IMG/VR virus record: IMGVR_UViG_3300008448_000095
Coordinates: 1 to 57,399 of that record
Source: a virus
Reading direction: 5' to 3' (one strand)
Length of the DNA: 57,399 nucleotides
Shown one piece after another: positions 1-57,399 of this stretch (position 1 is its first letter; the number at the start of each line of letters is the position of its first letter). A model generated the notes under the pieces. It was not told the origin of the DNA, did no database searches, and saw only the letters and a program-made list of their open reading frames with translations. The translations under genes and the position numbers were made by a program.

Positions 1-114
1 ACGAAGTCACGGCGCACCTCAGTCGTACGCTCACTAAAGTATTTGTCGTACTCGTACATTTCTTGACGCTTACGGCGGACGTTAGCCATGTTGGTGGACG
101 TAAAGCCAAGTCCC
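1..114. repeat. Terminal direct repeat, left copy
   Basis: These 114 bases are identical to 57286-57399. The repeat lies inside a coding sequence (the giant virion protein) rather than in a non-coding end, so it most likely reflects assembly of a circular or circularly permuted molecule and not a T7-style packaged terminal repeat. Joining the copies gives a circle of about 57,285 bp. Confidence 0.95.
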
Positions 115-3100
115 TGCAACATACTGTCAAGAAGCGTAAACTCTTCCGGCGATACAACGAGGTCGCCGTTACGGCGCGTGACGCCCTTATCAAACGTCTC
201 ACGATACGCCCGCATTGCGCTCTTGATTCCGTTGGGCATCATGAACTCGACGCCTTTCCAGTAATCTCCCTGCGCCATCATGCCCATGCCGTCTGCAAAG
301 TTGGCGGCAGTACCCATAAGCGGGCCACCCACACCAAGAAGCGTACGGCCAAGACCTTCACGTGAGGTAAGATCAACGTCAGTGTACGGCAGCGGAGAGA
401 AGACATTACCCAAGCCAAGCTGGCCGGAGACATCGACACCGAGGCCAGCCGGTACACCTTTGAGGATCGTGTCAGCTAACCAGCCATCTCCGATAATCTG
501 ACGGAGGAAGCGTTCCTCATTCACCGGCTCATCCGGCGGTCCGAAGATAGCCGCCAGAATGTAGGACATGAGCGTAGCCAGTGGCAGTCCAAGCGCACCA
601 GTGAACACAGCCGTCTGACCGATGACGTTACGCATGACTGCACGGGCAATGGCGCGTTCTTCCTTCGATGCACCTGCAAACATATTGTAGCCATTGCGGA
701 TCAGCAAAGACGCCTGCATGACTTGGTATTTGCGGAACTGAGTAATCACCTTGCTGAAGGCGAACGCATTGAAGTAGCGTGGTGCATTCAGGCTAGAGTA
801 ATCACCTTGCGTCTGGCTCAGAACTTCAGCCGCATAGTTCAACGCTTGCTGATTCGAACGACCATCGGTTTTGGCTAGACGGTACGCAGCCATACCAGCC
901 GTGACACGGTTGGCGACTTCGACCTGACGAGTCAGCGCTGTCAGTTTGTGCATGACATCTTGAAGCGCTTTCTGTGGACCACTGGTCTTGAAAGTCTCCC
1001 AGTACCCAAGGTCATAGCCCATACCAATGTCGAGCAGTCCGTTGTCACGAAGCGTCGTCAGAACATCCTGCTCTTCCTTGGAATATGCTGAGCCATCCAG
1101 CTTGCGCATCTTGGCTACGTCAAACTCGCCGCGCATAAACTTGTTGAAGTCGCCTTTGTTCTTGAACAGGCTCGTACCAAGTTCTTTATACGTGCGGTTG
1201 ACGGCATCAGCCGAACGACCATAGCCAAACTTAGCCGCCATATAAGGGAGACTAAGCATGTAGGTCTGAGTCGCATTCTGCAGGTAATACCGAGGTAGCG
1301 TAAGCAGCGTCCACATGGAGTTGAACGCCATCAGTTTGTCCTGCAGAGGCGTCGGCGTATAGGTCAACCCTTGGACATGGCGGCGCAGCACTTCATTCAG
1401 CGCCCGCATACGGTCGGCTTTGGAGCCATCAATACCAGCAGCCGCAGCTTCTTCGTCGGACATACGAGCCTGACGGCTCATCTCTTCAAGCGAGTTCGAC
1501 ACTTCGCTATCATTGGTCATCGACGCGATGAAGTGGGCGTCAGCCGTACCCTTGGTGGCAAATGCCCGCAGCATGTCATCGTAACCCGCAACGCCAGTAC
1601 GTGCGAGTTGGTGGCGACGGGCGCTGTTCTCAGCAAGCGTACCAATATACAGGTCGGTGATAAGCTGATTGATTCGCTCAACTTCTTGAGGCTGTAGATC
1701 AGCGGCAAGGTCTTTCTCCACCAGCGTCTTGATTCGCTGGAGGTTGAGCCATGCAGGGACATCGACTTTACCCGGCGACAACTGGCGTTCGAACGCCTCA
1801 GTGAACATGCCGGGGAACTGGGTCTTCATCTCCTCCTGCTTCTGCATCGCAGCGCCGAGCGACTCAGAGAAGATCACAATGTAACTGTCAGGATCAGCAC
1901 GCAGGGCTTCGAGTTCCGCCTTCTCTTCAGCGGTACGATCCATTGCTGGGATAGATTCCAGTTCACGGAACCGCGCCGACTTGCCGACGGTGACGAACTG
2001 ACCGAAGCGAGACAGCGGAGCATACGGACCTTCACGCTCCTTGAAGATGGTATTCATAAGCTGCAATCTACGTGCAACATCTTCCTGACGCTGCTGCTTG
2101 ATGTCAGTCGGGAGCGATTCGTACTCTGGTCCCGTGAGTTCGCCCCTAATCTTTTCTACAATAGCTTGACGCATACGCTTCGAGGTCTTGAAGCCATGCT
2201 CGAATATCTGATCCGCCACACGCTGAGCATTTTCAGGCAGCGCTTCGTACTGCTCTTTGGCAGTCGGGTCTATTACAACTTGTTTACCAATCCATGTAGG
2301 CTGGTATCCCCATGCTTGGTCAATAGTGCTGCTGGCTAGAAACTTATTCAGAGCCTCGCGTGCGTCACCAAGATCACCAGTCTGGAGCATGATCTGATCG
2401 ACTTCCTGACGCAGCTTATTCGTCAGGGTCATACGGTTAATCATAAAGTCGAAGTACGTCCGCACCACTGGCAGCATGGGACTGATCCAGTCCACAAGGT
2501 CACGACCAAAGGCCATGCCATATGCTCTCTTCAAAGCGCCATCACGAATGTTTCTGGCGATGGAGAGCGCAGCCGACTGCATCGGAGCCGGTACCGCACT
2601 GGCTACGAACTGCCTGATCGACTCGTCTGTGCTGCGACGTTCCGCTGTTGTGGCAGTATCCTCCATCGGAGCAATGCCGCCACCGCCGGGGGGAGTCGTA
2701 TCCTCTTTGATACCGAGGATTTCAGAGAAGTCTGGACCGCCAAGACCGTTAAGGAAGTCCGTGACATTCTGGGTAGGCAGACCTTCTTTGCGACCAGCAT
2801 CGAACAACTTGTTCATCAAACGGCCAAGCGTCGAGAAGAACCGTTCAGTGATCGTCAGCGGCTTGCGTTGTGTCGTAGCCCACTTGGATACCTGATCGGC
2901 AAACCATTCGCTAAAGCTATCCCAGTAACCCGGATCAGCCTTAAACATTTCTCCAGCCGATGCACGACCACGCGCACCGAGAGAACGCACAGATTGCTTG
3001 GCTCTCTGCGGCGTACGGAGTAGCCGCATCCATTCAGCCATAGTGGGCATGGCATACTTAGGATCGGCTTTCCGTAGGAACTTTTCGAAGTCACTCTTGA

Positions 3101-5999
3101 TAGCAGCCTGAACTTCAGGCGAAGCATTGGCGAAGGCGTTAAACTCTACGCCATGACCGATCTCGTGAGCGATAACTTCGAGCGCCAAAAGATACCGACG
3201 CCCACCTGCTTGATTAATCAAGTCTTGGTTAAACAGGATAACATCGGTGCCGTCACCCAAACGCGTATAAAGACCACGCGTCGTAGTTGACAACAAATAT
3301 TTGCGCAGTGAGCCTTTGAGTACAGTTAACTGCGTGTCGGTGATACCGAACTGTTTACCACTTCTGGCATTGACAAGTCGCTGCAGATCACCCTTGGCGA
3401 TGGAGCCAAAGAGAATCTTGCGGTTGCCAAAGCCAAGTGCTTTTGTCAGTGCAGACACGTAATTGGCAAAGCGCGCATCGACATCCGCGATGACCGTGAG
3501 ATTGCCAATCTTAGTGCCAGCCGGAGTCGGCGTGATTACTTCTTCCGGCTGCGGCCCGCCTTCGACAACGAGATTGCCACCGCCTGCTTCACCGCCGCCT
3601 TCTTGGACTTGGGCCGCGACGTTCCGATTGACCCCTTCGCTTGGTACTTGTCCACCAACTCCTTGATATTGGCCGACACCACCTTGTTCGATTTGCCCGA
3701 CTTGAGCGGCATTGGGAACCTCCACTGGTTGAATAGGCGCAGCCGCAGGAGCGACAGGCGCAGGAGCAGCAACCGGCTCTTCGACCGGCACAGCAACGGT
3801 AGCGTTCTTGCCACGCTTCTTGGCAAGCGCAGCCTGAGCTTTCTTCAAACTCTCCATACGCTTAGCGGCAATGGCTTCACCGCGTGCGTTGCCTTCAGCA
3901 GCCGCAGCTTTACGCGCCGCATTGATGCGAAGCATCTCATTGCGCAGCGCCTCACGGCTTAGAATCTGCTGAGCGCCAAGTTGGCGTACGATCTGAGCGC
4001 CACGACGCAGCCGAGTGACGCCGCCTTCCAAGGGCATTTCCATCTGCGGTTCAGCAAGAGGAAGCTGAAGCTGTGTCGGCGTAGCGACTGGTATCTCAGT
4101 AGGCGCAGGGGCAACGCCAGCGCCGCCCTGCAGAGGCAGCGGAATCTGTTCGCCGGGAGGAGTCTGAAGCACACCTTCTGGGAAACTAAACAGAGGCAGA
4201 CCTTCAACACCAACCTGCGGGGCCGCTGCAGATGCGGGGGGTGCGGAGACAGCGGCCCCGCGCAGAAGATTTTGCTGACCGAACGGCAACGTCGGCTGTT
4301 CTGCAAGACGTTGAGCCATGGCTTCAGACCGACCAGCGGTCGTCAGCCTGCCAGCGGCGTCGATAGATGCGATGGCTTCACGCGCCCGAGCGATCTGGCT
4401 CGTCAGCATGGAGACGCGAACTGGGTCGAGCGATCCAGCGCCAGCGGCAGCAGCCTCAAGCTGAGCAGTAGACTCAGCGATCAGACCTTCAAGCCGACGA
4501 CGTTCATCAATGGCGGCGAAGTCAGTCTCGCGTGCAGCAGTGAGCGTCTCGCCTGTAGGCTGCATCGCCATCTGAGGGGCTGCACCAAGTTCAGCGCCGG
4601 GGAACAACTCGCCCTGTGCGCCCGGTTGCGGCCCAACAGTCGGAGCTTCTGGCTTCTCACCACCAGCGCCTTCAAGCAAATTGGTGGGTTTCAACGGAGC
4701 AGCAACGCCACCCACACCACCGAATGCACCACCAAGCACAGCGCCAGCGCCAGCAGCGATGAGTGCAGACTCGCCGTACTTTTCAATGACGTAAGGCGCA
4801 AGCGCCTTCCAGTCCGAAGCATTAAGCTGGCGACGGAACTCAGGATCAAAGACAGCCTGCTGAGCAAGCTGGGTTGCACCTTCAGCAAACGCTTCAGACG
4901 CAGCGCCTTCGGCAGTGCCAGCGGCTATCGCGCCAATGCGCGAACTGGCTGCACGTTCACCGGCTTTGACAACTGCATCTTTGAAGAACGGCGAGAAGCC
5001 ACGGGCAATGACGCCATCGGCTAAGGTCTGAAGAAGCGTCGTACCACCAGCCGCAGCAGCAATCTGCATACGTGTGCTGGGGTCATCTAGATTATAGGCA
5101 GGCGTACCATCAGGATTCTTGGCGTTCTTCGCTGACTCGTAGAAGTTCTGGAACTCAGACGGGTATGTTGACGCAGCGAGGCCAGTCAGTGCGCCGACTG
5201 TACGAGCGCGCCCAATATTAGCAGCAACGCCAGCAGCCCGAGTGGCGGCAGCAACGCCCCCAACAGCGCCAAGACCACCAGAGACAAGTGAAAAACCAGC
5301 AGAAGGAATACCTTGAGCAACGGCGTCCCATATGTTTGACAGCGTCGAGTTCGACTGCTGGATGAGGGCGGACCGTGCCTGCTCAGCTTTAGTCTGACCA
5401 AAGGTTGATTCGGCAAACCTAGCGATAGGTTCACCAACAGACGGCGCACCGGTAGCAGTGAGTATATCACCGATGCCACCGATTGTCTGCTCTGCTAATC
5501 CACGCGCGCCGAGGGCGACATTAGCCCCGAATCCACGGGGGGTCTTCAACTTAGAGACATATTCACCATAGGCCGCTGGACTGAGCGCCGTCCAGTCAGT
5601 AGCCACGCTGCTAGGTGCAGGCTGCAAAGGCTGATTAAGAAGTTTCGATCCTTCGGCAACCTCAAGCGGATTGGTGGCGTCAACAAGCCGACCGCCGATC
5701 CAGAACTTCTGAGTCGAAGGGCTATATGGGATATAGGTGGCAGCGCCACCTGTCATACCAAGACCTTCAGGCGCAGCCGATCCAGTGACGTCCACACCGG
5801 CAGGGACTTGCTTGAGTCCCGCACCTTCACGGATCATCTCTCCGAAGACAGCCGCATCAGCCTGCGTGGGAGCAAGACTAGGCATACCCATCTGCGCAGC
5901 GGGATCACCAGCGGCTCGACCGTACGCACTACGCGGTCCAATATCCATAGCGTCAAGCGTAGGGCTAGCAAACGAAAGCCCGATCCTATCCATTGCCAT
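1..5999 (-). CDS. Giant polyvalent virion protein with zinc-protease motif (residues 1-2000 of 2067)
   Basis: The frame opens at ATG 5999, just after the stop of the upstream gene at 6003, and runs off the left edge. It continues in frame at 57285 to a stop at 57081, giving 2067 residues. Residues 945-949 read HEIGH, a zincin HExxH motif within EVIAHEIGHGVEF, and E1031 in FSEWFADQ is a plausible third zinc ligand. Flanks are Ala/Gly/Pro/Gln-rich, with hydrophobic stretches near residue 240 and near 1787-1819. Position as the last late gene after three ejection-type proteins, plus size, fits the very large internal virion proteins of podoviruses injected with the DNA (polyvalent proteins). Inference: it travels into the host and may cleave a host or virion protein. 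The remaining domains are not assigned. Confidence 0.85.
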   Translation of the reverse strand, partial: MAMDRIGLSFASPTLDAMDIGPRSAYGRAAGDPAAQMGMPSLAPTQADAAVFGEMIREGAGLKQVPAGVDVTGSAAPEGLGMTGGAATYIPYSPSTQKFWIGGRLVDATNPLEVAEGSKLLNQPLQPAPSSVATDWTALSPAAYGEYVSKLKTPRGFGANVALGARGLAEQTIGGIGDILTATGAPSVGEPIARFAESTFGQTKAEQARSALIQQSNSTLSNIWDAVAQGIPSAGFSLVSGGLGAVGGVAAATRAAGVAANIGRARTVGALTGLAASTYPSEFQNFYESAKNAKNPDGTPAYNLDDPSTRMQIAAAAGGTTLLQTLADGVIARGFSPFFKDAVVKAGERAASSRIGAIAAGTAEGAASEAFAEGATQLAQQAVFDPEFRRQLNASDWKALAPYVIEKYGESALIAAGAGAVLGGAFGGVGGVAAPLKPTNLLEGAGGEKPEAPTVGPQPGAQGELFPGAELGAAPQMAMQPTGETLTAARETDFAAIDERRRLEGLIAESTAQLEAAAAGAGSLDPVRVSMLTSQIARAREAIASIDAAGRLTTAGRSEAMAQRLAEQPTLPFGQQNLLRGAAVSAPPASAAAPQVGVEGLPLFSFPEGVLQTPPGEQIPLPLQGGAGVAPAPTEIPVATPTQLQLPLAEPQMEMPLEGGVTRLRRGAQIVRQLGAQQILSREALRNEMLRINAARKAAAAEGNARGEAIAAKRMESLKKAQAALAKKRGKNATVAVPVEEPVAAPAPVAPAAAPIQPVEVPNAAQVGQIEQGGVGQYQGVGGQVPSEGVNRNVAAQVQEGGGEAGGGNLVVEGGPQPEEVITPTPAGTKIGNLTVIADVDARFANYVSALTKALGFGNRKILFGSIAKGDLQRLVNARSGKQFGITDTQLTVLKGSLRKYLLSTTTRGLYTRLGDGTDVILFNQDLINQAGGRRYLLALEVIAHEIGHGVEFNAFANASPEVQAAIKSDFEKFLRKADPKYAMPTMAEWMRLLRTPQRAKQSVRSLGARGRASAGEMFKADPGYWDSFSEWFADQVSKWATTQRKPLTITERFFSTLGRLMNKLFDAGRKEGLPTQNVTDFLNGLGGPDFSEILGIKEDTTPPGGGGIAPMEDTATTAERRSTDESIRQFVASAVPAPMQSAALSIARNIRDGALKRAYGMAFGRDLVDWISPMLPVVRTYFDFMINRMTLTNKLRQEVDQIMLQTGDLGDAREALNKFLASSTIDQAWGYQPTWIGKQVVIDPTAKEQYEALPENAQRVADQIFEHGFKTSKRMRQAIVEKIRGELTGPEYESLPTDIKQQRQEDVARRLQLMNTIFKEREGPYAPLSRFGQFVTVGKSARFRELESIPAMDRTAEEKAELEALRADPDSYIVIFSESLGAAMQKQEEMKTQFPGMFTEAFERQLSPGKVDVPAWLNLQRIKTLVEKDLAADLQPQEVERINQLITDLYIGTLAENSARRHQLARTGVAGYDDMLRAFATKGTADAHFIASMTNDSEVSNSLEEMSRQARMSDEEAAAAGIDGSKADRMRALNEVLRRHVQGLTYTPTPLQDKLMAFNSMWTLLTLPRYYLQNATQTYMLSLPYMAAKFGYGRSADAVNRTYKELGTSLFKNKGDFNKFMRGEFDVAKMRKLDGSAYSKEEQDVLTTLRDNGLLDIGMGYDLGYWETFKTSGPQKALQDVMHKLTALTRQVEVANRVTAGMAAYRLAKTDGRSNQQALNYAAEVLSQTQGDYSSLNAPRYFNAFAFSKVITQFRKYQVMQASLLIRNGYNMFAGASKEERAIARAVMRNVIGQTAVFTGALGLPLATLMSYILAAIFGPPDEPVNEERFLRQIIGDGWLADTILKGVPAGLGVDVSGQLGLGNVFSPLPYTDVDLTSREGLGRTLLGVGGPLMGTAANFADGMGMMAQGDYWKGVEFMMPNGIKSAMRAYRETFDKGVTRRNGDLVVSPEEFTLLDSMLQGLGFTSTNMANVRRKRQEMYEYDKYFSERTTEVRRDF

Positions 6000-6002
6000 G
6001 GA

Positions 6003-8102
6003 TTACCGTCCTGTTGGCGACATCGGAACAATAAGCGGAACCTGCGTAACAGAAGTGTTCGACACCTCAGTACCATCGGGCATACGAACTTTGCCCTCTG
6101 GATCGACATACGCAGCGTAAGAACCGTCTTGTTTATAGATGAAGAACTTACCTTCTTCACCTTCGACAACCTTGAAGCCACTAAGTTTGAGGCGTTCCAC
6201 TTGGAGTTTGGTCACGCCTTCATACAGCTTATCAAGTTGTTTCTCTTGGAGTTTGCCAGAAGTCTTAGCTCTCTCCTTAATTAATTCAATCTGGAGATCG
6301 TACTGCTTCTTCTGCATATCCATAGTCTGCGCACGATAGGACTCGCTCAGCATATACTGGGCTGCATCCTTAACATCGGCGCGAGACACGTTCGCCCGAG
6401 ACACTTGGCCATCAACGAGGATGTTGAAGTTTCCATTGCTCAAAGGCTGAACGCCGACTTTGCGACCAGTCGAACGAGACATGGCGCTACTTAGAGACAC
6501 ATTGTCTCCGAGGTCGAAGTTGGTGATAGCCTGTAGACCCTGCAGATTGCTGAAGGTATTGCGCAGTTGGATGCGTTTTAGTCCGGTCTCAGCAGCGCCA
6601 GAGATGTCGCCACTCTGAGCCATGTACTTCTGCAATCGCTCAAGTTCTTTGTCTTGAGCCACAACGATCTGCATATCGCCAGTGATCTTAGGCGCGTTGC
6701 GCAAATAGGTCGAAGCAGTCGGCGGCGGCACCGGCTGGCCGGGCTTACCCTCAACAATCGGAGCGACCACGGAAGCTGGCGTCGTCGGCTCAGTCAATCC
6801 CGTCGGCGCACCCATTGGCGTGGGCGCAGTCATCTCAGCCGGTAGACCTTGCGGCTGTGCAGCCGCAGCAGCCGTCGGTTCTGCAAGCGCACCACTGTAT
6901 TTCTGATAGAATGCCACCGGATTGTTCTGCGCTTCAGCAAGCAACGTCGGATTTGTGGTTAGCGCATTGACAACTTGCGGAGACCGGAACCATGCTTGTG
7001 CTGCTTGCGCCCTTGCGTCACGCTGGGCAAGAGCCTCACCACGTTCTGGTGTGCCTACTAAATAATTAAGAGCGCTAGATACAGGTGCAGCAAAATATTT
7101 ACCAGTGGTAGTTGCTGGCATACCACCGACAGTCTCCGCTATACCACCAACGGTAAGACCTGCGCCGAGTCTGCTAATGTCCTGCCTAAAACCGGAACTG
7201 CCGGGAGGAGCAACACCGGGACCAGCTTCGCCCATCTTGAGCGCAGCCCACTGCTGCATATCGCCAGCGGTACGCACCTGCCTGAACACTGTCGGGTTGG
7301 CCGCGATAGAGGCGGCATCAACGACCTGTTCAATCGGCGTATTTGGTGCAGCCGACAGTACTTTAGTAGCGCCACCAGCGCCAAGGAAATGCGCAAGATA
7401 AGTATTGGCGTTAGTCGGAGCAAATCCTTTACTAGCCAATACGCTTTGGTTATCTTCCGTAAACTTCTTTAGCATCGCAGTCTCAACGCCAGTGCCGCGT
7501 TGAGCAAGAATCTGCGGATCAGTCATACCACGAGCAGCATCGGGGAATGTCTTCTTGAAAGTCTGCACAAAGGTGCTGTCGATAAACTGACCCGGCCCCT
7601 GCGCCGTCGAAGCTAGATTACGACCAGTGCCTTCAGCCTGCAGCATACGCGCAGTGTAGTCAGTCGGTCGCGTTGGCACCGTAGTATAAGCACCCAGCGC
7701 ACCGGGAGTTAAGCCAGCAGTGGGGACCGCAGCACCAGCGGGGGCAGCGACAGTCGGAAGAAGTCCAGCGCCGGTGGCCGTCTGAGCGTAGCCGGGTAGG
7801 CCAGCGCCCATCGTACCTGTATAAGTCTCAGCAGCTTTGAGTTGGCGATTCGCCGCATCAATCTGCATCTGCGTCATGGTGTTCTGAAGCCCACTACGCG
7901 CAATGTTGAGGCGGTTCTGTTCTAATTCTAACGGGAGCAGTTGCTCCCGTATATCCATCTGCTGCTGGTACAAACGCTGCTGTTGCTGCGCAGCGCTGAT
8001 GTCGGCTGCAGCCTTCTGACCCTCTTGGAATGATGTAGCCACACCGCCCTTCGGGGCCATTTCCCGAAGATATTGGTTCGGATCAAAGACAAGTTCAGCC
8101 AT
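6003..8102 (-). CDS. Internal virion protein with lytic transglycosylase-like domain
   Basis: This 699-residue protein starts with a Gln-rich coiled-coil region (residues 25-95), followed by an Ala/Gly/Pro linker. A lysozyme-like SLT domain lies at about 148-260: the catalytic Glu candidate is E157 in MLQAEGTG, followed by STAQGPGQFIDSTF, which matches the usual GxGQF element, and YLAHFLGAGGA. The C-terminal half is helical, with another coiled coil near the end (MQKKQYDLQIELIKERAK). In T7-like phages the equivalent (gp16-type) protein opens the peptidoglycan during DNA ejection. It sits between the Ala/Gly-rich ejection protein and the giant protein, which supports this role. The split between transglycosylase and giant protein differs from T7, so one-to-one equivalence is not claimed. 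Confidence 0.8.
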   Translation of the reverse strand: MAELVFDPNQYLREMAPKGGVATSFQEGQKAAADISAAQQQQRLYQQQMDIREQLLPLELEQNRLNIARSGLQNTMTQMQIDAANRQLKAAETYTGTMGAGLPGYAQTATGAGLLPTVAAPAGAAVPTAGLTPGALGAYTTVPTRPTDYTARMLQAEGTGRNLASTAQGPGQFIDSTFVQTFKKTFPDAARGMTDPQILAQRGTGVETAMLKKFTEDNQSVLASKGFAPTNANTYLAHFLGAGGATKVLSAAPNTPIEQVVDAASIAANPTVFRQVRTAGDMQQWAALKMGEAGPGVAPPGSSGFRQDISRLGAGLTVGGIAETVGGMPATTTGKYFAAPVSSALNYLVGTPERGEALAQRDARAQAAQAWFRSPQVVNALTTNPTLLAEAQNNPVAFYQKYSGALAEPTAAAAAQPQGLPAEMTAPTPMGAPTGLTEPTTPASVVAPIVEGKPGQPVPPPTASTYLRNAPKITGDMQIVVAQDKELERLQKYMAQSGDISGAAETGLKRIQLRNTFSNLQGLQAITNFDLGDNVSLSSAMSRSTGRKVGVQPLSNGNFNILVDGQVSRANVSRADVKDAAQYMLSESYRAQTMDMQKKQYDLQIELIKERAKTSGKLQEKQLDKLYEGVTKLQVERLKLSGFKVVEGEEGKFFIYKQDGSYAAYVDPEGKVRMPDGTEVSNTSVTQVPLIVPMSPTGR

Positions 8103-8109
8103 GATCTAA

Positions 8110-9228
8110 TTACTGCCCATAGGAGAGGGAGAACTTCGGAGTAGAGGATTTGTTATAAACGCCGCCAAAGAGACCACCCGTCGCACGAGCAAGTTCTTTA
8201 TTGTATTCGTCTTGGCGTTTCTGAGCCAGTCCGTAGAACGGAAGCGTAGCAGCAGCGGGACCAACGGGAGCCGACGTCGGAAGCAAGCCAGCAGCAGCAA
8301 GTTTCTCACGATCAGAGCGCTCAGTCTCAGCCGAAGCAGCAGCCGCGCCAGCCTTTGCGCCTTCGATAGCGGCAGAGCGACCAAGCGCAGCCTGTCGTGC
8401 AGAGGAGCCAGTGCCACCATACTGACCAGTGCCATAGCGACGTTGCTGTTCACGAAGGCCACGCTGCACACCCGACTGCGCTTCCGCATAGGCTTTCTCA
8501 GGATTGGCCTGCGCCGCGTTCCAAACTGCATTGGCCTGCTCGACACGCTGCGCGAACAGTTCCTTATTCGTATTGGCAAGCTGAGCCGTTTCGTACACAG
8601 CCCGCTTCTCTTCCTCAGTCAGACCTTCTTCGGGTTTGTTATACATGGTCATGGCAAGGTCAGCGATGCCACCAGCCGTGATACCTTCAGCGAACTTACC
8701 AACCAGATTGCCAATGACGTTCGACAACATCGGACTGGCTGCACCAGCGATAGACGGAGCCGCAGCGCCAGCAATACCCGAAGCCGCAGCGCCAATGCCG
8801 CCAACAGCAGCAGGAGCAAGACCCGCCGCAGTGCCGATACCCGTAATGCCGGGAACTGCAGCCGCTAGCGCGGGCGATACCGTAGTAGCAGCCGGAGCAA
8901 GGCCAACTGCCTGACCAAGACCAGCAGCCGCACCAAGCCCACCGCCGAGACCGCCAGTGATGGCACCCATAAGCGCACCGCGTCCAGTCAATGCGCCTGT
9001 CGCTGCGCCAAGACCTGCACCTGTCGCTGCGCCTACGAGTCCAGTACCCAAGGCTGAGATACCTCCAGCAGCGGAACCGAGACCGATAGCAGAACCGAGA
9101 CCGCCGAGACCGATAGCGCCAAGACCTGCGGCAGCAAATGGAGCAATGAACGGAGCAGCGACAGCAGCCACAAACGGAACTGCAATCATCGCCACAGTCT
9201 TCAATACGCTGGAAAATCCTTTGCTCAC
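8110..9228 (-). CDS. Ala/Gly-rich internal virion (DNA ejection) protein
   Basis: A 372-residue protein whose first half is nearly all Ala, Gly, Leu, Ile and Val, with GxxxG-like spacing that could form membrane-inserting helices (residues about 8-190). The second half is charged and Gln/Ala-rich (ETAQLANTNKELFAQRVEQA), suggesting helices. It lies directly upstream of the transglycosylase-type virion protein. The composition and location match the gp14-type ejection proteins of podoviruses, which form the outer-membrane channel. No enzymatic motif is visible. The role is inferred from composition and context. Confidence 0.7.
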   Translation of the reverse strand: MSKGFSSVLKTVAMIAVPFVAAVAAPFIAPFAAAGLGAIGLGGLGSAIGLGSAAGGISALGTGLVGAATGAGLGAATGALTGRGALMGAITGGLGGGLGAAAGLGQAVGLAPAATTVSPALAAAVPGITGIGTAAGLAPAAVGGIGAAASGIAGAAAPSIAGAASPMLSNVIGNLVGKFAEGITAGGIADLAMTMYNKPEEGLTEEEKRAVYETAQLANTNKELFAQRVEQANAVWNAAQANPEKAYAEAQSGVQRGLREQQRRYGTGQYGGTGSSARQAALGRSAAIEGAKAGAAAASAETERSDREKLAAAGLLPTSAPVGPAAATLPFYGLAQKRQDEYNKELARATGGLFGGVYNKSSTPKFSLSYGQ

Positions 9229-9238
9229 GGTCGTACCC

Positions 9239-9676
9239 TCATAGAGTCATGCGAACAAATTGACAGGATTTTTCAAACCCGAACTTGGTCTTGTAAATCT
9301 CTGCAATTCTCTCGTTCGCGTATGCGTCAACGTGTTTGATATTGTTAGCTCTCAGCCAATCAAGAATGTACTCCCAAAAGAGTTTCTTGAATACCATTAA
9401 ATTACGCCCCGCCATGGCGATTAGATCAGCACCACGTAGGCCGTAAGTATCTGTAAACTGAATGGCGAGGACAGTAGCGACACGACCTGCTTCATAGAAC
9501 GCAAAGATGACTATGGTTCCATCAATAGCTAAGTCATAGATTATCTCAGGCGATAAATCCGTTCGAGATAACTCATTAGAATCACAGGCTTGCTTAAACA
9601 ACGGCTCCATCTGGGGCCAAAGTTTTTCTACCTGCTCCTCACTGAGCATCTCTATTTTATAGTGATCCGGTCTCAT
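9239..9676 (-). CDS. GNAT-like acetyltransferase-fold virion-region protein
   Basis: This 145-residue protein reads like a GNAT fold: an N-terminal helical part, a central strand (GTIVIFAFYEAGRVATVLAI), then WEYILDWLRANNIKHVDAYANERIAEIYKTKFGFE. That last stretch resembles the late GNAT motif in which a conserved Asn precedes the last helix and a GF turn. Similar small GNAT-like proteins are encoded next to ejection proteins in other podoviruses, at a position like T7 gene 13. Its ATG overlaps the stop of the upstream gene (ATGA), so it is translationally coupled. The substrate, and whether it is catalytically active, are unknown. Confidence 0.6.
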   Translation of the reverse strand: MRPDHYKIEMLSEEQVEKLWPQMEPLFKQACDSNELSRTDLSPEIIYDLAIDGTIVIFAFYEAGRVATVLAIQFTDTYGLRGADLIAMAGRNLMVFKKLFWEYILDWLRANNIKHVDAYANERIAEIYKTKFGFEKSCQFVRMTL

Positions 9677-10536
9677 TCGTTCTCGCTGTACTGCTGGAGC
9701 ATCTTATCAAAGAACTCCGTACCTTTAGCACGAACGATGTGCGCAGGAATAACATATTCGCCTTCATGCGCTCTAATTGGGATCGACCCATCAGCACGAT
9801 TGCTTTTGGGCGGGAGCGGCCCACCTGTCGCCATGGACGGCATAGCCCCTGAGACTTGCGGGCCAGATGCGCCACCCATCTGAGTAGCGCCAGCGGTCAT
9901 AGCTGGGTTCTCAGCGACCGGTTGCTGACCACCGCCCATCGGAGCGCCCTGCATCTGCATGGACTGACCAAGCACGACGATGGTGAAGAGCAAACCGGGA
10001 TCAAACTGCTGGCTAATATCCTGCTCAGTCGCCAGACCTTCACGGATCGCCATGGCCCTAAGTTGCGGATACATCTCAGGATTCTGTAGAGCCACGGTCG
10101 CCATCTGCACGATGGTGTTGAGTTCCTGCATAGTCAGTTCGCCAGACTGAAGCGCTTGCTGCACAGCCATCTGAATCTGCTGAACTTGGCGCGGATTGCG
10201 CTGAGCGAATCGCTGAGCTTCCTGCATCAACTGGTTGTTGCTAATCTGCGGAGCCGCACCGGGCTGGGTAAGACCGGGCTGACCACCTACACCGGGGGGA
10301 ACAATCGGCTGACCGCCGGGGCCAACCTGCCCACCGACTTGATATGAACGAGCCATGCCGCCGACAGCGCCAGCGATTCCAGCAGTGGGGGTTTGCATCG
10401 GAGGTTCTATCGCTCCCATATCGAGAAGGCTTGCAATCGCAGGCGGTAAATCCATGGACGCAGTTGACGCAGGAGCCTGCGCATTATCAACAGGTTGCGT
10501 TGCGTCCGGCATCATCATGTTCGTTACGTCTACCAT
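9673..10536 (-). CDS. Virion-associated protein with C-terminal GEYVIPAHIV motif
   Basis: A 287-residue protein: Pro/Gly/Gln-rich ends around a helical core (residues about 95-190, NNQLMQEAQRFAQRNPRQVQQIQMAV). The C-terminus carries ADGSIPIRAHEGEYVIPAHI followed by AKGTEFFDKML. This is a short motif seen in many phage structural and internal virion proteins, where a Gly-rich stretch precedes an xGEFVIPxxVV segment. It is coupled to the GNAT-like gene downstream. The function is not known; being encoded with ejection proteins suggests a minor internal or tail component. Confidence 0.6.
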   Translation of the reverse strand: MVDVTNMMMPDATQPVDNAQAPASTASMDLPPAIASLLDMGAIEPPMQTPTAGIAGAVGGMARSYQVGGQVGPGGQPIVPPGVGGQPGLTQPGAAPQISNNQLMQEAQRFAQRNPRQVQQIQMAVQQALQSGELTMQELNTIVQMATVALQNPEMYPQLRAMAIREGLATEQDISQQFDPGLLFTIVVLGQSMQMQGAPMGGGQQPVAENPAMTAGATQMGGASGPQVSGAMPSMATGGPLPPKSNRADGSIPIRAHEGEYVIPAHIVRAKGTEFFDKMLQQYSENE

Positions 10537-10537
10537 G

Positions 10538-10921
10538 TTACGACCTCAAGATTGCAGAAAGATTGGCGACAGCCACACGTAGGTTTTCCAGTTCTTGGAG
10601 CAGCAGCACGGCATCGCTATATCTCGCAGCCGCATTGATAGCGACTGGGATATTAGCAGACTCTGTATTGTATGTTAACACTTGGTTGCCACTATATGAG
10701 AACGAAGTCGTTGAATATAGAGGAAGTGTTCTAGCTTCTGCGATAGTTCCACTAACTTGGTTCACATTGACGTCGCCCTTAAGCAACGCAGCGCTGGCTA
10801 AGTCTTTCTCTCCACGTATGCCGCAGAGAAGCTCGACGTTTTGTTTTAGCGCACCAATCGTACGCACCTGCCAATCGGAAGCGCCGGAGAATGGAACTGG
10901 GGGGATAGGTACAAATGACAT
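10538..10921 (-). CDS. Tandem paralogue 3 of a small structural-region family
   Basis: 127 residues from ATG 10921; the frame could be extended one codon by a TTG. The ATG overlaps the stop of the upstream paralogue (TGATG). The N-terminus reads FVPIPPVPFSGASDWQVRTI and aligns with the two genes upstream, which carry the same Pro-rich opening followed by a W-x-V aromatic and a helix ending in N(V/I)ELL. The C-terminus ends in a shared helix (LENLRVAVANLSAIL). The middle is variable and Ser/Thr-rich. No known domain recognised. Three copies in tandem suggest parts of a hetero-oligomer or diversified decoration proteins. Confidence 0.7.
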   Translation of the reverse strand: MSFVPIPPVPFSGASDWQVRTIGALKQNVELLCGIRGEKDLASAALLKGDVNVNQVSGTIAEARTLPLYSTTSFSYSGNQVLTYNTESANIPVAINAAARYSDAVLLLQELENLRVAVANLSAILRS

Positions 10922-11316
10922 CAACCACCTCCCAGTTTACTGACAAGTGATTCAACGGCAGCGCGGATATTAGCGATGTCGTTCTTGATTAGTTGCAGAT
11001 CATCATAGTATCCACATGTGGCAATCGTAGTCGGTATGCTATTCCAACTACCTGAATTTGTTATAATAAGATTCGTTCCTGACACAGTCATATATCCAAT
11101 ATCGCTTATGGATATTGGTGTTATGCTCGTAATACGAGGAAGGCCGGGGTCTGTTAGATCGAATGATTTATTAAGTACTGCTTGAGTATCCAGATTGGAT
11201 TTATTTAGCTGGCCAAGTAATAGTTCAATATTGGCTTTAATCGCAGACAATGTCTGCACTTCCCAGTCTGGGACACCGCTTGACGGTATAGCTGGCATAG
11301 CAGTGAACTTGGCCAT
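10921..11316 (-). CDS. Tandem paralogue 2 of a small structural-region family
   Basis: 131 residues, start chosen at ATG 11316, one base after the upstream stop. The upstream in-frame extension would overlap the neighbour by about 60 bases and lacks the family N-terminus. It begins MAKFTAMPAIPSSGVPDWEV, has the helix AIKANIELLLGQL, then TQAVLNKSF matching TQAVLRSTY of paralogue 1. It ends in a helix with IANIRAAVESLVSKL. The central region (about 55-95) is unlike its neighbours. Function unknown. Confidence 0.7.
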   Translation of the reverse strand: MAKFTAMPAIPSSGVPDWEVQTLSAIKANIELLLGQLNKSNLDTQAVLNKSFDLTDPGLPRITSITPISISDIGYMTVSGTNLIITNSGSWNSIPTTIATCGYYDDLQLIKNDIANIRAAVESLVSKLGGG

Positions 11317-11317
11317 A

Positions 11318-11713
11318 TCACTTAACCAACTGTTGAATAATACTATTGACGGCTGCGCGTAAGTCAGCAACTTCCGCAATCATGCTATTCATATCGCTAG
11401 CCAGTACACACTGACTAACAAGACCCGGATAGGTAGACGAATTACTGTCTAGCACAGCAGCATTGGGATACCCGCTGATGGTCACACCATTCAATGTATT
11501 GTTAGGATGTTTATCCATGACCACTGGAATAGCCGTCGGAACGATGTTGCCGACATTATAAGTAGACCGCAGGACAGCCTGAGTCGTAAGGCTATCGCGC
11601 TCACGGTTTGCTGTAAGAAGGTCTACATTCTGAATCATCGCACCGAGAACCTGAACTTCCCACGGTGGCGCTCCGACGTATGGAACAGGCGGAATGACTG
11701 CGAACCTAGACAT
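11318..11713 (-). CDS. Tandem paralogue 1 of a small structural-region family
   Basis: 131 residues beginning MSRFAVIPPVPYVGAPPWEV, with helix VLGAMIQNVDLLTANRERD, the block TQAVLRSTYNV, a variable middle and a C-terminal helix VADLRAAVNSIIQQL. It is coupled to the tail nozzle protein upstream (1-base overlap) and followed at once by two paralogues. The location between the nozzle protein and ejection proteins suggests a tail or portal-proximal component. No match to a named family comes to mind. Confidence 0.7.
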   Translation of the reverse strand: MSRFAVIPPVPYVGAPPWEVQVLGAMIQNVDLLTANRERDSLTTQAVLRSTYNVGNIVPTAIPVVMDKHPNNTLNGVTISGYPNAAVLDSNSSTYPGLVSQCVLASDMNSMIAEVADLRAAVNSIIQQLVK

Positions 11714-13923
11714 TACGCATCCCTCAGTGAGATGGGCATGTCGCCAAGATGGACAGCACGGACACGAATATAACTCTCTAGTTCAAACTCAAACGTGTCG
11801 CTCTTGTATCCGCTAGGCATACGGAAAACATCAGTGCTTGTACAAATCTTAGTGAACTTCAATTCTTTGTTGACGTACAGTCTAAACGTAATCGGATCGT
11901 CAGAGTTCCAAATCTGGTCAGCAGATTCCCAATCAACCGCAGCCGTCGCCCACTCATATGGGGTCTCGTTCGTAGCATAGTCGGCAATAACGCGGGCTGC
12001 ACCGAGATTGATATAGTCCTTGGTAACCAGAGTTTTGGATTTCCAAGTCATCTGCAGTGAGGGCTGTGTTAAATCATCCCAATGATAGATGTCGCCATTT
12101 GTACCTGACGTAACATACAAGATGTTTGTCAGCGAATCATACCAGCCAGAGGAGAATGTAAAGCTGGAATCGACAAACGACGGAGTCTCTTGCTTGGCAC
12201 CGGGTTCGAGAACGATAGACCCAGCCGAGTGTGAAGCGAAGTAGGTATCCTTATAGGACGTACCAACAAGCGTAGATGGATCAAGCGATTCGTTCCACGT
12301 ATCACTACTATGAATCAGACGCGTGAGAAGCTGCGCACCAGCCGATGGTGCCCACACAGCGAGGCCGTCATGGGTTGCATAAACCACGCCAAAGCTAGTC
12401 TCGACGATACTCTTGCGGTTCAGACAAGGATACCGCGACGGCAATTTGGACTGCGTCATAACAGCAGGATCAGAACCATCAACGATGTACGGATACGACT
12501 CAGTCAACACCAGCAACTGACTACCGATAGAAGCAAGACCGACGATGTTGCTTTCGAACGACCGCTTATATCCTTCAGGCCACGCATGATATTGATTAGG
12601 CTCAGAGAAATATAGATCGTTACCGACGAAGCCAGCCAAGAATGAGTTCTGCACCACGGTCAGACCTTGAAGGTCATCCGGCGGCGCGAGATAATCATTG
12701 GTGGCTAGAGTGCTAGTCAGACTCTTATAGTTGAAGTCATCGGTAAAATCATAATTACCTCCGTCACCCCAATATCTAGCCGTACTAGTCGGAGTTTCGG
12801 AGATGTCATAATACATTGTACCAGTAGCTGATGTGCTAGCTATATCAGATGCAGTCTGAGCGTAGGTGAATGAATACTCGTCTATCACATCAACGACAGA
12901 GCCACCGGTAATGTCGAATGACGCAGAGCTACAACCGCTGATCTTGAACCGATCTTCAGCGATAAGATTATGTGGGTATGTAAACGTAACTGTGGAGACA
13001 TTAGATGATCTCGACACAGTCGTAATAGAATTGGGATACCATAGGGTCTGAAGGCGGTAATATTCAGCCTGAGTCGTACCTGACAGCGTACGATATAAGC
13101 GAATACCACGAATAAAGTTCGTACCTGAAGGCGGCGCAGTCGGAAGATTAGTGACCGTAACGATCTGACCTTCCTTGATGAATAGCGCGGTTGAAGGATC
13201 AGACCCTACAGACTCCTCATTCCATGGTGTGTACCACGTATAAAGATACGTCCGCCCTTGGATAGACCCACCAAGATCAATCGTACCACCAGTCGTAGTG
13301 CCGGACGGGCCGACTGCGTAGTAACTGAACGACGTCGAACTAATGACCGTTGCCGTCGTCACGACGTTGAATGTGGTAGGCGTCAAGCCGGAGACAGAGA
13401 TGGATGCGCCGTCTTTAATATTATGCGCAGCACTCGTCGTCACGGTGACGTTATTAGCATTGTCTCGGCTGAATGAACCCGTCGTAATCGCAGTGAACGC
13501 AGTCGCAGAAGTGTTAGGCTTCTGCGAAGGGAGCGGCAAACCAAGTTCATAAAATCCGGTCGATGATGGGTACGGCGCGGACCCGGAAGTAGCTAATCTA
13601 TAATTGCTGACCTTCGGTTTACCATCACCGGTATAATAAAATCGTTGTTCATTAATCTGGTCGGCAGCAGGCGTGACAATATCGACATCAGTTAGCCACG
13701 AAAGCCACACGAGGTCATCAGTCGTCGTATTGCGCAGGGCATAAAGCGTTCTGATCGTACCCGTTCGAGACGTAGACGCCACAATATGGGGGGTATTAAA
13801 AGGGATAAGGTCGCCAGAATACAGCTTGCAGTTCTGAGCGACCTGCGCAGCCGTAGCCGGGAGTAACTCCGAAGCTGCCTTCGGAGTCGTACCTAGAAAA
13901 CTGGTGACCTTAATTGCTGGCAT
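11713..13923 (-). CDS. Tail nozzle / stabilisation protein (tail tubular protein B-like)
   Basis: 736 residues, beta-rich throughout. Features seen: N-terminal SFLGTTPKAASELLPATAAQ; two Ig-like beta segments, each with TT(S)xxHNI.DG / YPHNLIAEDRFKISG-type HN turns (about 160-225 and 300-365); then a propeller-like half with NDLYFSEPNQYHAWPEGYK, VLTESYPYIVDGSDPA and the C-terminal beta domain. The SEPNxYHAWPxxY segment is a hallmark I associate with podovirus tail-nozzle proteins. The size matches T7 gp12-type nozzles (about 800 residues). It would form the distal end of the tail tube. It follows the lysis cassette in the late operon and precedes the paralogue triplet. Confidence 0.7.
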   Translation of the reverse strand: MPAIKVTSFLGTTPKAASELLPATAAQVAQNCKLYSGDLIPFNTPHIVASTSRTGTIRTLYALRNTTTDDLVWLSWLTDVDIVTPAADQINEQRFYYTGDGKPKVSNYRLATSGSAPYPSSTGFYELGLPLPSQKPNTSATAFTAITTGSFSRDNANNVTVTTSAAHNIKDGASISVSGLTPTTFNVVTTATVISSTSFSYYAVGPSGTTTGGTIDLGGSIQGRTYLYTWYTPWNEESVGSDPSTALFIKEGQIVTVTNLPTAPPSGTNFIRGIRLYRTLSGTTQAEYYRLQTLWYPNSITTVSRSSNVSTVTFTYPHNLIAEDRFKISGCSSASFDITGGSVVDVIDEYSFTYAQTASDIASTSATGTMYYDISETPTSTARYWGDGGNYDFTDDFNYKSLTSTLATNDYLAPPDDLQGLTVVQNSFLAGFVGNDLYFSEPNQYHAWPEGYKRSFESNIVGLASIGSQLLVLTESYPYIVDGSDPAVMTQSKLPSRYPCLNRKSIVETSFGVVYATHDGLAVWAPSAGAQLLTRLIHSSDTWNESLDPSTLVGTSYKDTYFASHSAGSIVLEPGAKQETPSFVDSSFTFSSGWYDSLTNILYVTSGTNGDIYHWDDLTQPSLQMTWKSKTLVTKDYINLGAARVIADYATNETPYEWATAAVDWESADQIWNSDDPITFRLYVNKELKFTKICTSTDVFRMPSGYKSDTFEFELESYIRVRAVHLGDMPISLRDA

Positions 13924-14064
13924 TTACTTGCAGCCGCCCTTCTTGACCATGCCGCCTTTCTTATAAGCAGGCATCTTCTTTTCAGCGGGCATCATCGCTT
14001 TATCTTTGCCAACCATCTTGCCTTTCGGCATCATCGCTTTGGATTTGCTAGCAGCGTTCTTCAT
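13924..14064 (-). CDS. Small Lys/Met-rich protein with KGGMVKKGG tail
   Basis: 46 residues: an N-terminus made of alternating Lys, Ala and Met, with the block KAMMP repeated twice, ending AYKKGGMVKKGGCK. The ATG overlaps the o-spanin stop (ATGA) and the stop abuts the ATG of the nozzle gene, so it is embedded in a coupled series and probably real despite its size. A related tail (EEYRKGGMVRKPKRK) occurs in the small gene at 18667-18831. The high positive charge suggests nucleic-acid or polyanion binding, but no function is established. Confidence 0.65.
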   Translation of the reverse strand: MKNAASKSKAMMPKGKMVGKDKAMMPAEKKMPAYKKGGMVKKGGCK

Positions 14065-14252
14065 TGTTCCTCACAGTATGCTTTACGTCGCGCATTATGC
14101 GCCTTCACTTCCTCAATGGTCTGATCCGTATCCTTCTTAGACCATGAGATCGGACGCCAGACCAAACAACTAGTCTCGGCGGTGGCCGTCGTCTTCGCGC
14201 AACTTGCCAGAAGCGGAGTCAGCGCGAGACTTAGAATCAGCAGCCATCGCAT
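14061..14252 (-). CDS. o-spanin (Rz1-like outer-membrane lipoprotein)
   Basis: 63 residues with a lipoprotein signal peptide: MRWLLILSLALTPLLASC, lipobox LASC with Cys18 as the lipidated residue. The short mature part is rich in charged residues and contains two further Cys. Its first 83 bases overlap the 3' end of the i-spanin gene in another frame, the classic partly embedded Rz/Rz1 layout. The protein would sit in the outer membrane and bind the i-spanin across the periplasm to fuse the membranes at the end of lysis. It implies a Gram-negative host. Confidence 0.85.
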   Translation of the reverse strand: MRWLLILSLALTPLLASCAKTTATAETSCLVWRPISWSKKDTDQTIEEVKAHNARRKAYCEEQ

Positions 14253-14415
14253 TCTCTAATCTCCTACGGGCATCGTCTTGTTGCGCTTTACGAAGATCGC
14301 TTTCGCCTTCCGTACGACCCTTCTCTTCAGCCATGCGAATAGCAGCCCACACAGCCATAAAAAGAACAGCAATAAGAACAGCGAAAAACGTAACCGCTGC
14401 AACGAACGTGTACAT
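14170..14415 (-). CDS. i-spanin (Rz-like inner-membrane protein)
   Basis: 81 residues: one N-terminal membrane helix (residues about 3-27, FVAAVTFFAVLIAVLFMAVW), then a charged helical tail (EEKGRTEGESDLRKAQQDDARRRLENAMAADSKSRA) suited to a periplasmic coiled coil. Start taken at ATG 14415, which overlaps the stop of the upstream holin-like gene (TAATG); a longer frame to 14523 would merely run through that gene. The overlapping downstream lipoprotein gene identifies the pair as a two-component spanin. Confidence 0.85.
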   Translation of the reverse strand: MYTFVAAVTFFAVLIAVLFMAVWAAIRMAEEKGRTEGESDLRKAQQDDARRRLENAMAADSKSRADSASGKLREDDGHRRD

Positions 14416-14594
14416 TATTTTTCGCCGGGCGGCGTAGTCGTGACCGAACGCATGACTGCCATGATGACAGACATAGCGATAATCGACCAGCCCGCCTTGG
14501 GGTCTTGCAGAAACGAGTTCCAATCAGCGACCGCGAGAGCGCCGAACGCTGCCGTCAGAGCCGAAAGAAGATAAGTGCGCCATCCGATAATCAT
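14415..14594 (-). CDS. Holin-like small membrane protein
   Basis: 59 residues from ATG 14594, chosen because GGAG lies six bases upstream and the ATG overlaps the stop of the previous small gene (ATGA). Two hydrophobic segments are visible: YLLSALTAAFGALAVA (about 8-23) and AGWSIIAMSVIMAVMRSV (about 34-51), separated by a short polar loop. Two helices, small size and a place between endolysin and spanins fit a class II holin. The C-terminus (TTTPPGEK) is hydrophilic. Which of the two neighbouring small membrane proteins is the pore former cannot be told from sequence. Confidence 0.65.
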   Translation of the reverse strand: MIIGWRTYLLSALTAAFGALAVADWNSFLQDPKAGWSIIAMSVIMAVMRSVTTTPPGEK

Positions 14595-14710
14595 AATGAT
14601 CTCCATGCGTGGGCCGCAGCCATTCCAAGTTTAGCAGACACAGATGCTGCAAGTGCAGCAATACCAGCGATCACTAGTTTCATAAAGAAATCAAAGTGAT
14701 CCGGGTGCAT
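14591..14710 (-). CDS. 39-residue single-helix membrane peptide in lysis cassette
   Basis: ATG 14710 overlaps the endolysin stop and the stop at 14591 overlaps the next ATG (ATGA), so the ORF fills the gap exactly. The sequence has a polar start with His and Asp, then one Ala-rich hydrophobic helix (KLVIAGIAALAASVSAKLGM). It could be a small holin, an antiholin or a holin partner. Confidence rests on perfect coupling and the hydrophobic profile, not on homology. Confidence 0.6.
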   Translation of the reverse strand: MHPDHFDFFMKLVIAGIAALAASVSAKLGMAAAHAWRSL

Positions 14711-15105
14711 CATTTCTTCGGGTCCGGGTAGAGCTTATGCGGAAGTTGCCAATGCGGACCGTCTTTGAACGAAGTCCAGTCGCCGCCCCATTCTACAGGG
14801 ACTTTAACATCCTTCGCTGCTTGTTTCACCACCTTCGAAAGCTGATTATACAACGGCCAATCCCAGCGAACTTCGCCATTAATCAACGGCGCGAGGTCAA
14901 CAGCGAATCCGTGAATGTGCCGTGACCTCATGGTGCGCGTAGCCTTCTTGGCAAATAACTCCCGTTGGCGTTCCACCGTACGCTTGCCTTCAAGAACGGT
15001 AAAATCAATCGGAGAAATCTCAATGGCGCGACGAACTACTCTGACGAGATCAGGGTGTACGCCTTTAAGCCGCTGCTCGGAGCGAGTACCTAGCTTGTAC
15101 CCCAT
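14710..15105 (-). CDS. Endolysin, M15 family L-alanyl-D-glutamate / D-Ala-D-Ala peptidase
   Basis: 131 residues with the M15 (VanY/T5 lysozyme type) signature: SRHIHGFAVD gives SxHxxGxAxD with zinc ligands H63 and D70, and GDWTSFKDGPHW supplies the third ligand H118 with E105 as likely catalytic Glu. There is no signal peptide, so it needs a holin for release. The full length is typical of single-domain phage M15 endolysins. It lies between a coiled-coil membrane protein and the holin-like genes and would cut the peptide stems of host peptidoglycan. Confidence 0.92.
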   Translation of the reverse strand: MGYKLGTRSEQRLKGVHPDLVRVVRRAIEISPIDFTVLEGKRTVERQRELFAKKATRTMRSRHIHGFAVDLAPLINGEVRWDWPLYNQLSKVVKQAAKDVKVPVEWGGDWTSFKDGPHWQLPHKLYPDPKK

Positions 15106-15380
15106 TATTTATGCCCCTCTTTTTCCAGTCTAGTTTCTATCCGGCTGACAATCTGCAGAATACTAGCCAGTCTTTCATCGGATCGAACTTGGCCTGTCTC
15201 AAGGGATCGAATACGAGCTTCTGCAGCGTTCTGCATCGACTCCAGTTCTTTGATTCCTTTATGGGTTAAGTCACTGCGCTCAGACATAGACCCCCAAGCG
15301 ACGGCAACTGCGACTCCCATCGCAACAAGGTTGATTATGTTTCCCAAGGAGAAATCCCAGCGTATCGGAGAATCAGCCAT
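15105..15380 (-). CDS. Membrane-anchored coiled-coil protein at head of lysis cassette
   Basis: 91 residues: an N-terminal hydrophobic helix (NIINLVAMGVAVAVAWGSM, about 14-32), then a long charged coiled coil to the end (LESMQNAAEARIRSLETGQV and RLASILQIVSRIETRLEKEG). The stop overlaps the endolysin start (TAATG). The layout resembles phage proteins annotated as holin-associated or DUF2746-like, but with one clear membrane helix it could also be a second i-spanin-type protein. The role in lysis is inferred from position. Confidence 0.6.
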   Translation of the reverse strand: MADSPIRWDFSLGNIINLVAMGVAVAVAWGSMSERSDLTHKGIKELESMQNAAEARIRSLETGQVRSDERLASILQIVSRIETRLEKEGHK

Positions 15381-15383
15381 GGA

Positions 15384-16721
15384 TTACCCCCAGTTTCCAA
15401 CGTACGTCGCAGACGCATTACCGATCTGATATGCACGGAAGTAACTATCCAGTCCGACGATTGCAGCATTAGCCGCACCGAGAGAGACCTGCGGAATTAC
15501 TGTGCCAGCAACTGTGACTCGGATGACGCCGTTGATATAAGCCATGCCTACCGTATTGGTGTTAGCAGTCGTAAGCGCAGTATTAGCCGTCGTGCTAAAC
15601 GCCTGCTCCATCGCGGTTGCCGTAGCAAGTGCGGCTGGCTTAGCTGCCGATGAGCGCCAAGACTGGGAGATCGTAGCCGTCCCACCGAGGGCGAAGCCAA
15701 ACGATCCACTCGACGAACTCATATTCGTTAGCGAGAAGGCGCACTCGAAGAAGTAAGTGCCGATGGGCAACGTAATCGCGCCGTTGGTCGTACCGCCGCC
15801 GCCGTCAAAGATCGGCTGCACCGCTGTCTGACTCGACAGCGTGTTGGTGGAAGTAAGAACCATAAAGTGTTCGATGGGCCAGATACCGCGAGTGTTCGCA
15901 GCCGTCGTGCCATAAAACACAGCGCCGTCATACTCAGTCGCACCAGCAGCAGCCGTCGAAAGGTTCGTACCAGCCACATACTTCAACGGAGCGGTCGTCG
16001 CCGTACCAGCGGCAAGCGTTGTCGTGCCAGTCATCGTTGGGCTGGCAATCGTCTTATTGGTTAGCGTATCAGTAGTAGCCCGACCGACAAGAGTATCCGT
16101 AGAAGTCGGAAGCGTCAGCGTGCCGGTATTCGAAATAGTCGAAACGACTGGAGCCGTGAGAGTCTTGTTCGTCAGGGTCTGGGCCGTAGCCGTATCGACC
16201 ATCACTTTGCGGCTGGAGCCGTCACCGACTGTTAGCAGATTATCGTCGCTATCCCACACGACTGAGCCTTCAGCCGTCTGAGCCGGAGAAGCCGCCGTCG
16301 GAAGAAGCACAGTTCCGTCTGTGGCATTGAGCGTTTTGCCGGAACCGATGTGCAGACCAACCGAAGTACCAGAGCCGTCAGAAGTAAAGGTCTCAGTCTG
16401 CAGAGTCGTGGACGCATCGCTGATGGCGTCCGTGATAGCCTGCGCCGTAATGCGCAGTTCGACAATCGACCCCTGCGGGAAGGCAATCGCCGTCGTGCCT
16501 TCCTGTGCGCGAGTGATGGAGATCGCATCCGTCGAACGCGAAGTGACCTTCACAATCTCATAAACACCGCTGGTCGCAGTGATCGTCGCGTAGAAGTACT
16601 CGCCAGCCGAGAGCGTCGGGAAGGATGCGCCACCTCCCGTCGTGAGGGTAGCACTGGAATCTGAACTGGATATTGCTGCGGAGAGATAACCAACAGCGTT
16701 GTTCTTAAATTTGACAGTCAT
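15384..16721 (-). CDS. Tail fibre-like protein
   Basis: 445 residues, rich in Thr, Ser, Ala and Gly. An N-terminal domain (about 1-110; VKFKNNAVGYLSAAISSSDS and ITRAQEGTTAIAFPQGS, an element common at the bases of phage fibres) is followed by the shaft repeat TLTNKTLTAPVV / TLTNKTIASPTM near residues 185-235 and a beta-rich C-terminal head (about 285-445). It is encoded away from the main fibre cluster, next to connector proteins. It probably binds the virion with its N-terminus and presents a receptor-binding or head-decorating tip. Confidence 0.65.
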   Translation of the reverse strand: MTVKFKNNAVGYLSAAISSSDSSATLTTGGGASFPTLSAGEYFYATITATSGVYEIVKVTSRSTDAISITRAQEGTTAIAFPQGSIVELRITAQAITDAISDASTTLQTETFTSDGSGTSVGLHIGSGKTLNATDGTVLLPTAASPAQTAEGSVVWDSDDNLLTVGDGSSRKVMVDTATAQTLTNKTLTAPVVSTISNTGTLTLPTSTDTLVGRATTDTLTNKTIASPTMTGTTTLAAGTATTAPLKYVAGTNLSTAAAGATEYDGAVFYGTTAANTRGIWPIEHFMVLTSTNTLSSQTAVQPIFDGGGGTTNGAITLPIGTYFFECAFSLTNMSSSSGSFGFALGGTATISQSWRSSAAKPAALATATAMEQAFSTTANTALTTANTNTVGMAYINGVIRVTVAGTVIPQVSLGAANAAIVGLDSYFRAYQIGNASATYVGNWG

Positions 16722-16730
16722 CCCTGTCTC

Positions 16731-17651
16731 CTACGCAAATTTTGGGCTGCGGGCTGTCATAGAACCACGCATGTTGGATAGATTGGCACGAGCGCGCCGT
16801 TCAGTGAGATGGAACAGATATTGGCGCGAATGATATGATGCTAACTCTCGGTCACCCCAAGAAACATTAGGCATAACAAGAAGCTGCTGCAACGCACCAT
16901 GAACGATAACATCTTCCAGTTCATCAAGCGCGTGTTCTTCCATGCCCTCAGCATCCCGCTTCGGCTTAAGCGCGTAGAACATGCGCATAGTGTAAGTCTT
17001 ATCGTTGTCCGGCATGGGGAGAACGAGGTACCGATTCGGAAGAACTTGGCAAATTGCCCGAGGTTCCGACCCTGCTTCCATCGTTGGGTCAAGGATATTG
17101 AAATTGCCAGAGAGGTCGGCACGAGCATACAGGAGACTGATAGCTGATGACGTACGCGTACCAGTACTGGTTTCCAGCAACAGCGCGCTGCCACTCTCTT
17201 GAGTCAGCAGGTCTGCTGCGTCTGTAGAATCTATAGCTTCTAATGAGCTATAAGTGTTTGCTTCGTTGAACTCGCTGTTATTAAACTGCTTAGAGTTCAG
17301 CGGGGCTTTAGTAGTTTCGCTCCAAGCAACATCAGCAGAATACCCGCTGAACAAGTCAGCCCATTGTGGGTATTGATACAGCGCTTCTTCGAGCGTTAGC
17401 TTTTTCAGCGGCTGTCCGTTCATCATGGCATCGAATACCACATGGACATCCGAATTTACCGGCTTGTTATACGCATACTCATATGCGCCGGGAGACAGAT
17501 TAAACGTCGGCTCTACATGCCGCCACAGGAGAGAACGCTCACAAGCACGGATAGCCGCCTTACGAATCTCACGGAGCATAACGGGCTGCGGACAGCCCGG
17601 CACATTAGCACTAACTTCTTGAATCAACGTAGAGAAAGCACGATCAGTCAT
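16731..17651 (-). CDS. Head-tail connector / tail tube region protein
   Basis: 306 residues following directly after the adaptor gene (1-base overlap of its ATG with the adaptor stop). It opens with a helical segment (FSTLIQEVSANVPGCPQPVM then IRKAAIRACERSLLWRH) and has a beta-rich centre and a C-terminal helix. The pattern, in which helices with CERS.LWRH precede YAYNKP-type strands, is one I associate with podovirus genes adjacent to the gp4-like adaptor and tentatively with tail tube (gp11-like) function. The exact role is inferred from order. Confidence 0.5.
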   Translation of the reverse strand: MTDRAFSTLIQEVSANVPGCPQPVMLREIRKAAIRACERSLLWRHVEPTFNLSPGAYEYAYNKPVNSDVHVVFDAMMNGQPLKKLTLEEALYQYPQWADLFSGYSADVAWSETTKAPLNSKQFNNSEFNEANTYSSLEAIDSTDAADLLTQESGSALLLETSTGTRTSSAISLLYARADLSGNFNILDPTMEAGSEPRAICQVLPNRYLVLPMPDNDKTYTMRMFYALKPKRDAEGMEEHALDELEDVIVHGALQQLLVMPNVSWGDRELASYHSRQYLFHLTERRARANLSNMRGSMTARSPKFA

Positions 17652-18316
17652 CAGATCACCTCACCGATAATCTGGTCAGTGCGAGAAGGTTTAAGGCCAG
17701 CAGGTTTGGTATCTGTGACAGTGCGGCTCTGAAGCGATGCACTAAGCTGGCTCGTAAAGAGTTGCAGGAAGAACTCAGCCCGTTTCGAGTTGATGCTCTC
17801 ATCGTCAGCCGACTCAGCCAGCCACACTACGCCATCTACCAATGTAGGAAAGAACGCATCACTTGGCTTAGTAATCGTATCCGTAAGTGCGTAGTCAGCA
17901 GGAATCTTGGAGTATTCCCCAACTAGCACGGTGCCTGAAGCCGGAGGCGGATATAAAAAGAAACGCTCAGCGTTCTTAACGTGCCGCATGAAGTTGACAG
18001 GAGAACCAGCAGTGGCGTTCATCCAATCTGGATAATACCGAGCCATTGTCTCACGATCTACTTCCGTAATCGCGTTGCCACCTTTGACTTGAAAGATGTC
18101 AATAAGCCGAAGCGCATCAGTCGGAAGGGATTGAACTGCAGTGCCAGCCGTCGTGGGAATATCCCCGATCTCCCCAAAGAGATCAGGCCGAAGCACCACC
18201 ATACGTTTGATCGTCTGGTTAAGATACCCAAGCAAGTCGCTATCGCTGTACCGATAGGGCGTATCAGCATCTTGCAGGATGTTCCTGACCTCGGTGATGA
18301 CTTCGGTTGGCGTCAC
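17651..18316 (-). CDS. Head-tail adaptor protein (gp4/gp6-like)
   Basis: 221 residues starting with GTG at 18316, directly after the upstream TAA. The N-terminus MTPTEVITEVRNILQDADTP plus RYSDSDLLGYLNQTIKRMVV is typical of phage adaptor proteins that dock under the portal: helical, with an NxxI/xRMxxLRPDLF segment. The centre contains PADYALTDTITKPSDAFFPT and the C-terminus a helix WLAESADDESINSKRAEFFL. Similar proteins carry the family name DUF6682, from memory. Next in the operon is the second connector protein. Confidence 0.65.
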   Translation of the reverse strand: MTPTEVITEVRNILQDADTPYRYSDSDLLGYLNQTIKRMVVLRPDLFGEIGDIPTTAGTAVQSLPTDALRLIDIFQVKGGNAITEVDRETMARYYPDWMNATAGSPVNFMRHVKNAERFFLYPPPASGTVLVGEYSKIPADYALTDTITKPSDAFFPTLVDGVVWLAESADDESINSKRAEFFLQLFTSQLSASLQSRTVTDTKPAGLKPSRTDQIIGEVI

Positions 18317-18670
18317 TTACAGTCCCCGCGAGGCTTCGGCATTGAGTTCCGGGTTACTATACTCAGGTTCTTCAGGAATGTCATCCGTATGGAGGTCAAC
18401 TCCCTTACGTTTCCTGCCTTTGCGTGACACTTTCAACCCGGCAACTGGCTCCTCTGTCGCAGCTTCTAAAGCCGCCACGACTTCGGCCACCTCTTCGGCG
18501 GCTGGGATTTCCTCAGAAAACTGAGCAACGCGGGCTGAAATACTGGGTGTCAAGAACTTCTCAGGAAACGCGACTTCCTCAGAGACTTCTTCCAGTTTAG
18601 GGTGAGCAGCAAGATACCGATCCCATTCGTAGATCGTACCGTCCTGCTTATGGCGAAGCCATCTGGTCAT
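18317..18670 (-). CDS. Hypothetical acidic protein in connector region
   Basis: 117 residues. The N-terminus reads MTRWLRHKQDGTIYEWDRYL, a short pattern often found in small phage proteins with a W-x-(H/D)-x-x-T-x-x-I-Y-x-W layout. The middle is very acidic and low-complexity (EEIPAAEEVAEVVAALEAAT) and the C-terminus has a basic patch, KVSRKGRKRKG. The ATG overlaps the stop of the upstream small gene (ATGA). No function assigned; the acidic linker suggests disorder. Confidence 0.6.
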   Translation of the reverse strand: MTRWLRHKQDGTIYEWDRYLAAHPKLEEVSEEVAFPEKFLTPSISARVAQFSEEIPAAEEVAEVVAALEAATEEPVAGLKVSRKGRKRKGVDLHTDDIPEEPEYSNPELNAEASRGL

Positions 18671-18831
18671 TTGCTCTTCCTCTTGGGCTTACGAACCATA
18701 CCGCCCTTACGGTATTCCTCACCCTCATCGTCTTCACAACCGCTCTTCATCTTCTTACCGCCGTTACCCTTTTTCATAACGACAATCATCAGAGCTTTAC
18801 CTGTGGGTTTTTTCATAGGGGCTTTAGCCAT
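18667..18831 (-). CDS. Small basic protein with KGGMVRK tail
   Basis: 54 residues: MAKAPMKKPTGKALMIVVMK, then KKGNGGKKMKSGCEDDEGEE and YRKGGMVRKPKRKSK. Both ends overlap neighbouring genes by a few bases (TGATG upstream, ATGA downstream). It shares the KGGMV(K/R)K motif with the 46-residue protein at 13924-14064. Strong positive charge with one acidic patch. Function unknown. Confidence 0.6.
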   Translation of the reverse strand: MAKAPMKKPTGKALMIVVMKKGNGGKKMKSGCEDDEGEEYRKGGMVRKPKRKSK

Positions 18832-19067
18832 CACTTAAGTCCTTTTCTCTTACCTGATGGAGACACAGGCCACGACTTACGGGCGGGGCCAGTCTTCTTT
18901 GAAGCCATTGTTTTCTTCTCTGAAGCAGTCATCTTAGACGCTGCTGCTGCCGGACGGCAAGCTGGGTATCCTCGTTTGTCACTCGGACCTGAACGGCCAC
19001 ATGGCTTGCCGGTCTTTACATCGACCCACTTCTCTCCGAACCACTTTCCGAGTCCGCCTTTAGCCAC
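18831..19067 (-). CDS. Small basic protein, GLGKWFGEKWVDVKTGKPC family
   Basis: 78 residues from a GTG at 19067, overlapping the upstream gene by 8 bases. It opens MAKGGLGKWFGEKWVDVKTG, then PCGR...KRGYPACRP and MTASEKKTMASKKTG. This arrangement (GLGxWFxExWVD, paired Cys, Lys-rich tail with MTxSEKK) matches a small domain of unknown function widespread in phages and giant viruses, possibly DUF5872. The conserved Cys could bind metal. Role unknown; location near connector and capsid genes hints at a virion or packaging role. Confidence 0.7.
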   Translation of the reverse strand: MAKGGLGKWFGEKWVDVKTGKPCGRSGPSDKRGYPACRPAAAASKMTASEKKTMASKKTGPARKSWPVSPSGKRKGLK

Positions 19068-19230
19068 GCTTCACCCGATTGTCTGCGCCAGACCAAGTAC
19101 CGCCACGGCTTTTATATTCTTTCGCAGCCCACGCATTCGCATATGCGCTTGGATAAACCTTAAACTTCTTCTTGGCCTCGGCTTTCACACGAGACCATAG
19201 AGCAGCGTTGTTCGGTTTAGACGCAGCCAT
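19060..19230 (-). CDS. Small protein, SKPN-LWSRVKAEAKKKFKVYPSAYAN family
   Basis: 56 residues from ATG 19230: MAASKPNNAALWSRVKAEAK, then KKFKVYPSAYANAWAAKEYK, SRGGTW and a basic end. The VYPSAYANAWAxKEYKxRGGTW core is a recurrent small-phage-protein motif that also occurs fused to the family encoded next door. It overlaps that gene by 8 bases, so the two look like a split or co-translated pair. Function not known. Confidence 0.7.
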   Translation of the reverse strand: MAASKPNNAALWSRVKAEAKKKFKVYPSAYANAWAAKEYKSRGGTWSGADNRVKRG

Positions 19231-19231
19231 A

Positions 19232-19486
19232 TCAGCAGTTCCAAGCGCGTAAAGATTTATTAATACGCGAGTTAGGATCGTTTGCCGTCTTCGCGCTAGT
19301 TAGCTTTTTCTTCATGCCTTTCATACGGGCGCAAAAGCTATCGCGGCGTGGACCACCTTCGGGCTGCGGAGGTTTAAGCCCCGGCTTGCCGGGGTTAGCG
19401 GCATTGTATGAAGCACGACCCTTGGCGTTCAAACCGCCTTTAGGATTCTTACCTTCCTTGCGTGTCCACGCGGGAGTCTTGGGCAT
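19232..19486 (-). CDS. Small basic protein, PAWTRKEGKNPKGGLNAKGR family
   Basis: 84 residues. Start set at ATG 19486, which overlaps the stop of the upstream fibre-like gene (TAATG); the extra 16 codons upstream lie in that gene. Conserved-looking blocks: MPKTPAWTRKEGKNPKGGLN, AKGRASYNAANPGKPGLKPP, SFCARMKGMKKKLTSAKTAN and a C-terminal LRAWNC. The layout equals a phage domain of unknown function (possibly DUF6321) ending in WNC. The cluster of three such families in tandem is notable. Confidence 0.7.
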   Translation of the reverse strand: MPKTPAWTRKEGKNPKGGLNAKGRASYNAANPGKPGLKPPQPEGGPRRDSFCARMKGMKKKLTSAKTANDPNSRINKSLRAWNC

Positions 19487-20352
19487 TATGCAATCCTCTT
19501 GGCTGTAACAATAACAGAAGGGATAGCTGGACAAATAAATGGAGACGACTGGGCCGCTGCATATTCAAGAGATACGTTACCACTCTCAACAGCGAATAAT
19601 GCTTCAATATACTGTGAAGCTGTAACGCTCTCCATAATCGTAACTTGAAAGAGTAATGCACCGCCAACGGAAGTCTTCGGTACAGTCACTTTGGATGCTG
19701 AAGCGGTAATATCAGTTCCGTTCTTACGAAACCAAATTGTCGCATCTTGTTCTGACGTATCAGAATTAAGAAACTGAATACTTACAGTAAGTTCGTACGT
19801 ACCAGCAGTGTCAAACGTGATACGCGAATTTGAAGCTACTGTGATACCAGAATTAAATGACGCCGAAGTATTGAGCGTGATAGCCGTCGGCGTATTTGCT
19901 GAAGCCGTCTGATCCTGTGTGGAATAAAACTCACCATATTTCAGATCAGAGATACTAGATAGCGGTATCGTAACACCAGAGATCGTACCACCCGTGATAG
20001 CTACAGCGTTCGCGTTCTGAGTCGCCATAGTGCCGAGACCAAGATTGGTTCTTGCACCGACAGCGGTGGACGCACCTGTGCCGCCGTCTTCGATGGGGAG
20101 ATCAACAATACCTGTGATTGAGCCACCCGAGATGGCGGCATTGGCTATCTCGACGTTACCGCTGAGTGCAGAAACGGAGTTGCCGCTGATGCGAATATTA
20201 CCAATAGATGCTGAGTTAATGCCAAGATTGAGGGCAGTTGCAACGCCTGTACCGCTAAGAACGGCTTTCTCGGTAGCCGCAGGGCCACCGTCAATATGCA
20301 ATAACTGGGAGTAAGTCTCATTGATCTTACTACCGGTAAGATTTGATGGCAT
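19486..20352 (-). CDS. Fibre-like structural protein
   Basis: 288 residues. The N-terminal part (1-150) is an Ala/Gly/Ser/Thr/Ile repeat region with GTGVATALNLGINSA, LPIEDGGTGASTAVGARTNL and GLGTMATQNANAVAITGGTI, the block that recurs in many phage fibre shafts. The C-terminal half (about 150-288) is a beta-sandwich-like domain with TFDTAGTYELTVSIQFLN and DATIWFRKNGTDI, resembling C1q/TNF-like tips. It follows the capsid genes and a hairpin (20366-20394), so it may be a head fibre rather than a tail fibre. Confidence 0.6.
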   Translation of the reverse strand: MPSNLTGSKINETYSQLLHIDGGPAATEKAVLSGTGVATALNLGINSASIGNIRISGNSVSALSGNVEIANAAISGGSITGIVDLPIEDGGTGASTAVGARTNLGLGTMATQNANAVAITGGTISGVTIPLSSISDLKYGEFYSTQDQTASANTPTAITLNTSASFNSGITVASNSRITFDTAGTYELTVSIQFLNSDTSEQDATIWFRKNGTDITASASKVTVPKTSVGGALLFQVTIMESVTASQYIEALFAVESGNVSLEYAAAQSSPFICPAIPSVIVTAKRIA

Positions 20353-20365
20353 GTCCGGCCCTCTA

Positions 20366-20394
20366 AAAAGAAAGATAGGGGGCTAAGCCCCCTA
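20366..20394 (-). terminator. Rho-independent terminator after head genes
   Basis: On the minus strand a perfect 8-bp stem TAGGGGGC / GCCCCCTA with a 3-base loop is followed by a T-rich tract (TCTTTCTTTTT). It lies between the 160-residue head protein gene and the fibre-like gene, so it would reduce transcription beyond the capsid block. Confidence 0.8.
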
Positions 20395-20398
20395 CCAA

Positions 20399-20881
20399 TT
20401 ACTCAAGGACGTAATCAAAGATAACGTCAATATGAGTAGCCGTCGTGACGCTAGAACCGGTCTTGCTCACATTGATCGCCGTACCGGCGTCGTTCGCCGT
20501 ATAAGACGCACCATCAGCAAGAACAGTAGCACCCGAGCCACCAGCGGTCAGAACGGTACTCTGCGTCAGGCTGGCCTGAGCAAAAGCAACGAGCTTACGT
20601 GAAGTGGATGAAGTGCCGGTGACATCAACCGTCGTGACCGCACCAGCAGCGCCGCCAACCGCAATGGCTTTACAATCGACCATACGAATGGACTTGCCGC
20701 TGACCGCCGCAACGAGTTCGACGCCAGCATTAACCTGCGCAATCGTCAGACGCTTGCGAACATTCAGAACAACCCCAGTAAACCGGGGGTTCGTAATAGT
20801 CGCCGTCGTCAACGTCGCATTGTCAGCCTCAAGGTTGATCGCCTTAAGACGGGAATGAGTTACGCCGTCATAAACAGACAT
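20399..20881 (-). CDS. Head-associated structural protein
   Basis: 160 residues, beta-rich, with many Thr, Ala, Val and Gly. It has a strong Shine-Dalgarno (AGGAGG) before ATG 20881. The segment KRLTIAQVNAGVELVAAVSG followed by IRMVDCKAIAVGGAAGAVTT resembles a small beta-barrel domain seen in phage decoration or head-spike base proteins. It is flanked by two hairpins and placed two genes after the capsid gene, so it is likely made in quantity. A decoration or minor capsid role is inferred. Confidence 0.55.
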   Translation of the reverse strand: MSVYDGVTHSRLKAINLEADNATLTTATITNPRFTGVVLNVRKRLTIAQVNAGVELVAAVSGKSIRMVDCKAIAVGGAAGAVTTVDVTGTSSTSRKLVAFAQASLTQSTVLTAGGSGATVLADGASYTANDAGTAINVSKTGSSVTTATHIDVIFDYVLE

Positions 20882-20900
20882 TGAATCCTCCTATGAGAAA

Positions 20901-20920
20901 GTAGGGGCCGAAGCCCCTAC
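20901..20920 (-). terminator. Hairpin with UUCG loop downstream of capsid-adjacent gene
   Basis: On the minus strand, GTAGGGGC / GCCCCTAC forms an 8-bp stem closed by a UUCG tetraloop, followed by only a short T run (TTTCTC). The weak T tract suggests partial termination or mRNA 3'-end protection for the capsid messages and not a full stop. Confidence 0.65.
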
Positions 20921-20922
20921 GA

Positions 20923-21393
20923 TCAGTTCGGGTTAAGAACAACCGCGAAGCAGCGGAGGATGCAGTCCGTAGGCGCAGCCGTGTTAATCAGCAGGTCGAT
21001 GGTATCGTTCGACGTACCGACGATGATCGGATTCGCCAGACCGGTACCAGCAGCCCACGACCAAGCAAGGGCGTTCGACGCAACGTCGTTACCAAAGGCG
21101 TTGGCGGCAGCAGGCGAACCGCCCGTGAAACCAAGGTCAAAGGTAGCCGTCGTGTTGGTCGATTCGACCTTCGTGACTTCGAAGCCAGCGTGCAGAATCA
21201 CGGCGTTGGCCGGAACCTGCATGACCTGAAGCGTGTCAGCCGCAGCCAGCGCCGTGGCGCTAGCAGCCGAACGAGCAGCCACGATCTTAGCAAAGTCGAG
21301 AACGACTTCGACATAAGAAACGCGGGTGTCGCCATAAGCCGGGAACGCAGCCGTTCCCTTATTGAACCCGTAGGAGTCCGTATAAGCAGTCAT
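20923..21393 (-). CDS. Head protein next to the major capsid gene (possible decoration protein)
   Basis: 156 residues, Ala/Thr/Val-rich: MTAYTDSYGFNKGTAAFPAY, VSYVEVVLDFAKIVAARSAA, VMQVPANAVILHAGFEVTKV, then TFDLGFTGGSPAAANAFGND. It has a strong ribosome-binding site (AAGGAGG) before ATG 21393 and follows the major capsid gene by 12 bases. The VPANAVILxAxxEVTxV...TFDLG pattern is common in small proteins adjacent to capsid genes of marine and freshwater phages. Likely an abundant head decoration protein. Confidence 0.6.
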   Translation of the reverse strand: MTAYTDSYGFNKGTAAFPAYGDTRVSYVEVVLDFAKIVAARSAASATALAAADTLQVMQVPANAVILHAGFEVTKVESTNTTATFDLGFTGGSPAAANAFGNDVASNALAWSWAAGTGLANPIIVGTSNDTIDLLINTAAPTDCILRCFAVVLNPN

Positions 21394-21405
21394 TTATAGT
21401 CCTCC

Positions 21406-22335
21406 TTACGAGAAGCTGATGACGGATTCGACAAGCGCTTCCGGCTTGACAACCTTGTAGCCATACACCTGCAGGCCACGAACGATGTCACCGAACGTCG
21501 TCTCCGAACGAATGGTCTCCATCTCAGTCATCTGAGAAGCGAAGGTCAGGCCCATCTTGGTACCAGCAATGATGTGGTATTTCGTGCTGGACGTCACTTT
21601 CAGATTGTGGCTGACGTAGATCGTGAAACGATCAATCATGCCGAGACGGCCATTGCGGACGATGGACTGGCTGTCGCCCGTGAGCGAAGCGTCCTTCAGT
21701 TCCGACTTCTTAATCAAGCCAGCCATACGAGCCGGGATGATAAGGAAGCGGTTCTGTTCCGGGCAGTTCGCCTCGTCGAGAACGGTACCCATGTCAACGA
21801 CAAGGTCCGTAACCGAAGTCGTGGAGGTAGCGCCGTCCTTGGTGACCGTCAGCGGAGCGCCGGTCGTGCCAAGGTTGAACGCACCAGAGACAGCACCAGC
21901 CGTCGCGCCCTTGTTGGTGGCGGCAATGTCCGGCAGCATGTCGGTCAGAACGCGCTGGTCGATCTTGATCTTCATCTGCTCGGAAGCATCTTTGGACCAC
22001 ATATCCATCAGCTTGACGTCCGACTGGACGCGGTCGATGTCGTCCTCAACGCAGGCGAAATACTCGCCCTTGTCGATGACAAGCTGCAGTTTCGGCTTGT
22101 CGGGGTTTTCGACAACGAGATTCTGACCCTTGACGTAGTCACGGATCGTGATGTTCGGAATGGTACGGATGTTGACCGTATCACCCTGATTACGAATCTC
22201 GCCTTCGTAATCGGTATTAGAGATCGCCGCGAGAACCGTGGCGTCGTAGAAATTCTGGATCAGTTTGCCCGACCAAATCTCAGGGATAAAGTTCCCCGAG
22301 TAATTCGGACGGCCCGAAGAGACCGGATAAGACAT
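21406..22335 (-). CDS. Major capsid protein (HK97 fold, P22 coat-like)
   Basis: 309 residues. The start region (IPEIWSGKLIQNFYDATVLA) and TVNIRTIPNITIRDYVKGQN with DKGEYFACVEDDIDRVQSDV are typical of capsid proteins of the P22-coat group: an N-arm helix, the E-loop-like strand, then a spine helix region. The C-terminal half has NRFLIIPARMAGLIKKSELK and TIYVSHNLKVTSSTKYHIIA, matching the A-domain strands. Placed between scaffold and decoration genes, which supports the call. The length is in the normal range for the fold. Confidence 0.88.
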   Translation of the reverse strand: MSYPVSSGRPNYSGNFIPEIWSGKLIQNFYDATVLAAISNTDYEGEIRNQGDTVNIRTIPNITIRDYVKGQNLVVENPDKPKLQLVIDKGEYFACVEDDIDRVQSDVKLMDMWSKDASEQMKIKIDQRVLTDMLPDIAATNKGATAGAVSGAFNLGTTGAPLTVTKDGATSTTSVTDLVVDMGTVLDEANCPEQNRFLIIPARMAGLIKKSELKDASLTGDSQSIVRNGRLGMIDRFTIYVSHNLKVTSSTKYHIIAGTKMGLTFASQMTEMETIRSETTFGDIVRGLQVYGYKVVKPEALVESVISFS

Positions 22336-22348
22336 GGAATAGCTCCAC

Positions 22349-23359
22349 TTAACCTGTTGCGACTATGCGATTTTCGCGCTGTGCGGCGAAAATATCGCGT
22401 TCAATTCGGTCGCGTTCAGCCTCTTTGCCCTGATAAACGCCTTTACGCACATCGTCGAAGAACTTTTTGATGTCCTCCGGCCCGTACACTTTGGCCTGAT
22501 TCCCACTGGGCGAACCACCATTGCGGCTACGACCGGGAGAAACCTGTTTATCAAGTTCGGAAGCTGCGCTCCGAGGTGGTTGAGCAACTTGCCGACCATT
22601 CATACCCTGCCAAGTACGGAAGAAATTCACGACGCGCGGGACGTCCAGATGTCTCTGGGCATCTTCAAGGTACACCTGCCGGGTTGCGCCCGTCAGAGGA
22701 TCAACTTCCGTAAGCCAATTCAGGAAGTTCTCGTCCGCATTGATGTCTCTCCATTCGGGGACATTCGCAGACAGTTCCGACCAGAATAGCTGTTCAGATG
22801 ATTGCGCTTGCTTCTGTGCGACCTGTTCAACACGTGGAAGAACGCTTGCCTGCATCTGGCGAACCATATGCTCTAGCTCGGCAATCCGCTGGTTGGCAGC
22901 GGACACTTCCTCTTTCGTCACACGACGCATGACTTCGAGGGAGTCGCCATATTCTTCAACGTCTTTATCAGTCACTAGCTTCTGGACGGTTCCCGAACTT
23001 GATGCGGGCGCTGCCGAAAGCGTAGAAAGCAACTGCTCCATCTGGGTAAGTCGCTGATTCAACTGCTGATTCTCGGTACGAAGTCGCACCGTATCCGCGT
23101 TGTACATACCCTGAAGCGTTTTGTACCGCTTCTCGTAAGTCTCTTCGTTCTCCTTGTTGCCTACCTGCCTTTGCTCGTTAGGGGTAGGCGCAGTTGCAGT
23201 ATTCTCTCCACTGTCGGCTTGCTGAACTTCTACAGTCTTAGAACCTTCTGCTCCAGTCTCATCGGTCTTAGCCTCAACTGTCTCAGAATTGGTTTCCTTG
23301 TCTTTGTAGAACTTCTCCACAGCCTCAGACTGGCGGCGAATCTGCTCAGGAATAGTCAT
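22349..23359 (-). CDS. Capsid scaffolding protein
   Basis: 336 residues, helical and strongly charged: an acidic, low-complexity N-terminus, a coiled coil at about 80-125 (YKTLQGMYNADTVRLRTENQ and LNQRLTQMEQLLSTL), a second coiled coil (about 150-185), then a C-terminal domain ending in basic residues (EAERDRIERDIFAAQRENRI). The composition and location between portal and capsid genes fit podovirus scaffolding proteins, whose basic C-terminal helix binds the coat. It would be absent from the mature head. Confidence 0.8.
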   Translation of the reverse strand: MTIPEQIRRQSEAVEKFYKDKETNSETVEAKTDETGAEGSKTVEVQQADSGENTATAPTPNEQRQVGNKENEETYEKRYKTLQGMYNADTVRLRTENQQLNQRLTQMEQLLSTLSAAPASSSGTVQKLVTDKDVEEYGDSLEVMRRVTKEEVSAANQRIAELEHMVRQMQASVLPRVEQVAQKQAQSSEQLFWSELSANVPEWRDINADENFLNWLTEVDPLTGATRQVYLEDAQRHLDVPRVVNFFRTWQGMNGRQVAQPPRSAASELDKQVSPGRSRNGGSPSGNQAKVYGPEDIKKFFDDVRKGVYQGKEAERDRIERDIFAAQRENRIVATG

Positions 23360-23397
23360 AGAACGCTCCTCTCGGTGTGCGTATGGTTAAATGGCGG

Positions 23398-23625
23398 CTA
23401 CCTCTTCCGAGATTCTGCTGCCATATCAGGGGCATCTTGTACTAGTTTGTATATTTCTGTCAACACTTGGCAGCGCCCTTGGGCCAAGTTAACAGCATCT
23501 GCTCCAACATATGGTAGCTGATTCAATTCGCGTTGCCGCCACTCAGAAATCCATTCAAGGATAGCTGGATGCGACCGAGAGATCGAAGCCCATTGCTGAA
23601 GAAGTTCTGGGGTGGGACGAATCAC
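23398..23625 (-). CDS. Small head-region protein downstream of portal
   Basis: 75 residues from a GTG at 23625 whose codon overlaps the portal stop (GTGA). Helical: LLQQWASISRSHPAILEWIS, EWRQRELNQLP, then LAQGRCQVLTEIYKLVQDA. Many podoviruses encode a small helical protein at this point. Function unknown. Confidence 0.6.
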   Translation of the reverse strand: MIRPTPELLQQWASISRSHPAILEWISEWRQRELNQLPYVGADAVNLAQGRCQVLTEIYKLVQDAPDMAAESRKR

Positions 23626-25667
23626 GCACCACCGCCTTGCGGTCTGGCAGTGGCGGCGCTCATGCCGCCTGCCGGATTACCTGCTTGATCCAACGTCGCA
23701 CCCTGCGGTTGCTGGGGTGCCGTCGCTTGAGCCGCAGCCTGAGAACGCTGGGTAATGCCCAGCCGTTCGCGTGACGGAACGATCTCATCGACCGGCATCT
23801 GCAGACCCTTAGCAACTTCACGAAGAATGGCTGCGCGGCCATCCTTGCCGATGATACCCATGTCGATCTCATTGCCAGTGGCGTTGAGAAACTCGACGCG
23901 GCGCATGTTGACGGTCTCTTTGACAGCCAGATTGACGGCACCGCGCGGGATAACCTGCGCGTCACCCTTGATCGACTCGTCAGCATCATACCGCATATTG
24001 TAGATAAATTGACGCTCAACGATTGGCATCGTGATGTCGTTGTCGATGTGCATAACGACCTGACGAATACCCTTACCAGCCGAACCCATCAGCATGGATA
24101 GGCCAGAAGCTGTACGACCAGCACCCTTCACATCGACGTCACCATAGATGTAGGACGGGATACCAGAATGGTCGTCAGCCAAACGACTAAACCGTTCATA
24201 AACAGCCATCAACGTATTGGCGTTGTCATTAGGCTGATTGAACCGAACAGCCGGAGCCGATCCACCCAATGGGTCGTTGAGAACCTGCCAAATCTTCCAA
24301 GGGTGAAGCTGGGTAATATCCTCATTCGGAGGGATACGTTCCAGATTGACTTCTACCTGTGGACCAGATGCGATACCCATGTTGTTTACAAGGGCGCGGG
24401 CCGCAGCGTTACAGATATTCTGCAGGTCTTCGATGATCTCAGGGATTCCGCGACCCCAGAATGAGCCGGGTGTCTTGATGAACGACGTCTTGGCGTAGGG
24501 CTTCTCACCCAGTGGATCGTAGTTCAGGATCGCCTTGATGACATAGTTGCCGACGAGCCAGATATTGGCGTCGTATTCCTGAGCCTCGTCAGGAGCATCA
24601 GCATCGCTCATACCCCAGTCACGGAGCATCTTGCCGCTGACTTTGCCCCAAAACTCTAGGGCATCGAACATGTCGGTCGGGCGCATCTCGGTGTAGAACT
24701 TGCGTTCTTCTTCCTCGCGCTCACTCTCAATCGTCTCAGCGACCCAAGACTGGCCGGGGCCAACTTCCAATACCTTGCGGATTGCTTGGTCGTCGTAGCC
24801 GGGAACACCAATAAGGTCAGACAGAGCCGACCGGCTGAGCTTGTGATGCTCAAACAGATAGCCGTCATTAATCCGGGTAATACCCGGCTCAGGATAAATA
24901 TTGAACGGGCTTACCCGTTCAAATTCCGGCGCAAGTCGCTCACCCGCTTCAACGATGGTCTTACCATCTGGACCTTTCGTCCAGCTAAGATGTCGCTGAC
25001 GACGAACGACCGGACCCTTAACGAAAGCGCAAGGAAAAGTGACCAGATCAGTAATGAACTCATTGAACGCCTCCGGCCAACCGCCTTGGGTGAACTGATC
25101 TTCGATCTTGATCTTCATCTTATCGACGCGCATTTGCGCCGCCTGAAGAACCTTAAACCGATACTGTTGTGAGACAACTTCTTTCAATTCAAGGAGTTGA
25201 CCCTTAGACGGCGCTTCGCCGGTTGCTTGGATAACTGCCATCACTTCTTCAGCAAAAGCATTCTGAAGCTCAGCGCTTGCATCCGGGGGGAGATCGGGAA
25301 TCGGCGTAGGCGACAAATCCCACGGCGGCGAACCAGTGTCGAGGAGGATGTCACGAAGCCAGCTTTCAGCCGCACGGCACTTCACTTCCGTGAGCATCAT
25401 ATAGACTTCGGAGCCGCCCTGATTGCGAATCGCATTTAGCTTATCGGCTTCATACTCACCATTCCGCTGCCGCATGGCGCGAAGCATGATGTGGCTAATT
25501 GGCTCACGAGCAATGCGCGCCGCATCCCAACATCTTTTGAGATATGCGGACAGGCCAAGAATAACAGAATCCTGCTGTCGAGCCTGAACCTCTTGATCCA
25601 TACGCTCACGTTCGGCGCGATCAAGTTCTTCATTGCTGACGACACGAAGGAGGGTAAGCCCAGCCAT
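23622..25667 (-). CDS. Portal protein
   Basis: 681 residues. Recognisable portal features: N-terminal helical region with YLKRCWDAARIAREPISHIM, MRQRNGEYEADKLNAIR, then a wing with SPFNIYPEPGITRINDGYLF, FWGKVSGKML..., GSFWGRGIPEIIEDLQNICN (the long stem and crown helices), DDHSGIPSYIYGD and TASGLSMLMGSAGKGIRQVV. The SPF(N/D)xYPxP and (T)ASGxSMLM segments are characteristic of podovirus portals. The tail is Gln/Pro/Gly-rich and probably disordered. It would form the dodecameric DNA channel and bind terminase. Confidence 0.9.
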   Translation of the reverse strand: MAGLTLLRVVSNEELDRAERERMDQEVQARQQDSVILGLSAYLKRCWDAARIAREPISHIMLRAMRQRNGEYEADKLNAIRNQGGSEVYMMLTEVKCRAAESWLRDILLDTGSPPWDLSPTPIPDLPPDASAELQNAFAEEVMAVIQATGEAPSKGQLLELKEVVSQQYRFKVLQAAQMRVDKMKIKIEDQFTQGGWPEAFNEFITDLVTFPCAFVKGPVVRRQRHLSWTKGPDGKTIVEAGERLAPEFERVSPFNIYPEPGITRINDGYLFEHHKLSRSALSDLIGVPGYDDQAIRKVLEVGPGQSWVAETIESEREEEERKFYTEMRPTDMFDALEFWGKVSGKMLRDWGMSDADAPDEAQEYDANIWLVGNYVIKAILNYDPLGEKPYAKTSFIKTPGSFWGRGIPEIIEDLQNICNAAARALVNNMGIASGPQVEVNLERIPPNEDITQLHPWKIWQVLNDPLGGSAPAVRFNQPNDNANTLMAVYERFSRLADDHSGIPSYIYGDVDVKGAGRTASGLSMLMGSAGKGIRQVVMHIDNDITMPIVERQFIYNMRYDADESIKGDAQVIPRGAVNLAVKETVNMRRVEFLNATGNEIDMGIIGKDGRAAILREVAKGLQMPVDEIVPSRERLGITQRSQAAAQATAPQQPQGATLDQAGNPAGGMSAATARPQGGGA

Positions 25668-25671
25668 CTAG

Positions 25672-26166
25672 TTATTCCTGCGGCGCTGCTTCAACAACTG
25701 GTTGATTATCTGGCGATACCGGCCACTGTACACTGGTAACTGACGCGATGAAAGCGTCAATATCAGTCGTCGCTTCCATATCAGTGATTGCCAGTTCCGT
25801 CGTTGTGCGAACTGCTTCGCGGTAAGACAGCCAATCTGTAGGCACTTCGGTGTTGATCTCAGACTTGCGTACAATCATCCAATCGGACGGCTGCAACAGC
25901 GTCCAAGCAGTCTGGCGGAATTGTGAGGCCCATGTCGTTTTTAGGCCAGCTAAGTCTTTCGGGATCGCCGTCCATGTGCCATCCGGGTTTTGGCTTACCC
26001 AGTAGAAACGATCATCGGGACGCGGATAATCCGGTATTTCCGTAATGCCGATTGCAGCGCGTTCTTCCGGCGTGGCGAGACGCAGCCAGTTGGCGGGATA
26101 GCTTGTGCCATCGTGTTCAAACGGCGTGTCAAGCGGGAGCGGTTTGTTGTCTAGGACAAAGGACAT
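25672..26166 (-). CDS. Tail fibre assembly chaperone-like protein
   Basis: 164 residues from ATG 26166; a GTG three codons upstream (26175), overlapping the neighbour's stop, is an alternative start. The N-terminus (PLDTPFEHDGTSYPANWLRL, then ATPEERAAIGI) and C-terminus (TLLQPSDWMIVRKSEINTEV, WLSYREAVRTTTE) give the phage tail-assembly chaperone pattern, in which a helical segment holds L..sDW...R...g..vP..W..YR..lR. It is encoded directly after the LamG-type receptor-binding protein, as expected for a dedicated folding helper. Confidence 0.75.
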   Translation of the reverse strand: MSFVLDNKPLPLDTPFEHDGTSYPANWLRLATPEERAAIGITEIPDYPRPDDRFYWVSQNPDGTWTAIPKDLAGLKTTWASQFRQTAWTLLQPSDWMIVRKSEINTEVPTDWLSYREAVRTTTELAITDMEATTDIDAFIASVTSVQWPVSPDNQPVVEAAPQE

Positions 26167-26171
26167 GCTTA

Positions 26172-28544
26172 TCACCGTGCCAGTGAGTATTTGAAGGGGT
26201 TTTCGGCAAAGGCAGCGTAAATTATTGTTTCGCCGCTCCCATTTGCGCCGCTGGAAGAAGAACGCAATTTGAAACCATTTGATAGAATATCAACGGTGTT
26301 TCCTGTTGCGTTAAATTCGGCGTCAGACAAGTTCGGATAAAGCGTCAACGATGTCGTGTTATACGGGTCTCTGGCCGTGTCGCGGATAAACCAGTTTCCG
26401 CCAGCGCCATCTGTCCGCTTAAACAGGATATAACGCGGCCTAAATCCCGTGAACACGAACGGCCCATCAGCCGAACCATTCCCCGTATAGCTACCAAAGG
26501 CGCTGTAGCCCGCGACGGCGGCGAAACAGTAGGCGACCCAATTGCTGGCGATAGCAAAATTGCTGCCTGTGGTAAACACGGATGATGTTGGGCTTGTATT
26601 ATTCCAGCGCGTTGTATCGCCCGTCACAGAAGCGCCTGTGTTGTTTAATTGAACATACGCGCCCGCACCTAATGATGTGTGGTATACGTTCCACGCGCCA
26701 GCAGCGCTTCTATCTTTGACAATGATAAGAGACGGCGCAACGCCTAGCCCATGCCCAATAGTAGAGTTTGTGGGGGAGGTAACGCCTGTCCAAGTCACCA
26801 CGCTAAAACCAGCCGTCGTATTAGCGCTTACATTGCTTTGGATGGTTCCGACGTTGTTGACTGTGCCTGCGCCGTTGGCTTTCCAGCCCCAAATTACATA
26901 CGTTGCGCTTGATTGGTTATTGGCTGCATTAGCCGCGCGGTATGTTACCGTCGCTCCGCCAGTTGCCAAATCTAACTGAGCGCCGGGGTTGCTCTCTGCT
27001 ACCGTAGCATCTGTGGCAAGGACATTGCTGTTGCCGCGCAAGATGTCTACTAAGTTGTGCGAATACGCGACAGAACGCCCTTTGTGCCAAACAAAATCAG
27101 GGTTAAACCCAAACCCGGTTACTGTCTGGCTTGTGCCGTTACCAGTGTAGAGCGCTATGTTCATATATGCATTACCCGCCGCAATCGTAGGTGTCGGAAG
27201 GTTCTGCGTGTTGAGCGCCTTGAAGCCGGAGGGAGGCGTGTAGGTGAATGGGCGCTGGCCGAAATTAACGTCAAATGTTGACGAATTGCTAGAAGATCCA
27301 TCAGATACAAAGGCAAATAAATTTGCGCCTGCATAAGTTATCGCACCTTGACTGACATTATCACGGTAGAACGTGACTGTTCCGCTATCAATATCAACAG
27401 CAACGCCAATCGTGTTTGTCGTGTATGCGGAGCCGTAAGCGCTATTCACGCCGTTTACATATTTTGTGCCGTCAGAATAATAACTACAAGCCGTCCCCGT
27501 AAAAGCATTCATGGTGGTGGAATATGGCGCGATACCATTGAGCATTCCACCCGCAGTTGAGGATGCGCCAGTCTCCCAATAATATTTTCCTGACGACGGG
27601 AGGGCTATCGTTGCCATAGAATAGCCCGCGCCAGCAACGCCGGTCACTGTCGTCAGATTACCATTCGACAGTGTTGGGGTAGAGCCGGTGACGACAGCTA
27701 ACGGATTAAGCGTCGCATAATTACCAACATTATACACGCCATCCGTTATATAAGGCGTCGGCGTGTCAATCATGCTGTCGTATGTCGCGCCAGCCGTGAC
27801 GCTGATATTATTCGGCGTCCAGTTGTTACCGTTGCCGCTGCTATCTTTGCCAATCGTCGTGGCCGTCGCGCCGCTGTTATCCGCGAATTTCAGATAGAAG
27901 CCGTTTGTCCCGTATGAGCCGCCCGTGTAGGCTTTCGGCTTCCAGACGCCAGTGGTTGCGTCTGTCTCGCCGAATGATGATGGCGTGAGCGCTTGGCCGT
28001 CGATAAAATTGACGTCGGCCATATAGCCGTCGCAATAGTTTATGCTATTATACGACCCAAATTGATGCGCGCCTGAACTATTAAGTATTGACGTTTGGTT
28101 TTGGCTAGGATTTGTCGACGACGCGTAAGTTTGTTCTACGCCATTAACATATATGCGCGCTCGATTAGCCGCAGTTGCGTTGCCGCTATCATAAACGACT
28201 ACAACATGATACCAAGCTGAAGGATCTCGAAATACAGCGTTAGTTGAGCGCTCAGTTCTTAGCACGCCTCCAGAGTAATCATAGAACCGCAATACATTTG
28301 TATCGTTCCATCTAAAGTAAGATACATTGCTTGCGTCTTGATACCTAGACATAAATACTTGGTCAGTAGCATCAAGCGCGCCGCGCTTAATCCACCCGCT
28401 CCATGTCCAAGTCGTTCCGCTTGTCGGGGATGAAAATGTGCGCGTTAAATTAGCGCTCGCGGATTTACGAAAGCGAAGGCTGTTGCTAACCTTATAACCA
28501 GACGCTTGTGCGCCAAGAATTGCACCGGGGCTAAAAAGAGGCAT
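26172..28544 (-). CDS. Receptor-binding tail protein with LamG/ConA-like lectin domain
   Basis: 790 residues. Residues about 20-215 form a concanavalin/LamG-like lectin domain: NLTRTFSSPTSGTTWTWSGW, FRDPSAWYHVVVVYDSGNAT, RARIYVNGVEQTYASST and GYMADVNFIDGQALTPSSFG. Residues 285-440 look SPRY-like: GKYYWETGASSTAGGMLNGI, GVAVDIDSGTVTFYRDNVSQ. Repeats then follow in the C-terminal half, with the pair YTGNGTSQTVTGFGFNPDFV / YTGNGSADGPFVFTGFRPRY and VIWGWKANGAG / CFAAVAGYS. The organisation is that of large glycan-binding tip proteins of aquatic phages. Its ATG overlaps the stop of the upstream fibre. Confidence 0.75.
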   Translation of the reverse strand: MPLFSPGAILGAQASGYKVSNSLRFRKSASANLTRTFSSPTSGTTWTWSGWIKRGALDATDQVFMSRYQDASNVSYFRWNDTNVLRFYDYSGGVLRTERSTNAVFRDPSAWYHVVVVYDSGNATAANRARIYVNGVEQTYASSTNPSQNQTSILNSSGAHQFGSYNSINYCDGYMADVNFIDGQALTPSSFGETDATTGVWKPKAYTGGSYGTNGFYLKFADNSGATATTIGKDSSGNGNNWTPNNISVTAGATYDSMIDTPTPYITDGVYNVGNYATLNPLAVVTGSTPTLSNGNLTTVTGVAGAGYSMATIALPSSGKYYWETGASSTAGGMLNGIAPYSTTMNAFTGTACSYYSDGTKYVNGVNSAYGSAYTTNTIGVAVDIDSGTVTFYRDNVSQGAITYAGANLFAFVSDGSSSNSSTFDVNFGQRPFTYTPPSGFKALNTQNLPTPTIAAGNAYMNIALYTGNGTSQTVTGFGFNPDFVWHKGRSVAYSHNLVDILRGNSNVLATDATVAESNPGAQLDLATGGATVTYRAANAANNQSSATYVIWGWKANGAGTVNNVGTIQSNVSANTTAGFSVVTWTGVTSPTNSTIGHGLGVAPSLIIVKDRSAAGAWNVYHTSLGAGAYVQLNNTGASVTGDTTRWNNTSPTSSVFTTGSNFAIASNWVAYCFAAVAGYSAFGSYTGNGSADGPFVFTGFRPRYILFKRTDGAGGNWFIRDTARDPYNTTSLTLYPNLSDAEFNATGNTVDILSNGFKLRSSSSGANGSGETIIYAAFAENPFKYSLAR

Positions 28545-30223
28545 TAGGACGCAAACCCCTGCATGATCCCAAGATACCGGAGACGAACGTAGCCACCGAT
28601 GTTGACGCCTTCAAACGCAAGGATGTCGCCTTTGCTTGCTGTCGTCGTGATGACCGGAGTTGTCGCTCCACCAAAATCAAATGTGCCAGTTGTGCTTGCT
28701 GTCGTCGTATAGGCAAGAGTGCGACCACCCGTGCCGTCTTGGAAGACATATAGATAATATGTCGCACCTTCAACTGGGTTAGACACCGCCGCCATCGTTC
28801 GTGCGCCGCCGAGGGTTACTTTGGCTTTCTGTGACGTCGAAACATCCCACGAGATGGACGCGCCGTCAGTCAGCGTAGCAACAGAGAAATACTGCTGCTT
28901 GGTATAAGCCTGTTGAATCGCAAGGCCCGCGACCGTCGTAGACGATGCAGGGAAAGTCATCGTCGTCGAATCAGTACCAGCAAGTGTCAACGTATTATTG
29001 ACAGTTGCAGTCTTTCCATCGGCAATCGTCAGGGTCGAACCCGTCGCAGGCGCAGTCAGCGTGACTTTATTGATCGTCGTAGCCGAGGCCACACCGAGCG
29101 TCGGCGTCGTCAGAGACGGTGAAGTATCAAGAACAATATTGCCCGAACCCGTCACCGAGTTGCCCAGCGCTGTCACCGTACCACTAGTCGGGAGAGTCAG
29201 CGCCGTCGTGCCAGACGTCGTCAGCGTGGTGCTATGCGCACCCGATGTAATGAGAGTCGAACCATCGGCAAGCGTCAGGGTCGCGCTAGTAGCGGGAGCC
29301 GTAATGGCGACTTTATTGACCGAAGTAGCCGAGGCCACACCGAGCGTCGGCGTCGTAAAAGACGGTGAATTGGCGAAGACTAGAGAGCCGGTGCCGGTCT
29401 CATCAGAAATCACGCCAGCAAGTTCAGAGGACGTCGTAGAGGAAAACGCTGATAGTTTGTTCGACGTATAGGCGACCGTACCACCAGCACCGTAAGACAC
29501 AGTGCTTGCATCTGTGCCAACAAACGTAACGCTGTTGTCAGTCGCCAGCGTCTTACCATTGGCAATCGTCAGCGTACCGGTCGTCGTCGAAACGGTCAGG
29601 CCGTTGTACTTACCGGCTGTGATGTCGCCAGTCGTATCAGCAACGGTTGCCGCCGAGTTCTGAATGACCTTACCCGTCGAACCATCGAAGCGTGCAATCG
29701 CGTTGTCCGTCGAAGACGCTGCGCCTGTGACATCGCCGGTATCTTGAAACAACTCCATCCAGTAAGATGTAGCCGTCGTCGGGTCCTGATTAGTGCTGGC
29801 CTGCAGCGCAAGGTAGGAGGAGCCGGAGCGCGTGACGACGTCGTTCGTCACATAGTTCGCTACCGATGACCAAGTACCACGGGGCGTGAAGCCTACGGCA
29901 ACCGGCGGATTGCTGCCCTCATAGACCGAATACAGCGCGACCAGTGTACTGAGCGAACTGGCGGCGATCTTAATAATGTCGCCAGCATTGACGTCGATGG
30001 GCTTGGGCCACGTATAGGTCGAGTTAGCTGCAACAGAAATACCGGTCGCAACCGTGGTCGTCGTCGCCGTAGACTGGATGTAGACCTTAAGAGTAAAGGT
30101 AGCCGCTGAACCGGTATTGTTGCCGATAACGAGGCCGTGAACACTGGCTTCCGTCGAGACCGGGCAAGTATATACCGTCGTATCCGAGGTGCCGAGCGAT
30201 ATGGGTTGACCTTTAAGCGCCAT
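28544..30223 (-). CDS. Tail fibre with carbohydrate-binding module and shaft repeats
   Basis: 559 residues from ATG 30223, four bases after the upstream stop; the codon before it (TTG) is not needed. N-terminal beta domain about 1-110 (MALKGQPISLGTSDTTVYTC). Residues about 115-160 (FTPRGTWSSVANYVTNDVVT, SYLALQASTNQDPTTATSYW) look like a CBM5/12 chitin-binding-type module. The shaft holds repeats with ISDETGTGSLVFANSPSFTT, PTLGVASATSVNKVAITAPA and TLTLADG, shared with the upstream fibre. The C-terminal tip has GATYYLYVFQDGTGGRTLAY. Likely forms part of the adhesion apparatus. Confidence 0.7.
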   Translation of the reverse strand: MALKGQPISLGTSDTTVYTCPVSTEASVHGLVIGNNTGSAATFTLKVYIQSTATTTTVATGISVAANSTYTWPKPIDVNAGDIIKIAASSLSTLVALYSVYEGSNPPVAVGFTPRGTWSSVANYVTNDVVTRSGSSYLALQASTNQDPTTATSYWMELFQDTGDVTGAASSTDNAIARFDGSTGKVIQNSAATVADTTGDITAGKYNGLTVSTTTGTLTIANGKTLATDNSVTFVGTDASTVSYGAGGTVAYTSNKLSAFSSTTSSELAGVISDETGTGSLVFANSPSFTTPTLGVASATSVNKVAITAPATSATLTLADGSTLITSGAHSTTLTTSGTTALTLPTSGTVTALGNSVTGSGNIVLDTSPSLTTPTLGVASATTINKVTLTAPATGSTLTIADGKTATVNNTLTLAGTDSTTMTFPASSTTVAGLAIQQAYTKQQYFSVATLTDGASISWDVSTSQKAKVTLGGARTMAAVSNPVEGATYYLYVFQDGTGGRTLAYTTTASTTGTFDFGGATTPVITTTASKGDILAFEGVNIGGYVRLRYLGIMQGFAS

Positions 30224-30226
30224 CAA

Positions 30227-31657
30227 TTAGCTCCCGAAAACTAGGGCCATGGCGACAGGATCAGGAATTGACCGCCATGAAAGCGCTCCAGCGCCGTTGG
30301 TTGAGAGAACATCCGTCGTCGAGCCGTCAGCCGTAGGCAGCGTATAAGTGACCGCAGCCGTTGCATTGCCTGATTTGATACTCGTCAAATAAGAACTGGA
30401 CGCATGACCAAACTTAAGCGTGCCGGTCGTCGTAGACGCAGTGCCAATGGTCAGGGCGTGATTCGTATCATCCCATGCGAAGGCGTCATCACCAGCGAAA
30501 TTGCCCGCTGAGTTGTACTGTACGTTGGTCGTAACGCCGCCGGGTGAACCGCCACCGCCACCGCCGCCTGCAGCCCACGACAAGTTGCCCGAACTGTCGG
30601 TCTGCAGATAGTAGCCGTTGATGGGAGCAGCCGCAGGGAACGTGACAGTGTAAGCCGCAGCCGTCGAGTTGGATGACTGAAGCGTAACAGCCTTGGACCC
30701 AGACGCTGTGTTGGCGAGAACGATGGAACCGCGTGTCGTAGACTGCGTACCAAGCGTAATGTCGTCCGTAAACGTCGGACTATTAGCAAAGACGAGCGCA
30801 CCCGTGCCGGTCTCGTCGGTCACAGCCGCCGCAAGATTGGCCGAAGAAGGCGTGGCCAAGAACGTCGCAACGCCGGTGCCAAGACCGCCGATGCTGCCGA
30901 CCGAGAAGCCCGTGCAGTTGGTCAAGTCGCCGGAAGAGGGAGTGCCAAGCGCGCCGCCCTTAACAACAAATGCGCCGTCAGTCCCAACATTTGTCGCAAG
31001 CGCCGTCGCTACGTTGGTGCCGAGGCCGCTCACACCCGTCGAGACAGGCAATCCCGTCGCGTTGGTAAGCGTAGCCGCCGAAGGCGTGCCGAGGTTAGGC
31101 GTCGTCAGCGTAGGCGACGTAGCGAAGACAAGTGCGCCAGAACCAGTCTCGTCGGTCACAGCCGTGCGGAGATTAGCGCTCGAAGGTGTGGCCAGCCACG
31201 CAGCGACACCCGTACCGAACCCAGAGATGCCGGTGCTAAGCGGCAGTCCCGTCGCGTTGGTGAGCGTCACAGCCGACGGCGTGCCAAGATCAGGCGTCGT
31301 CAGCGTCGGACTGTTAGAGAAGACGAGGTACCCAGTGCCAGTCTCGTCAGAGATGACGCTGCGAAACTGCGCCGATGTGGTGGATGCGAACTGTCCCAGA
31401 CCATCAGAGGCGTAGGCGAAGGTGCCGCCGGAGCCGAAGTCGATGGAGACGCCGTCCGTGCCACTCAGCGTAATCGAGTTATTGATTGCGAGGGTTTTGC
31501 CTGCCGCAATGGAGACTTGGCCAGACGATCCGTAGATGAAATTCTTGAGGTACTGAACTGTAAGATAATAGTTCTGACCGCTACGTGCGATAGGAATAGC
31601 GTCTGCCGATTGGGCAGATGCGCCGTCTTGGAGTTCAGAAATTTTTAGGTCAGACAT
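30227..31657 (-). CDS. Tail fibre with about 62-residue shaft repeats
   Basis: 476 residues from ATG 31657, with AGGTG just upstream; a GTG two codons earlier is possible. The N-terminus (MSDLKISELQDGASAQSADA then IPIARSGQNYYLTVQYLKNF) is a virion-attachment domain common to phage fibres. At least three long repeats follow, each with (I/V)(S/T)DETGxGxLVF, SPTLTTPxLGTPSAxTLTNA, TGLPxSTGxSGxGTxVAxxL. The C-terminus contains a poly-Gly segment (WAAGGGGGGGSPGGVTTNVQ) and a beta region. The repeats are also recombination-prone DNA repeats. Confidence 0.7.
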   Translation of the reverse strand: MSDLKISELQDGASAQSADAIPIARSGQNYYLTVQYLKNFIYGSSGQVSIAAGKTLAINNSITLSGTDGVSIDFGSGGTFAYASDGLGQFASTTSAQFRSVISDETGTGYLVFSNSPTLTTPDLGTPSAVTLTNATGLPLSTGISGFGTGVAAWLATPSSANLRTAVTDETGSGALVFATSPTLTTPNLGTPSAATLTNATGLPVSTGVSGLGTNVATALATNVGTDGAFVVKGGALGTPSSGDLTNCTGFSVGSIGGLGTGVATFLATPSSANLAAAVTDETGTGALVFANSPTFTDDITLGTQSTTRGSIVLANTASGSKAVTLQSSNSTAAAYTVTFPAAAPINGYYLQTDSSGNLSWAAGGGGGGGSPGGVTTNVQYNSAGNFAGDDAFAWDDTNHALTIGTASTTTGTLKFGHASSSYLTSIKSGNATAAVTYTLPTADGSTTDVLSTNGAGALSWRSIPDPVAMALVFGS

Positions 31658-31712
31658 ACTCACCTAGCCTCGTGGCCTGATGAAGCATAGCCCACACGGG
31701 ACTGATATGCAA

Positions 31713-31752
31713 ACAAAAATACCCCGACGACGAAGGGAGAGCGCCGCCGGGG
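31713..31752 (-). terminator. Rho-independent terminator between HNH gene and fibre cluster
   Basis: On the minus strand an 11-bp stem with two G-U pairs (CCCCGGCGGCG / CGTCGTCGGGG, 9-base loop) is followed by TATTTTTG. It lies in the 160-base gap between the HNH gene and the first fibre gene. It would separate terminase transcription from the fibre block, so a promoter for the fibres is expected within 31658-31715. A weak candidate on the minus strand is TTGCAT-17-TATGCT. Confidence 0.75.
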
Positions 31753-31824
31753 CAAGTCAAGAGGCAATGGAAAAGCCGTGGGAGGTCTTCCGTCCACAGC
31801 TATAGCACCGTCAATGAGTTATGT

Positions 31825-32334
31825 CTATATACGTGGTCGCTTATTGGCCGCTTGTTCTTTGCGCGTAGCCCAACGCACATTCCCCGGCGCATAATTGCCG
31901 TCTACATTTATTCTATCGACTGTGTGCGCAGGCGTTGGCTTCGGGCCTATATGAGCTAGAAACGCAGTAAATGACGCTTCCCACTCACTGCAGACTTTAA
32001 TTCCACGCCCGCCATAATTTTTATAGGCTATATGATTCTGGCGATTGCATCGGTCCCTCATAGCACACCACGCTTTATATTCCGGCGATGGTTTCTGTGC
32101 AGCCCCTATACGGCTATGCCTATGTACTGATAATCTTGTAGACACACGTTCCGCTTTATAACACCCACAAGATTGGATTTTCCCTTCTCTAAGATTCTGC
32201 GCCATGACAAGCGTTAGTTTTCCGCATGAACACTGACAGCGCCAGTATATTTCTTTTTTGCCGCGCTGTTTTATAGGCTCAATAACTGTGAGTCTGCCGA
32301 ACACCTCACCTGTGACGTCTATCATTTTAGGCAT
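31825..32334 (-). CDS. HNH homing-type endonuclease
   Basis: 169 residues. N-terminal zinc-finger-like DNA-binding part (RLTVIEPIKQRG, WRCQCSCGK, SCGCYKAERV), then the HNH region: PSPEYKAWCAMRDRCNRQNH, YKNYGGRGIKVCSEWEASF, AHTVDRINVDGNYAPGNVRW and TRKEQAANKR. D-R-I-N-x-x-G-x-Y-x-x-x-N-x-R-W is the hallmark of the phage HNH homing nucleases that often carry AP2-like or zinc domains. It is a free-standing ORF after terL, with a terminator behind it. It may be a mobile homing gene or help packaging; I favour homing because of the domain type. Confidence 0.85.
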   Translation of the reverse strand: MPKMIDVTGEVFGRLTVIEPIKQRGKKEIYWRCQCSCGKLTLVMAQNLREGKIQSCGCYKAERVSTRLSVHRHSRIGAAQKPSPEYKAWCAMRDRCNRQNHIAYKNYGGRGIKVCSEWEASFTAFLAHIGPKPTPAHTVDRINVDGNYAPGNVRWATRKEQAANKRPRI

Positions 32335-32376
32335 AATACCCTCCTCAATACGAAGGATATTAAACTACTATATACC

Positions 32377-33765
32377 TTATGTCCACCCGACAGACGAAAA
32401 AGACTTGATTTCTCTACGCTGCTGGAGTGTCGACCCATCGGAGACGCTATGCAAATGCAACATTAGATACTGCAGAGCCTCGGCAACGTGGGAGTGGGAG
32501 TTCTTGTCGATGGCCCCGTCACTCTTGGGTTTGTAGCGGTAGCCACCCATCATCGCCGCCTTGAGGTTGGTGCAGCCGGGGTCAACGAGGAAGGCAGGGT
32601 CGCCGTCAACCTGCCGCATGAGGTACTCGTCCACCGCGTTGATGCGCGCCGCGACCGCGTTGGTGCGGGCTGGGATGACCCGAAGCCCCTCAGCCTTGAT
32701 GATGTCCACCGCGCTGCGCTCGTCGGTCTGCGCCCTCTGCACGCCAGCGGGATCGACCACCACCATGATGGTGGCCCCTGAAAACTTCTCATACAGCAAC
32801 GGCTTGAGGACTGTACGCACGAATCGCTGAATGCCCATATCGAAGCTGACCGCTTCGGCAAATATCAGTGCGCGCCCGCGCGGGTCTTGCTGTCCAATGA
32901 CAGCGGCAGGTGTGAGGCCAAGGTCCATGCCCACAATGATTGGACGGACTCCGTTGGTAATGGGTCGGAGTCGAGAAGAGGCCATATGATAGTCTGGCCG
33001 GAAATATTTGTAAACAGGTAGACCTGCACTGGAGAGTCCATACTCTCCGTCGATATAAACCCGTATGTACTCGTCTGATCGACCTTGAGTATCATAATAC
33101 CCATCGGGGAGGTTCTCTATGTTCTCGGCGTAGGGACTACGACCCGACGGTTGCTTGAACACATCCCAGCCGTTGTCGTTGAAGCTGACCCCATCCACAG
33201 GGCTGAGATGCTCAAGCTGGTAGTACCACCATGTGTCCATGGTCGGCGGGTTGGTGTCCCCCCACATTCCATGCCATGTCGGCCCGCCGTCTTTCTTGGA
33301 CGGAAAGCGGCCAATACGCTTAGACATCGCGTCCACGATGTCAGGATGAATGTCGCGGCACTCGTTGAACCACGCGCCCGTAAGCTCCAACGAGTTGAGG
33401 TTCGCCACATCGTCCGCGTCGTCAAGCGCACGGAACATGATCTCACTCTCGACGTCGCCCACCTTGAAGAAATACGTCTTGGTCGTGCGCATGTAGTCGC
33501 CGCACACCCCCGGTGGGAACCAATCGAGAAACGTCTTGATCGTCGTATCCTGTAACTGCCTCGCCGTCTCGCGCACCACAGCGAAGCGCGTCTTGCGCAC
33601 ACCGTTCTGATTCGGCTCCTGCATGGACGCCCGACGGATGACCTCGAACGAACAGGTGACAGACTTGCCACTACCCACCGGCCCGAGCAGTACGCGCATC
33701 TTCGCGTCGGACCCCATGAACTTAACCCCCGTCGGCGGGGGCGTGTAATTGATGTCAAGAGCCAT
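32377..33765 (-). CDS. terL: Terminase large subunit
   Basis: 462 residues. ATPase part: Walker A GPVGSGKS (28-35), R64 in FAVVRETARQL, and the Walker B/catalytic Glu region SLELTGAWFNECRD with E134. Nuclease part: first acidic residue D280 in IIVGMDLGLTPAAVIG, second region MVVVDPAGVQ near 335, final element SHSHVAEALQYL. The protein is short but has both domains. It packages DNA through the portal. The upstream helix-rich gene is the expected small subunit. Its start overlaps a small ORF by 11 bases. Confidence 0.92.
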   Translation of the reverse strand: MALDINYTPPPTGVKFMGSDAKMRVLLGPVGSGKSVTCSFEVIRRASMQEPNQNGVRKTRFAVVRETARQLQDTTIKTFLDWFPPGVCGDYMRTTKTYFFKVGDVESEIMFRALDDADDVANLNSLELTGAWFNECRDIHPDIVDAMSKRIGRFPSKKDGGPTWHGMWGDTNPPTMDTWWYYQLEHLSPVDGVSFNDNGWDVFKQPSGRSPYAENIENLPDGYYDTQGRSDEYIRVYIDGEYGLSSAGLPVYKYFRPDYHMASSRLRPITNGVRPIIVGMDLGLTPAAVIGQQDPRGRALIFAEAVSFDMGIQRFVRTVLKPLLYEKFSGATIMVVVDPAGVQRAQTDERSAVDIIKAEGLRVIPARTNAVAARINAVDEYLMRQVDGDPAFLVDPGCTNLKAAMMGGYRYKPKSDGAIDKNSHSHVAEALQYLMLHLHSVSDGSTLQQRREIKSFSSVGWT

Positions 33766-33868
33766 GGGTCTGATCCAGCACAGTGATCCGGTAGATCACG
33801 CCTGCGCGCTTGGTTTTGAGTATCTTAGTCTGATAGGACAGGTTCTGGATTGTCAACAACTTTTCCAT
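33755..33868 (-). CDS. Possible 37-residue ORF between terminase genes
   Basis: An ATG at 33868 opens MEKLLTIQNLSYQTKILKTK, ending 11 bases inside the start of terL. It fills the 131-base gap between the two terminase genes and its stop would couple to terL. There is no convincing ribosome-binding site, and the frame also extends upstream into the small-subunit gene, so it may only be a leader that helps terL translation. Confidence 0.35.
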   Translation of the reverse strand: MEKLLTIQNLSYQTKILKTKRAGVIYRITVLDQTHGS

Positions 33869-33896
33869 CAGAGTCGCTTCGCTTAGACTTGTGAAG

Positions 33897-34388
33897 TCAA
33901 ACGTCGCTGGCTTCGGCCTCAATCTCAGAGTCTGCAGGAGTTGACGCATCAACGTCGATAAGCCTTGCACTTCCAAGCTCCTGACCCCCGAGATTTATCA
34001 TTATGCGCACGCCGCCAGCCGCGCCGGAATCCACTGGTTCATTCTTCGGCTCCAGACCAGCCCACTTCACCGTGGACTTGATGAGGTCCGCTTTGACCGC
34101 TGCGCTTACGTCAGGATTGTGAATCAACAACCAAGAAGTTGTGAGAAGCTCTTCAGCCTGCAGCCGCGCCTTGGTCTTGAAGAGAATGCCCTTGTCACGA
34201 ATCTCGTCCCGATAGCCTTCCACCTTCTTGAGAAAGATCGGGTCCTTATTGAATGACAACAAGTCTTGCGCTTGGATGCTGTGCCGCTCCAAAATTTCAT
34301 CGACCTCCTCACCACTGCCCTCAAGTCTGAGCGCAATGTCGAAGGCTAGGCGGTTTGTCCAACGCGTGGAGTCGTATGCAAGTGACAT
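33897..34388 (-). CDS. Probable terminase small subunit
   Basis: 163 residues, mostly helical: RWTNRLAFDIALRLEGSGEE, EILERHSIQAQDLLSFNKDP, VEGYRDEIRDKGILFKTKAR, LQAEELLTTSWLLIHNPDVS. The N-terminal part could be an HTH (a helix, then a short turn and LLSFNKDPIFLKKV) as in small terminases, followed by an oligomerisation helix and a disordered acidic tail (VDASTPADSEIEAEASDV). As the first gene of the minus arm, directly before terL, it is best read as TerS. The sequence itself is not diagnostic. The ATG has no strong Shine-Dalgarno. Confidence 0.65.
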   Translation of the reverse strand: MSLAYDSTRWTNRLAFDIALRLEGSGEEVDEILERHSIQAQDLLSFNKDPIFLKKVEGYRDEIRDKGILFKTKARLQAEELLTTSWLLIHNPDVSAAVKADLIKSTVKWAGLEPKNEPVDSGAAGGVRIMINLGGQELGSARLIDVDASTPADSEIEAEASDV

Positions 34389-34435
34389 GTGGAGAAAGTA
34401 AACTGGGATTGCGGGGATGGCAAGCGGTTGAGTTG

Positions 34436-34461
34436 GGGCAGAATTTGGCCTGCCCGTTTTT
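34436..34461 (+). terminator. Terminator-like hairpin upstream of the late arm
   Basis: GGGCAG / CTGCCC (6-bp stem, 8-base loop) followed by GTTTTTG on the plus strand. In this orientation it would stop plus-strand transcripts coming from within the late arm before they enter the control region. On the minus strand no T run follows, so late mRNA would not be terminated. Confidence 0.5.
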
Positions 34462-34463
34462 GT

Positions 34464-34482
34464 TTGTGTAAGAAATACACAA
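34464..34482. promoter_or_regulatory. Palindromic operator-like site 1
   Basis: TTGTGTA-AGAAA-TACACAA: perfect 7-bp arms around 5 bases. It is one member of the 19-bp YTGTG-N9-CACAA family, and its centre is 33 bp from the centre of site 2. It lies in the divergent region, about 80 bases upstream of the small terminase gene, and may control late transcription. Confidence 0.7.
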
Positions 34483-34496
34483 CTTCGCCCCTGAGC

Positions 34497-34515
34497 TTGT
34501 GTATTTTTTACACAA
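34497..34515. promoter_or_regulatory. Palindromic operator-like site 2
   Basis: TTGTGTA-TTTTT-TACACAA: perfect 7-bp arms around 5 bases. Both site 1 and site 2 are followed by CTTCG, so a 12-base block (TACACAACTTCG) is repeated directly at 34476 and 34509. Spacing of about three helical turns would place two bound dimers on the same DNA face. Confidence 0.7.
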
Positions 34516-34703
34516 CTTCGTTTTTTGGGGTCTTGTTTTACGAGGTTTACTACACCCTACCGGCCCCGCGCGCCGTCTGTCCATGTGGCCCCCCCCTGCC
34601 TACCCCCCTCTGTTGTCATACAAAACGGCCTTGGTTGACATTCATGTTGACATACTATGCCTACGGCCTAGTCTAAGGCATAAGCTATTGATATTGCAGC
34701 GAT
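34516..34703. other. Remaining non-coding part of the divergent control region
   Basis: No gene seen. The stretch holds a C-rich run near 34590-34610, two TTGACA hexamers at about 34635-34650 without a good -10 partner, and an inverted repeat TATGCCT / AGGCATA at 34656-34662 and 34676-34682. A promoter for the minus arm should lie in 34389-34700, but I cannot point to a convincing one. Confidence 0.5.
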
Positions 34704-34739
34704 TTGACAACGGCCCCGGCTTGTGCATAATGGACACAA
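34704..34739 (+). promoter_or_regulatory. Early promoter A with overlapping operator-like site
   Basis: Perfect -35 TTGACA at 34704-34709 and a -10 CATAAT at 34726-34731 (spacing 16; ATAATG at 17). The 19-base family site TTGTGCATAATGGACACAA (34721-34739) covers the -10, so a bound protein would block polymerase. It drives the 99-residue gene at 34785, leaving a leader of about 45 bases. Confidence 0.75.
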
Positions 34740-34784
34740 CCCGTCGGGCTGTCCGTCGGGTTTGGCAATGGAAAGGTTAAGACT

Positions 34785-35084
34785 ATGGCAATCGCTTCTA
34801 AGAAAACCGCCGCTACGGAATCCGTCTCCAATGAGCAACTTTTTGAGATGATAAAGCGCCTACAGGCTGAAAACGCTACGTTAAAGGCTGCTAAGGCTGC
34901 CCCTACTAATCGCTTTACTGTTAAACTCTCGCCCTCTGGTAAAGGTAATCTTTGCATATATGGCCTGTCACGCTATCCCTTTAGCTTCTATCGTAATCAG
35001 ATTGAGGCTATTCTGGAAAACGCTGAAATTATTAGGGCTTTTATAGCCCAGAACGAGCCTGCCCTGTCTAAAAAAGGCGAATAA
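34785..35084 (+). CDS. Early hypothetical protein, first gene of the plus arm
   Basis: 99 residues. The N-terminal half is a charged coiled coil (SNEQLFEMIKRLQAENATLK then AAKAAPTNR). The C-terminal half is compact and beta/alpha: RFTVKLSPSGKGNLCIYGLS, RYPFSFYRNQIEAILENAEI. The FTVKLSxKGxxxxYGLxRxPxxxYxxQxxxLL pattern occurs in small early phage proteins of unknown role. It has its own promoter (A) and terminator, so it is a one-gene transcription unit and a candidate for very early host takeover or regulation. Confidence 0.75.
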   Translation: MAIASKKTAATESVSNEQLFEMIKRLQAENATLKAAKAAPTNRFTVKLSPSGKGNLCIYGLSRYPFSFYRNQIEAILENAEIIRAFIAQNEPALSKKGE

Positions 35085-35095
35085 TCTCTATCACT

Positions 35096-35122
35096 GGCCG
35101 GGGCTAGTCCCCGGCCTTTTTT
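35096..35122 (+). terminator. Rho-independent terminator after first early gene
   Basis: Perfect 8-bp GC stem GGCCGGGG / CCCCGGCC with a 5-base loop, followed directly by six T. A strong terminator just 12 bases after the stop codon at 35084. Confidence 0.93.
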
Positions 35123-35146
35123 CGTTTCCTGCCAAGAGGTTATACC

Positions 35147-35308
35147 ATGCAAAAGATTAACGAAATCGCAATCGTTCGCCATTACAAGGGCAAGAGCCGC
35201 ACAATTCTAGTGGGCGTTTATGCCAAGCGGAAACGCGCTGTTTCCAAGGCGTTGGTGGAAAAATACGGGTTTAACCTGAAAGGGGCTGAAAATGCTACAC
35301 GAGCTTGA
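35147..35308 (+). CDS. Small basic early protein
   Basis: 53 residues from ATG 35147 with AGAGG nine bases upstream. MQKINEIAIVRHYKGKSRTI, LVGVYAKRKRAVSKALVEKY, GFNLKGAENATRA: basic, with an alternating beta/alpha pattern. It sits between two strong terminators, so it depends on read-through or an unseen promoter. Function unknown. Confidence 0.55.
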   Translation: MQKINEIAIVRHYKGKSRTILVGVYAKRKRAVSKALVEKYGFNLKGAENATRA

Positions 35309-35360
35309 ATTATTGGCTGTCGCGCTAGCAATGACAGTCGTTGCACAATATCTTTTCTAA
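35292..35360 (+). CDS. Possible 22-residue membrane peptide
   Basis: ATG 35292 lies inside the end of the preceding gene, 8 bases after AGGGG. The peptide MLHELELLAVALAMTVVAQY plus LF is a single hydrophobic helix, and its stop lies 4 bases before the next terminator. Such tiny membrane peptides are common in early phage regions, but the ORF is too short to be sure. Confidence 0.35.
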   Translation: MLHELELLAVALAMTVVAQYLF

Positions 35361-35364
35361 TCTT

Positions 35365-35389
35365 AGCCCCGGCAATGCCGGGGCTTTTT
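35365..35389 (+). terminator. Rho-independent terminator
   Basis: Perfect 9-bp stem AGCCCCGGC / GCCGGGGCT with a 3-base loop and a T run (TTTTTC). It closes the short transcription unit before the long gene-free region. Confidence 0.92.
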
Positions 35390-35683
35390 CTTTACCCGTT
35401 TGTTTACATTCATAGAATAGGCTAGGAAGGCTCCCCAATAGCCTGTTTATTTTCTGGTAGGGTAGTAGCGCCCCGGATTTTCATCGCATCCTACGGCCTT
35501 CCTTGTCGATCCTCTCGCCTATCCCATACCCGGCGTGACCCTGCCCCGGCGCAACGCGCTTTCCTGCCCCGAACGGTCAAGTCTAAGCCCATAGCAAAGC
35601 ACAAGCTAATGGCAAAGCTATAGACTAGGATTATTTTCTCTATATCCAATAGGTTTAGCCATGATTTTGTAGACATATATTTC

Positions 35684-35734
35684 ACTCAAGGGTTACCGGG
35701 CGCACCAAAAAATGCTACTCAAGGGTTACCGGGC
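35684..35734. repeat. 18-base direct repeat
   Basis: ACTCAAGGGTTACCGGGC occurs at 35684-35701 and 35717-35734, start to start 33 bases (about three helical turns). The intervening 15 bases differ. It may bind a protein dimer on one DNA face at the left edge of the origin-like region. Confidence 0.85.
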
Positions 35735-36158
35735 CAAGTATTTGATTTTATTGAGTTAATCTAACAATCTAAAATTTAGGGCAACAATCCAAAAGAAACT
35801 TACACTCGATTTTGCCCCGAAACTTTACATTTTAATACCATATGTGTTTGTTTTTCCTATATATATATATAGAGTTTAAGATAAATAATCTAATAATATA
35901 GAGAAATTTGTGTCTTCCTTTCCAAATTTCCAAATTTTTTGTCCCACACAAAAACGCGCGTCTCCACCCCATAGCTTTTTCACTTTTCCAAATTTTGGTG
36001 ACCCCTACGAAAAAATTTTAGATTATTTATATTATTGTTGTTTTCAAAGGAATTTCTCCGCTGCATTTTAGATTATTGCCATATTGTTGCCACAATTTTT
36101 AGATTATCGCATGTAAAGTTTCCCTCCCAAACTTTACATTTTGTGGCTCCCACTACCA

Positions 36159-36261
36159 AACTTTACATCCGTGTAAAGTTTCAGTCTACAAACAAACTTT
36201 ACATTTCCAGCTAACTTTACATCCGTGTAAAGTTTTAGTCTACAAACAAACTTTACATTTT
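36159..36261. repeat. Tandem 49-base repeat, period 54, built from iterons
   Basis: 36159-36207 and 36213-36261 are the same 49 bases except for one C/T change (36182 versus 36236). Each unit holds three iterons, one inverted, so each half forms ACTTTACATCC then GTGTAAAGTTT followed by AGTCTACAAAC. The near identity shows a recent duplication or selection for exact protein binding. Confidence 0.9.
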
Positions 36262-36282
36262 CACTCCGGCAACCCGTTGATC

Positions 36283-36345
36283 TTGTGCATATTTGACACA
36301 AGCGGCGATTCGTGCAATGCTCGAACTTGTGAACAAAACACACAA
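36283..36345 (+). promoter_or_regulatory. Promoter B with two operator-like sites
   Basis: -35 TTGACA at 36293-36298 and -10 AATGCT at 36316-36321 (spacing 17). One family site, TTGTGCATATTTGACACAA (36283-36301), covers the -35. A second, TTGTGAACAAAACACACAA (36327-36345), covers the start point. It drives the small-gene operon from 36361; AAAGGG precedes that ATG. Confidence 0.75.
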
Positions 36346-36360
36346 CGAAAGGGTTGGGTA

Positions 36361-36699
36361 ATGAAAAAGGGACTCACAAACTGGCAATGCCGCGACTATG
36401 TAACCAAGCTAAAGCCATTTCAGAATAAGAATAAAACCCTATACGGCGATTGGACTGACGCTAATACCTACGTGGTTTATAGCTATGGAAGCCACTTCCC
36501 TATCTACGCGTGGGTGCGCCAAACCAACCGTTGGTATGCCAATGAGGATAGATATAGCTGCACAACTAGTAAGCATATGTCGCAGGTGCGTCCGCCGTTC
36601 GAATTTTCTTTAGTCTCTACCAGCTTTCTCAAATCACTGGCTATTCAAGGCTTCACTGCCATCGCCGCTGCGCGCGTCATTCATGGGGAGATTTTCTAA
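36361..36699 (+). CDS. Hypothetical early protein
   Basis: 112 residues from ATG 36361, the first after promoter B; the open frame upstream runs back through the promoter and is not used. Residues 13-60 hold a small beta domain (YVVYSYGSHFPIYAWVRQTN, RWYANEDRYSCTTSKHMSQV) like the short phage proteins that read YGxHFPI(Y/A)xW and then end with a WYxNxDxYSxTTSRH segment. Such proteins are widespread in phages and uncharacterised. Its stop overlaps the next start (TAATG). Confidence 0.7.
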   Translation: MKKGLTNWQCRDYVTKLKPFQNKNKTLYGDWTDANTYVVYSYGSHFPIYAWVRQTNRWYANEDRYSCTTSKHMSQVRPPFEFSLVSTSFLKSLAIQGFTAIAAARVIHGEIF

Positions 36700-36878
36700 T
36701 GGCTATCGTTCTCACAAAAGCGCAGCGCCAGTCTGTCTATCGCCTATGGCTTAGGGATGAAAAGAAACAGTCTTATCGCCAGTTTCGACGCCGCGTTCAG
36801 CCAGCCTATGGCTGCGTAATGATTAACCTATGGGGAATGTGGCTTGGAATTGAGCCTGATGGATACACGCACAGCTAA
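36699..36878 (+). CDS. Small basic early protein
   Basis: 59 residues, coupled by TAATG to the previous gene. MAIVLTKAQRQSVYRLWLRD, EKKQSYRQFRRRVQPAYGCV, MINLWGMWLGIEPDGYTHS. Basic first half that could form a DNA-binding helix pair, and a C-terminal aromatic segment. Similar short proteins reading RRx..P..gC.M..W.GMWLGIE..GYTHS are common in phages; function unknown. Confidence 0.65.
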   Translation: MAIVLTKAQRQSVYRLWLRDEKKQSYRQFRRRVQPAYGCVMINLWGMWLGIEPDGYTHS

Positions 36879-36896
36879 GAAACAGGAGTAGAATCA

Positions 36897-37100
36897 ATGG
36901 CTAATTGTCTTTGCTCTCGCTGCACTAACCCCATCCCAAAGCGTCGTTACGACCTTGGCTACAGGCTTTGCCTGTCCTGCGGCGATGCCCAAGCGCGCAA
37001 GATTGTTCGCACAGTCGTCCCTCTCCACAAGAGTAATTACGTGCTGGTTACAAGGCGAGAGGACTTAAAAGGGATAAATTCAAAATACGTGCCGGTCTGA
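36897..37100 (+). CDS. Small zinc-ribbon-like protein
   Basis: 67 residues. Cys pairs C4-x-C6-x-x-C9 and C25-x-x-C28 (NCLCSRCTNPIP, YRLCLSCGDAQA) form a treble-clef or zinc-ribbon pattern. The rest, RKIVRTVVPLHKSNYVLVTR, is basic. It resembles phage zinc-finger proteins with the segment VxxxHKSNYxLxT. It may bind nucleic acid or protein. Preceded by AGGAG. Confidence 0.7.
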   Translation: MANCLCSRCTNPIPKRRYDLGYRLCLSCGDAQARKIVRTVVPLHKSNYVLVTRREDLKGINSKYVPV

Positions 37101-37120
37101 AAACTAAAAGGAGAAAACCA

Positions 37121-37360
37121 ATGGAAACAACATTCAAAGAAGCAACGCTGGACGGCAAGCGCATTGCCTATTCATCCACAACCACCTTCTTGGTGCAGGT
37201 GGGCAAAGCCAAGAGCGGATACAAAACGCGGTATTCGTTCACTGGTGATTTACACAAGGCTGTGGCTTACTACTGCGCCATTAACATTGGCAATGGGTAT
37301 AAGAAGCGGCTGTTTTCGCCCGACATGAACAAACCCGTGCTGGCTAAAGCCTATAGCTGA
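37121..37360 (+). CDS. Hypothetical early protein
   Basis: 79 residues with AAGGAG upstream. METTFKEATLDGKRIAYSST, TTFLVQVGKAKSGYKTRYSF, then LHKAVAYYCAINIGNGYKKR. A small beta-beta-alpha arrangement with basic surface, ending MNKPVLAKAYS. The second strand-helix pattern is common to several small phage proteins. Not recognised further. Confidence 0.65.
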   Translation: METTFKEATLDGKRIAYSSTTTFLVQVGKAKSGYKTRYSFTGDLHKAVAYYCAINIGNGYKKRLFSPDMNKPVLAKAYS

Positions 37361-37378
37361 CAACCAAAGGAGAGGAAA

Positions 37379-37585
37379 ATGACAACCATCAGGCCATTCT
37401 TTGAGGACAAGATTGTATTTGTCATATGGAACGATGACAGGCGCGCATGGGTCGCGGCTGAGGGAACGGGACTGTTTTACACCTCTGACCCTGACAAAAC
37501 GCGGCAATTTCCAAGCCAAGCGGAAGCTGAGAAGTGGGCCAAGATCGACGGCAAAGAGACGATCCAGCGCTGGATAGGAGGCTGA
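37379..37585 (+). CDS. Hypothetical early protein
   Basis: 68 residues preceded by AAAGGAGAGG. MTTIRPFFEDKIVFVIWNDD, RRAWVAAEGTGLFYTSDPDK, PSQAEAEKWAKIDGKETIQR. Two strands with aromatic residues, then a helix. Not recognised. It belongs to the promoter B operon. Confidence 0.6.
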   Translation: MTTIRPFFEDKIVFVIWNDDRRAWVAAEGTGLFYTSDPDKTRQFPSQAEAEKWAKIDGKETIQRWIGG

Positions 37586-37586
37586 T

Positions 37587-38039
37587 ATGGGTAGTTTCGC
37601 AAATCCTTTGCTCATACCCTCATCCTTCGCTCAATGCGTTGGTGTTTGTCTAATAGCCTTCAAAACCATATTCGGCGTCCCAGAACACAACCACGACGGC
37701 GATACACTTACACTAAGAACCCCCAACGGGGTCACAAATATTCGTCTGCATGGCATAGACGCGCCTGAATTATCAGAGGCTTACGGAGTGCAGAGCCAAG
37801 AGTATCTGAGAACAATCACAGCGGGCCAAAAGCTGCGTTGTGAACCCGTTGGCGCACACACAAGCTATACGCGCATCGTCGCGCGATGCTTCCTCGAAGA
37901 TGGCAGGGAGATCAACCAGCTAATGGTCGAAGGTGGTCTAGCGCTGGATTGCAAGCGCTATAGCCACGGCTACTACGCCAAGTTTGAACAGTCATGGGCG
38001 CGCAAGCGGCTGATACAGAAGGGATACTGCCATGAGTGA
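37587..38039 (+). CDS. Staphylococcal nuclease-like (SNase/thermonuclease) protein
   Basis: 150 residues. The SNase core is clear: HNHDGDTLTLRT supplies D39 and T40, NIRLHGIDAPEL supplies R53, D58 and E61, and YTRIVARCF supplies R96, the counterparts of the catalytic Arg/Asp/Glu/Arg set. A hydrophobic N-terminus (about 8-30, LLIPSSFAQCVGVCLIAF) could be a signal peptide or anchor. SNases cut DNA and RNA with Ca2+. In a phage it could degrade host nucleic acid. If exported it would act in the periplasm, which would be unusual. Overlaps the next gene by 8 bases. Confidence 0.85.
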   Translation: MGSFANPLLIPSSFAQCVGVCLIAFKTIFGVPEHNHDGDTLTLRTPNGVTNIRLHGIDAPELSEAYGVQSQEYLRTITAGQKLRCEPVGAHTSYTRIVARCFLEDGREINQLMVEGGLALDCKRYSHGYYAKFEQSWARKRLIQKGYCHE

Positions 38040-38349
38040 TTTGATTGCGCGTCTGCGCCATGAAGCAATCGCACGAAGCGGCTACGCGCATGAATACGCC
38101 GATGGACGCACAGTTTGGCATCCAGTCTGCAATGAAGCCGCCGACGCATTAGAGGCGCAGGCGAAGCGGATTGCGGAGTTGGAAGAAGATATAGACCGCA
38201 ATGACGAATGGGCGAAGGGTTTTATTGAAAAGACTGACGCCCGCATCGCGGAACTTGAAGAGGAGAACGCCAAGTTTCGCGCCATGTATGACGAACAGCT
38301 TTTGATGGCTGTGAAAGTCAGCGCCGCTTATCTGGGAGAGAAGGGATGA
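38032..38349 (+). CDS. Coiled-coil early protein, family copy 1
   Basis: 105 residues: MSDLIARLRHEAIARSGYAH, WHPVCNEAADALEAQAKRIA, ELEEDIDRNDEWAKGF then a second helix with RIAELEEENAKF, ending AAYLGEKG. The start ATG lies within the SNase end. Shares its MSD start, helical heptads and LGEK end with the two following genes, and is like the Ea22/ead family of phage early proteins in layout. Function unknown. Confidence 0.7.
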   Translation: MSDLIARLRHEAIARSGYAHEYADGRTVWHPVCNEAADALEAQAKRIAELEEDIDRNDEWAKGFIEKTDARIAELEEENAKFRAMYDEQLLMAVKVSAAYLGEKG

Positions 38350-38633
38350 GTGATAGTAACCGACTTACCGACTTGGCAGAGCGTTTGCGGGACAAGGCGT
38401 TCAAGCGGTGCGGCCCGACGATGGAAGCGGTGCATACCAAGACGGACGAATGGAAAGCCGCCGACGCGATTGATGCGCTTATGGCTGCGCTGAAACCGTT
38501 TGACGAAATGCTACAGCGTGACTTTTCCATCATGTCGGATGACGGGCGTTATAATGATGACTTTACCGCAAAAGTGTTAATGCGTCTTGGCGACCTCCGC
38601 GCCGCCCGCGCCGCTTTGGGAGAGAAGAAATGA
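38346..38633 (+). CDS. Coiled-coil early protein, family copy 2
   Basis: 95 residues, starting MSDSNRLTDLAERLRDKAFK, with DEWKAADAIDALMAALKPFD in the middle and RLGDLRAARAALGEKK at the end. The ATG overlaps the previous stop (ATGA); the ribosome-binding site GGAGAGAAGG is formed by the conserved end of the upstream gene. Function unknown. Confidence 0.7.
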   Translation: MSDSNRLTDLAERLRDKAFKRCGPTMEAVHTKTDEWKAADAIDALMAALKPFDEMLQRDFSIMSDDGRYNDDFTAKVLMRLGDLRAARAALGEKK

Positions 38634-38944
38634 GTGACTTAATGCTGCTTGGCATATTGCGTATGCCATTGGACGACACGCCGGAAGGCTTGGGCGTAAT
38701 TGCATGGACGCAGATTAAGAGCGTTATGCGAGAAGCCGCAAACAGAATAGAAGCTGACGCCGCCCGCATCGCGGAACTTGAAGCTGTGTTTGAAACTAAA
38801 TGGGACGCAGAACAACGGGCGATAAAGGCTTGGCAGGAAAAGACCGGCAAGAACATGACATGGCCTGACCACGCTAAAATGGTCGAATGGTTGCTGGATG
38901 AATTAGACGCCGCCCGCGCCGCTTATCTGGGAGAGAAGGAATGA
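38630..38944 (+). CDS. Coiled-coil early protein, family copy 3
   Basis: 104 residues: MSDLMLLGILRMPLDDTPEG, IKSVMREAANRIEADAARIA, ELEAVFETKWDAEQRAIKAW and ELDAARAAYLGEKE at the end. Shares the RIAELE block and C-terminus with copy 1. ATGA overlaps at both ends. Function unknown. Confidence 0.7.
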   Translation: MSDLMLLGILRMPLDDTPEGLGVIAWTQIKSVMREAANRIEADAARIAELEAVFETKWDAEQRAIKAWQEKTGKNMTWPDHAKMVEWLLDELDAARAAYLGEKE

Positions 38945-39105
38945 GTGAACCCAGATCAATCGAATTGGAACTGCGTTGGCTGCGCGCACGTTTTAACGAC
39001 GCAGAGTGGGAGCAAGATGAAGGGATGATGGCTTCGCTCTCTTATCAAATCAATCGGTTGGAAATGCTACAATCCTTGGGCGAGAGGTTCGACATTCCAT
39101 TCTAA
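38941..39105 (+). CDS. Small hypothetical protein closing the promoter B operon
   Basis: 54 residues, ATGA overlap with the previous gene. MSEPRSIELELRWLRARFND, AEWEQDEGMMASLSYQINRL, EMLQSLGERFDIPF: one helix pair with acidic centre. Not recognised. It is translated from the same repeated GGAGAGAAGG leader as its neighbours. Confidence 0.6.
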   Translation: MSEPRSIELELRWLRARFNDAEWEQDEGMMASLSYQINRLEMLQSLGERFDIPF

Positions 39106-39162
39106 TGGAATGTCCGGTGACTGAAAGGAGCCGAGACGCTAAATCACTGATTTTGTTCGAAC

Positions 39163-39214
39163 TTGACACGCTCAACGTGTTGTGCAATGATCGGACTGTG
39201 AACAAATCACACAA
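39163..39214 (+). promoter_or_regulatory. Promoter C with operator-like site
   Basis: -35 TTGACA at 39163-39168 and -10 AATGAT at 39186-39191 (spacing 17). The family site CTGTGAACAAATCACACAA (39196-39214) covers the start point; within it TGTGA-ACAAA-TCACA is a perfect palindrome. A degenerate copy (TTGTTCGAACTTGACACGC, 39153-39171) overlaps the -35 as in promoter B. It drives the AAA+ ATPase operon; GAGG precedes ATG 39233. Confidence 0.75.
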
Positions 39215-39232
39215 TAACTAAGAGGCAATACC

Positions 39233-40225
39233 ATGCGACCGACTCAGTTAGAAGCTACTCTTACGGCTCTTATCTCTATCAATCGCACGACTACTATCGA
39301 AGGCGCACCCGGTGGTGGTAAGACTACCATTGTTCATGCCGTCGCCAATAAGATGGGTAAACACTATATCGAACGGCATCTTCCTACGATGCTTGTCGAG
39401 GACTTTGGCATACCCGTTATCGGTGGCGATACGCTCACCTATAAAATCCCTGACTGGTTTCCTTCCAAGGGTTCTTCGTGGGATGATGGTAAGGGCGGTG
39501 TGCTATGCTTCGACGATAGGAATCAAGCTAATGCAGATATTCAGAAGGTGCTGGCAAACATTTGTCAGGCTCGTAATCTGCATGGTGTTCCCCTTGCTGA
39601 TGGCTGGACTGTCGTTTCTACTGGCAATCGGCAGTCTGATCGTGCTGGCGCAAACCGCGTTCTTAGCCATCTGCGTAACCGTGAAACGGTTATTGAGTTG
39701 GATACTCACTTGGATGACTCGACGCAGTGGATGATCGACAACGCCGTTAAGCCAGAGGTTATCTCATTCCTTCGCTTTCGTCCCAACCTGTTGCATGACT
39801 TCGATCCGCAGCGTGATAGCAACCCCACGCCTCGCTCTTGGGTCGAAGGTGTTAGCGCAGTGCTTGGCGTTGTGCCTTCCGAGTCTGAGTATGAGTGCTT
39901 CAAGGGCGCAGTAGGTGAAGGCGCTGCGGCTGAGTTTGTTGGCTTCATGCGTATCTTCCGCAAGCTGCCCAACCCCGACGCCATCTTGCTTAACCCTGAT
40001 AAATCCGATGTGCCTTCCGATCCGGCGACACTCTATGCCTTATCGGGCGCTCTGGCTGAACGTGCATCCGACGCTAACTTTGCCCGTGTCTGCACATATG
40101 CCGAGCGTATGCCGCCGGAGTTTTCTGTGCTGACCATTAGCTATGCCGCCCGCAAGAACCCATCACTGGCTTCAACCCAAGCGTTTACGACATGGGCTGT
40201 GAAGCATCAGGATGTGTTGTTCTAA
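39233..40225 (+). CDS. MoxR-type AAA+ ATPase
   Basis: 330 residues. Walker A GAPGGGKTT (24-32), Walker B GGVLCFDDRNQAN (89-100, D94/D95), sensor 1 VVSTGNRQSDRAG and the arginine-rich stretch SHLRNRETVIEL. The FDDRNQA segment corresponds to FDEINRA of MoxR proteins. This group works as chaperone-like ATPases paired with von Willebrand A proteins, and a VWA protein is encoded two genes on. It starts the promoter C operon and its stop overlaps the next ATG. Likely remodels a complex containing the VWA partner; the target is unknown. Confidence 0.85.
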   Translation: MRPTQLEATLTALISINRTTTIEGAPGGGKTTIVHAVANKMGKHYIERHLPTMLVEDFGIPVIGGDTLTYKIPDWFPSKGSSWDDGKGGVLCFDDRNQANADIQKVLANICQARNLHGVPLADGWTVVSTGNRQSDRAGANRVLSHLRNRETVIELDTHLDDSTQWMIDNAVKPEVISFLRFRPNLLHDFDPQRDSNPTPRSWVEGVSAVLGVVPSESEYECFKGAVGEGAAAEFVGFMRIFRKLPNPDAILLNPDKSDVPSDPATLYALSGALAERASDANFARVCTYAERMPPEFSVLTISYAARKNPSLASTQAFTTWAVKHQDVLF

Positions 40226-40653
40226 TGGGTTACCGTTCGGATGTGGTGTTGGGGATTGCGTTCCCCAACAACGCCGCGCTGGTGTCGTTCCTAACAGCGC
40301 AGAAGCTAACAGGCACGAGGGAGATGCAAACAGTTATGGAAGGCTTTGGTGTTACGCATATGTCCGCAGCCTACAAGGAACACGTTGTGCTGTGGGTGTA
40401 TGAGGAACAGGTGAAGTGGTATCCAGACTACCCAGAGGTGATGGCATACAACCAGATCATCCAGAACGCCAAAGGCTTAGACTATTCAACGATTGAAATA
40501 GAGATAGGAGAGGAAACGAATGACATAAAGTTTGAGGTTCACGACGGGACAAAATCAGACTCAGCATGTCTGTATGATGTGTTTGGTTTCCGCCGTGAAA
40601 TAATACGACCTGAAAGCTGGCAAGATATATCCTCGTTTGTCAAGGAGAACTAA
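40225..40653 (+). CDS. Hypothetical protein, MGYRSDV family
   Basis: 142 residues from ATG 40225 (TAATG coupling to the ATPase gene). It opens MGYRSDVVLGIAFPNNAALV, then VVLWVYEEQVKWYPDYPEVM, ETNDIKFEVHDGTKSDSACL and YDVFGFRREIIRP. The MGYRSDVxxxIxF start is widespread in short phage and plasmid proteins of unknown function. Here it is placed inside the ATPase/DUF3150/VWA operon and may be a partner of that complex or just a passenger. Confidence 0.65.
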   Translation: MGYRSDVVLGIAFPNNAALVSFLTAQKLTGTREMQTVMEGFGVTHMSAAYKEHVVLWVYEEQVKWYPDYPEVMAYNQIIQNAKGLDYSTIEIEIGEETNDIKFEVHDGTKSDSACLYDVFGFRREIIRPESWQDISSFVKEN

Positions 40654-40655
40654 CC

Positions 40656-41507
40656 ATGAACCTTAACGACCGTGCGCTGCTGGTGCAGCTTAACATTTCA
40701 CAGTGGACGGCGCGCAAGCATGACAAGCGCGCTACGGAGGACGTTGCTGCGATGCACAACGCTGGCAAATCTGCTGGCCGGTATCACAAAGCGTTGCTTC
40801 CCATGAATGATTATCTGGATAACGTGCAGAAGAAAGCCACGTTGATCCGCACACGCTACTACCAGAACACGTTGCCGTGGGCGATGGATGGCACTCAGAT
40901 GCTTCCATCTGCTAACTACCTGTCGTTTATGACTGACTTTCGCAAGCAGAAAGCGGAGTGGGAGTATGCCGTTGCGTTGTTCATCGACCACTACGATGAC
41001 ATGAAAACCATAGCCAAGCGTGTGCTTGGTTCGCTCTACTCTGAGGCTGACTATCCGTCGGAGCAAGAGATCATCCACAGATTCAAGATGGATATGGCTG
41101 TGTTTCCTGTGCCTTCCACTGACTTTCGTGTGCAGTTATCGAACGATGAACTAAACCATATTCGTGGTGACTTAGAAGCTAGGCTTGCTACTGCACAGCA
41201 AGCGGCTGTGCGTGATGTATGGGATCGACTGTTCGACAAGGTAAAACATATTGCTGACAAGCTGGCCGACCCCAAAGCTATCTTCCGTGACAGCATGGTG
41301 GAGAACGCCAAAGAATTGTGTGAACTACTGCCAAGGTTAAACTTTACTGATGATCCGAACCTTGAGATGATGCGCGCAGAAGTGGAAGCCAAACTAATCG
41401 GCCATCATCCAGAGGCGTTGCGTAACAACCTTGACTTGCGACACGACACTGCGTCCGAAGCGAAAGCTATCATGGATAAGATGTCTGTGTTTATGAATGG
41501 CTTATGA
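40656..41507 (+). CDS. DUF3150-like helical protein
   Basis: 283 residues, helical: MNLNDRALLVQLNISQWTAR, AGKSAGRYHKALLPMNDYLD, YYQNTLPWAMDGTQMLPSAN, YLSFMTDFRKQKAEWEYAVA, then RVLGSLYSEADYPSEQEIIH and a C-terminal domain. Phage proteins with this architecture (helical, with a TLPW..dG.rlLP...Y..F block and an acidic centre) are commonly next to a MoxR ATPase and a VWA protein. I place it in the DUF3150-like group from memory. It could be the bridging subunit. No catalytic residues seen. Confidence 0.7.
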   Translation: MNLNDRALLVQLNISQWTARKHDKRATEDVAAMHNAGKSAGRYHKALLPMNDYLDNVQKKATLIRTRYYQNTLPWAMDGTQMLPSANYLSFMTDFRKQKAEWEYAVALFIDHYDDMKTIAKRVLGSLYSEADYPSEQEIIHRFKMDMAVFPVPSTDFRVQLSNDELNHIRGDLEARLATAQQAAVRDVWDRLFDKVKHIADKLADPKAIFRDSMVENAKELCELLPRLNFTDDPNLEMMRAEVEAKLIGHHPEALRNNLDLRHDTASEAKAIMDKMSVFMNGL

Positions 41508-41601
41508 GATACGATAGCTGCCAGTTTGCTATTGTATAGTCTCACCTGACTTGCATGGTGGTCGAGTGGGACTCGAAAACTGGGAAACGAGGAAGCACTA
41601 A
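41508..41601. other. Structured intergenic stretch before promoter D
   Basis: No ORF. It contains several short helices: an imperfect arm pair around 41505-41545 with ATAGC / GCTAT core, and a perfect hairpin TCGAGT-GGG-ACTCGA at 41562-41576. A tRNA-like D-arm sequence is seen but no tRNA. It could be the folded 3' end of the AAA+ operon mRNA or a small RNA. Confidence 0.4.
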
Positions 41602-41646
41602 GAGTCGTCGCGGCAATCGCGTAACACGCTGCGGCGACTCACTTTT
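41602..41646 (+). terminator. Terminator-like hairpin between the AAA+ and VWA operons
   Basis: GAGTCGTCGC (41602-41611) and GCGGCGACTC (41631-41640) pair over 10 bp with one G-U pair around a 19-base loop, followed by ACTTTTCC. The T run is short, so efficiency is uncertain. It separates the DUF3150-like gene from promoter D. Confidence 0.6.
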
Positions 41647-41654
41647 CCGGCGAC

Positions 41655-41706
41655 TTGACACGCGCCGCAACGTCGTGCATCATCGGGCTGTGAACTGAAC
41701 ACACAA
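41655..41706 (+). promoter_or_regulatory. Promoter D with operator-like site
   Basis: -35 TTGACA at 41655-41660 and -10 CATCAT at 41678-41683 (spacing 17). The family site CTGTGAACTGAACACACAA (41688-41706) lies at the start point, in the same phase to the -35 as in promoters B and C (centre 42-43 bases from the -35 start). It drives the VWA gene at 41719, which is preceded by AAGG. Confidence 0.75.
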
Positions 41707-41718
41707 AGGACTAAGGCA

Positions 41719-42822
41719 ATGGACTTACTTAAACGCTTATCGAAAGCCAAGACTGGCCTAATCCTAGAGCATCCCTTCATCGGATCGGTTGCCATTAACA
41801 TGCCGTTCGAACTGGACGAAACCATTGCGACTGCTGGCACCAATGGCAAGCGTGTTAGATTTAACCCTGCGTTTATTGAGAAGCTGACTGATGAGGAACT
41901 TAAATTCCTTGTCGCTCACGAGTGCCTTCATCCCATGCTCGAACATAACTATCGCCGCAATGGACGGACTGCCAAGCGTTGGAATCAGGCGGCTGACTAT
42001 GTGATTAACCAGCTTCTTGTCGATGAAAAGATTGGCAAGTTTATCGACGGCGGCTGTCTCAATCAGGCTACCTATAACGCTGGCGGTGGAACCAGTGACG
42101 GTATCTATAACATACTGCCGGAAGATAACGACAACGGGGGAGATGACATCGGTGGCGCTGGCAATGATCTGGAAGATGGTGAAGGTTCACCTGCCGAACA
42201 GGAACAACAAGCCGCAGAGTGGCGTGTCAAAGTTGCCCAAGCCGCGCAAGCCGCGAAGATGATGGGTAAACTGTCGGCTAACATGCAGCGTTTTGTTGAC
42301 GAAGTATTGCAGCCCAAGGTTGCATGGCAGGATGTGTTGCGTCGGTTTGTGCAGAAAGCCAAGACGGATCAGCGCACGTTCGCCCGCCCCAACCGTAGGT
42401 TCTTGGCGCAGGGTTTATATATGCCGTCCATCACTGGCGAGGTTCTTGGTGAGATTGCCATTGCCGTTGATTGCTCTGGCTCTATCGGTCAGCGTGAACT
42501 CAATGAGTTTGCTACTGAAATCAAAGCCATGAAGGAAGATGGCAACCCGTCTGCGTTGCATATCGTTTACTTTGACAGTGAGGTTAGTCACTACGATCAC
42601 TATGGTCGTGACGATGAGGTTGTTATTGAGCCGCACGGTGGTGGCGGCACAGCGTTCAGCCCCATCTTTCAGTATCTTGAGCAAAACAATATTAACCCTG
42701 TCGCTTGTGTCGTGCTTACCGATTTGTATTGCAATGACTTTGGTGACACGCCGGATTACCCTGTGCTGTGGGTAACCAATGGCACAGACCAAGCGCCTTG
42801 GGGTGAAGTAGTTAAGATGTAA
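41719..42822 (+). CDS. VWA-like metallopeptidase-domain protein
   Basis: 367 residues. The N-terminal domain has HECLH (67-71) followed by H76 in AHECLHPMLEH, a zincin-like site, in the setting of a DUF2201-type N-terminus. A Gly/Asp/Glu-rich linker (about 120-165) follows. The C-terminal von Willebrand A-like domain has MIDAS residues D251-x-S253-x-S255 (AVDCSGSIG), the Thr in GGGGTAFSPIF and the Asp in VVLTDLYCND. It is the usual partner of MoxR ATPases. Full set of motifs present. It has its own promoter but the same operator as the ATPase operon. Confidence 0.88.
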   Translation: MDLLKRLSKAKTGLILEHPFIGSVAINMPFELDETIATAGTNGKRVRFNPAFIEKLTDEELKFLVAHECLHPMLEHNYRRNGRTAKRWNQAADYVINQLLVDEKIGKFIDGGCLNQATYNAGGGTSDGIYNILPEDNDNGGDDIGGAGNDLEDGEGSPAEQEQQAAEWRVKVAQAAQAAKMMGKLSANMQRFVDEVLQPKVAWQDVLRRFVQKAKTDQRTFARPNRRFLAQGLYMPSITGEVLGEIAIAVDCSGSIGQRELNEFATEIKAMKEDGNPSALHIVYFDSEVSHYDHYGRDDEVVIEPHGGGGTAFSPIFQYLEQNNINPVACVVLTDLYCNDFGDTPDYPVLWVTNGTDQAPWGEVVKM

Positions 42823-42834
42823 AGGGAGAGTGCA

Positions 42835-43047
42835 ATGGATTACGAATCATTACGTTTATTGGCTGGCCTTCTCTGTGGTCTGTGCTTAGCACAGACCGTA
42901 TGGATCATAGTGCTGCACTCGCAGCGCGACGAAGCTAGAGATATGGCAGGATTTGTAGCACAGGCTGTCGAGGATATTGCAAGAGGCAAAGCTAAAGCGT
43001 TCATGCACATGGGTCGTGTTCACATAACCAATGATATGGGAGAATAA
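42835..43047 (+). CDS. Small membrane protein
   Basis: 70 residues with one hydrophobic helix (about 7-27, LRLLAGLLCGLCLAQTVWII) and a charged C-terminus (QRDEARDMAGFVAQAVEDIA, RGKAKAFMHMGRVHITND). Preceded by GGGAGAG. It follows the VWA gene and could anchor a complex at the membrane; function unknown. Confidence 0.65.
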   Translation: MDYESLRLLAGLLCGLCLAQTVWIIVLHSQRDEARDMAGFVAQAVEDIARGKAKAFMHMGRVHITNDMGE

Positions 43048-43049
43048 CA

Positions 43050-43694
43050 ATGGCCGTCGTTCGTATGTCTGATGAACTGCGTAAAAACATTGAGTCTATG
43101 GCGCGGGCTTCCTTCGATGCTCGTATAGACACAGCTAACAAAAGCCTCGTCGTTCCTATGAGCGGAGATGAAATCTATAACCTGATGTTTGCCGATACCG
43201 TCAATGGTATGCTGGCATTGCCAGATGGTTATATGAGGATGATTGATAGGTTTACCGTCGCCAGTGTAAATGGCGTGTCCATCCATTATGATTTTCATAC
43301 GAGTCAGCCAATGCCGTGGCCGTATGAAATCCCTACTATGCCACACTTTGCGAAGAACAATTCCTATGGGAACACAGTTCATATTGTGTTGCGTATGAAT
43401 GAATCCGGTCTGTGGGATAGCCTAGAAGCTGCGTTCAGAGATTGGCATAAGCGTGTCAAAGACGTAGCCGATTCGCGTGACCAGTTTGTTAGCGGGGTGC
43501 GGGCGATCCTCAATAACAATACAACTCTTGGCGCTGCCATTAAACAGTGGCCCCCGCTGTGGGACTTTATCCCGCAGTATGCCAAGGACAAACACTCGCA
43601 GGTTGTTGAAAAGAAAAAGAGAGAACTGATTGAGAAGCCAGAGGTTGACACCGCAAGCCTGACTGCGATGGCTGCATTTAACAAGATGGTTTAA
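43050..43694 (+). CDS. Hypothetical protein, possibly Nmad5-like
   Basis: 214 residues. Pattern: a basic helical start (MAVVRMSDELRKNIESMARA), beta region (IDRFTVASVNGVSIHYDFHT), an amphipathic helix with LWDSLEAAFRDWHKRVKDVA, then the segment ILNNNTTLGAAIKQWPPLWD and FIPQYA. A helical stretch followed by TL..a...WP....F(I/L)P resembles the putative nucleotide modification-associated group Nmad5. That resemblance is weak; the role is unknown. Confidence 0.6.
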   Translation: MAVVRMSDELRKNIESMARASFDARIDTANKSLVVPMSGDEIYNLMFADTVNGMLALPDGYMRMIDRFTVASVNGVSIHYDFHTSQPMPWPYEIPTMPHFAKNNSYGNTVHIVLRMNESGLWDSLEAAFRDWHKRVKDVADSRDQFVSGVRAILNNNTTLGAAIKQWPPLWDFIPQYAKDKHSQVVEKKKRELIEKPEVDTASLTAMAAFNKMV

Positions 43695-43706
43695 GGGAGA
43701 ATCACC

Positions 43707-44507
43707 ATGCCGATGATTGAATCTTATACCGATGCTGTGCGTTTGTTTGATAGCGCCAAAGATAAGCAGAAGGGTAAACCCCTTCTGTCATTCGGTCGCT
43801 TGCTTAAAGACGGCGATGCGTATGTTATTCATGTTCACGCACTGGCAGTTGCGCGGATCACATCCGACAACGTGTTGGAATATCTGCCGACGGTCGAACA
43901 GTATCGGTCTTATCACAACACTATCGCTATGTCGTTCCATCATGTGGTGCCTGTCCAGTCACTACGTGTCGGACCGTTAAAGTATCGTATCGGTCATATG
44001 AAATGGATCGGAACGAAAGTGCAGAAATGGGGGGTTACTACCAATAATTGGGAAAGACTACGCAACGAAGCGCAGGAATATTTCAAGGGCGTTAAGATCG
44101 ACATGGTAAGTGGCGATTACATTAACCCGCGCCCTGATTTTACGCATACCATTGTGCCAGAGAAGCGCAAGACTTGGCTACGTTGCCTTCGCAATTTCAA
44201 GAACGGCTTGAAGGTTCGCCATAAACTTGGTGTGTTCGATGCGCTTATCAATGAGATGGGCCTGTCGGATGCCAACCGTTGGTCGTATCGGTATGACTTT
44301 GATGGCACGTATATCGACTCGCTTGTTGGCAATATGAAGGAAGGAACCTTCGAAGATAATCTTATGCGTAGCTTTGTGCAGTATGCGAGAGGCCAGACCT
44401 ATGGTGTGATGTCCGGTAAACAAGTTCTGGATACAGCCATGTATCTTCTCAAAGACTTGAGCGTTCCACTGCGCCGTGAGTTCGAGGTATTCGGTGATGC
44501 TGAGTGA
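43707..44507 (+). CDS. Hypothetical protein
   Basis: 266 residues. A compact N-terminal domain (about 1-120) with FGRLLKDGDAYVIHVHALAV and VEQYRSYHNTIAMSFHHVVP, then a helical C-terminus with basic stretches (RKTWLRCLRNFKNGLKVRHK) and YARGQTYGVMSGKQVLDTAM. Not recognised. It precedes the HTH protein, which overlaps it by 11 bases, so the two are co-expressed. Confidence 0.6.
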   Translation: MPMIESYTDAVRLFDSAKDKQKGKPLLSFGRLLKDGDAYVIHVHALAVARITSDNVLEYLPTVEQYRSYHNTIAMSFHHVVPVQSLRVGPLKYRIGHMKWIGTKVQKWGVTTNNWERLRNEAQEYFKGVKIDMVSGDYINPRPDFTHTIVPEKRKTWLRCLRNFKNGLKVRHKLGVFDALINEMGLSDANRWSYRYDFDGTYIDSLVGNMKEGTFEDNLMRSFVQYARGQTYGVMSGKQVLDTAMYLLKDLSVPLRREFEVFGDAE

Positions 44508-45342
44508 GATTAACCAGCAGATATTAGCAATGGCGAATGACGGAGTTAAATACTCCGTCATAGCCGAACGGCTTGGGCTAACCTTCCAAGTTGTTAAGAG
44601 TCGCTTACACCACATGCGTATGACGCCAGAGCAGAAGGATAAGCTGCGCGCCCGTCGCCGTAAGACTAAGCGCGATCCAGTGAAGGCAAGGAAATATATA
44701 AAGGATTACATAAAGAACCACCCAGAGAAACCCGCAGAGTGGAGCAAGGCATACCGTGAAAGAAAGAGAGAAGCCGAATACAAATGGAGACGGGAGAACC
44801 CAGACAAGTGGGCAGAGCAGCGCCAACGCGACAATGAAAAGCGTAAAGCGCGACGAGCAGAAGCGCGTAACACTCCAGAAGCTATTGCAGAGCGCGCTAG
44901 AAAGGCGGCTGAAAAAACTGAGCGAAGCGCAGAGTTAAAGCGGTTACGGTTGGAACGATGGAATGAGAAGCGTAGGGAGCGCAAGCTAAATAACATCTCC
45001 GACTACCAGACTTTGAAAGCTAGACTGGATGCAGACCCTGAGTTCAAAGCACAATATCTTGAGAAGCGGAGACTGATAAATGCAGAACGCCGACGTAAGA
45101 AAAGGGAGGCTATCCCGCCAGAAGAACGGGAGCGCAAAGCCCAACGGGCTAGAGAGGCTAGGATCAAAGCAGTTAGGGAAGCTAACGCGCGTCGTCGTGC
45201 CGAGCGTGAAGCAAACCCGCCGCCCAAGCAGCCTAAAGAGAAGCCTAATAACACTAGGCATTTGCCCAAGGTGGGGGGTAAAATACTAGATAAGCGCAAG
45301 CCCGGACGATTGCTGGCGCTGATGGGATGGAGAGGGTTCTGA
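44497..45342 (+). CDS. HTH protein with long charged single-helix tail
   Basis: 281 residues. Start chosen at ATG 44497, inside the end of the previous gene. Residues about 5-40 form an HTH of sigma-70 region 4 / LuxR type (ILAMANDGVKYSVIAERLGL, VVKSRLHHMR). From about 45 to 250 the protein is almost entirely Lys, Arg, Glu and Ala (KAYRERKREAEYKWRRENPD, LKRLRLERWNEKRRERKLNN) and would form an extended charged helix. The end is more ordered (KVGGKILDKRKPGRLLALMG). It likely binds DNA; a regulator or DNA-organising protein is plausible. Confidence 0.65.
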   Translation: MLSEINQQILAMANDGVKYSVIAERLGLTFQVVKSRLHHMRMTPEQKDKLRARRRKTKRDPVKARKYIKDYIKNHPEKPAEWSKAYRERKREAEYKWRRENPDKWAEQRQRDNEKRKARRAEARNTPEAIAERARKAAEKTERSAELKRLRLERWNEKRRERKLNNISDYQTLKARLDADPEFKAQYLEKRRLINAERRRKKREAIPPEERERKAQRAREARIKAVREANARRRAEREANPPPKQPKEKPNNTRHLPKVGGKILDKRKPGRLLALMGWRGF

Positions 45343-45605
45343 TGAATATAAAGCTAGAACTTAACGAGTATCTCGATCCCCAACGCTATCGCCTTGGGAC
45401 GCGGTTGGTTGATGTCGAACTATTACGGAGGGTTATCAGGCATGTAGAGAAACAGGAACAACTTATTCTGCAAATGCGTGAAGCCATCGAATTGGCTTTA
45501 TCAAAATCATGTAGTCACTGTGCAGGAGAAATGACTGTAGCGCGCAAGCTATGGGAAGATATGGAGATTTACTATGCTGAAAGTAATAGCGATGGTGGTG
45601 ATTAA
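45342..45605 (+). CDS. Small hypothetical protein with Cys pair
   Basis: 87 residues from ATG 45342 (TGATG overlap). MNIKLELNEYLDPQRYRLGT, VELLRRVIRHVEKQEQLILQ, then KSCSHCAGEMTVARKLWEDM. One helical segment and a C-x-x-C pair without a second pair. Not recognised. The 3' end overlaps the secreted protein gene by 32 bases. Confidence 0.55.
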   Translation: MNIKLELNEYLDPQRYRLGTRLVDVELLRRVIRHVEKQEQLILQMREAIELALSKSCSHCAGEMTVARKLWEDMEIYYAESNSDGGD

Positions 45606-45849
45606 CATTGTCATCACACTGGCGTTTGCGTCCGCGCAGACTGTGTATTATAATAACATGCGAGGATCACCGACTGATTCGACGATCTTCTTCGATGGGA
45701 AAGGAATGATGACTGGTAGTAGCTTGCAGGTTGGGAACATGGTGACATACCACGACGCAAGTGGCCGCATGGTGGGTAGTTCAATGCCTACTACGCCACT
45801 TCCGTTAGAGCGTTCACCGTTATCGGAGCATTACCTTGATGGAGAATAA
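45574..45849 (+). CDS. Small secreted protein
   Basis: 91 residues. A signal peptide is visible: MLKVIAMVVINIVITLAFAS with AxA-type cleavage near SAQ. The mature part holds a short repeat: FFDGKGMMTGSSLQVGNMVT and YHDASGRMVGSSMP, a (F/Y)xDxxGxMxGSS element. Such repeats occur in small periplasmic proteins of alphaproteobacteria. In the early arm it may change the host envelope, for example for superinfection exclusion, which is inference only. Confidence 0.6.
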   Translation: MLKVIAMVVINIVITLAFASAQTVYYNNMRGSPTDSTIFFDGKGMMTGSSLQVGNMVTYHDASGRMVGSSMPTTPLPLERSPLSEHYLDGE

Positions 45850-46009
45850 ATACGGGCTGCTAATACTTGCCATGCTTCTGCTGGCAGGATGCTCGTATAA
45901 CCTAGACACTAACGGTGTGTATTACAAATCGAAGAACCGATACAAAACCGAGTGTAAGCAAGTAAGTGAATATAAAATAGACTGTAGAAGCAATGGAGTA
46001 GAGCAATGA
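45839..46009 (+). CDS. Small lipoprotein
   Basis: 56 residues with a lipoprotein signal: MENKYGLLILAMLLLAGC, lipobox LAGC, Cys18 lipidated. The mature part is short (SYNLDTNGVYYKSKNRYKTE, then CKQVSEYKIDC) with two Cys that could pair. ATG overlaps the secreted gene's end by 11 bases and its stop overlaps the next ATG (ATGA). It is not a spanin partner, being far from the lysis genes; superinfection exclusion is a possible role. Confidence 0.65.
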   Translation: MENKYGLLILAMLLLAGCSYNLDTNGVYYKSKNRYKTECKQVSEYKIDCRSNGVEQ

Positions 46010-46422
46010 CTGATAATTCTCTGAGTGAAATCCTTAATCGTGTCGATGACCAACTGTCTATGGAACTTGCACAGCCAAAGACAAAGACTAAGCATCCGAC
46101 CGCAGCCGCGCCTGTCTATGTGGAGGCCGTAAAGAATGATGAGGGTAAACTCCCTTGGCATTTGCTTCCGTCGGATGCCATCGACGATGTGCTTGAGGTG
46201 CTACAGTATGGCGCTGCTAAGTATGGAGAGCGCAACTGGGAGCGCGGTATGGAATGGAGTCGTCCGTTCTCTGCATTGATGCGCCATATGTGGGCGTGGT
46301 GGCGTGGAGAAACGTATGATCCTGAGAGTGGCAAGCCTCATCTTGCCCACGCAGCGTGTTGTGTTTTGTTCCTAGTAGCATACGAACGTAGAGGCGTAGG
46401 CGTAGATAACCGCGTTAAGTAA
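46006..46422 (+). CDS. dATP/dGTP diphosphohydrolase-like protein (DUF5664 type)
   Basis: 138 residues. The helical core reads VLEVLQYGAAKYGERNWERG, EWSRPFSALMRHMWAWWRGE, TYDPESGKPHLAHAACCVLF. This GAxKYxxxNW...AxxRHxxxWxxGExxDxxxGxxHxxHAxxxxxFL pattern is that of the DUF5664 / MazG-like all-alpha NTP pyrophosphohydrolases, in which the Glu and Asp residues bind Mg2+. It would hydrolyse dNTPs to dNMPs. In diaminopurine phages such enzymes accompany PurZ, but no PurZ is seen here. Likely tunes the nucleotide pool. Confidence 0.75.
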   Translation: MTDNSLSEILNRVDDQLSMELAQPKTKTKHPTAAAPVYVEAVKNDEGKLPWHLLPSDAIDDVLEVLQYGAAKYGERNWERGMEWSRPFSALMRHMWAWWRGETYDPESGKPHLAHAACCVLFLVAYERRGVGVDNRVK

Positions 46423-46429
46423 TAACAAC

Positions 46430-46449
46430 GCCGGGGCTACGGCCCCGGC
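46430..46449 (+). terminator. GC hairpin, weak terminator or attenuator
   Basis: Perfect 8-bp stem GCCGGGGC / GCCCCGGC with a 4-base loop, but followed by TACCTTTGG and not a T run. It lies 8 bases after the stop codon and 16 before the next gene, so it may reduce read-through or stabilise the upstream mRNA. Confidence 0.5.
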
Positions 46450-46465
46450 TACCTTTGGTGCGGCT

Positions 46466-46747
46466 ATGAGCAAGAGGTATTTGGATGTGAGTAGCTTATC
46501 ACGCAGTGTAACAACGGGTGCAATCGCAAGCAGTCCTTCATGGACTACATCAACTGCATCTTCCACGGCACCACATAACCACATGGATATACAGGGAGTA
46601 TTAAAGATACAGGGTCACGACATTACTGGCAGTGACGTTAAAGAATTGAAGATGATGCTTGACTTTCTTCGCCATGTCATTGCCACCGATACGCATATGA
46701 GTGAGTTGTGGGTAGCATACAAAGCAAAAGAAAAGATACTGAGGTGA
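46466..46747 (+). CDS. Small hypothetical protein
   Basis: 93 residues. A Ser/Thr-rich start (VSSLSRSVTTGAIASSPSWT) is followed by MDIQGVLKIQGHDITGSDVK and ELKMMLDFLRHVIATDTHMS, ending VAYKAKEKIL. The C-terminal helix resembles small coiled-coil proteins. Not recognised. It and the next gene end in the shared element VxYKAKEKIL / VAAEAKKRM. Confidence 0.5.
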   Translation: MSKRYLDVSSLSRSVTTGAIASSPSWTTSTASSTAPHNHMDIQGVLKIQGHDITGSDVKELKMMLDFLRHVIATDTHMSELWVAYKAKEKILR

Positions 46748-46751
46748 TGAA

Positions 46752-46988
46752 ATGTATATGGTTGTTCATCCAGTTAGGCAATACACAGATAGTAGAGGCA
46801 TAAGCAACAGCATTGTGGACACGCACTTGCTGGAGCAAGTTGTGAACCAAGTGCAGTATAATTTTACAGAAACAGATGAAAGACTGAAGAAGCTGGAGTC
46901 GTTTCTGGAATTTACGCAGACACAATACCCTAATGTGATTGAAGCGTACAGGGTAGCTGCCGAGGCAAAGAAAAGAATGGGTGTGTAA
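46752..46988 (+). CDS. Small hypothetical protein
   Basis: 78 residues: MYMVVHPVRQYTDSRGISNS, THLLEQVVNQVQYNFTETDE, RLKKLESFLEFTQTQYPNVI. Helical. Its stop overlaps the DNA polymerase start (TAATG), so it is translationally coupled to it. Function unknown. Confidence 0.6.
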   Translation: MYMVVHPVRQYTDSRGISNSIVDTHLLEQVVNQVQYNFTETDERLKKLESFLEFTQTQYPNVIEAYRVAAEAKKRMGV

Positions 46989-48874
46989 TGGACATCGTGA
47001 CCATCGACTTTGAAACTTACTATGACAAAGAGTTCTCGTTGTCCAAGATGACAACGGAAGCATACGTGCGTGACCCACGCTTTGAAGTTATCGGAGTCGG
47101 CATAAAGGTTAACGATCACCAGACTGACTTTTATTCTGGCGAGAACCCCGGTCGCTTTCTCCGGTCGCTGGACTACAAAGACAAGGCTATCCTCTGTCAC
47201 AACACACCGTTCGACGGGCTAATCTTATCGCATCACTTTAATATCAGGCCACGGTTCTGGCTTGATACTCTTTCGATGGCGCGTCCAAGACATGCCATCA
47301 CTGTGGGTGGATCACTCAAAGCATTGGTGGAATACTACCGCCTTGGCGCTAAGGGTGACGAGGTTCTCAATGCACTTGGCAAACGCCGCGCAGACTTCGA
47401 CGCTTATGAGATGGCGCGCTACGGTGACTACTGCCGCAACGACGTTGATCTAACCTACAAGTTGTTTCTGGAACTGCGTAAAGGTTTCCCCGCATCTGAA
47501 CTAAGACTGATAGACCAGACGCTTCGCCTCTACACAGAGCCGACGCTGGTTATCAATAGGCTTTTGCTTGAACGACACCTTGAGAACGTGCTGCAAAAGA
47601 AATCCAATCTGGTTGAGGCGCTTGGCTTAGACTGCACTGAGGAAGAAGCCAAGAAGATACTTATGTCGAATGAAAAGTTCGCTGAGTATCTCGCTATACG
47701 TGGCGTCCAGCCGCCGACAAAGATCAGCCAACGCACTGGCAAACAGACCTACGCTTTTAGTAAGACTGACCGTGGGTTCACAGACTTGCTTGAACATCCA
47801 GACGAGAGCGTTCAGAACGCTGCGGCTGCTAGGCTTGGCGTCAAATCAACGCTTGAAGAAACACGCACACGTTCATTGATAGGTGTCGCAGAGCGCGGCC
47901 CTCTGCCCATCCTGCTTAACTATTACGGCGCACACACTGGTCGCTTCAGTGGTGGCGATAAGATGAACCTACAGAACTTGCCTCGTGGTGGTGCGCTACG
48001 CAAATCATTGTGTGCGCCAGAGGGTAAGATGCTTGTCGCTTGTGATTCGGCGCAGATCGAAGCCCGCGTGGTTGCATGGGTGGCAGAGCAGAATGATTTG
48101 CTAGACGCTTTCCGTGAAGGTCGTGACGTTTACTCCGAGTTCGCCAGTGAGGTCTATGGCAAGAAGGTAACGAAGGCTGACAAGATCGAACGCTTCGTCG
48201 GTAAGACTTGTATCCTTGGCCTTGGCTACGGCATGGGCGCTGAGAAATTCAAGGCGACGTTGGCTATCGGCGCTGGTGGTATGCGCGTCAATCTAGATAC
48301 ACACGAAGCTAAACGTATTGTCCAACTCTATCGCACGAAGAACCACAAGATCGCGTCGTTCTGGAACCGCTGCAACGTGGCGCTTGATATAATCTATGGC
48401 AAGCAAGACTTCAATCTCGTCCCGCACTCCCCTCACATTCAGTTAACGGACGATGGTATCCAAATGCCAAATGGTTTGGCTATTAAATATCCGATGCTGA
48501 CCATGATGGATAACGCTCAAGGCTTTGCTTATGCAGCAGACGGGCGTGTGTATCGTGAAGCGTTGAAAGATAGAGTGCTAGGCAAGCCGATAAACACAGA
48601 GAAATTTATTCGTGTTTATGGTGGTAAGGTTACAGAAAACCTAGTCCAAGGGTTAGCCAGAATCGTTGTGGCCGAACAGATGGTTAAGATTGGCGAACGC
48701 TATAAGGTCGTTCTTCAAGTACACGACGAAGTAGTTATCCTCTGCGATGCCGACGAAGTGGAAGAAGCCAAAGCATATATGCTTAAGGTCATGTCAACGC
48801 CACCCAAGTGGGCAGAAGATTTACCTGTCGCATGTGAAGCAGACTACGGACTGAATTATGGAGAGTGCAAATGA
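46988..48874 (+). CDS. DNA polymerase, family A, with 3'-5' exonuclease domain
   Basis: 628 residues. Exonuclease: ExoI D7 and E9 in TIDFETYY, ExoIII region YGDYCRNDVDLTYKL. Polymerase: motif A LVACDSAQIEARVV with D353 and E358, motif B RFVGKTCILGLGYGMG with R402, K406 and Y414, motif C VHDEVVIL with H579-D580-E581. All catalytic residues of both activities are present, so it is a proofreading replicase. The polymerase is short, as in many phages, with no 5'-3' exonuclease domain. It replicates the phage genome with the primase-helicase encoded at the end of the arm. Confidence 0.95.
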   Translation: MDIVTIDFETYYDKEFSLSKMTTEAYVRDPRFEVIGVGIKVNDHQTDFYSGENPGRFLRSLDYKDKAILCHNTPFDGLILSHHFNIRPRFWLDTLSMARPRHAITVGGSLKALVEYYRLGAKGDEVLNALGKRRADFDAYEMARYGDYCRNDVDLTYKLFLELRKGFPASELRLIDQTLRLYTEPTLVINRLLLERHLENVLQKKSNLVEALGLDCTEEEAKKILMSNEKFAEYLAIRGVQPPTKISQRTGKQTYAFSKTDRGFTDLLEHPDESVQNAAAARLGVKSTLEETRTRSLIGVAERGPLPILLNYYGAHTGRFSGGDKMNLQNLPRGGALRKSLCAPEGKMLVACDSAQIEARVVAWVAEQNDLLDAFREGRDVYSEFASEVYGKKVTKADKIERFVGKTCILGLGYGMGAEKFKATLAIGAGGMRVNLDTHEAKRIVQLYRTKNHKIASFWNRCNVALDIIYGKQDFNLVPHSPHIQLTDDGIQMPNGLAIKYPMLTMMDNAQGFAYAADGRVYREALKDRVLGKPINTEKFIRVYGGKVTENLVQGLARIVVAEQMVKIGERYKVVLQVHDEVVILCDADEVEEAKAYMLKVMSTPPKWAEDLPVACEADYGLNYGECK

Positions 48875-48987
48875 CGTACATGGAAATGCTTACTGACGCT
48901 GGCCTACACCTATTCTTCTTTGGCTTTGGTTTACTCGCTGGCATGTTTATCTTTTGGATTGAAACACGGACAGGAAAGAACCAATGA
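48871..48987 (+). CDS. 38-residue membrane peptide
   Basis: ATG overlaps the polymerase stop (ATGA) and the stop overlaps the deaminase ATG (ATGA). MTYMEMLTDAGLHLFFFGFG then LLAGMFIFWIETRTGKNQ: a single membrane helix with charged ends. Function unknown; perfect coupling on both sides argues that it is translated. Confidence 0.6.
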   Translation: MTYMEMLTDAGLHLFFFGFGLLAGMFIFWIETRTGKNQ

Positions 48988-49421
48988 CCATGAGTTGGGA
49001 AGATTACTTTATGGACTTGGCTTGCAAGATAGCCGAGCGGTCTAAAGACCCAAGCACTAAGGTCGGCTGCGTTGTGGTGACTGAGGATAAGGTCATCGCT
49101 GCCACTGGCTATAACGGTATCCCTCGCGGTGTCGAAGATAAGCATGAACGTATGGAGAGACCAGCTAAATATTTATGGACAGCCCACGCAGAAGAAAATG
49201 CTGTGGCTCACGCAGCGCGTGTGGGCGCACGATTAAAAGGTGGATCGGCGTTCGTGACACATGAGCCATGCAGTCGGTGTGCGCGGTCACTTATTCAAGC
49301 GGGTATTATTCAGGTGCATGTTGGCCCCGGTACTACCAAGATGCCACAAGAAGAATTTGAAGTGTCACGCATTATGTTCGAGGAAGCTGGAGTAAAGGTG
49401 TACCGCGATGGTCTTATATAA
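48984..49421 (+). CDS. Deoxycytidylate (dCMP) deaminase
   Basis: 145 residues. Zinc and catalytic motif H68-A69-E70 in WTAHAEENAV and P95-C96-x-x-C99 in THEPCSRCAR, with the upstream block RSKDPSTKVGCVVV and GYNGIPRGVED typical of dCMP deaminases. It converts dCMP to dUMP, supplying dTTP synthesis. All key residues present and the length is standard. It overlaps genes on both sides. Confidence 0.93.
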   Translation: MTMSWEDYFMDLACKIAERSKDPSTKVGCVVVTEDKVIAATGYNGIPRGVEDKHERMERPAKYLWTAHAEENAVAHAARVGARLKGGSAFVTHEPCSRCARSLIQAGIIQVHVGPGTTKMPQEEFEVSRIMFEEAGVKVYRDGLI

Positions 49422-49695
49422 ACTAGATAAACAAATCGTAAGTGATCTCCGTAAAGAAGCAGAGGAATGTATCGACCCGATCTTGCTTAAATATAATCTG
49501 CGTTGGGAGCATGTGTTCGCACACGACCGAGCATCCTTATACGTTTTGGCAAGGCAGGAAATATATACCTCCATCCGTACGCGGTTGCGTTGGTCATACC
49601 CGAAGATAGGTCGGCTGTTTAACAGGGATCATGCGTCGATCCTTAATGCAGTGCGGCGATATAAAAATATAAAGAGACAACGCAATGAACCTTAG
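49408..49695 (+). CDS. DnaA domain IV-like DNA-binding protein
   Basis: 95 residues. The C-terminal part reads LYVLARQEIYTSIRTRLRWS, YPKIGRLFNRDHASILNAVR, RYKNIKR. The R(D)HxSxLxA element following an HTH (SYPKIGRLFNRDH) is the DnaA signature that contacts the DnaA box; ARQEIYTSIRTRL matches the basic helix before it. No ATPase domain, so it is a stand-alone DNA-binding domain. It could bind the phage origin or host DnaA boxes. Overlaps both neighbours (14 and 11 bases). Confidence 0.8.
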   Translation: MVLYKLDKQIVSDLRKEAEECIDPILLKYNLRWEHVFAHDRASLYVLARQEIYTSIRTRLRWSYPKIGRLFNRDHASILNAVRRYKNIKRQRNEP

Positions 49696-50350
49696 TCATT
49701 CCTATTCATCAATGAAGCTATACGAGAACTGTCCATATCGGTACTACCATCAGCGTATAGCTAAGACGGTGGTGGATCAGGGTGGCGAAGCAAGTAAACA
49801 TGGAGAGCGCGTCCATAAACATCTTGAAGATAGAGTGAACGACAAGGTTGAACTGCCCGAAGAACTTAGCCATGTCGAACCAATCGTAGAGTCACTAGAG
49901 AATCTAGCCAAGGATGGAATCCTACGGGCCGAAGCAGAGATGACTCTGACGGTTAACTTTACGCCAACAACTTGGTGGGCGAAGGACGCATGGATGCGTT
50001 CGAAGCTGGACATCCTCATATCCAAAGACACAACGGCTGTTGTCGCAGACTGGAAAACAGGAAAGCGTAGACCAGACTTCGCACAGTTGGAGTTGTTTGC
50101 GTTGCAAGTGTTCGCGCACTACCCGCACATCAACAAGGTCACATCCAGTTTCATCTGGATCAAAGACATCGCTATGGATCGCAGGACATACACACGTAAA
50201 GACCAGCATGAACTGTGGAACAAAGTGCTGACCAAGACGCAGCGCATTGAACACTCACTTGAGAATGAGAACTGGCCTGCTAAACCAAGTGGTCTGTGTG
50301 GATACTGCCCATGTAAAAATTTTTGTGAGTTCGCTTACGTTAGAACTTGA
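49685..50350 (+). CDS. RecB/Cas4-like PD-(D/E)XK nuclease
   Basis: 221 residues. Start motif LSHSYSSMKLYENCPYRYYH (typical of the AddB/Cas4/PD-DExK family), active site SKLDILIS and VADWKTGKR, with QLELFALQVF and a C-terminal Cys cluster CGYCPCKNFCEF, probably with one Cys of the first helix, for an iron-sulfur cluster. Acts on DNA ends or nicks during recombination. In the same operon follow a VRR-NUC nuclease and a SNF2 helicase. Complete domain. Confidence 0.88.
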   Translation: MNLSHSYSSMKLYENCPYRYYHQRIAKTVVDQGGEASKHGERVHKHLEDRVNDKVELPEELSHVEPIVESLENLAKDGILRAEAEMTLTVNFTPTTWWAKDAWMRSKLDILISKDTTAVVADWKTGKRRPDFAQLELFALQVFAHYPHINKVTSSFIWIKDIAMDRRTYTRKDQHELWNKVLTKTQRIEHSLENENWPAKPSGLCGYCPCKNFCEFAYVRT

Positions 50351-50376
50351 CACCTGTGTAAAGTAGGAACAATATA

Positions 50377-50682
50377 ATGGCTACACCCGAAGCGAAAATA
50401 AAGCTGAAGGTCGATAGGGCTTTGCAACAACTGAAGATTTGGTTCTTCAGTCCGCAAGCCGGTCCGTTTGGTAGAGCAGGTATCCCAGATAGGATACTCT
50501 GCGTGAACGGGCATTTCGTTGGGATAGAATGTAAAGCGGATAGGTCGAAGAAACCTACCCGCTTGCAGGTAGATTGTATGCGTAAGATAGAACAAGCCGG
50601 GGGAAAGTGTTTCGTTGTCTACGATGATGAGACACTGGTTGAAGCAATAGAATATATTAAAGAGGCGATGAAATGCTTGTAG
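50377..50682 (+). CDS. VRR-NUC domain nuclease
   Basis: 101 residues. Core: PFGRAGIPDRILCVNGHFVG, IECKADRSKKPTRLQVD, GGKCFVVYDDE. The GxPDxxxxxxGxxxxIEcKax...QxxxxxxxxxxGxxxxxx pattern with D38, E51, K53 and Q64 is the minimal VRR-NUC type restriction-like fold. Typical length for phage versions, which often resolve branched DNA. Overlaps the helicase start. Confidence 0.88.
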   Translation: MATPEAKIKLKVDRALQQLKIWFFSPQAGPFGRAGIPDRILCVNGHFVGIECKADRSKKPTRLQVDCMRKIEQAGGKCFVVYDDETLVEAIEYIKEAMKCL

Positions 50683-52217
50683 TCGAAAGAGCCAAAGCGC
50701 TTGCGCTAAAGCTAGACTACCCAGCGCGTGTGCTGGAGACGATACCTACTGCCAAGATGCTGCGCCCCAACATTGTTGTGGCTCCGCATCGGCTGGATGA
50801 AGTGCGTGTTCTGCGTAACATGGGCATCGACGCGCCGTCGCCTATACTGCACTACTATGATTGGCCCGGTAGATTCCAGCCGTTCGAACACCAGAAGGAA
50901 ACTGCTGCGTTCCTTACGGTTAACCAACGTGCGTTGGTGCTTAATGAGATTGGCACTGGCAAGACGCAGAGTTCTCTGTGGGCTGCTGACTACCTGATTA
51001 AAACCCATCAGATAGAGAAGGTTCTGATTATCTCTCCGCTCTCTACACTAGAGCGCGTGTGGGGTGACGCTATCTTCTTTGGCTTCCCACATCGTAAGGC
51101 TGTCGTTCTACATGGCACAGCCGAACGTAGACGCAAGCTACTCAAGACTAACGCTGACTTCTACATCATTAACCACGATGGCTTTCCGATTATATCGGAG
51201 ATTACGGACGACGCATTTGATCTAATCATCGTGGACGAGGCTGCAGTGTTACGCAACCACAGCACAATGCGTTACCGCGTAATGCGTAAGTACATGGAGC
51301 GCAACCCAGATACACGTTTGTGGTTGATGACCGGTACGCCTACGCCTAATGATCCGACCGACGCATGGACGCTATCCAGACTGGTCAATAGTCCGTTCAT
51401 ACCATCTAGCTTCACTGCCTTTAGAGATCAGGTGATGATGAAGATTGGTATGTATAAATGGACGCCGCGTCCGAACAGTATGGAGCTTGTCAAGAACGTA
51501 CTGCAACCGGCTGTGCGCTATACCAGAGATGAATGTTTCGATCTGCCTGACACCATAACGCAGACACGTAAGGTTGAACTGACACCTGACCAGAGAAAGC
51601 ATTATCAGGCGATGATTCGCCATCTGGTTACTGAGTCTGGCACTGAGGCTGGCACCATCACGGCTGTCAACGAAGCAGTCAAGATGCAGAAACTTGTGCA
51701 GATAGCTTGTGGCGTAGCGTACGATGACGATGGCACCAACGTCGAACTTGAATGTGCGCCGCGAGTTAATCTGGTTAAGGAACTTATAGAGGAGGCTGGA
51801 GAAAAGGTTATCGTATTCGTCCCACTGACCGGGACATTGGAGATGTTAGAGCGTGAGTTGTCTAAGCATTGGACTGTCGGCGTCGTCAACGGCTCTGTCA
51901 GTTCGTCGAAGCGCAATGCTATCTTCCATAACTTCCAGAACGAAAGTGATCCCCATGTGTTGATCGCGCATCCTGCCACGATGGCTCATGGGTTAACGCT
52001 GACATCTGCGAGTACTGTGATCTGGTATGGGCCAGTGACCAGCAACGAACAGTATGTTCAGGCAAACGGTCGCATCGAACGTATTGGCAAGCGGCATGTA
52101 TCGAATGTCATCCACATAGAGGCGACTGAATTAGAGCATAAGATGTACAGCAGACTTATGAATAAGCAAAAGCTACAAGGTCTGTTGTTGGATTTGATAC
52201 AACAAGAAACACGCTAA
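50673..52217 (+). CDS. SNF2-family SF2 helicase/translocase
   Basis: 514 residues. Walker A NEIGTGKT (91-98), motif Ia LIISPLSTLERVW, motif II DLIIVDEAAVLRN (DEAA 188-191), motif III LWLMTGTPTPN, and in the second domain KVIVFVPLTGTLEML, NGSVSSSKRNAIFHNFQ, AHPATMAHGLTLTSASTVIW and motif VI QANGRIERIG. It is a complete SNF2-type motor. Phage examples act in replication or recombination with neighbouring nucleases. The N-terminus (about 1-85) has no clear domain. Confidence 0.93.
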   Translation: MLVVERAKALALKLDYPARVLETIPTAKMLRPNIVVAPHRLDEVRVLRNMGIDAPSPILHYYDWPGRFQPFEHQKETAAFLTVNQRALVLNEIGTGKTQSSLWAADYLIKTHQIEKVLIISPLSTLERVWGDAIFFGFPHRKAVVLHGTAERRRKLLKTNADFYIINHDGFPIISEITDDAFDLIIVDEAAVLRNHSTMRYRVMRKYMERNPDTRLWLMTGTPTPNDPTDAWTLSRLVNSPFIPSSFTAFRDQVMMKIGMYKWTPRPNSMELVKNVLQPAVRYTRDECFDLPDTITQTRKVELTPDQRKHYQAMIRHLVTESGTEAGTITAVNEAVKMQKLVQIACGVAYDDDGTNVELECAPRVNLVKELIEEAGEKVIVFVPLTGTLEMLERELSKHWTVGVVNGSVSSSKRNAIFHNFQNESDPHVLIAHPATMAHGLTLTSASTVIWYGPVTSNEQYVQANGRIERIGKRHVSNVIHIEATELEHKMYSRLMNKQKLQGLLLDLIQQETR

Positions 52218-52228
52218 GAGGTAAGGCA

Positions 52229-52630
52229 ATGGATGTAACAGTGGAACAGGTCGTCGCGGCCTATATGAAACTGCGCGATAAGAAGAAAGCTATCGAAGCC
52301 GAGGCTGATAACAAAGTGCAAGAAATTGTGCAGAAGATGGAGAAGTTCGAGACTTGGATCAGGGAGAAAGCCACCGAGCAAGGGGTTACATCCTTCAAGA
52401 CCAACGCTGGTACTGCGTTCTTAACCACGGTTGACTTTGCCAACGTCGCTGATTGGGATGCAGTCTTGTCATTCATCAAAACAAATGAAGCGTACGATAT
52501 GCTTGAGCGCCGCATCAGCAAGACCGCAGTGCGTAGCTATATCGAAGCGCATAAGGAAGTACCCGCTGGCGTTAACTATGGCACCAAGCTGAGTGTCAAT
52601 GTTCGCAAGCCAGCGGCGAAAGGAGAGTAA
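52229..52630 (+). CDS. Hypothetical protein of the recombination operon
   Basis: 133 residues: coiled-coil start (MDVTVEQVVAAYMKLRDKKK, AIEAEADNKVQEIVQKMEKF), then a domain with IREKATEQGVTSFKTNAGTA and TVDFANVADWDAVLSFIKTN, ending in NVRKPAAKGE. The SxxTxxGxa...v.v.DW..f..fI....ay..Le.Rv....v.e......PPGv pattern is widespread in phage genes between helicase and SSB genes. Function unknown. Confidence 0.65.
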   Translation: MDVTVEQVVAAYMKLRDKKKAIEAEADNKVQEIVQKMEKFETWIREKATEQGVTSFKTNAGTAFLTTVDFANVADWDAVLSFIKTNEAYDMLERRISKTAVRSYIEAHKEVPAGVNYGTKLSVNVRKPAAKGE

Positions 52631-52634
52631 GGCA

Positions 52635-52898
52635 ATGGGAAAGAAACAAAAGTGGGCGTCACCGCAAGTAAACCAAGCGTATCCCGGTGGCGTATATGCA
52701 ACGGATGTGATCGACAAGTTCAATCCGAATCACTGCGCTAGGGCAGCGTTCATAGTCTACGAAATCCAGAATGGATACTTGCTTAGAACAGAAGTCTTGG
52801 ATGAGTCACCATCTAAGATGATCTACTGCAAGAGCATACAGGAATTGTCAGAACAAATCCTGACATCACAGGCGCAAATGCGTCTTAACCTTAAGTAA
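52635..52898 (+). CDS. Small hypothetical protein
   Basis: 87 residues from ATG 52635 with GGAGAG upstream; a longer frame merely runs back into the previous gene. MGKKQKWASPQVNQAYPGGV, YATDVIDKFNPNHCARAAFI, YEIQNGYLLRTEVLDESPSK. Not recognised. Between two probable DNA-metabolism proteins. Confidence 0.6.
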   Translation: MGKKQKWASPQVNQAYPGGVYATDVIDKFNPNHCARAAFIVYEIQNGYLLRTEVLDESPSKMIYCKSIQELSEQILTSQAQMRLNLK

Positions 52899-52907
52899 GA
52901 GGACAAC

Positions 52908-53882
52908 ATGAGCAATCTTATTCCCGCTAACATTCAGGTTCCGGCTCACATCGCTAAGCGTATGGGTCAGCCTTCGGCTCTGGCTACCGCCATCATGGGT
53001 GGCATCGGTGGTGGTGAGTCGTTCCCGCGCATCTCGATTAAGGGTAGCCGTTTCCGTATCAAGGATGGTGACGCCGAGACTGTGCTGGAAACCACGGCGC
53101 TTGACGTTATCACCGTCGGTGCTAACCCGCATCCGTCGAAGACGTACTACGCTTCTGACTGGGACCCCAACGCTGAACCGGCTGCGCCTGATTGCTACTC
53201 GCTGAATGGTGTGCGTCCGAACCCTGACGTTGCTGAACCGCAGAACGACATCTGCGCTACGTGTGAGTGGAACAAGTTTGGTTCTGCCAAGAATGGTAAT
53301 GGTAAGCGTTGCGCTGATAAGAAGCGTCTCGCTGTCGTTGCTGCCGACGATCCGACCGGACCGATCTATCTTCTTGAGGTTACTGCGACGGCTATGAAAA
53401 GCCTCAACGTGTACCAGAAAGAATTGATTATGCGTGGCATGGGGCCGGAGGTTGTTCGCACTCGTGTGTCGTTTGATACAGACGCCACGTATCCTAAGTT
53501 GCAGTTTGGTTTCGGTGGGTTCTTAGATGAAGAAACTATTGATGCAGTTGCGCCGCTGTTCAACTCCGACAAGGTTAAGGAGATCACAGGTGAGTCTGCT
53601 TCTGCAGCGGTCGCGGCTATTCCCGCACCCAAGGAAGCTCCGAAGCCAGTGCTTGTCAAAGCCGCAGCTAAACCCGAACCTGTGCAGGTTGAAGAAGCTG
53701 AAGCAGAGGAAGCACCTAAACCGATCCGTGGTTTCGGCGCTGCAAAAGCGAAGCCCGTTGCGCAAGAACCTGCTAAACCCAAAGCAGCGGCTAAAGTTGC
53801 GCCCGTTAAAGCGGAGAGCGTTAGCGATATAGCTGACGAAATCGCTGGCTTGCTTGGCGAAATGGACGCGGACGATGCTTGA
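52908..53882 (+). CDS. Single-stranded DNA-binding-like protein with acidic tail
   Basis: 324 residues. Structured part (about 1-225): PANIQVPAHIAKRMGQPSAL, FPRISIKGSRFRIKDGDAET, ICATCEWNKFGSAKNGNGKR with three Cys plausible for metal binding, then IYLLEVTATAMKSLNVYQKE. A low-complexity Pro/Ala/Lys/Glu linker (about 225-300) leads to the tail DEIAGLLGEMDADDA, an acidic C-terminal tip like those of SSB proteins that recruit partners. It follows helicase and nuclease genes. I do not recognise an OB fold with certainty. Confidence 0.7.
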   Translation: MSNLIPANIQVPAHIAKRMGQPSALATAIMGGIGGGESFPRISIKGSRFRIKDGDAETVLETTALDVITVGANPHPSKTYYASDWDPNAEPAAPDCYSLNGVRPNPDVAEPQNDICATCEWNKFGSAKNGNGKRCADKKRLAVVAADDPTGPIYLLEVTATAMKSLNVYQKELIMRGMGPEVVRTRVSFDTDATYPKLQFGFGGFLDEETIDAVAPLFNSDKVKEITGESASAAVAAIPAPKEAPKPVLVKAAAKPEPVQVEEAEAEEAPKPIRGFGAAKAKPVAQEPAKPKAAAKVAPVKAESVSDIADEIAGLLGEMDADDA

Positions 53883-54156
53883 CCAGATAGACTTTGCTAA
53901 AGTCGAGGTGCTGCGTAAACATCTAATGATTACGCAGAACGACATGGCGCAAATCTTCGGTGTATCTAGGATTACATACCTTAGTTGGATCAAAGGTACA
54001 CCGCTTCGCCAAAAGAACTTGACTAACGCAAAGCGAATCATTCGTCGTCTCATTGGTCTTGTGAAAGACCACGACTGGCCGTCGTTAGAAGTACGCAAGT
54101 TAGAACACCAAGATAGATTACAAAGACTACTTGCGGCGCTTGAGTACGGCGCGTAA
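53875..54156 (+). CDS. XRE-type HTH regulator
   Basis: 93 residues from ATG 53875, inside the end of the previous gene; the TTG seven codons earlier is unlikely. HTH: VLRKHLMITQNDMAQIFGVS, RITYLSWIKGTPLRQKNL, then a C-terminal helix (AKRIIRRLIGLVKDHDWPSL). The pattern of an xxHLMxTQxDMAxxFGVSRxTYxxW recognition unit matches XRE/Cro-like proteins. It is the only small clear repressor-like protein in the early arm, so it is my best candidate for the 19-base operator family, by inference. Confidence 0.75.
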   Translation: MLDQIDFAKVEVLRKHLMITQNDMAQIFGVSRITYLSWIKGTPLRQKNLTNAKRIIRRLIGLVKDHDWPSLEVRKLEHQDRLQRLLAALEYGA

Positions 54157-54167
54157 ACTCAAACATT

Positions 54168-54192
54168 CGGGGAGGTAAAACCTCCCCGTTTT
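54168..54192 (+). terminator. Rho-independent terminator after HTH gene
   Basis: Perfect 8-bp stem CGGGGAGG / CCTCCCCG with a 5-base loop followed by TTTTC. It lies between the HTH regulator and the primase-helicase gene and would attenuate read-through into the latter, for which no other promoter is evident. Confidence 0.9.
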
Positions 54193-54213
54193 CATCATGC
54201 CGTGGACATCACT

Positions 54214-57084
54214 ATGAATACGTTGGATTTTCTTCAGCGGGTACTTCCATCTGATGGGTACTATGTCGCCGTTGCGATTAAGAATAAAAAAGTTTTGCTG
54301 CACCGCTTTGTGGACAACATAGCATCTCTAGAGACGGTAGTAGACGGTATCAGTGCTGGTGGTGGCAATGCGTACTTCGCAGTTGCATCATTTGTTACGA
54401 ACACTGGCGGTCGAAAACAAGATAATGTGCATAGCTTAAAGTCTTTATATCTAGATATTGATTGCGGTGTGGATAAACCATACCTCACCCAGCGCGATGG
54501 GCTTAAAGCCTTATCCACATTTGTTAAAGAGACGCAGCTTCCGACGCCAATGATTGTCTCATCGGGCAACGGACTCCATGCGTACTGGATTCTAGATCGT
54601 GAGTTGCCGCGTGATGAATGGCAACCGCTGGCCGACGCACTGAAGAACGCAACGCAACAGCTTAAGTTCGAGGTTGACCCCGTGGTGCCAGCCGACAGCG
54701 CCCGCATACTACGGCCAGTCGGGACGATCAATACGAAGGGCGGGGAACTTGTAACTAGTTTGTTAGCAAAGGATGAGACACACAACGTAGAATATATTGA
54801 CAGGATACTGTCGCCGTATCGTGTTAACCAAATAAAGATAAGACCACCGAGCGCGCAGTTCACTCCGCTGATTGATCTCAGCACCAAGACAGAGTTCCCC
54901 CCGACCAGCGCCACTGCGGTGGTGGATAAGTGCCAGCAGATTCGGTGGGGTGTAGAGAACCAGAAGAAAGTCCAAGAGCCATTCTGGTACGCCTTGCTGG
55001 GCATCGCCGCCTATTGCGAAGACCCAGAGGCCACTGCCGTGGCATGGAGTAAAGACCACCCAGAGTACAGCTACGATAAGACTGTAGCTAAGCTTGAGCA
55101 TTGGAAGGCGTCAGTCTCAGGGCCGACAACCTGCAACAAGTTTCAAGAACTGCGTTCAAGTGGATGCGACAAATGCAAGTTCAAAGGAAGCATAACAACT
55201 CCCTGCTCGATTGGCGTAACATATAAGTCTGTTGAGATTGATCCTTCCGCACCCGACGAAGTGGCCCACCTCACGCCACTACCACGGGCATACAAACGCG
55301 CTAGCGACGGTGGCATTAAGCAGACGATTGACAGCACCGACGTAGACATTTGCCCCTTCGACCTATACCCCGTTGGCTATGGGCGCGACGAGGCGCTGGG
55401 CTACGAGACTGTACGATACAGGTGGAACAGACCCCATGCTGGGTGGCAACCACTGGTATTCAGGCAAGCCTACCTAGCTGACGGAAGCCGCGAGTTCGCG
55501 TCGGCCATCGCAGACCAAGGTATTGTGCTACTCCACAAACATCAGACGGAAAAATTCCAGATGCTTCTGCGCACCTACATGGATGAACTGCGTAAGATGA
55601 AAGCCATGACCAACATCCACACTTCTATGGGGTGGAAGGATGATAGGTCACAATTCCTAATTGGCGACACGCTGTTCAGACGGCACGATGATGGCTCCGT
55701 ATCGGAAGAAGTTGTCTCGATTTCACAGACATCAAACCGCGCAGCCCCTACCATGTACGGTGTATCTGGTACGTTGGAAGAAGCCACCAACTTCACCAGC
55801 ATTATTGATAAAGGCAGACTGCCCATCCAAGGGTGGGCCATGATGATTGGTCTGGCGGCACCGATGTTCGAGTTCACCGGCATCAAGGGCTTGACCATCA
55901 ATCTGTACGGGCCGTCAGGGTCAGGCAAGTCATTAGCTCAGCTTATGATTCAGTCCCTATGGGGCAATCCTGATATGCTCCATTACGCATCCAAGTTTAC
56001 ACACAATGCCCTCTATGCCCGCATGGGTCTATGCAACAACCTGCCCATGACGATTGATGAAGCCACCACGATGGCGGCTAAAGACATCGGTGATTTCCTG
56101 TACGATGTGTCGCAGGGTAGGGAGAAGGCTCGACTGACCCGTACCGCAGAGGAACGCAACGCCCGTACGTGGCGGTTACCCTGTATAACATCTGCCAATA
56201 AGTCTCTGAATGCCTCGCTTATATCGACTGGCTTGGAGACCGACGCCCAGATGATGCGCCTCTTTGAAATCACAGTCACCCCGCATCCGTTGTTCGAGAA
56301 GTCTACAGATGCAGGACAACGTATTTATAACTTCGTGTCAGTCCATTATGGGACTATTGGTCGAGCCTTTATCCGCAAGCTGTTGGAGATTGGTGCTGAA
56401 GACCTAGCCACCATCATTGACAACCACAAGGTTGAGTTCACCAAGAAGTATAACTGCAAGTTCGAAGGCACCGAACGGTTCTGGGAGCAGAGCGTTATCC
56501 TCGCTGACCTAGCTGGCAAGCTGGCCTGCGAGTGGGGGCTGTTCAAGTTTGACTATACCAAATGCACCAATGCTGTCCTGTCACAGATGGGTTCGATCCG
56601 TAAGAATGTGCAGGATAATATCACTGATTCCTTCGACCTGATCGCTGAGTACCTCAACGCGCACAGCGGATCGTCGATTACAGCTACCCATACTGGTGGA
56701 AGCAAAGTCTATGTGGATACCACCCGGCTACCGCGCGGAGATGTGCGTATTAGATTCGATCTGTACCGCCCGTCGCATTCCGATCCTTATGAGCGCGGCG
56801 TTGTTCTACTAGATAAGGCGCACTTCAAACGCTGGCTCTCCAACAACGGAGCCGATATGCGTACCGTAATGAAAGACATCATAGCGGCGAACGCAGATGC
56901 TACGCCCAAGATTGGCAAGGCTTATCTAGCCAAGGACTCGTCGATCAAACTGGGCCAGACCTACGTTATTGGTGTCAGCCTACAGCACCCACGCCTCGTC
57001 GGCATCCTCACTGACAAGGATGACAACGCCATCAACAATGATCTGGCTGGCTTAACGGTGCTGCAAGGTGGAAGGGCAGATTAG
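54214..57084 (+). CDS. Primase-helicase (AEP/RepB-like primase plus DUF927-type ATPase)
   Basis: 956 residues from ATG 54214; an in-frame GTG at 54202 is possible and neither has a strong ribosome-binding site. Residues about 1-210 look like an archaeo-eukaryotic/RepB-type primase: LYLDIDCG with its DxD pair, SSGNGLHAYWILD, and DSARILRPVGTIN. A Cys-rich middle segment (SSGCDKCKFKGSITTPC, about 310-330) may bind zinc. The C-terminal ATPase has Walker A GPSGSGKS (about 565-575) and TIDEATTMAAKDIGDFLYDV, TWRLPCITSANKSLN as in DUF927 helicases. Ends convergently with the giant gene, overlapping it by 4 bases. Confidence 0.85.
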   Translation: MNTLDFLQRVLPSDGYYVAVAIKNKKVLLHRFVDNIASLETVVDGISAGGGNAYFAVASFVTNTGGRKQDNVHSLKSLYLDIDCGVDKPYLTQRDGLKALSTFVKETQLPTPMIVSSGNGLHAYWILDRELPRDEWQPLADALKNATQQLKFEVDPVVPADSARILRPVGTINTKGGELVTSLLAKDETHNVEYIDRILSPYRVNQIKIRPPSAQFTPLIDLSTKTEFPPTSATAVVDKCQQIRWGVENQKKVQEPFWYALLGIAAYCEDPEATAVAWSKDHPEYSYDKTVAKLEHWKASVSGPTTCNKFQELRSSGCDKCKFKGSITTPCSIGVTYKSVEIDPSAPDEVAHLTPLPRAYKRASDGGIKQTIDSTDVDICPFDLYPVGYGRDEALGYETVRYRWNRPHAGWQPLVFRQAYLADGSREFASAIADQGIVLLHKHQTEKFQMLLRTYMDELRKMKAMTNIHTSMGWKDDRSQFLIGDTLFRRHDDGSVSEEVVSISQTSNRAAPTMYGVSGTLEEATNFTSIIDKGRLPIQGWAMMIGLAAPMFEFTGIKGLTINLYGPSGSGKSLAQLMIQSLWGNPDMLHYASKFTHNALYARMGLCNNLPMTIDEATTMAAKDIGDFLYDVSQGREKARLTRTAEERNARTWRLPCITSANKSLNASLISTGLETDAQMMRLFEITVTPHPLFEKSTDAGQRIYNFVSVHYGTIGRAFIRKLLEIGAEDLATIIDNHKVEFTKKYNCKFEGTERFWEQSVILADLAGKLACEWGLFKFDYTKCTNAVLSQMGSIRKNVQDNITDSFDLIAEYLNAHSGSSITATHTGGSKVYVDTTRLPRGDVRIRFDLYRPSHSDPYERGVVLLDKAHFKRWLSNNGADMRTVMKDIIAANADATPKIGKAYLAKDSSIKLGQTYVIGVSLQHPRLVGILTDKDDNAINNDLAGLTVLQGGRAD

Positions 57085-57399
57085 TCTGCCGCTTCCTGTT
57101 CTCCGGTCAGCGCTTTGAACTGCTCCGCGAACCTGCGTTCACGCGCAGTCTGCTGCTTCGGCGCACTCTTCAGGTTGGCTATGGCTGACGGCTTGAGGCC
57201 GACGCGCTTCTTGGCAGACTGGAGAGCCAGCCATTCAGACTTGGCAGCTTCCACACCAGAACTATCGCCAGCGCGCTGAGCCTCAACGAAGTCACGGCGC
57301 ACCTCAGTCGTACGCTCACTAAAGTATTTGTCGTACTCGTACATTTCTTGACGCTTACGGCGGACGTTAGCCATGTTGGTGGACGTAAAGCCAAGTCCC
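57081..57399 (-). CDS. Giant virion protein, C-terminal end (wraps across the join)
   Basis: This is the 3' end of the gene that starts at 5999. Positions 57286-57399 duplicate 1-114, so the true C-terminus is encoded by 57081-57285. The end is helical and charged: ERTTEVRRDFVEAQRAGDSS, SEWLALQSAKKRVGLKPSAI, ARERRFAEQFKALTGEQEAA. Stop at 57081-57083. Confidence 0.9.
   Translation of the reverse strand, partial: GLGFTSTNMANVRRKRQEMYEYDKYFSERTTEVRRDFVEAQRAGDSSGVEAAKSEWLALQSAKKRVGLKPSAIANLKSAPKQQTARERRFAEQFKALTGEQEAAD
57286..57399. repeat. Terminal direct repeat, right copy
   Basis: Identical to 1-114. See the left copy; the overlap closes the genome into a circle. Confidence 0.95.

Follow-up and report, generated by a model that had tools for sequence, protein, structure and literature searches.

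Seven copies of a short inverted repeat, YTGTG-N9-CACAA, in the genome of an uncultured tailed phage raise the question of whether they form one operator code and, if so, which protein reads it. The phage is known from IMG/VR record IMGVR_UViG_3300008448_000095 (positions 1-57,399), and the window analysed here is the whole of this 57,399 bp stretch.

Organization of the genome

The two ends of the record share a terminal overlap of 114 bp, so that it assembles as a circle, and a 62,412 bp close relative carries the same ATPase gene near each end. The minus arm holds the virion genes (terminase, a portal-like head-tail adaptor, internal virion proteins and tail fibres). Genes for replication and takeover lie in the plus arm; among their products is a family A DNA polymerase sharing 38% identity with its counterpart in Rhizobium phage RHph_TM3_14A and 36% with the one in Pseudomonas phage KPP25.

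Four transcription units, named here after their promoters P1 to P4, make up the plus arm, all on the plus strand. The P1 operon (34785-35308) encodes small proteins of 99 aa (34785-35084) and 53 aa (35147-35308); a PC4-like fold considered for the first of these was discarded, as the model is poor and unsupported by any PDB match. The P2 operon (36361-39105) comprises small early genes, one of them encoding an SNase-like protein (37587-38039). At 38032-38944, related small genes stand in tandem (IAELEEEN.../...RAAYLGEK) and are strongly variable among close relatives. The P3 operon (39233-41507) encodes an AAA ATPase (39233-40225) and two more genes. In the gap ahead of P4 (41508-41650), a strong hairpin (GAGTCGTCGCGG...CTGCGGCGACTC) is followed by T-rich DNA and probably either terminates the P3 operon or is a small structured RNA. 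The P4 arm (41719-57084) encodes a DUF2201 metallopeptidase-like protein, the DNA polymerase, a dCMP deaminase, a DnaA domain IV protein, an exonuclease, a VRR-NUC-like endonuclease, a helicase, an HTH protein and a primase/helicase, the last of which contains an inverted pair of perfect DnaA boxes (TTATCCACA), spaced 43 bp apart, at 54468-54519.

Seven exact cores at a single spacing

All seven sites listed by the first-pass annotation are exact matches to YTGTG-N9-CACAA, and the 57.4 kb hold no further one. Sites 1 (34464-34482; TTGTGTAAGAAATACACAA) and 2 (34497-34515; TTGTGTATTTTTTACACAA) are copies 1 and 2 of an array with a 33-bp tandem period that lies upstream of the leftward arm, and are indeed, as had been described, perfect palindromes with 7-bp arms placed 33 bp apart. 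Site 3 (34721-34739; TTGTGCATAATGGACACAA) overlies the -10 element of P1. Site 4 (36283-36301; TTGTGCATATTTGACACAA) includes the -35 element of P2 within its right half, and site 5 (36327-36345; TTGTGAACAAAACACACAA), 44 bp from site 4, lies in the P2 start region. The start regions of P3 and P4 hold site 6 (39196-39214; CTGTGAACAAATCACACAA) and site 7 (41688-41706; CTGTGAACTGAACACACAA), respectively.

The seven exact matches compare with a mean of about 0.13 in 60 order-3 Markov sequences. When two mismatches are allowed there is no enrichment (99 matches versus 94 expected), and the signal therefore resides in the exact cores. N9 alone stands out in a scan of spacers from 0 to 25 bases, with seven matches against at most two at every other spacing, and an agnostic count of spaced 5-mer dyads in the window ranks TTGTG-N9-CACAA as the most frequent. 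The genome search with a matrix that had been proposed with the sites scores them at 20-27 bits, the next match at 11.8 and the remainder at 8.4 or below; as the matrix was built from the sites and their orthologues, only this score gap is informative. Across the 21 distinct sites of the matrix set, TGTG and CACA are invariant, the ends are Y/R and the interior is non-palindromic.

Read on the minus strand, site 3 includes at 34722 a perfect match to the DnaA-box 9-mer, TTATGCACA, which is the consensus DnaA box. Among the 14 half-sites, TTATNCACA 9-mers are represented by this exact copy (34722) and by one TTTTNCACA (34506). Most sites share just the CACA/TGTG part of the DnaA box, and its TTAT part is unconserved.

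A candidate eighth site at 50354 was rejected: its CTGTG half is mostly kept, but the relative L010 does not keep the other half, and the sequence there is itself a repeat of origin type, GTGTAAAGT. The surrounding segment (50345-50378), just upstream of the VRR-NUC-like gene, shows a conserved TTGACA followed by GTGTAAAG, and several outgroup phages have a similar CTTGACA-N3/4-GTGTAA element in the same place. This segment is a possible internal promoter, to which the origin-repeat protein, perhaps the HTH_3 protein P0001 discussed below, may bind.

Placement of the sites on early promoters

The first-pass annotation had assigned five of the sites to four sigma70-like promoters, and TTGACA elements are present at all four positions (34704, 36293, 39163 and 41655). 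P1 (34704-34731) combines TTGACA and CATAAT across 16 nt and matches the consensus at 11 of 12 positions. The other three promoters have 17-nt spacers, with a weak -10 in P2 (36293-36321; AATGCT) and moderate ones in P3 (39163-39191; AATGAT) and P4 (41655-41683; CATCAT). The five promoter sites lie in intergenic DNA preceding a gene start, on exact TTGACA elements; that five of seven should fall between -15 and +60 of a plus-strand TTGACA has a probability of about 5e-7 under random placement. The fixed phase proposed for the start-site copies also holds, the centres of the sites at 36327, 39196 and 41688 being 43, 42 and 42 bases from the -35 element.

Each promoter site overlies a -35, a -10 or a start region; the position upstream of the -35 that is typical of activators is left free throughout. 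Placement of binding sites over promoter elements is typical of repressors, so that repression by polymerase blocking is the most economical reading of this arrangement.

Conservation among relatives

Relatives were retrieved using the ATPase, the first P1 gene, a promoter pattern and candidate DNA-binding proteins. The core is kept at P1 in every relative fetched that covers this promoter, and among the relatives covering each of the others it is kept at the upstream P2 copy in 10/10, at P3 in 8/8 and at P4 in 4/4. The second P2 copy (site 5) is missing from three relatives (L010, L019 and L110). L110 has a different promoter in place of P2, of P1-type layout, with the site over the -10 element.

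Within the close relatives the outer letters of the sites are invariant, and their interiors and flanks vary. None of 40 core columns is variable, versus 118 of 295 other columns, a count in which the rows of the second P2 copy were selected for possessing the site and the other rows were not so selected. The interiors of both P2 sites are almost wholly rewritten in L009, with both cores retained. TGTG-N9-CACA is kept at P1, as TGTGCGTTTYATGCACA, even in the distant loci L111-L113, where the first P1 gene is merely 40-44% identical, and L112 has further near-copies of the site among its origin repeats. No longer contigs of this short-contig group were found.

Outside this clade, about 80 loci from more distant phages, the majority with the same ATPase, show no N9 enrichment: TGTG-N9-CACA gives 25 matches in these outgroup loci, versus 13-44 at other spacings. 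Both the specificity of the sites and their retention at orthologous promoters thus give good support to the coherent plus-arm operator code claimed at the outset. From these sequence comparisons, we conclude that the sites are, with high probability, operators of the plus-arm early promoters.

A stand-alone DnaA domain IV protein as candidate regulator

We propose that the TTGTG-N9-CACAA sites would be operators of one sequence-specific transcription factor acting at all four early plus-arm promoters. Host sigma70-type RNA polymerase would probably fire P1-P4 on entry, because each -35 is consensus and no phage RNA polymerase was detected (PF00940, for T7-type single-subunit RNA polymerases, was unmatched in the window and in the relative G001, and matched no control genome either). 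By then occupying the -35, -10 or start region, the factor would block polymerase and shut the early operons off jointly; the two copies flanking P2, 44 bp apart, could bind cooperatively.

The most likely factor appears to be P0005 (49408-49695, plus strand), the 95-aa stand-alone DnaA domain IV protein of the P4 arm. P0005 scores 35.4 bits against PF08299 (Bac_DnaA_C; curated cut-off 31.5; E 1.1e-8), and its residues 18-90 match TIGR00362 (NCBIfam) at model positions 348-421 of 437 alone; the AAA+ ATPase domain III of the DnaA initiator is lacking. Its AF2 model (pLDDT 88.8) was compared with the PDB using Foldseek, and the top 11 matches are all DnaA, with TM scores of 0.65-0.73 and individually weak E-values (0.02-1); they include the DNA-bound DnaA domain IV structures 3PVP and 1J1V. 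Searching the PDB with a profile of the P0005 family retrieves 1J1V (E 8.7e-7), in an alignment that includes the RDH motif.

Every site-bearing genome that covers the P0005 locus has the gene, which was found in G001, G004 and G005, all with sites; G038, which has P0005 and no sites, is uninformative as its early promoters are not covered. P0005 is absent from all 29 outgroup records tested, ten of them longer than 50 kb, and the nearest outgroup, L011, keeps both genes flanking the P0005 locus and has neither P0005 nor sites. This co-occurrence is not decisive because about ten other clade-specific genes share the same distribution.

As P0005 is encoded in the P4 arm, it would repress the promoter of its own gene as well, a negative feedback acting with delay. 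Each inverted half, TGTG or CACA, which is what the sites share with DnaA boxes, would be contacted by one of two P0005 subunits; the invariance of these halves and the non-palindromic interior fit such a pair of short recognition sequences. The 13 bp between half-site centres place them on different faces of B-DNA, an arrangement unusual for a simple HTH dimer. This counts against the model, as do the likeness of most sites to DnaA boxes in CACA alone and the lack of the code in unrelated phages with such domains. We therefore assign the operators to P0005 tentatively, on circumstantial grounds and at slightly under an even chance, and hold the joint reading, of one operator code with P0005 as delayed repressor of the early operons, at the same level of confidence. 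A further-reaching version is doubtful: a detached DnaA DNA-binding domain would have turned master regulator and, through inverted half DnaA-box sites over P1-P4, the promoter of its own operon included, would set when early expression ends and may, in addition, compete with host DnaA for the DnaA boxes of the host.

Rival binders of the operators

The same operators might instead be bound by a host-encoded protein, either host DnaA at the DnaA-box-like halves or another host palindrome-binding regulator, which would tie the early genes to host physiology. We regard this as unlikely. Several half-sites do resemble DnaA boxes, and yet most sites match the box in CACA alone; a common host could explain why the code is confined to one clade of phages. 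The CRP/Clp site TGTGA-N6-TCACA has the TGTG...CACA halves in common with the sites and is one base shorter (GTG-N8-CAC) than they are; a CRP-like site was rejected on this spacing, since GTG-N8-CAC (the CRP/FNR spacing) yields no site in this phage. A precedent is offered by alphaproteobacterial phages, in which sites of the host cell-cycle regulator CtrA, with the motif TTAA-N7-TTAA, cluster in intergenic regions (PMC9437464). The present sites are likewise clustered in phage intergenic regions; the motif is a different one, whereas the regulator in those phages is a host protein, and predicted DnaA sites showed no uneven distribution in the phages tested there (PMC9437464).

It is rather improbable that the binder is a clade-specific phage protein without a recognisable DNA-binding domain, for example the products of 35147-35308, 42835-43047 or 45327-45605. 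These three genes have the same clade-specific distribution as P0005, and the first, a basic protein of 53 aa encoded by the second gene of the P1 operon, would as a first-operon regulator be a case of classical autoregulation. No HTH or other DNA-binding family was found in any of the three, whereas P0005 combines an identical distribution with a recognised DNA-binding domain.

Two HTH proteins named as candidate regulators by the first-pass annotation did not survive comparison with the relatives. P0001 (53854-54156, plus strand), an HTH_3 protein, has a real Xre-type HTH and is encoded in the clade genomes that cover its locus. It is also family-wide (22 of 37 records tested), with a recognition helix closely similar throughout (SRxTYxxWxxG), and all ten outgroup records longer than 50 kb carry it, although the outgroup loci lack both the code and any N9 enrichment; that it is the repressor is hence improbable. 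P0002 (44476-45342, plus strand), an N-terminal HTH protein, is disfavoured because its HTH half is missing in G005, a relative that has the sites. P0005 is a better candidate regulator than either.

Relation to known systems

Multi-operator repressor regulons are known in phages, among them the coliphage P1 C1 operators, the mycobacteriophage L5 Gp71 stoperators and the lambda CI/Cro operators. Like these, the present system has a short motif repeated at several phage promoters and one phage protein, here a candidate, that would read them. It differs from them in its motif, in that the candidate is a DnaA-type domain rather than a lambda- or L5-type repressor, and in that the sites occur only at early promoters and in one divergent array.

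P0005 resembles DnaA domain IV (PDB 1J1V, 3PVP) in its predicted fold and RDH motif, and one operator holds the consensus box. Unlike DnaA, it stands alone without an ATPase, and the sites are inverted pairs, TTGTG-N9-CACAA, in which the TTAT of the box is mostly lost. HTVC010P-type phages have a DnaA-like core protein (PMC6811365), and these pelagiphages and Rhizobium phage RHph_N28_2 likewise encode proteins with a DnaA C-terminal domain; however, the identity is 27-34%, the genomes are unrelated and the stretches checked have no TTGTG-N9-CACAA code. In unrelated phages whose DnaA domain IV proteins are 34-47% identical, neither this code nor any surplus of DnaA boxes is seen. A general rule by which a phage DnaA domain IV protein implies this code was rejected, since distant carriers lack it. 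No bacterial relatives of P0005 were found in GTDB genomes at the sensitivity used, and the open-access literature yielded nothing directly relevant on a phage DnaA domain IV regulator or on this motif.

The code marks out a regulon of early genes common to a clade of uncultured podovirus-like phages; a limited literature search turned up no prior description of this code. If P0005 is the regulator, the stand-alone DnaA domains of several phage groups, for which we found no reported role, would gain a testable one, and phage early transcription would be linked to the DNA-binding code of host replication initiation.

The terminase-side array and the putative origin

The 33-bp array adjoins the putative small terminase gene (33897-34388). 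Its copy number varies among relatives from 0 to 4: L087 has four tandem 19-bp palindromes at an exact 33-bp period (5727-5844), compared with two in the window, L103 has one copy and one degenerate copy, and L106/L107 have none. The array might serve the minus arm. A switch of the regulon to the late arm, as had been suggested, is conjectural: the minus arm of the record has no site, no leftward promoter was identified at the array, and the pair itself is variable in number.

That the sites bind replication or packaging proteins instead, most plausibly at the array, is highly improbable: the array does reach two to four tandem copies in some phages, next to the putative small terminase gene and near a GC-rich element, and an AT-rich putative origin lies just upstream of P2, but five of the seven sites hold fixed positions on four promoters, two of them far from origin and terminase gene, and L106/L107 lack the array though they retain the promoter sites.

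The GC-rich element (34545-34605; ACTACAC...CGCGCGTCAGTCCATGTGGCCCC) lies beside the putative small terminase gene, is conserved, partly even in L111-L113, and is possibly a packaging site or terminator. The AT-rich stretch upstream of P2 (35640-36260) contains nine of the window's ten ACTTTACA/TGTAAAGT repeats, some as inverted pairs, together with a 51-bp tandem repeat; it is probably a replication origin, and the region is also found in L111-L113.
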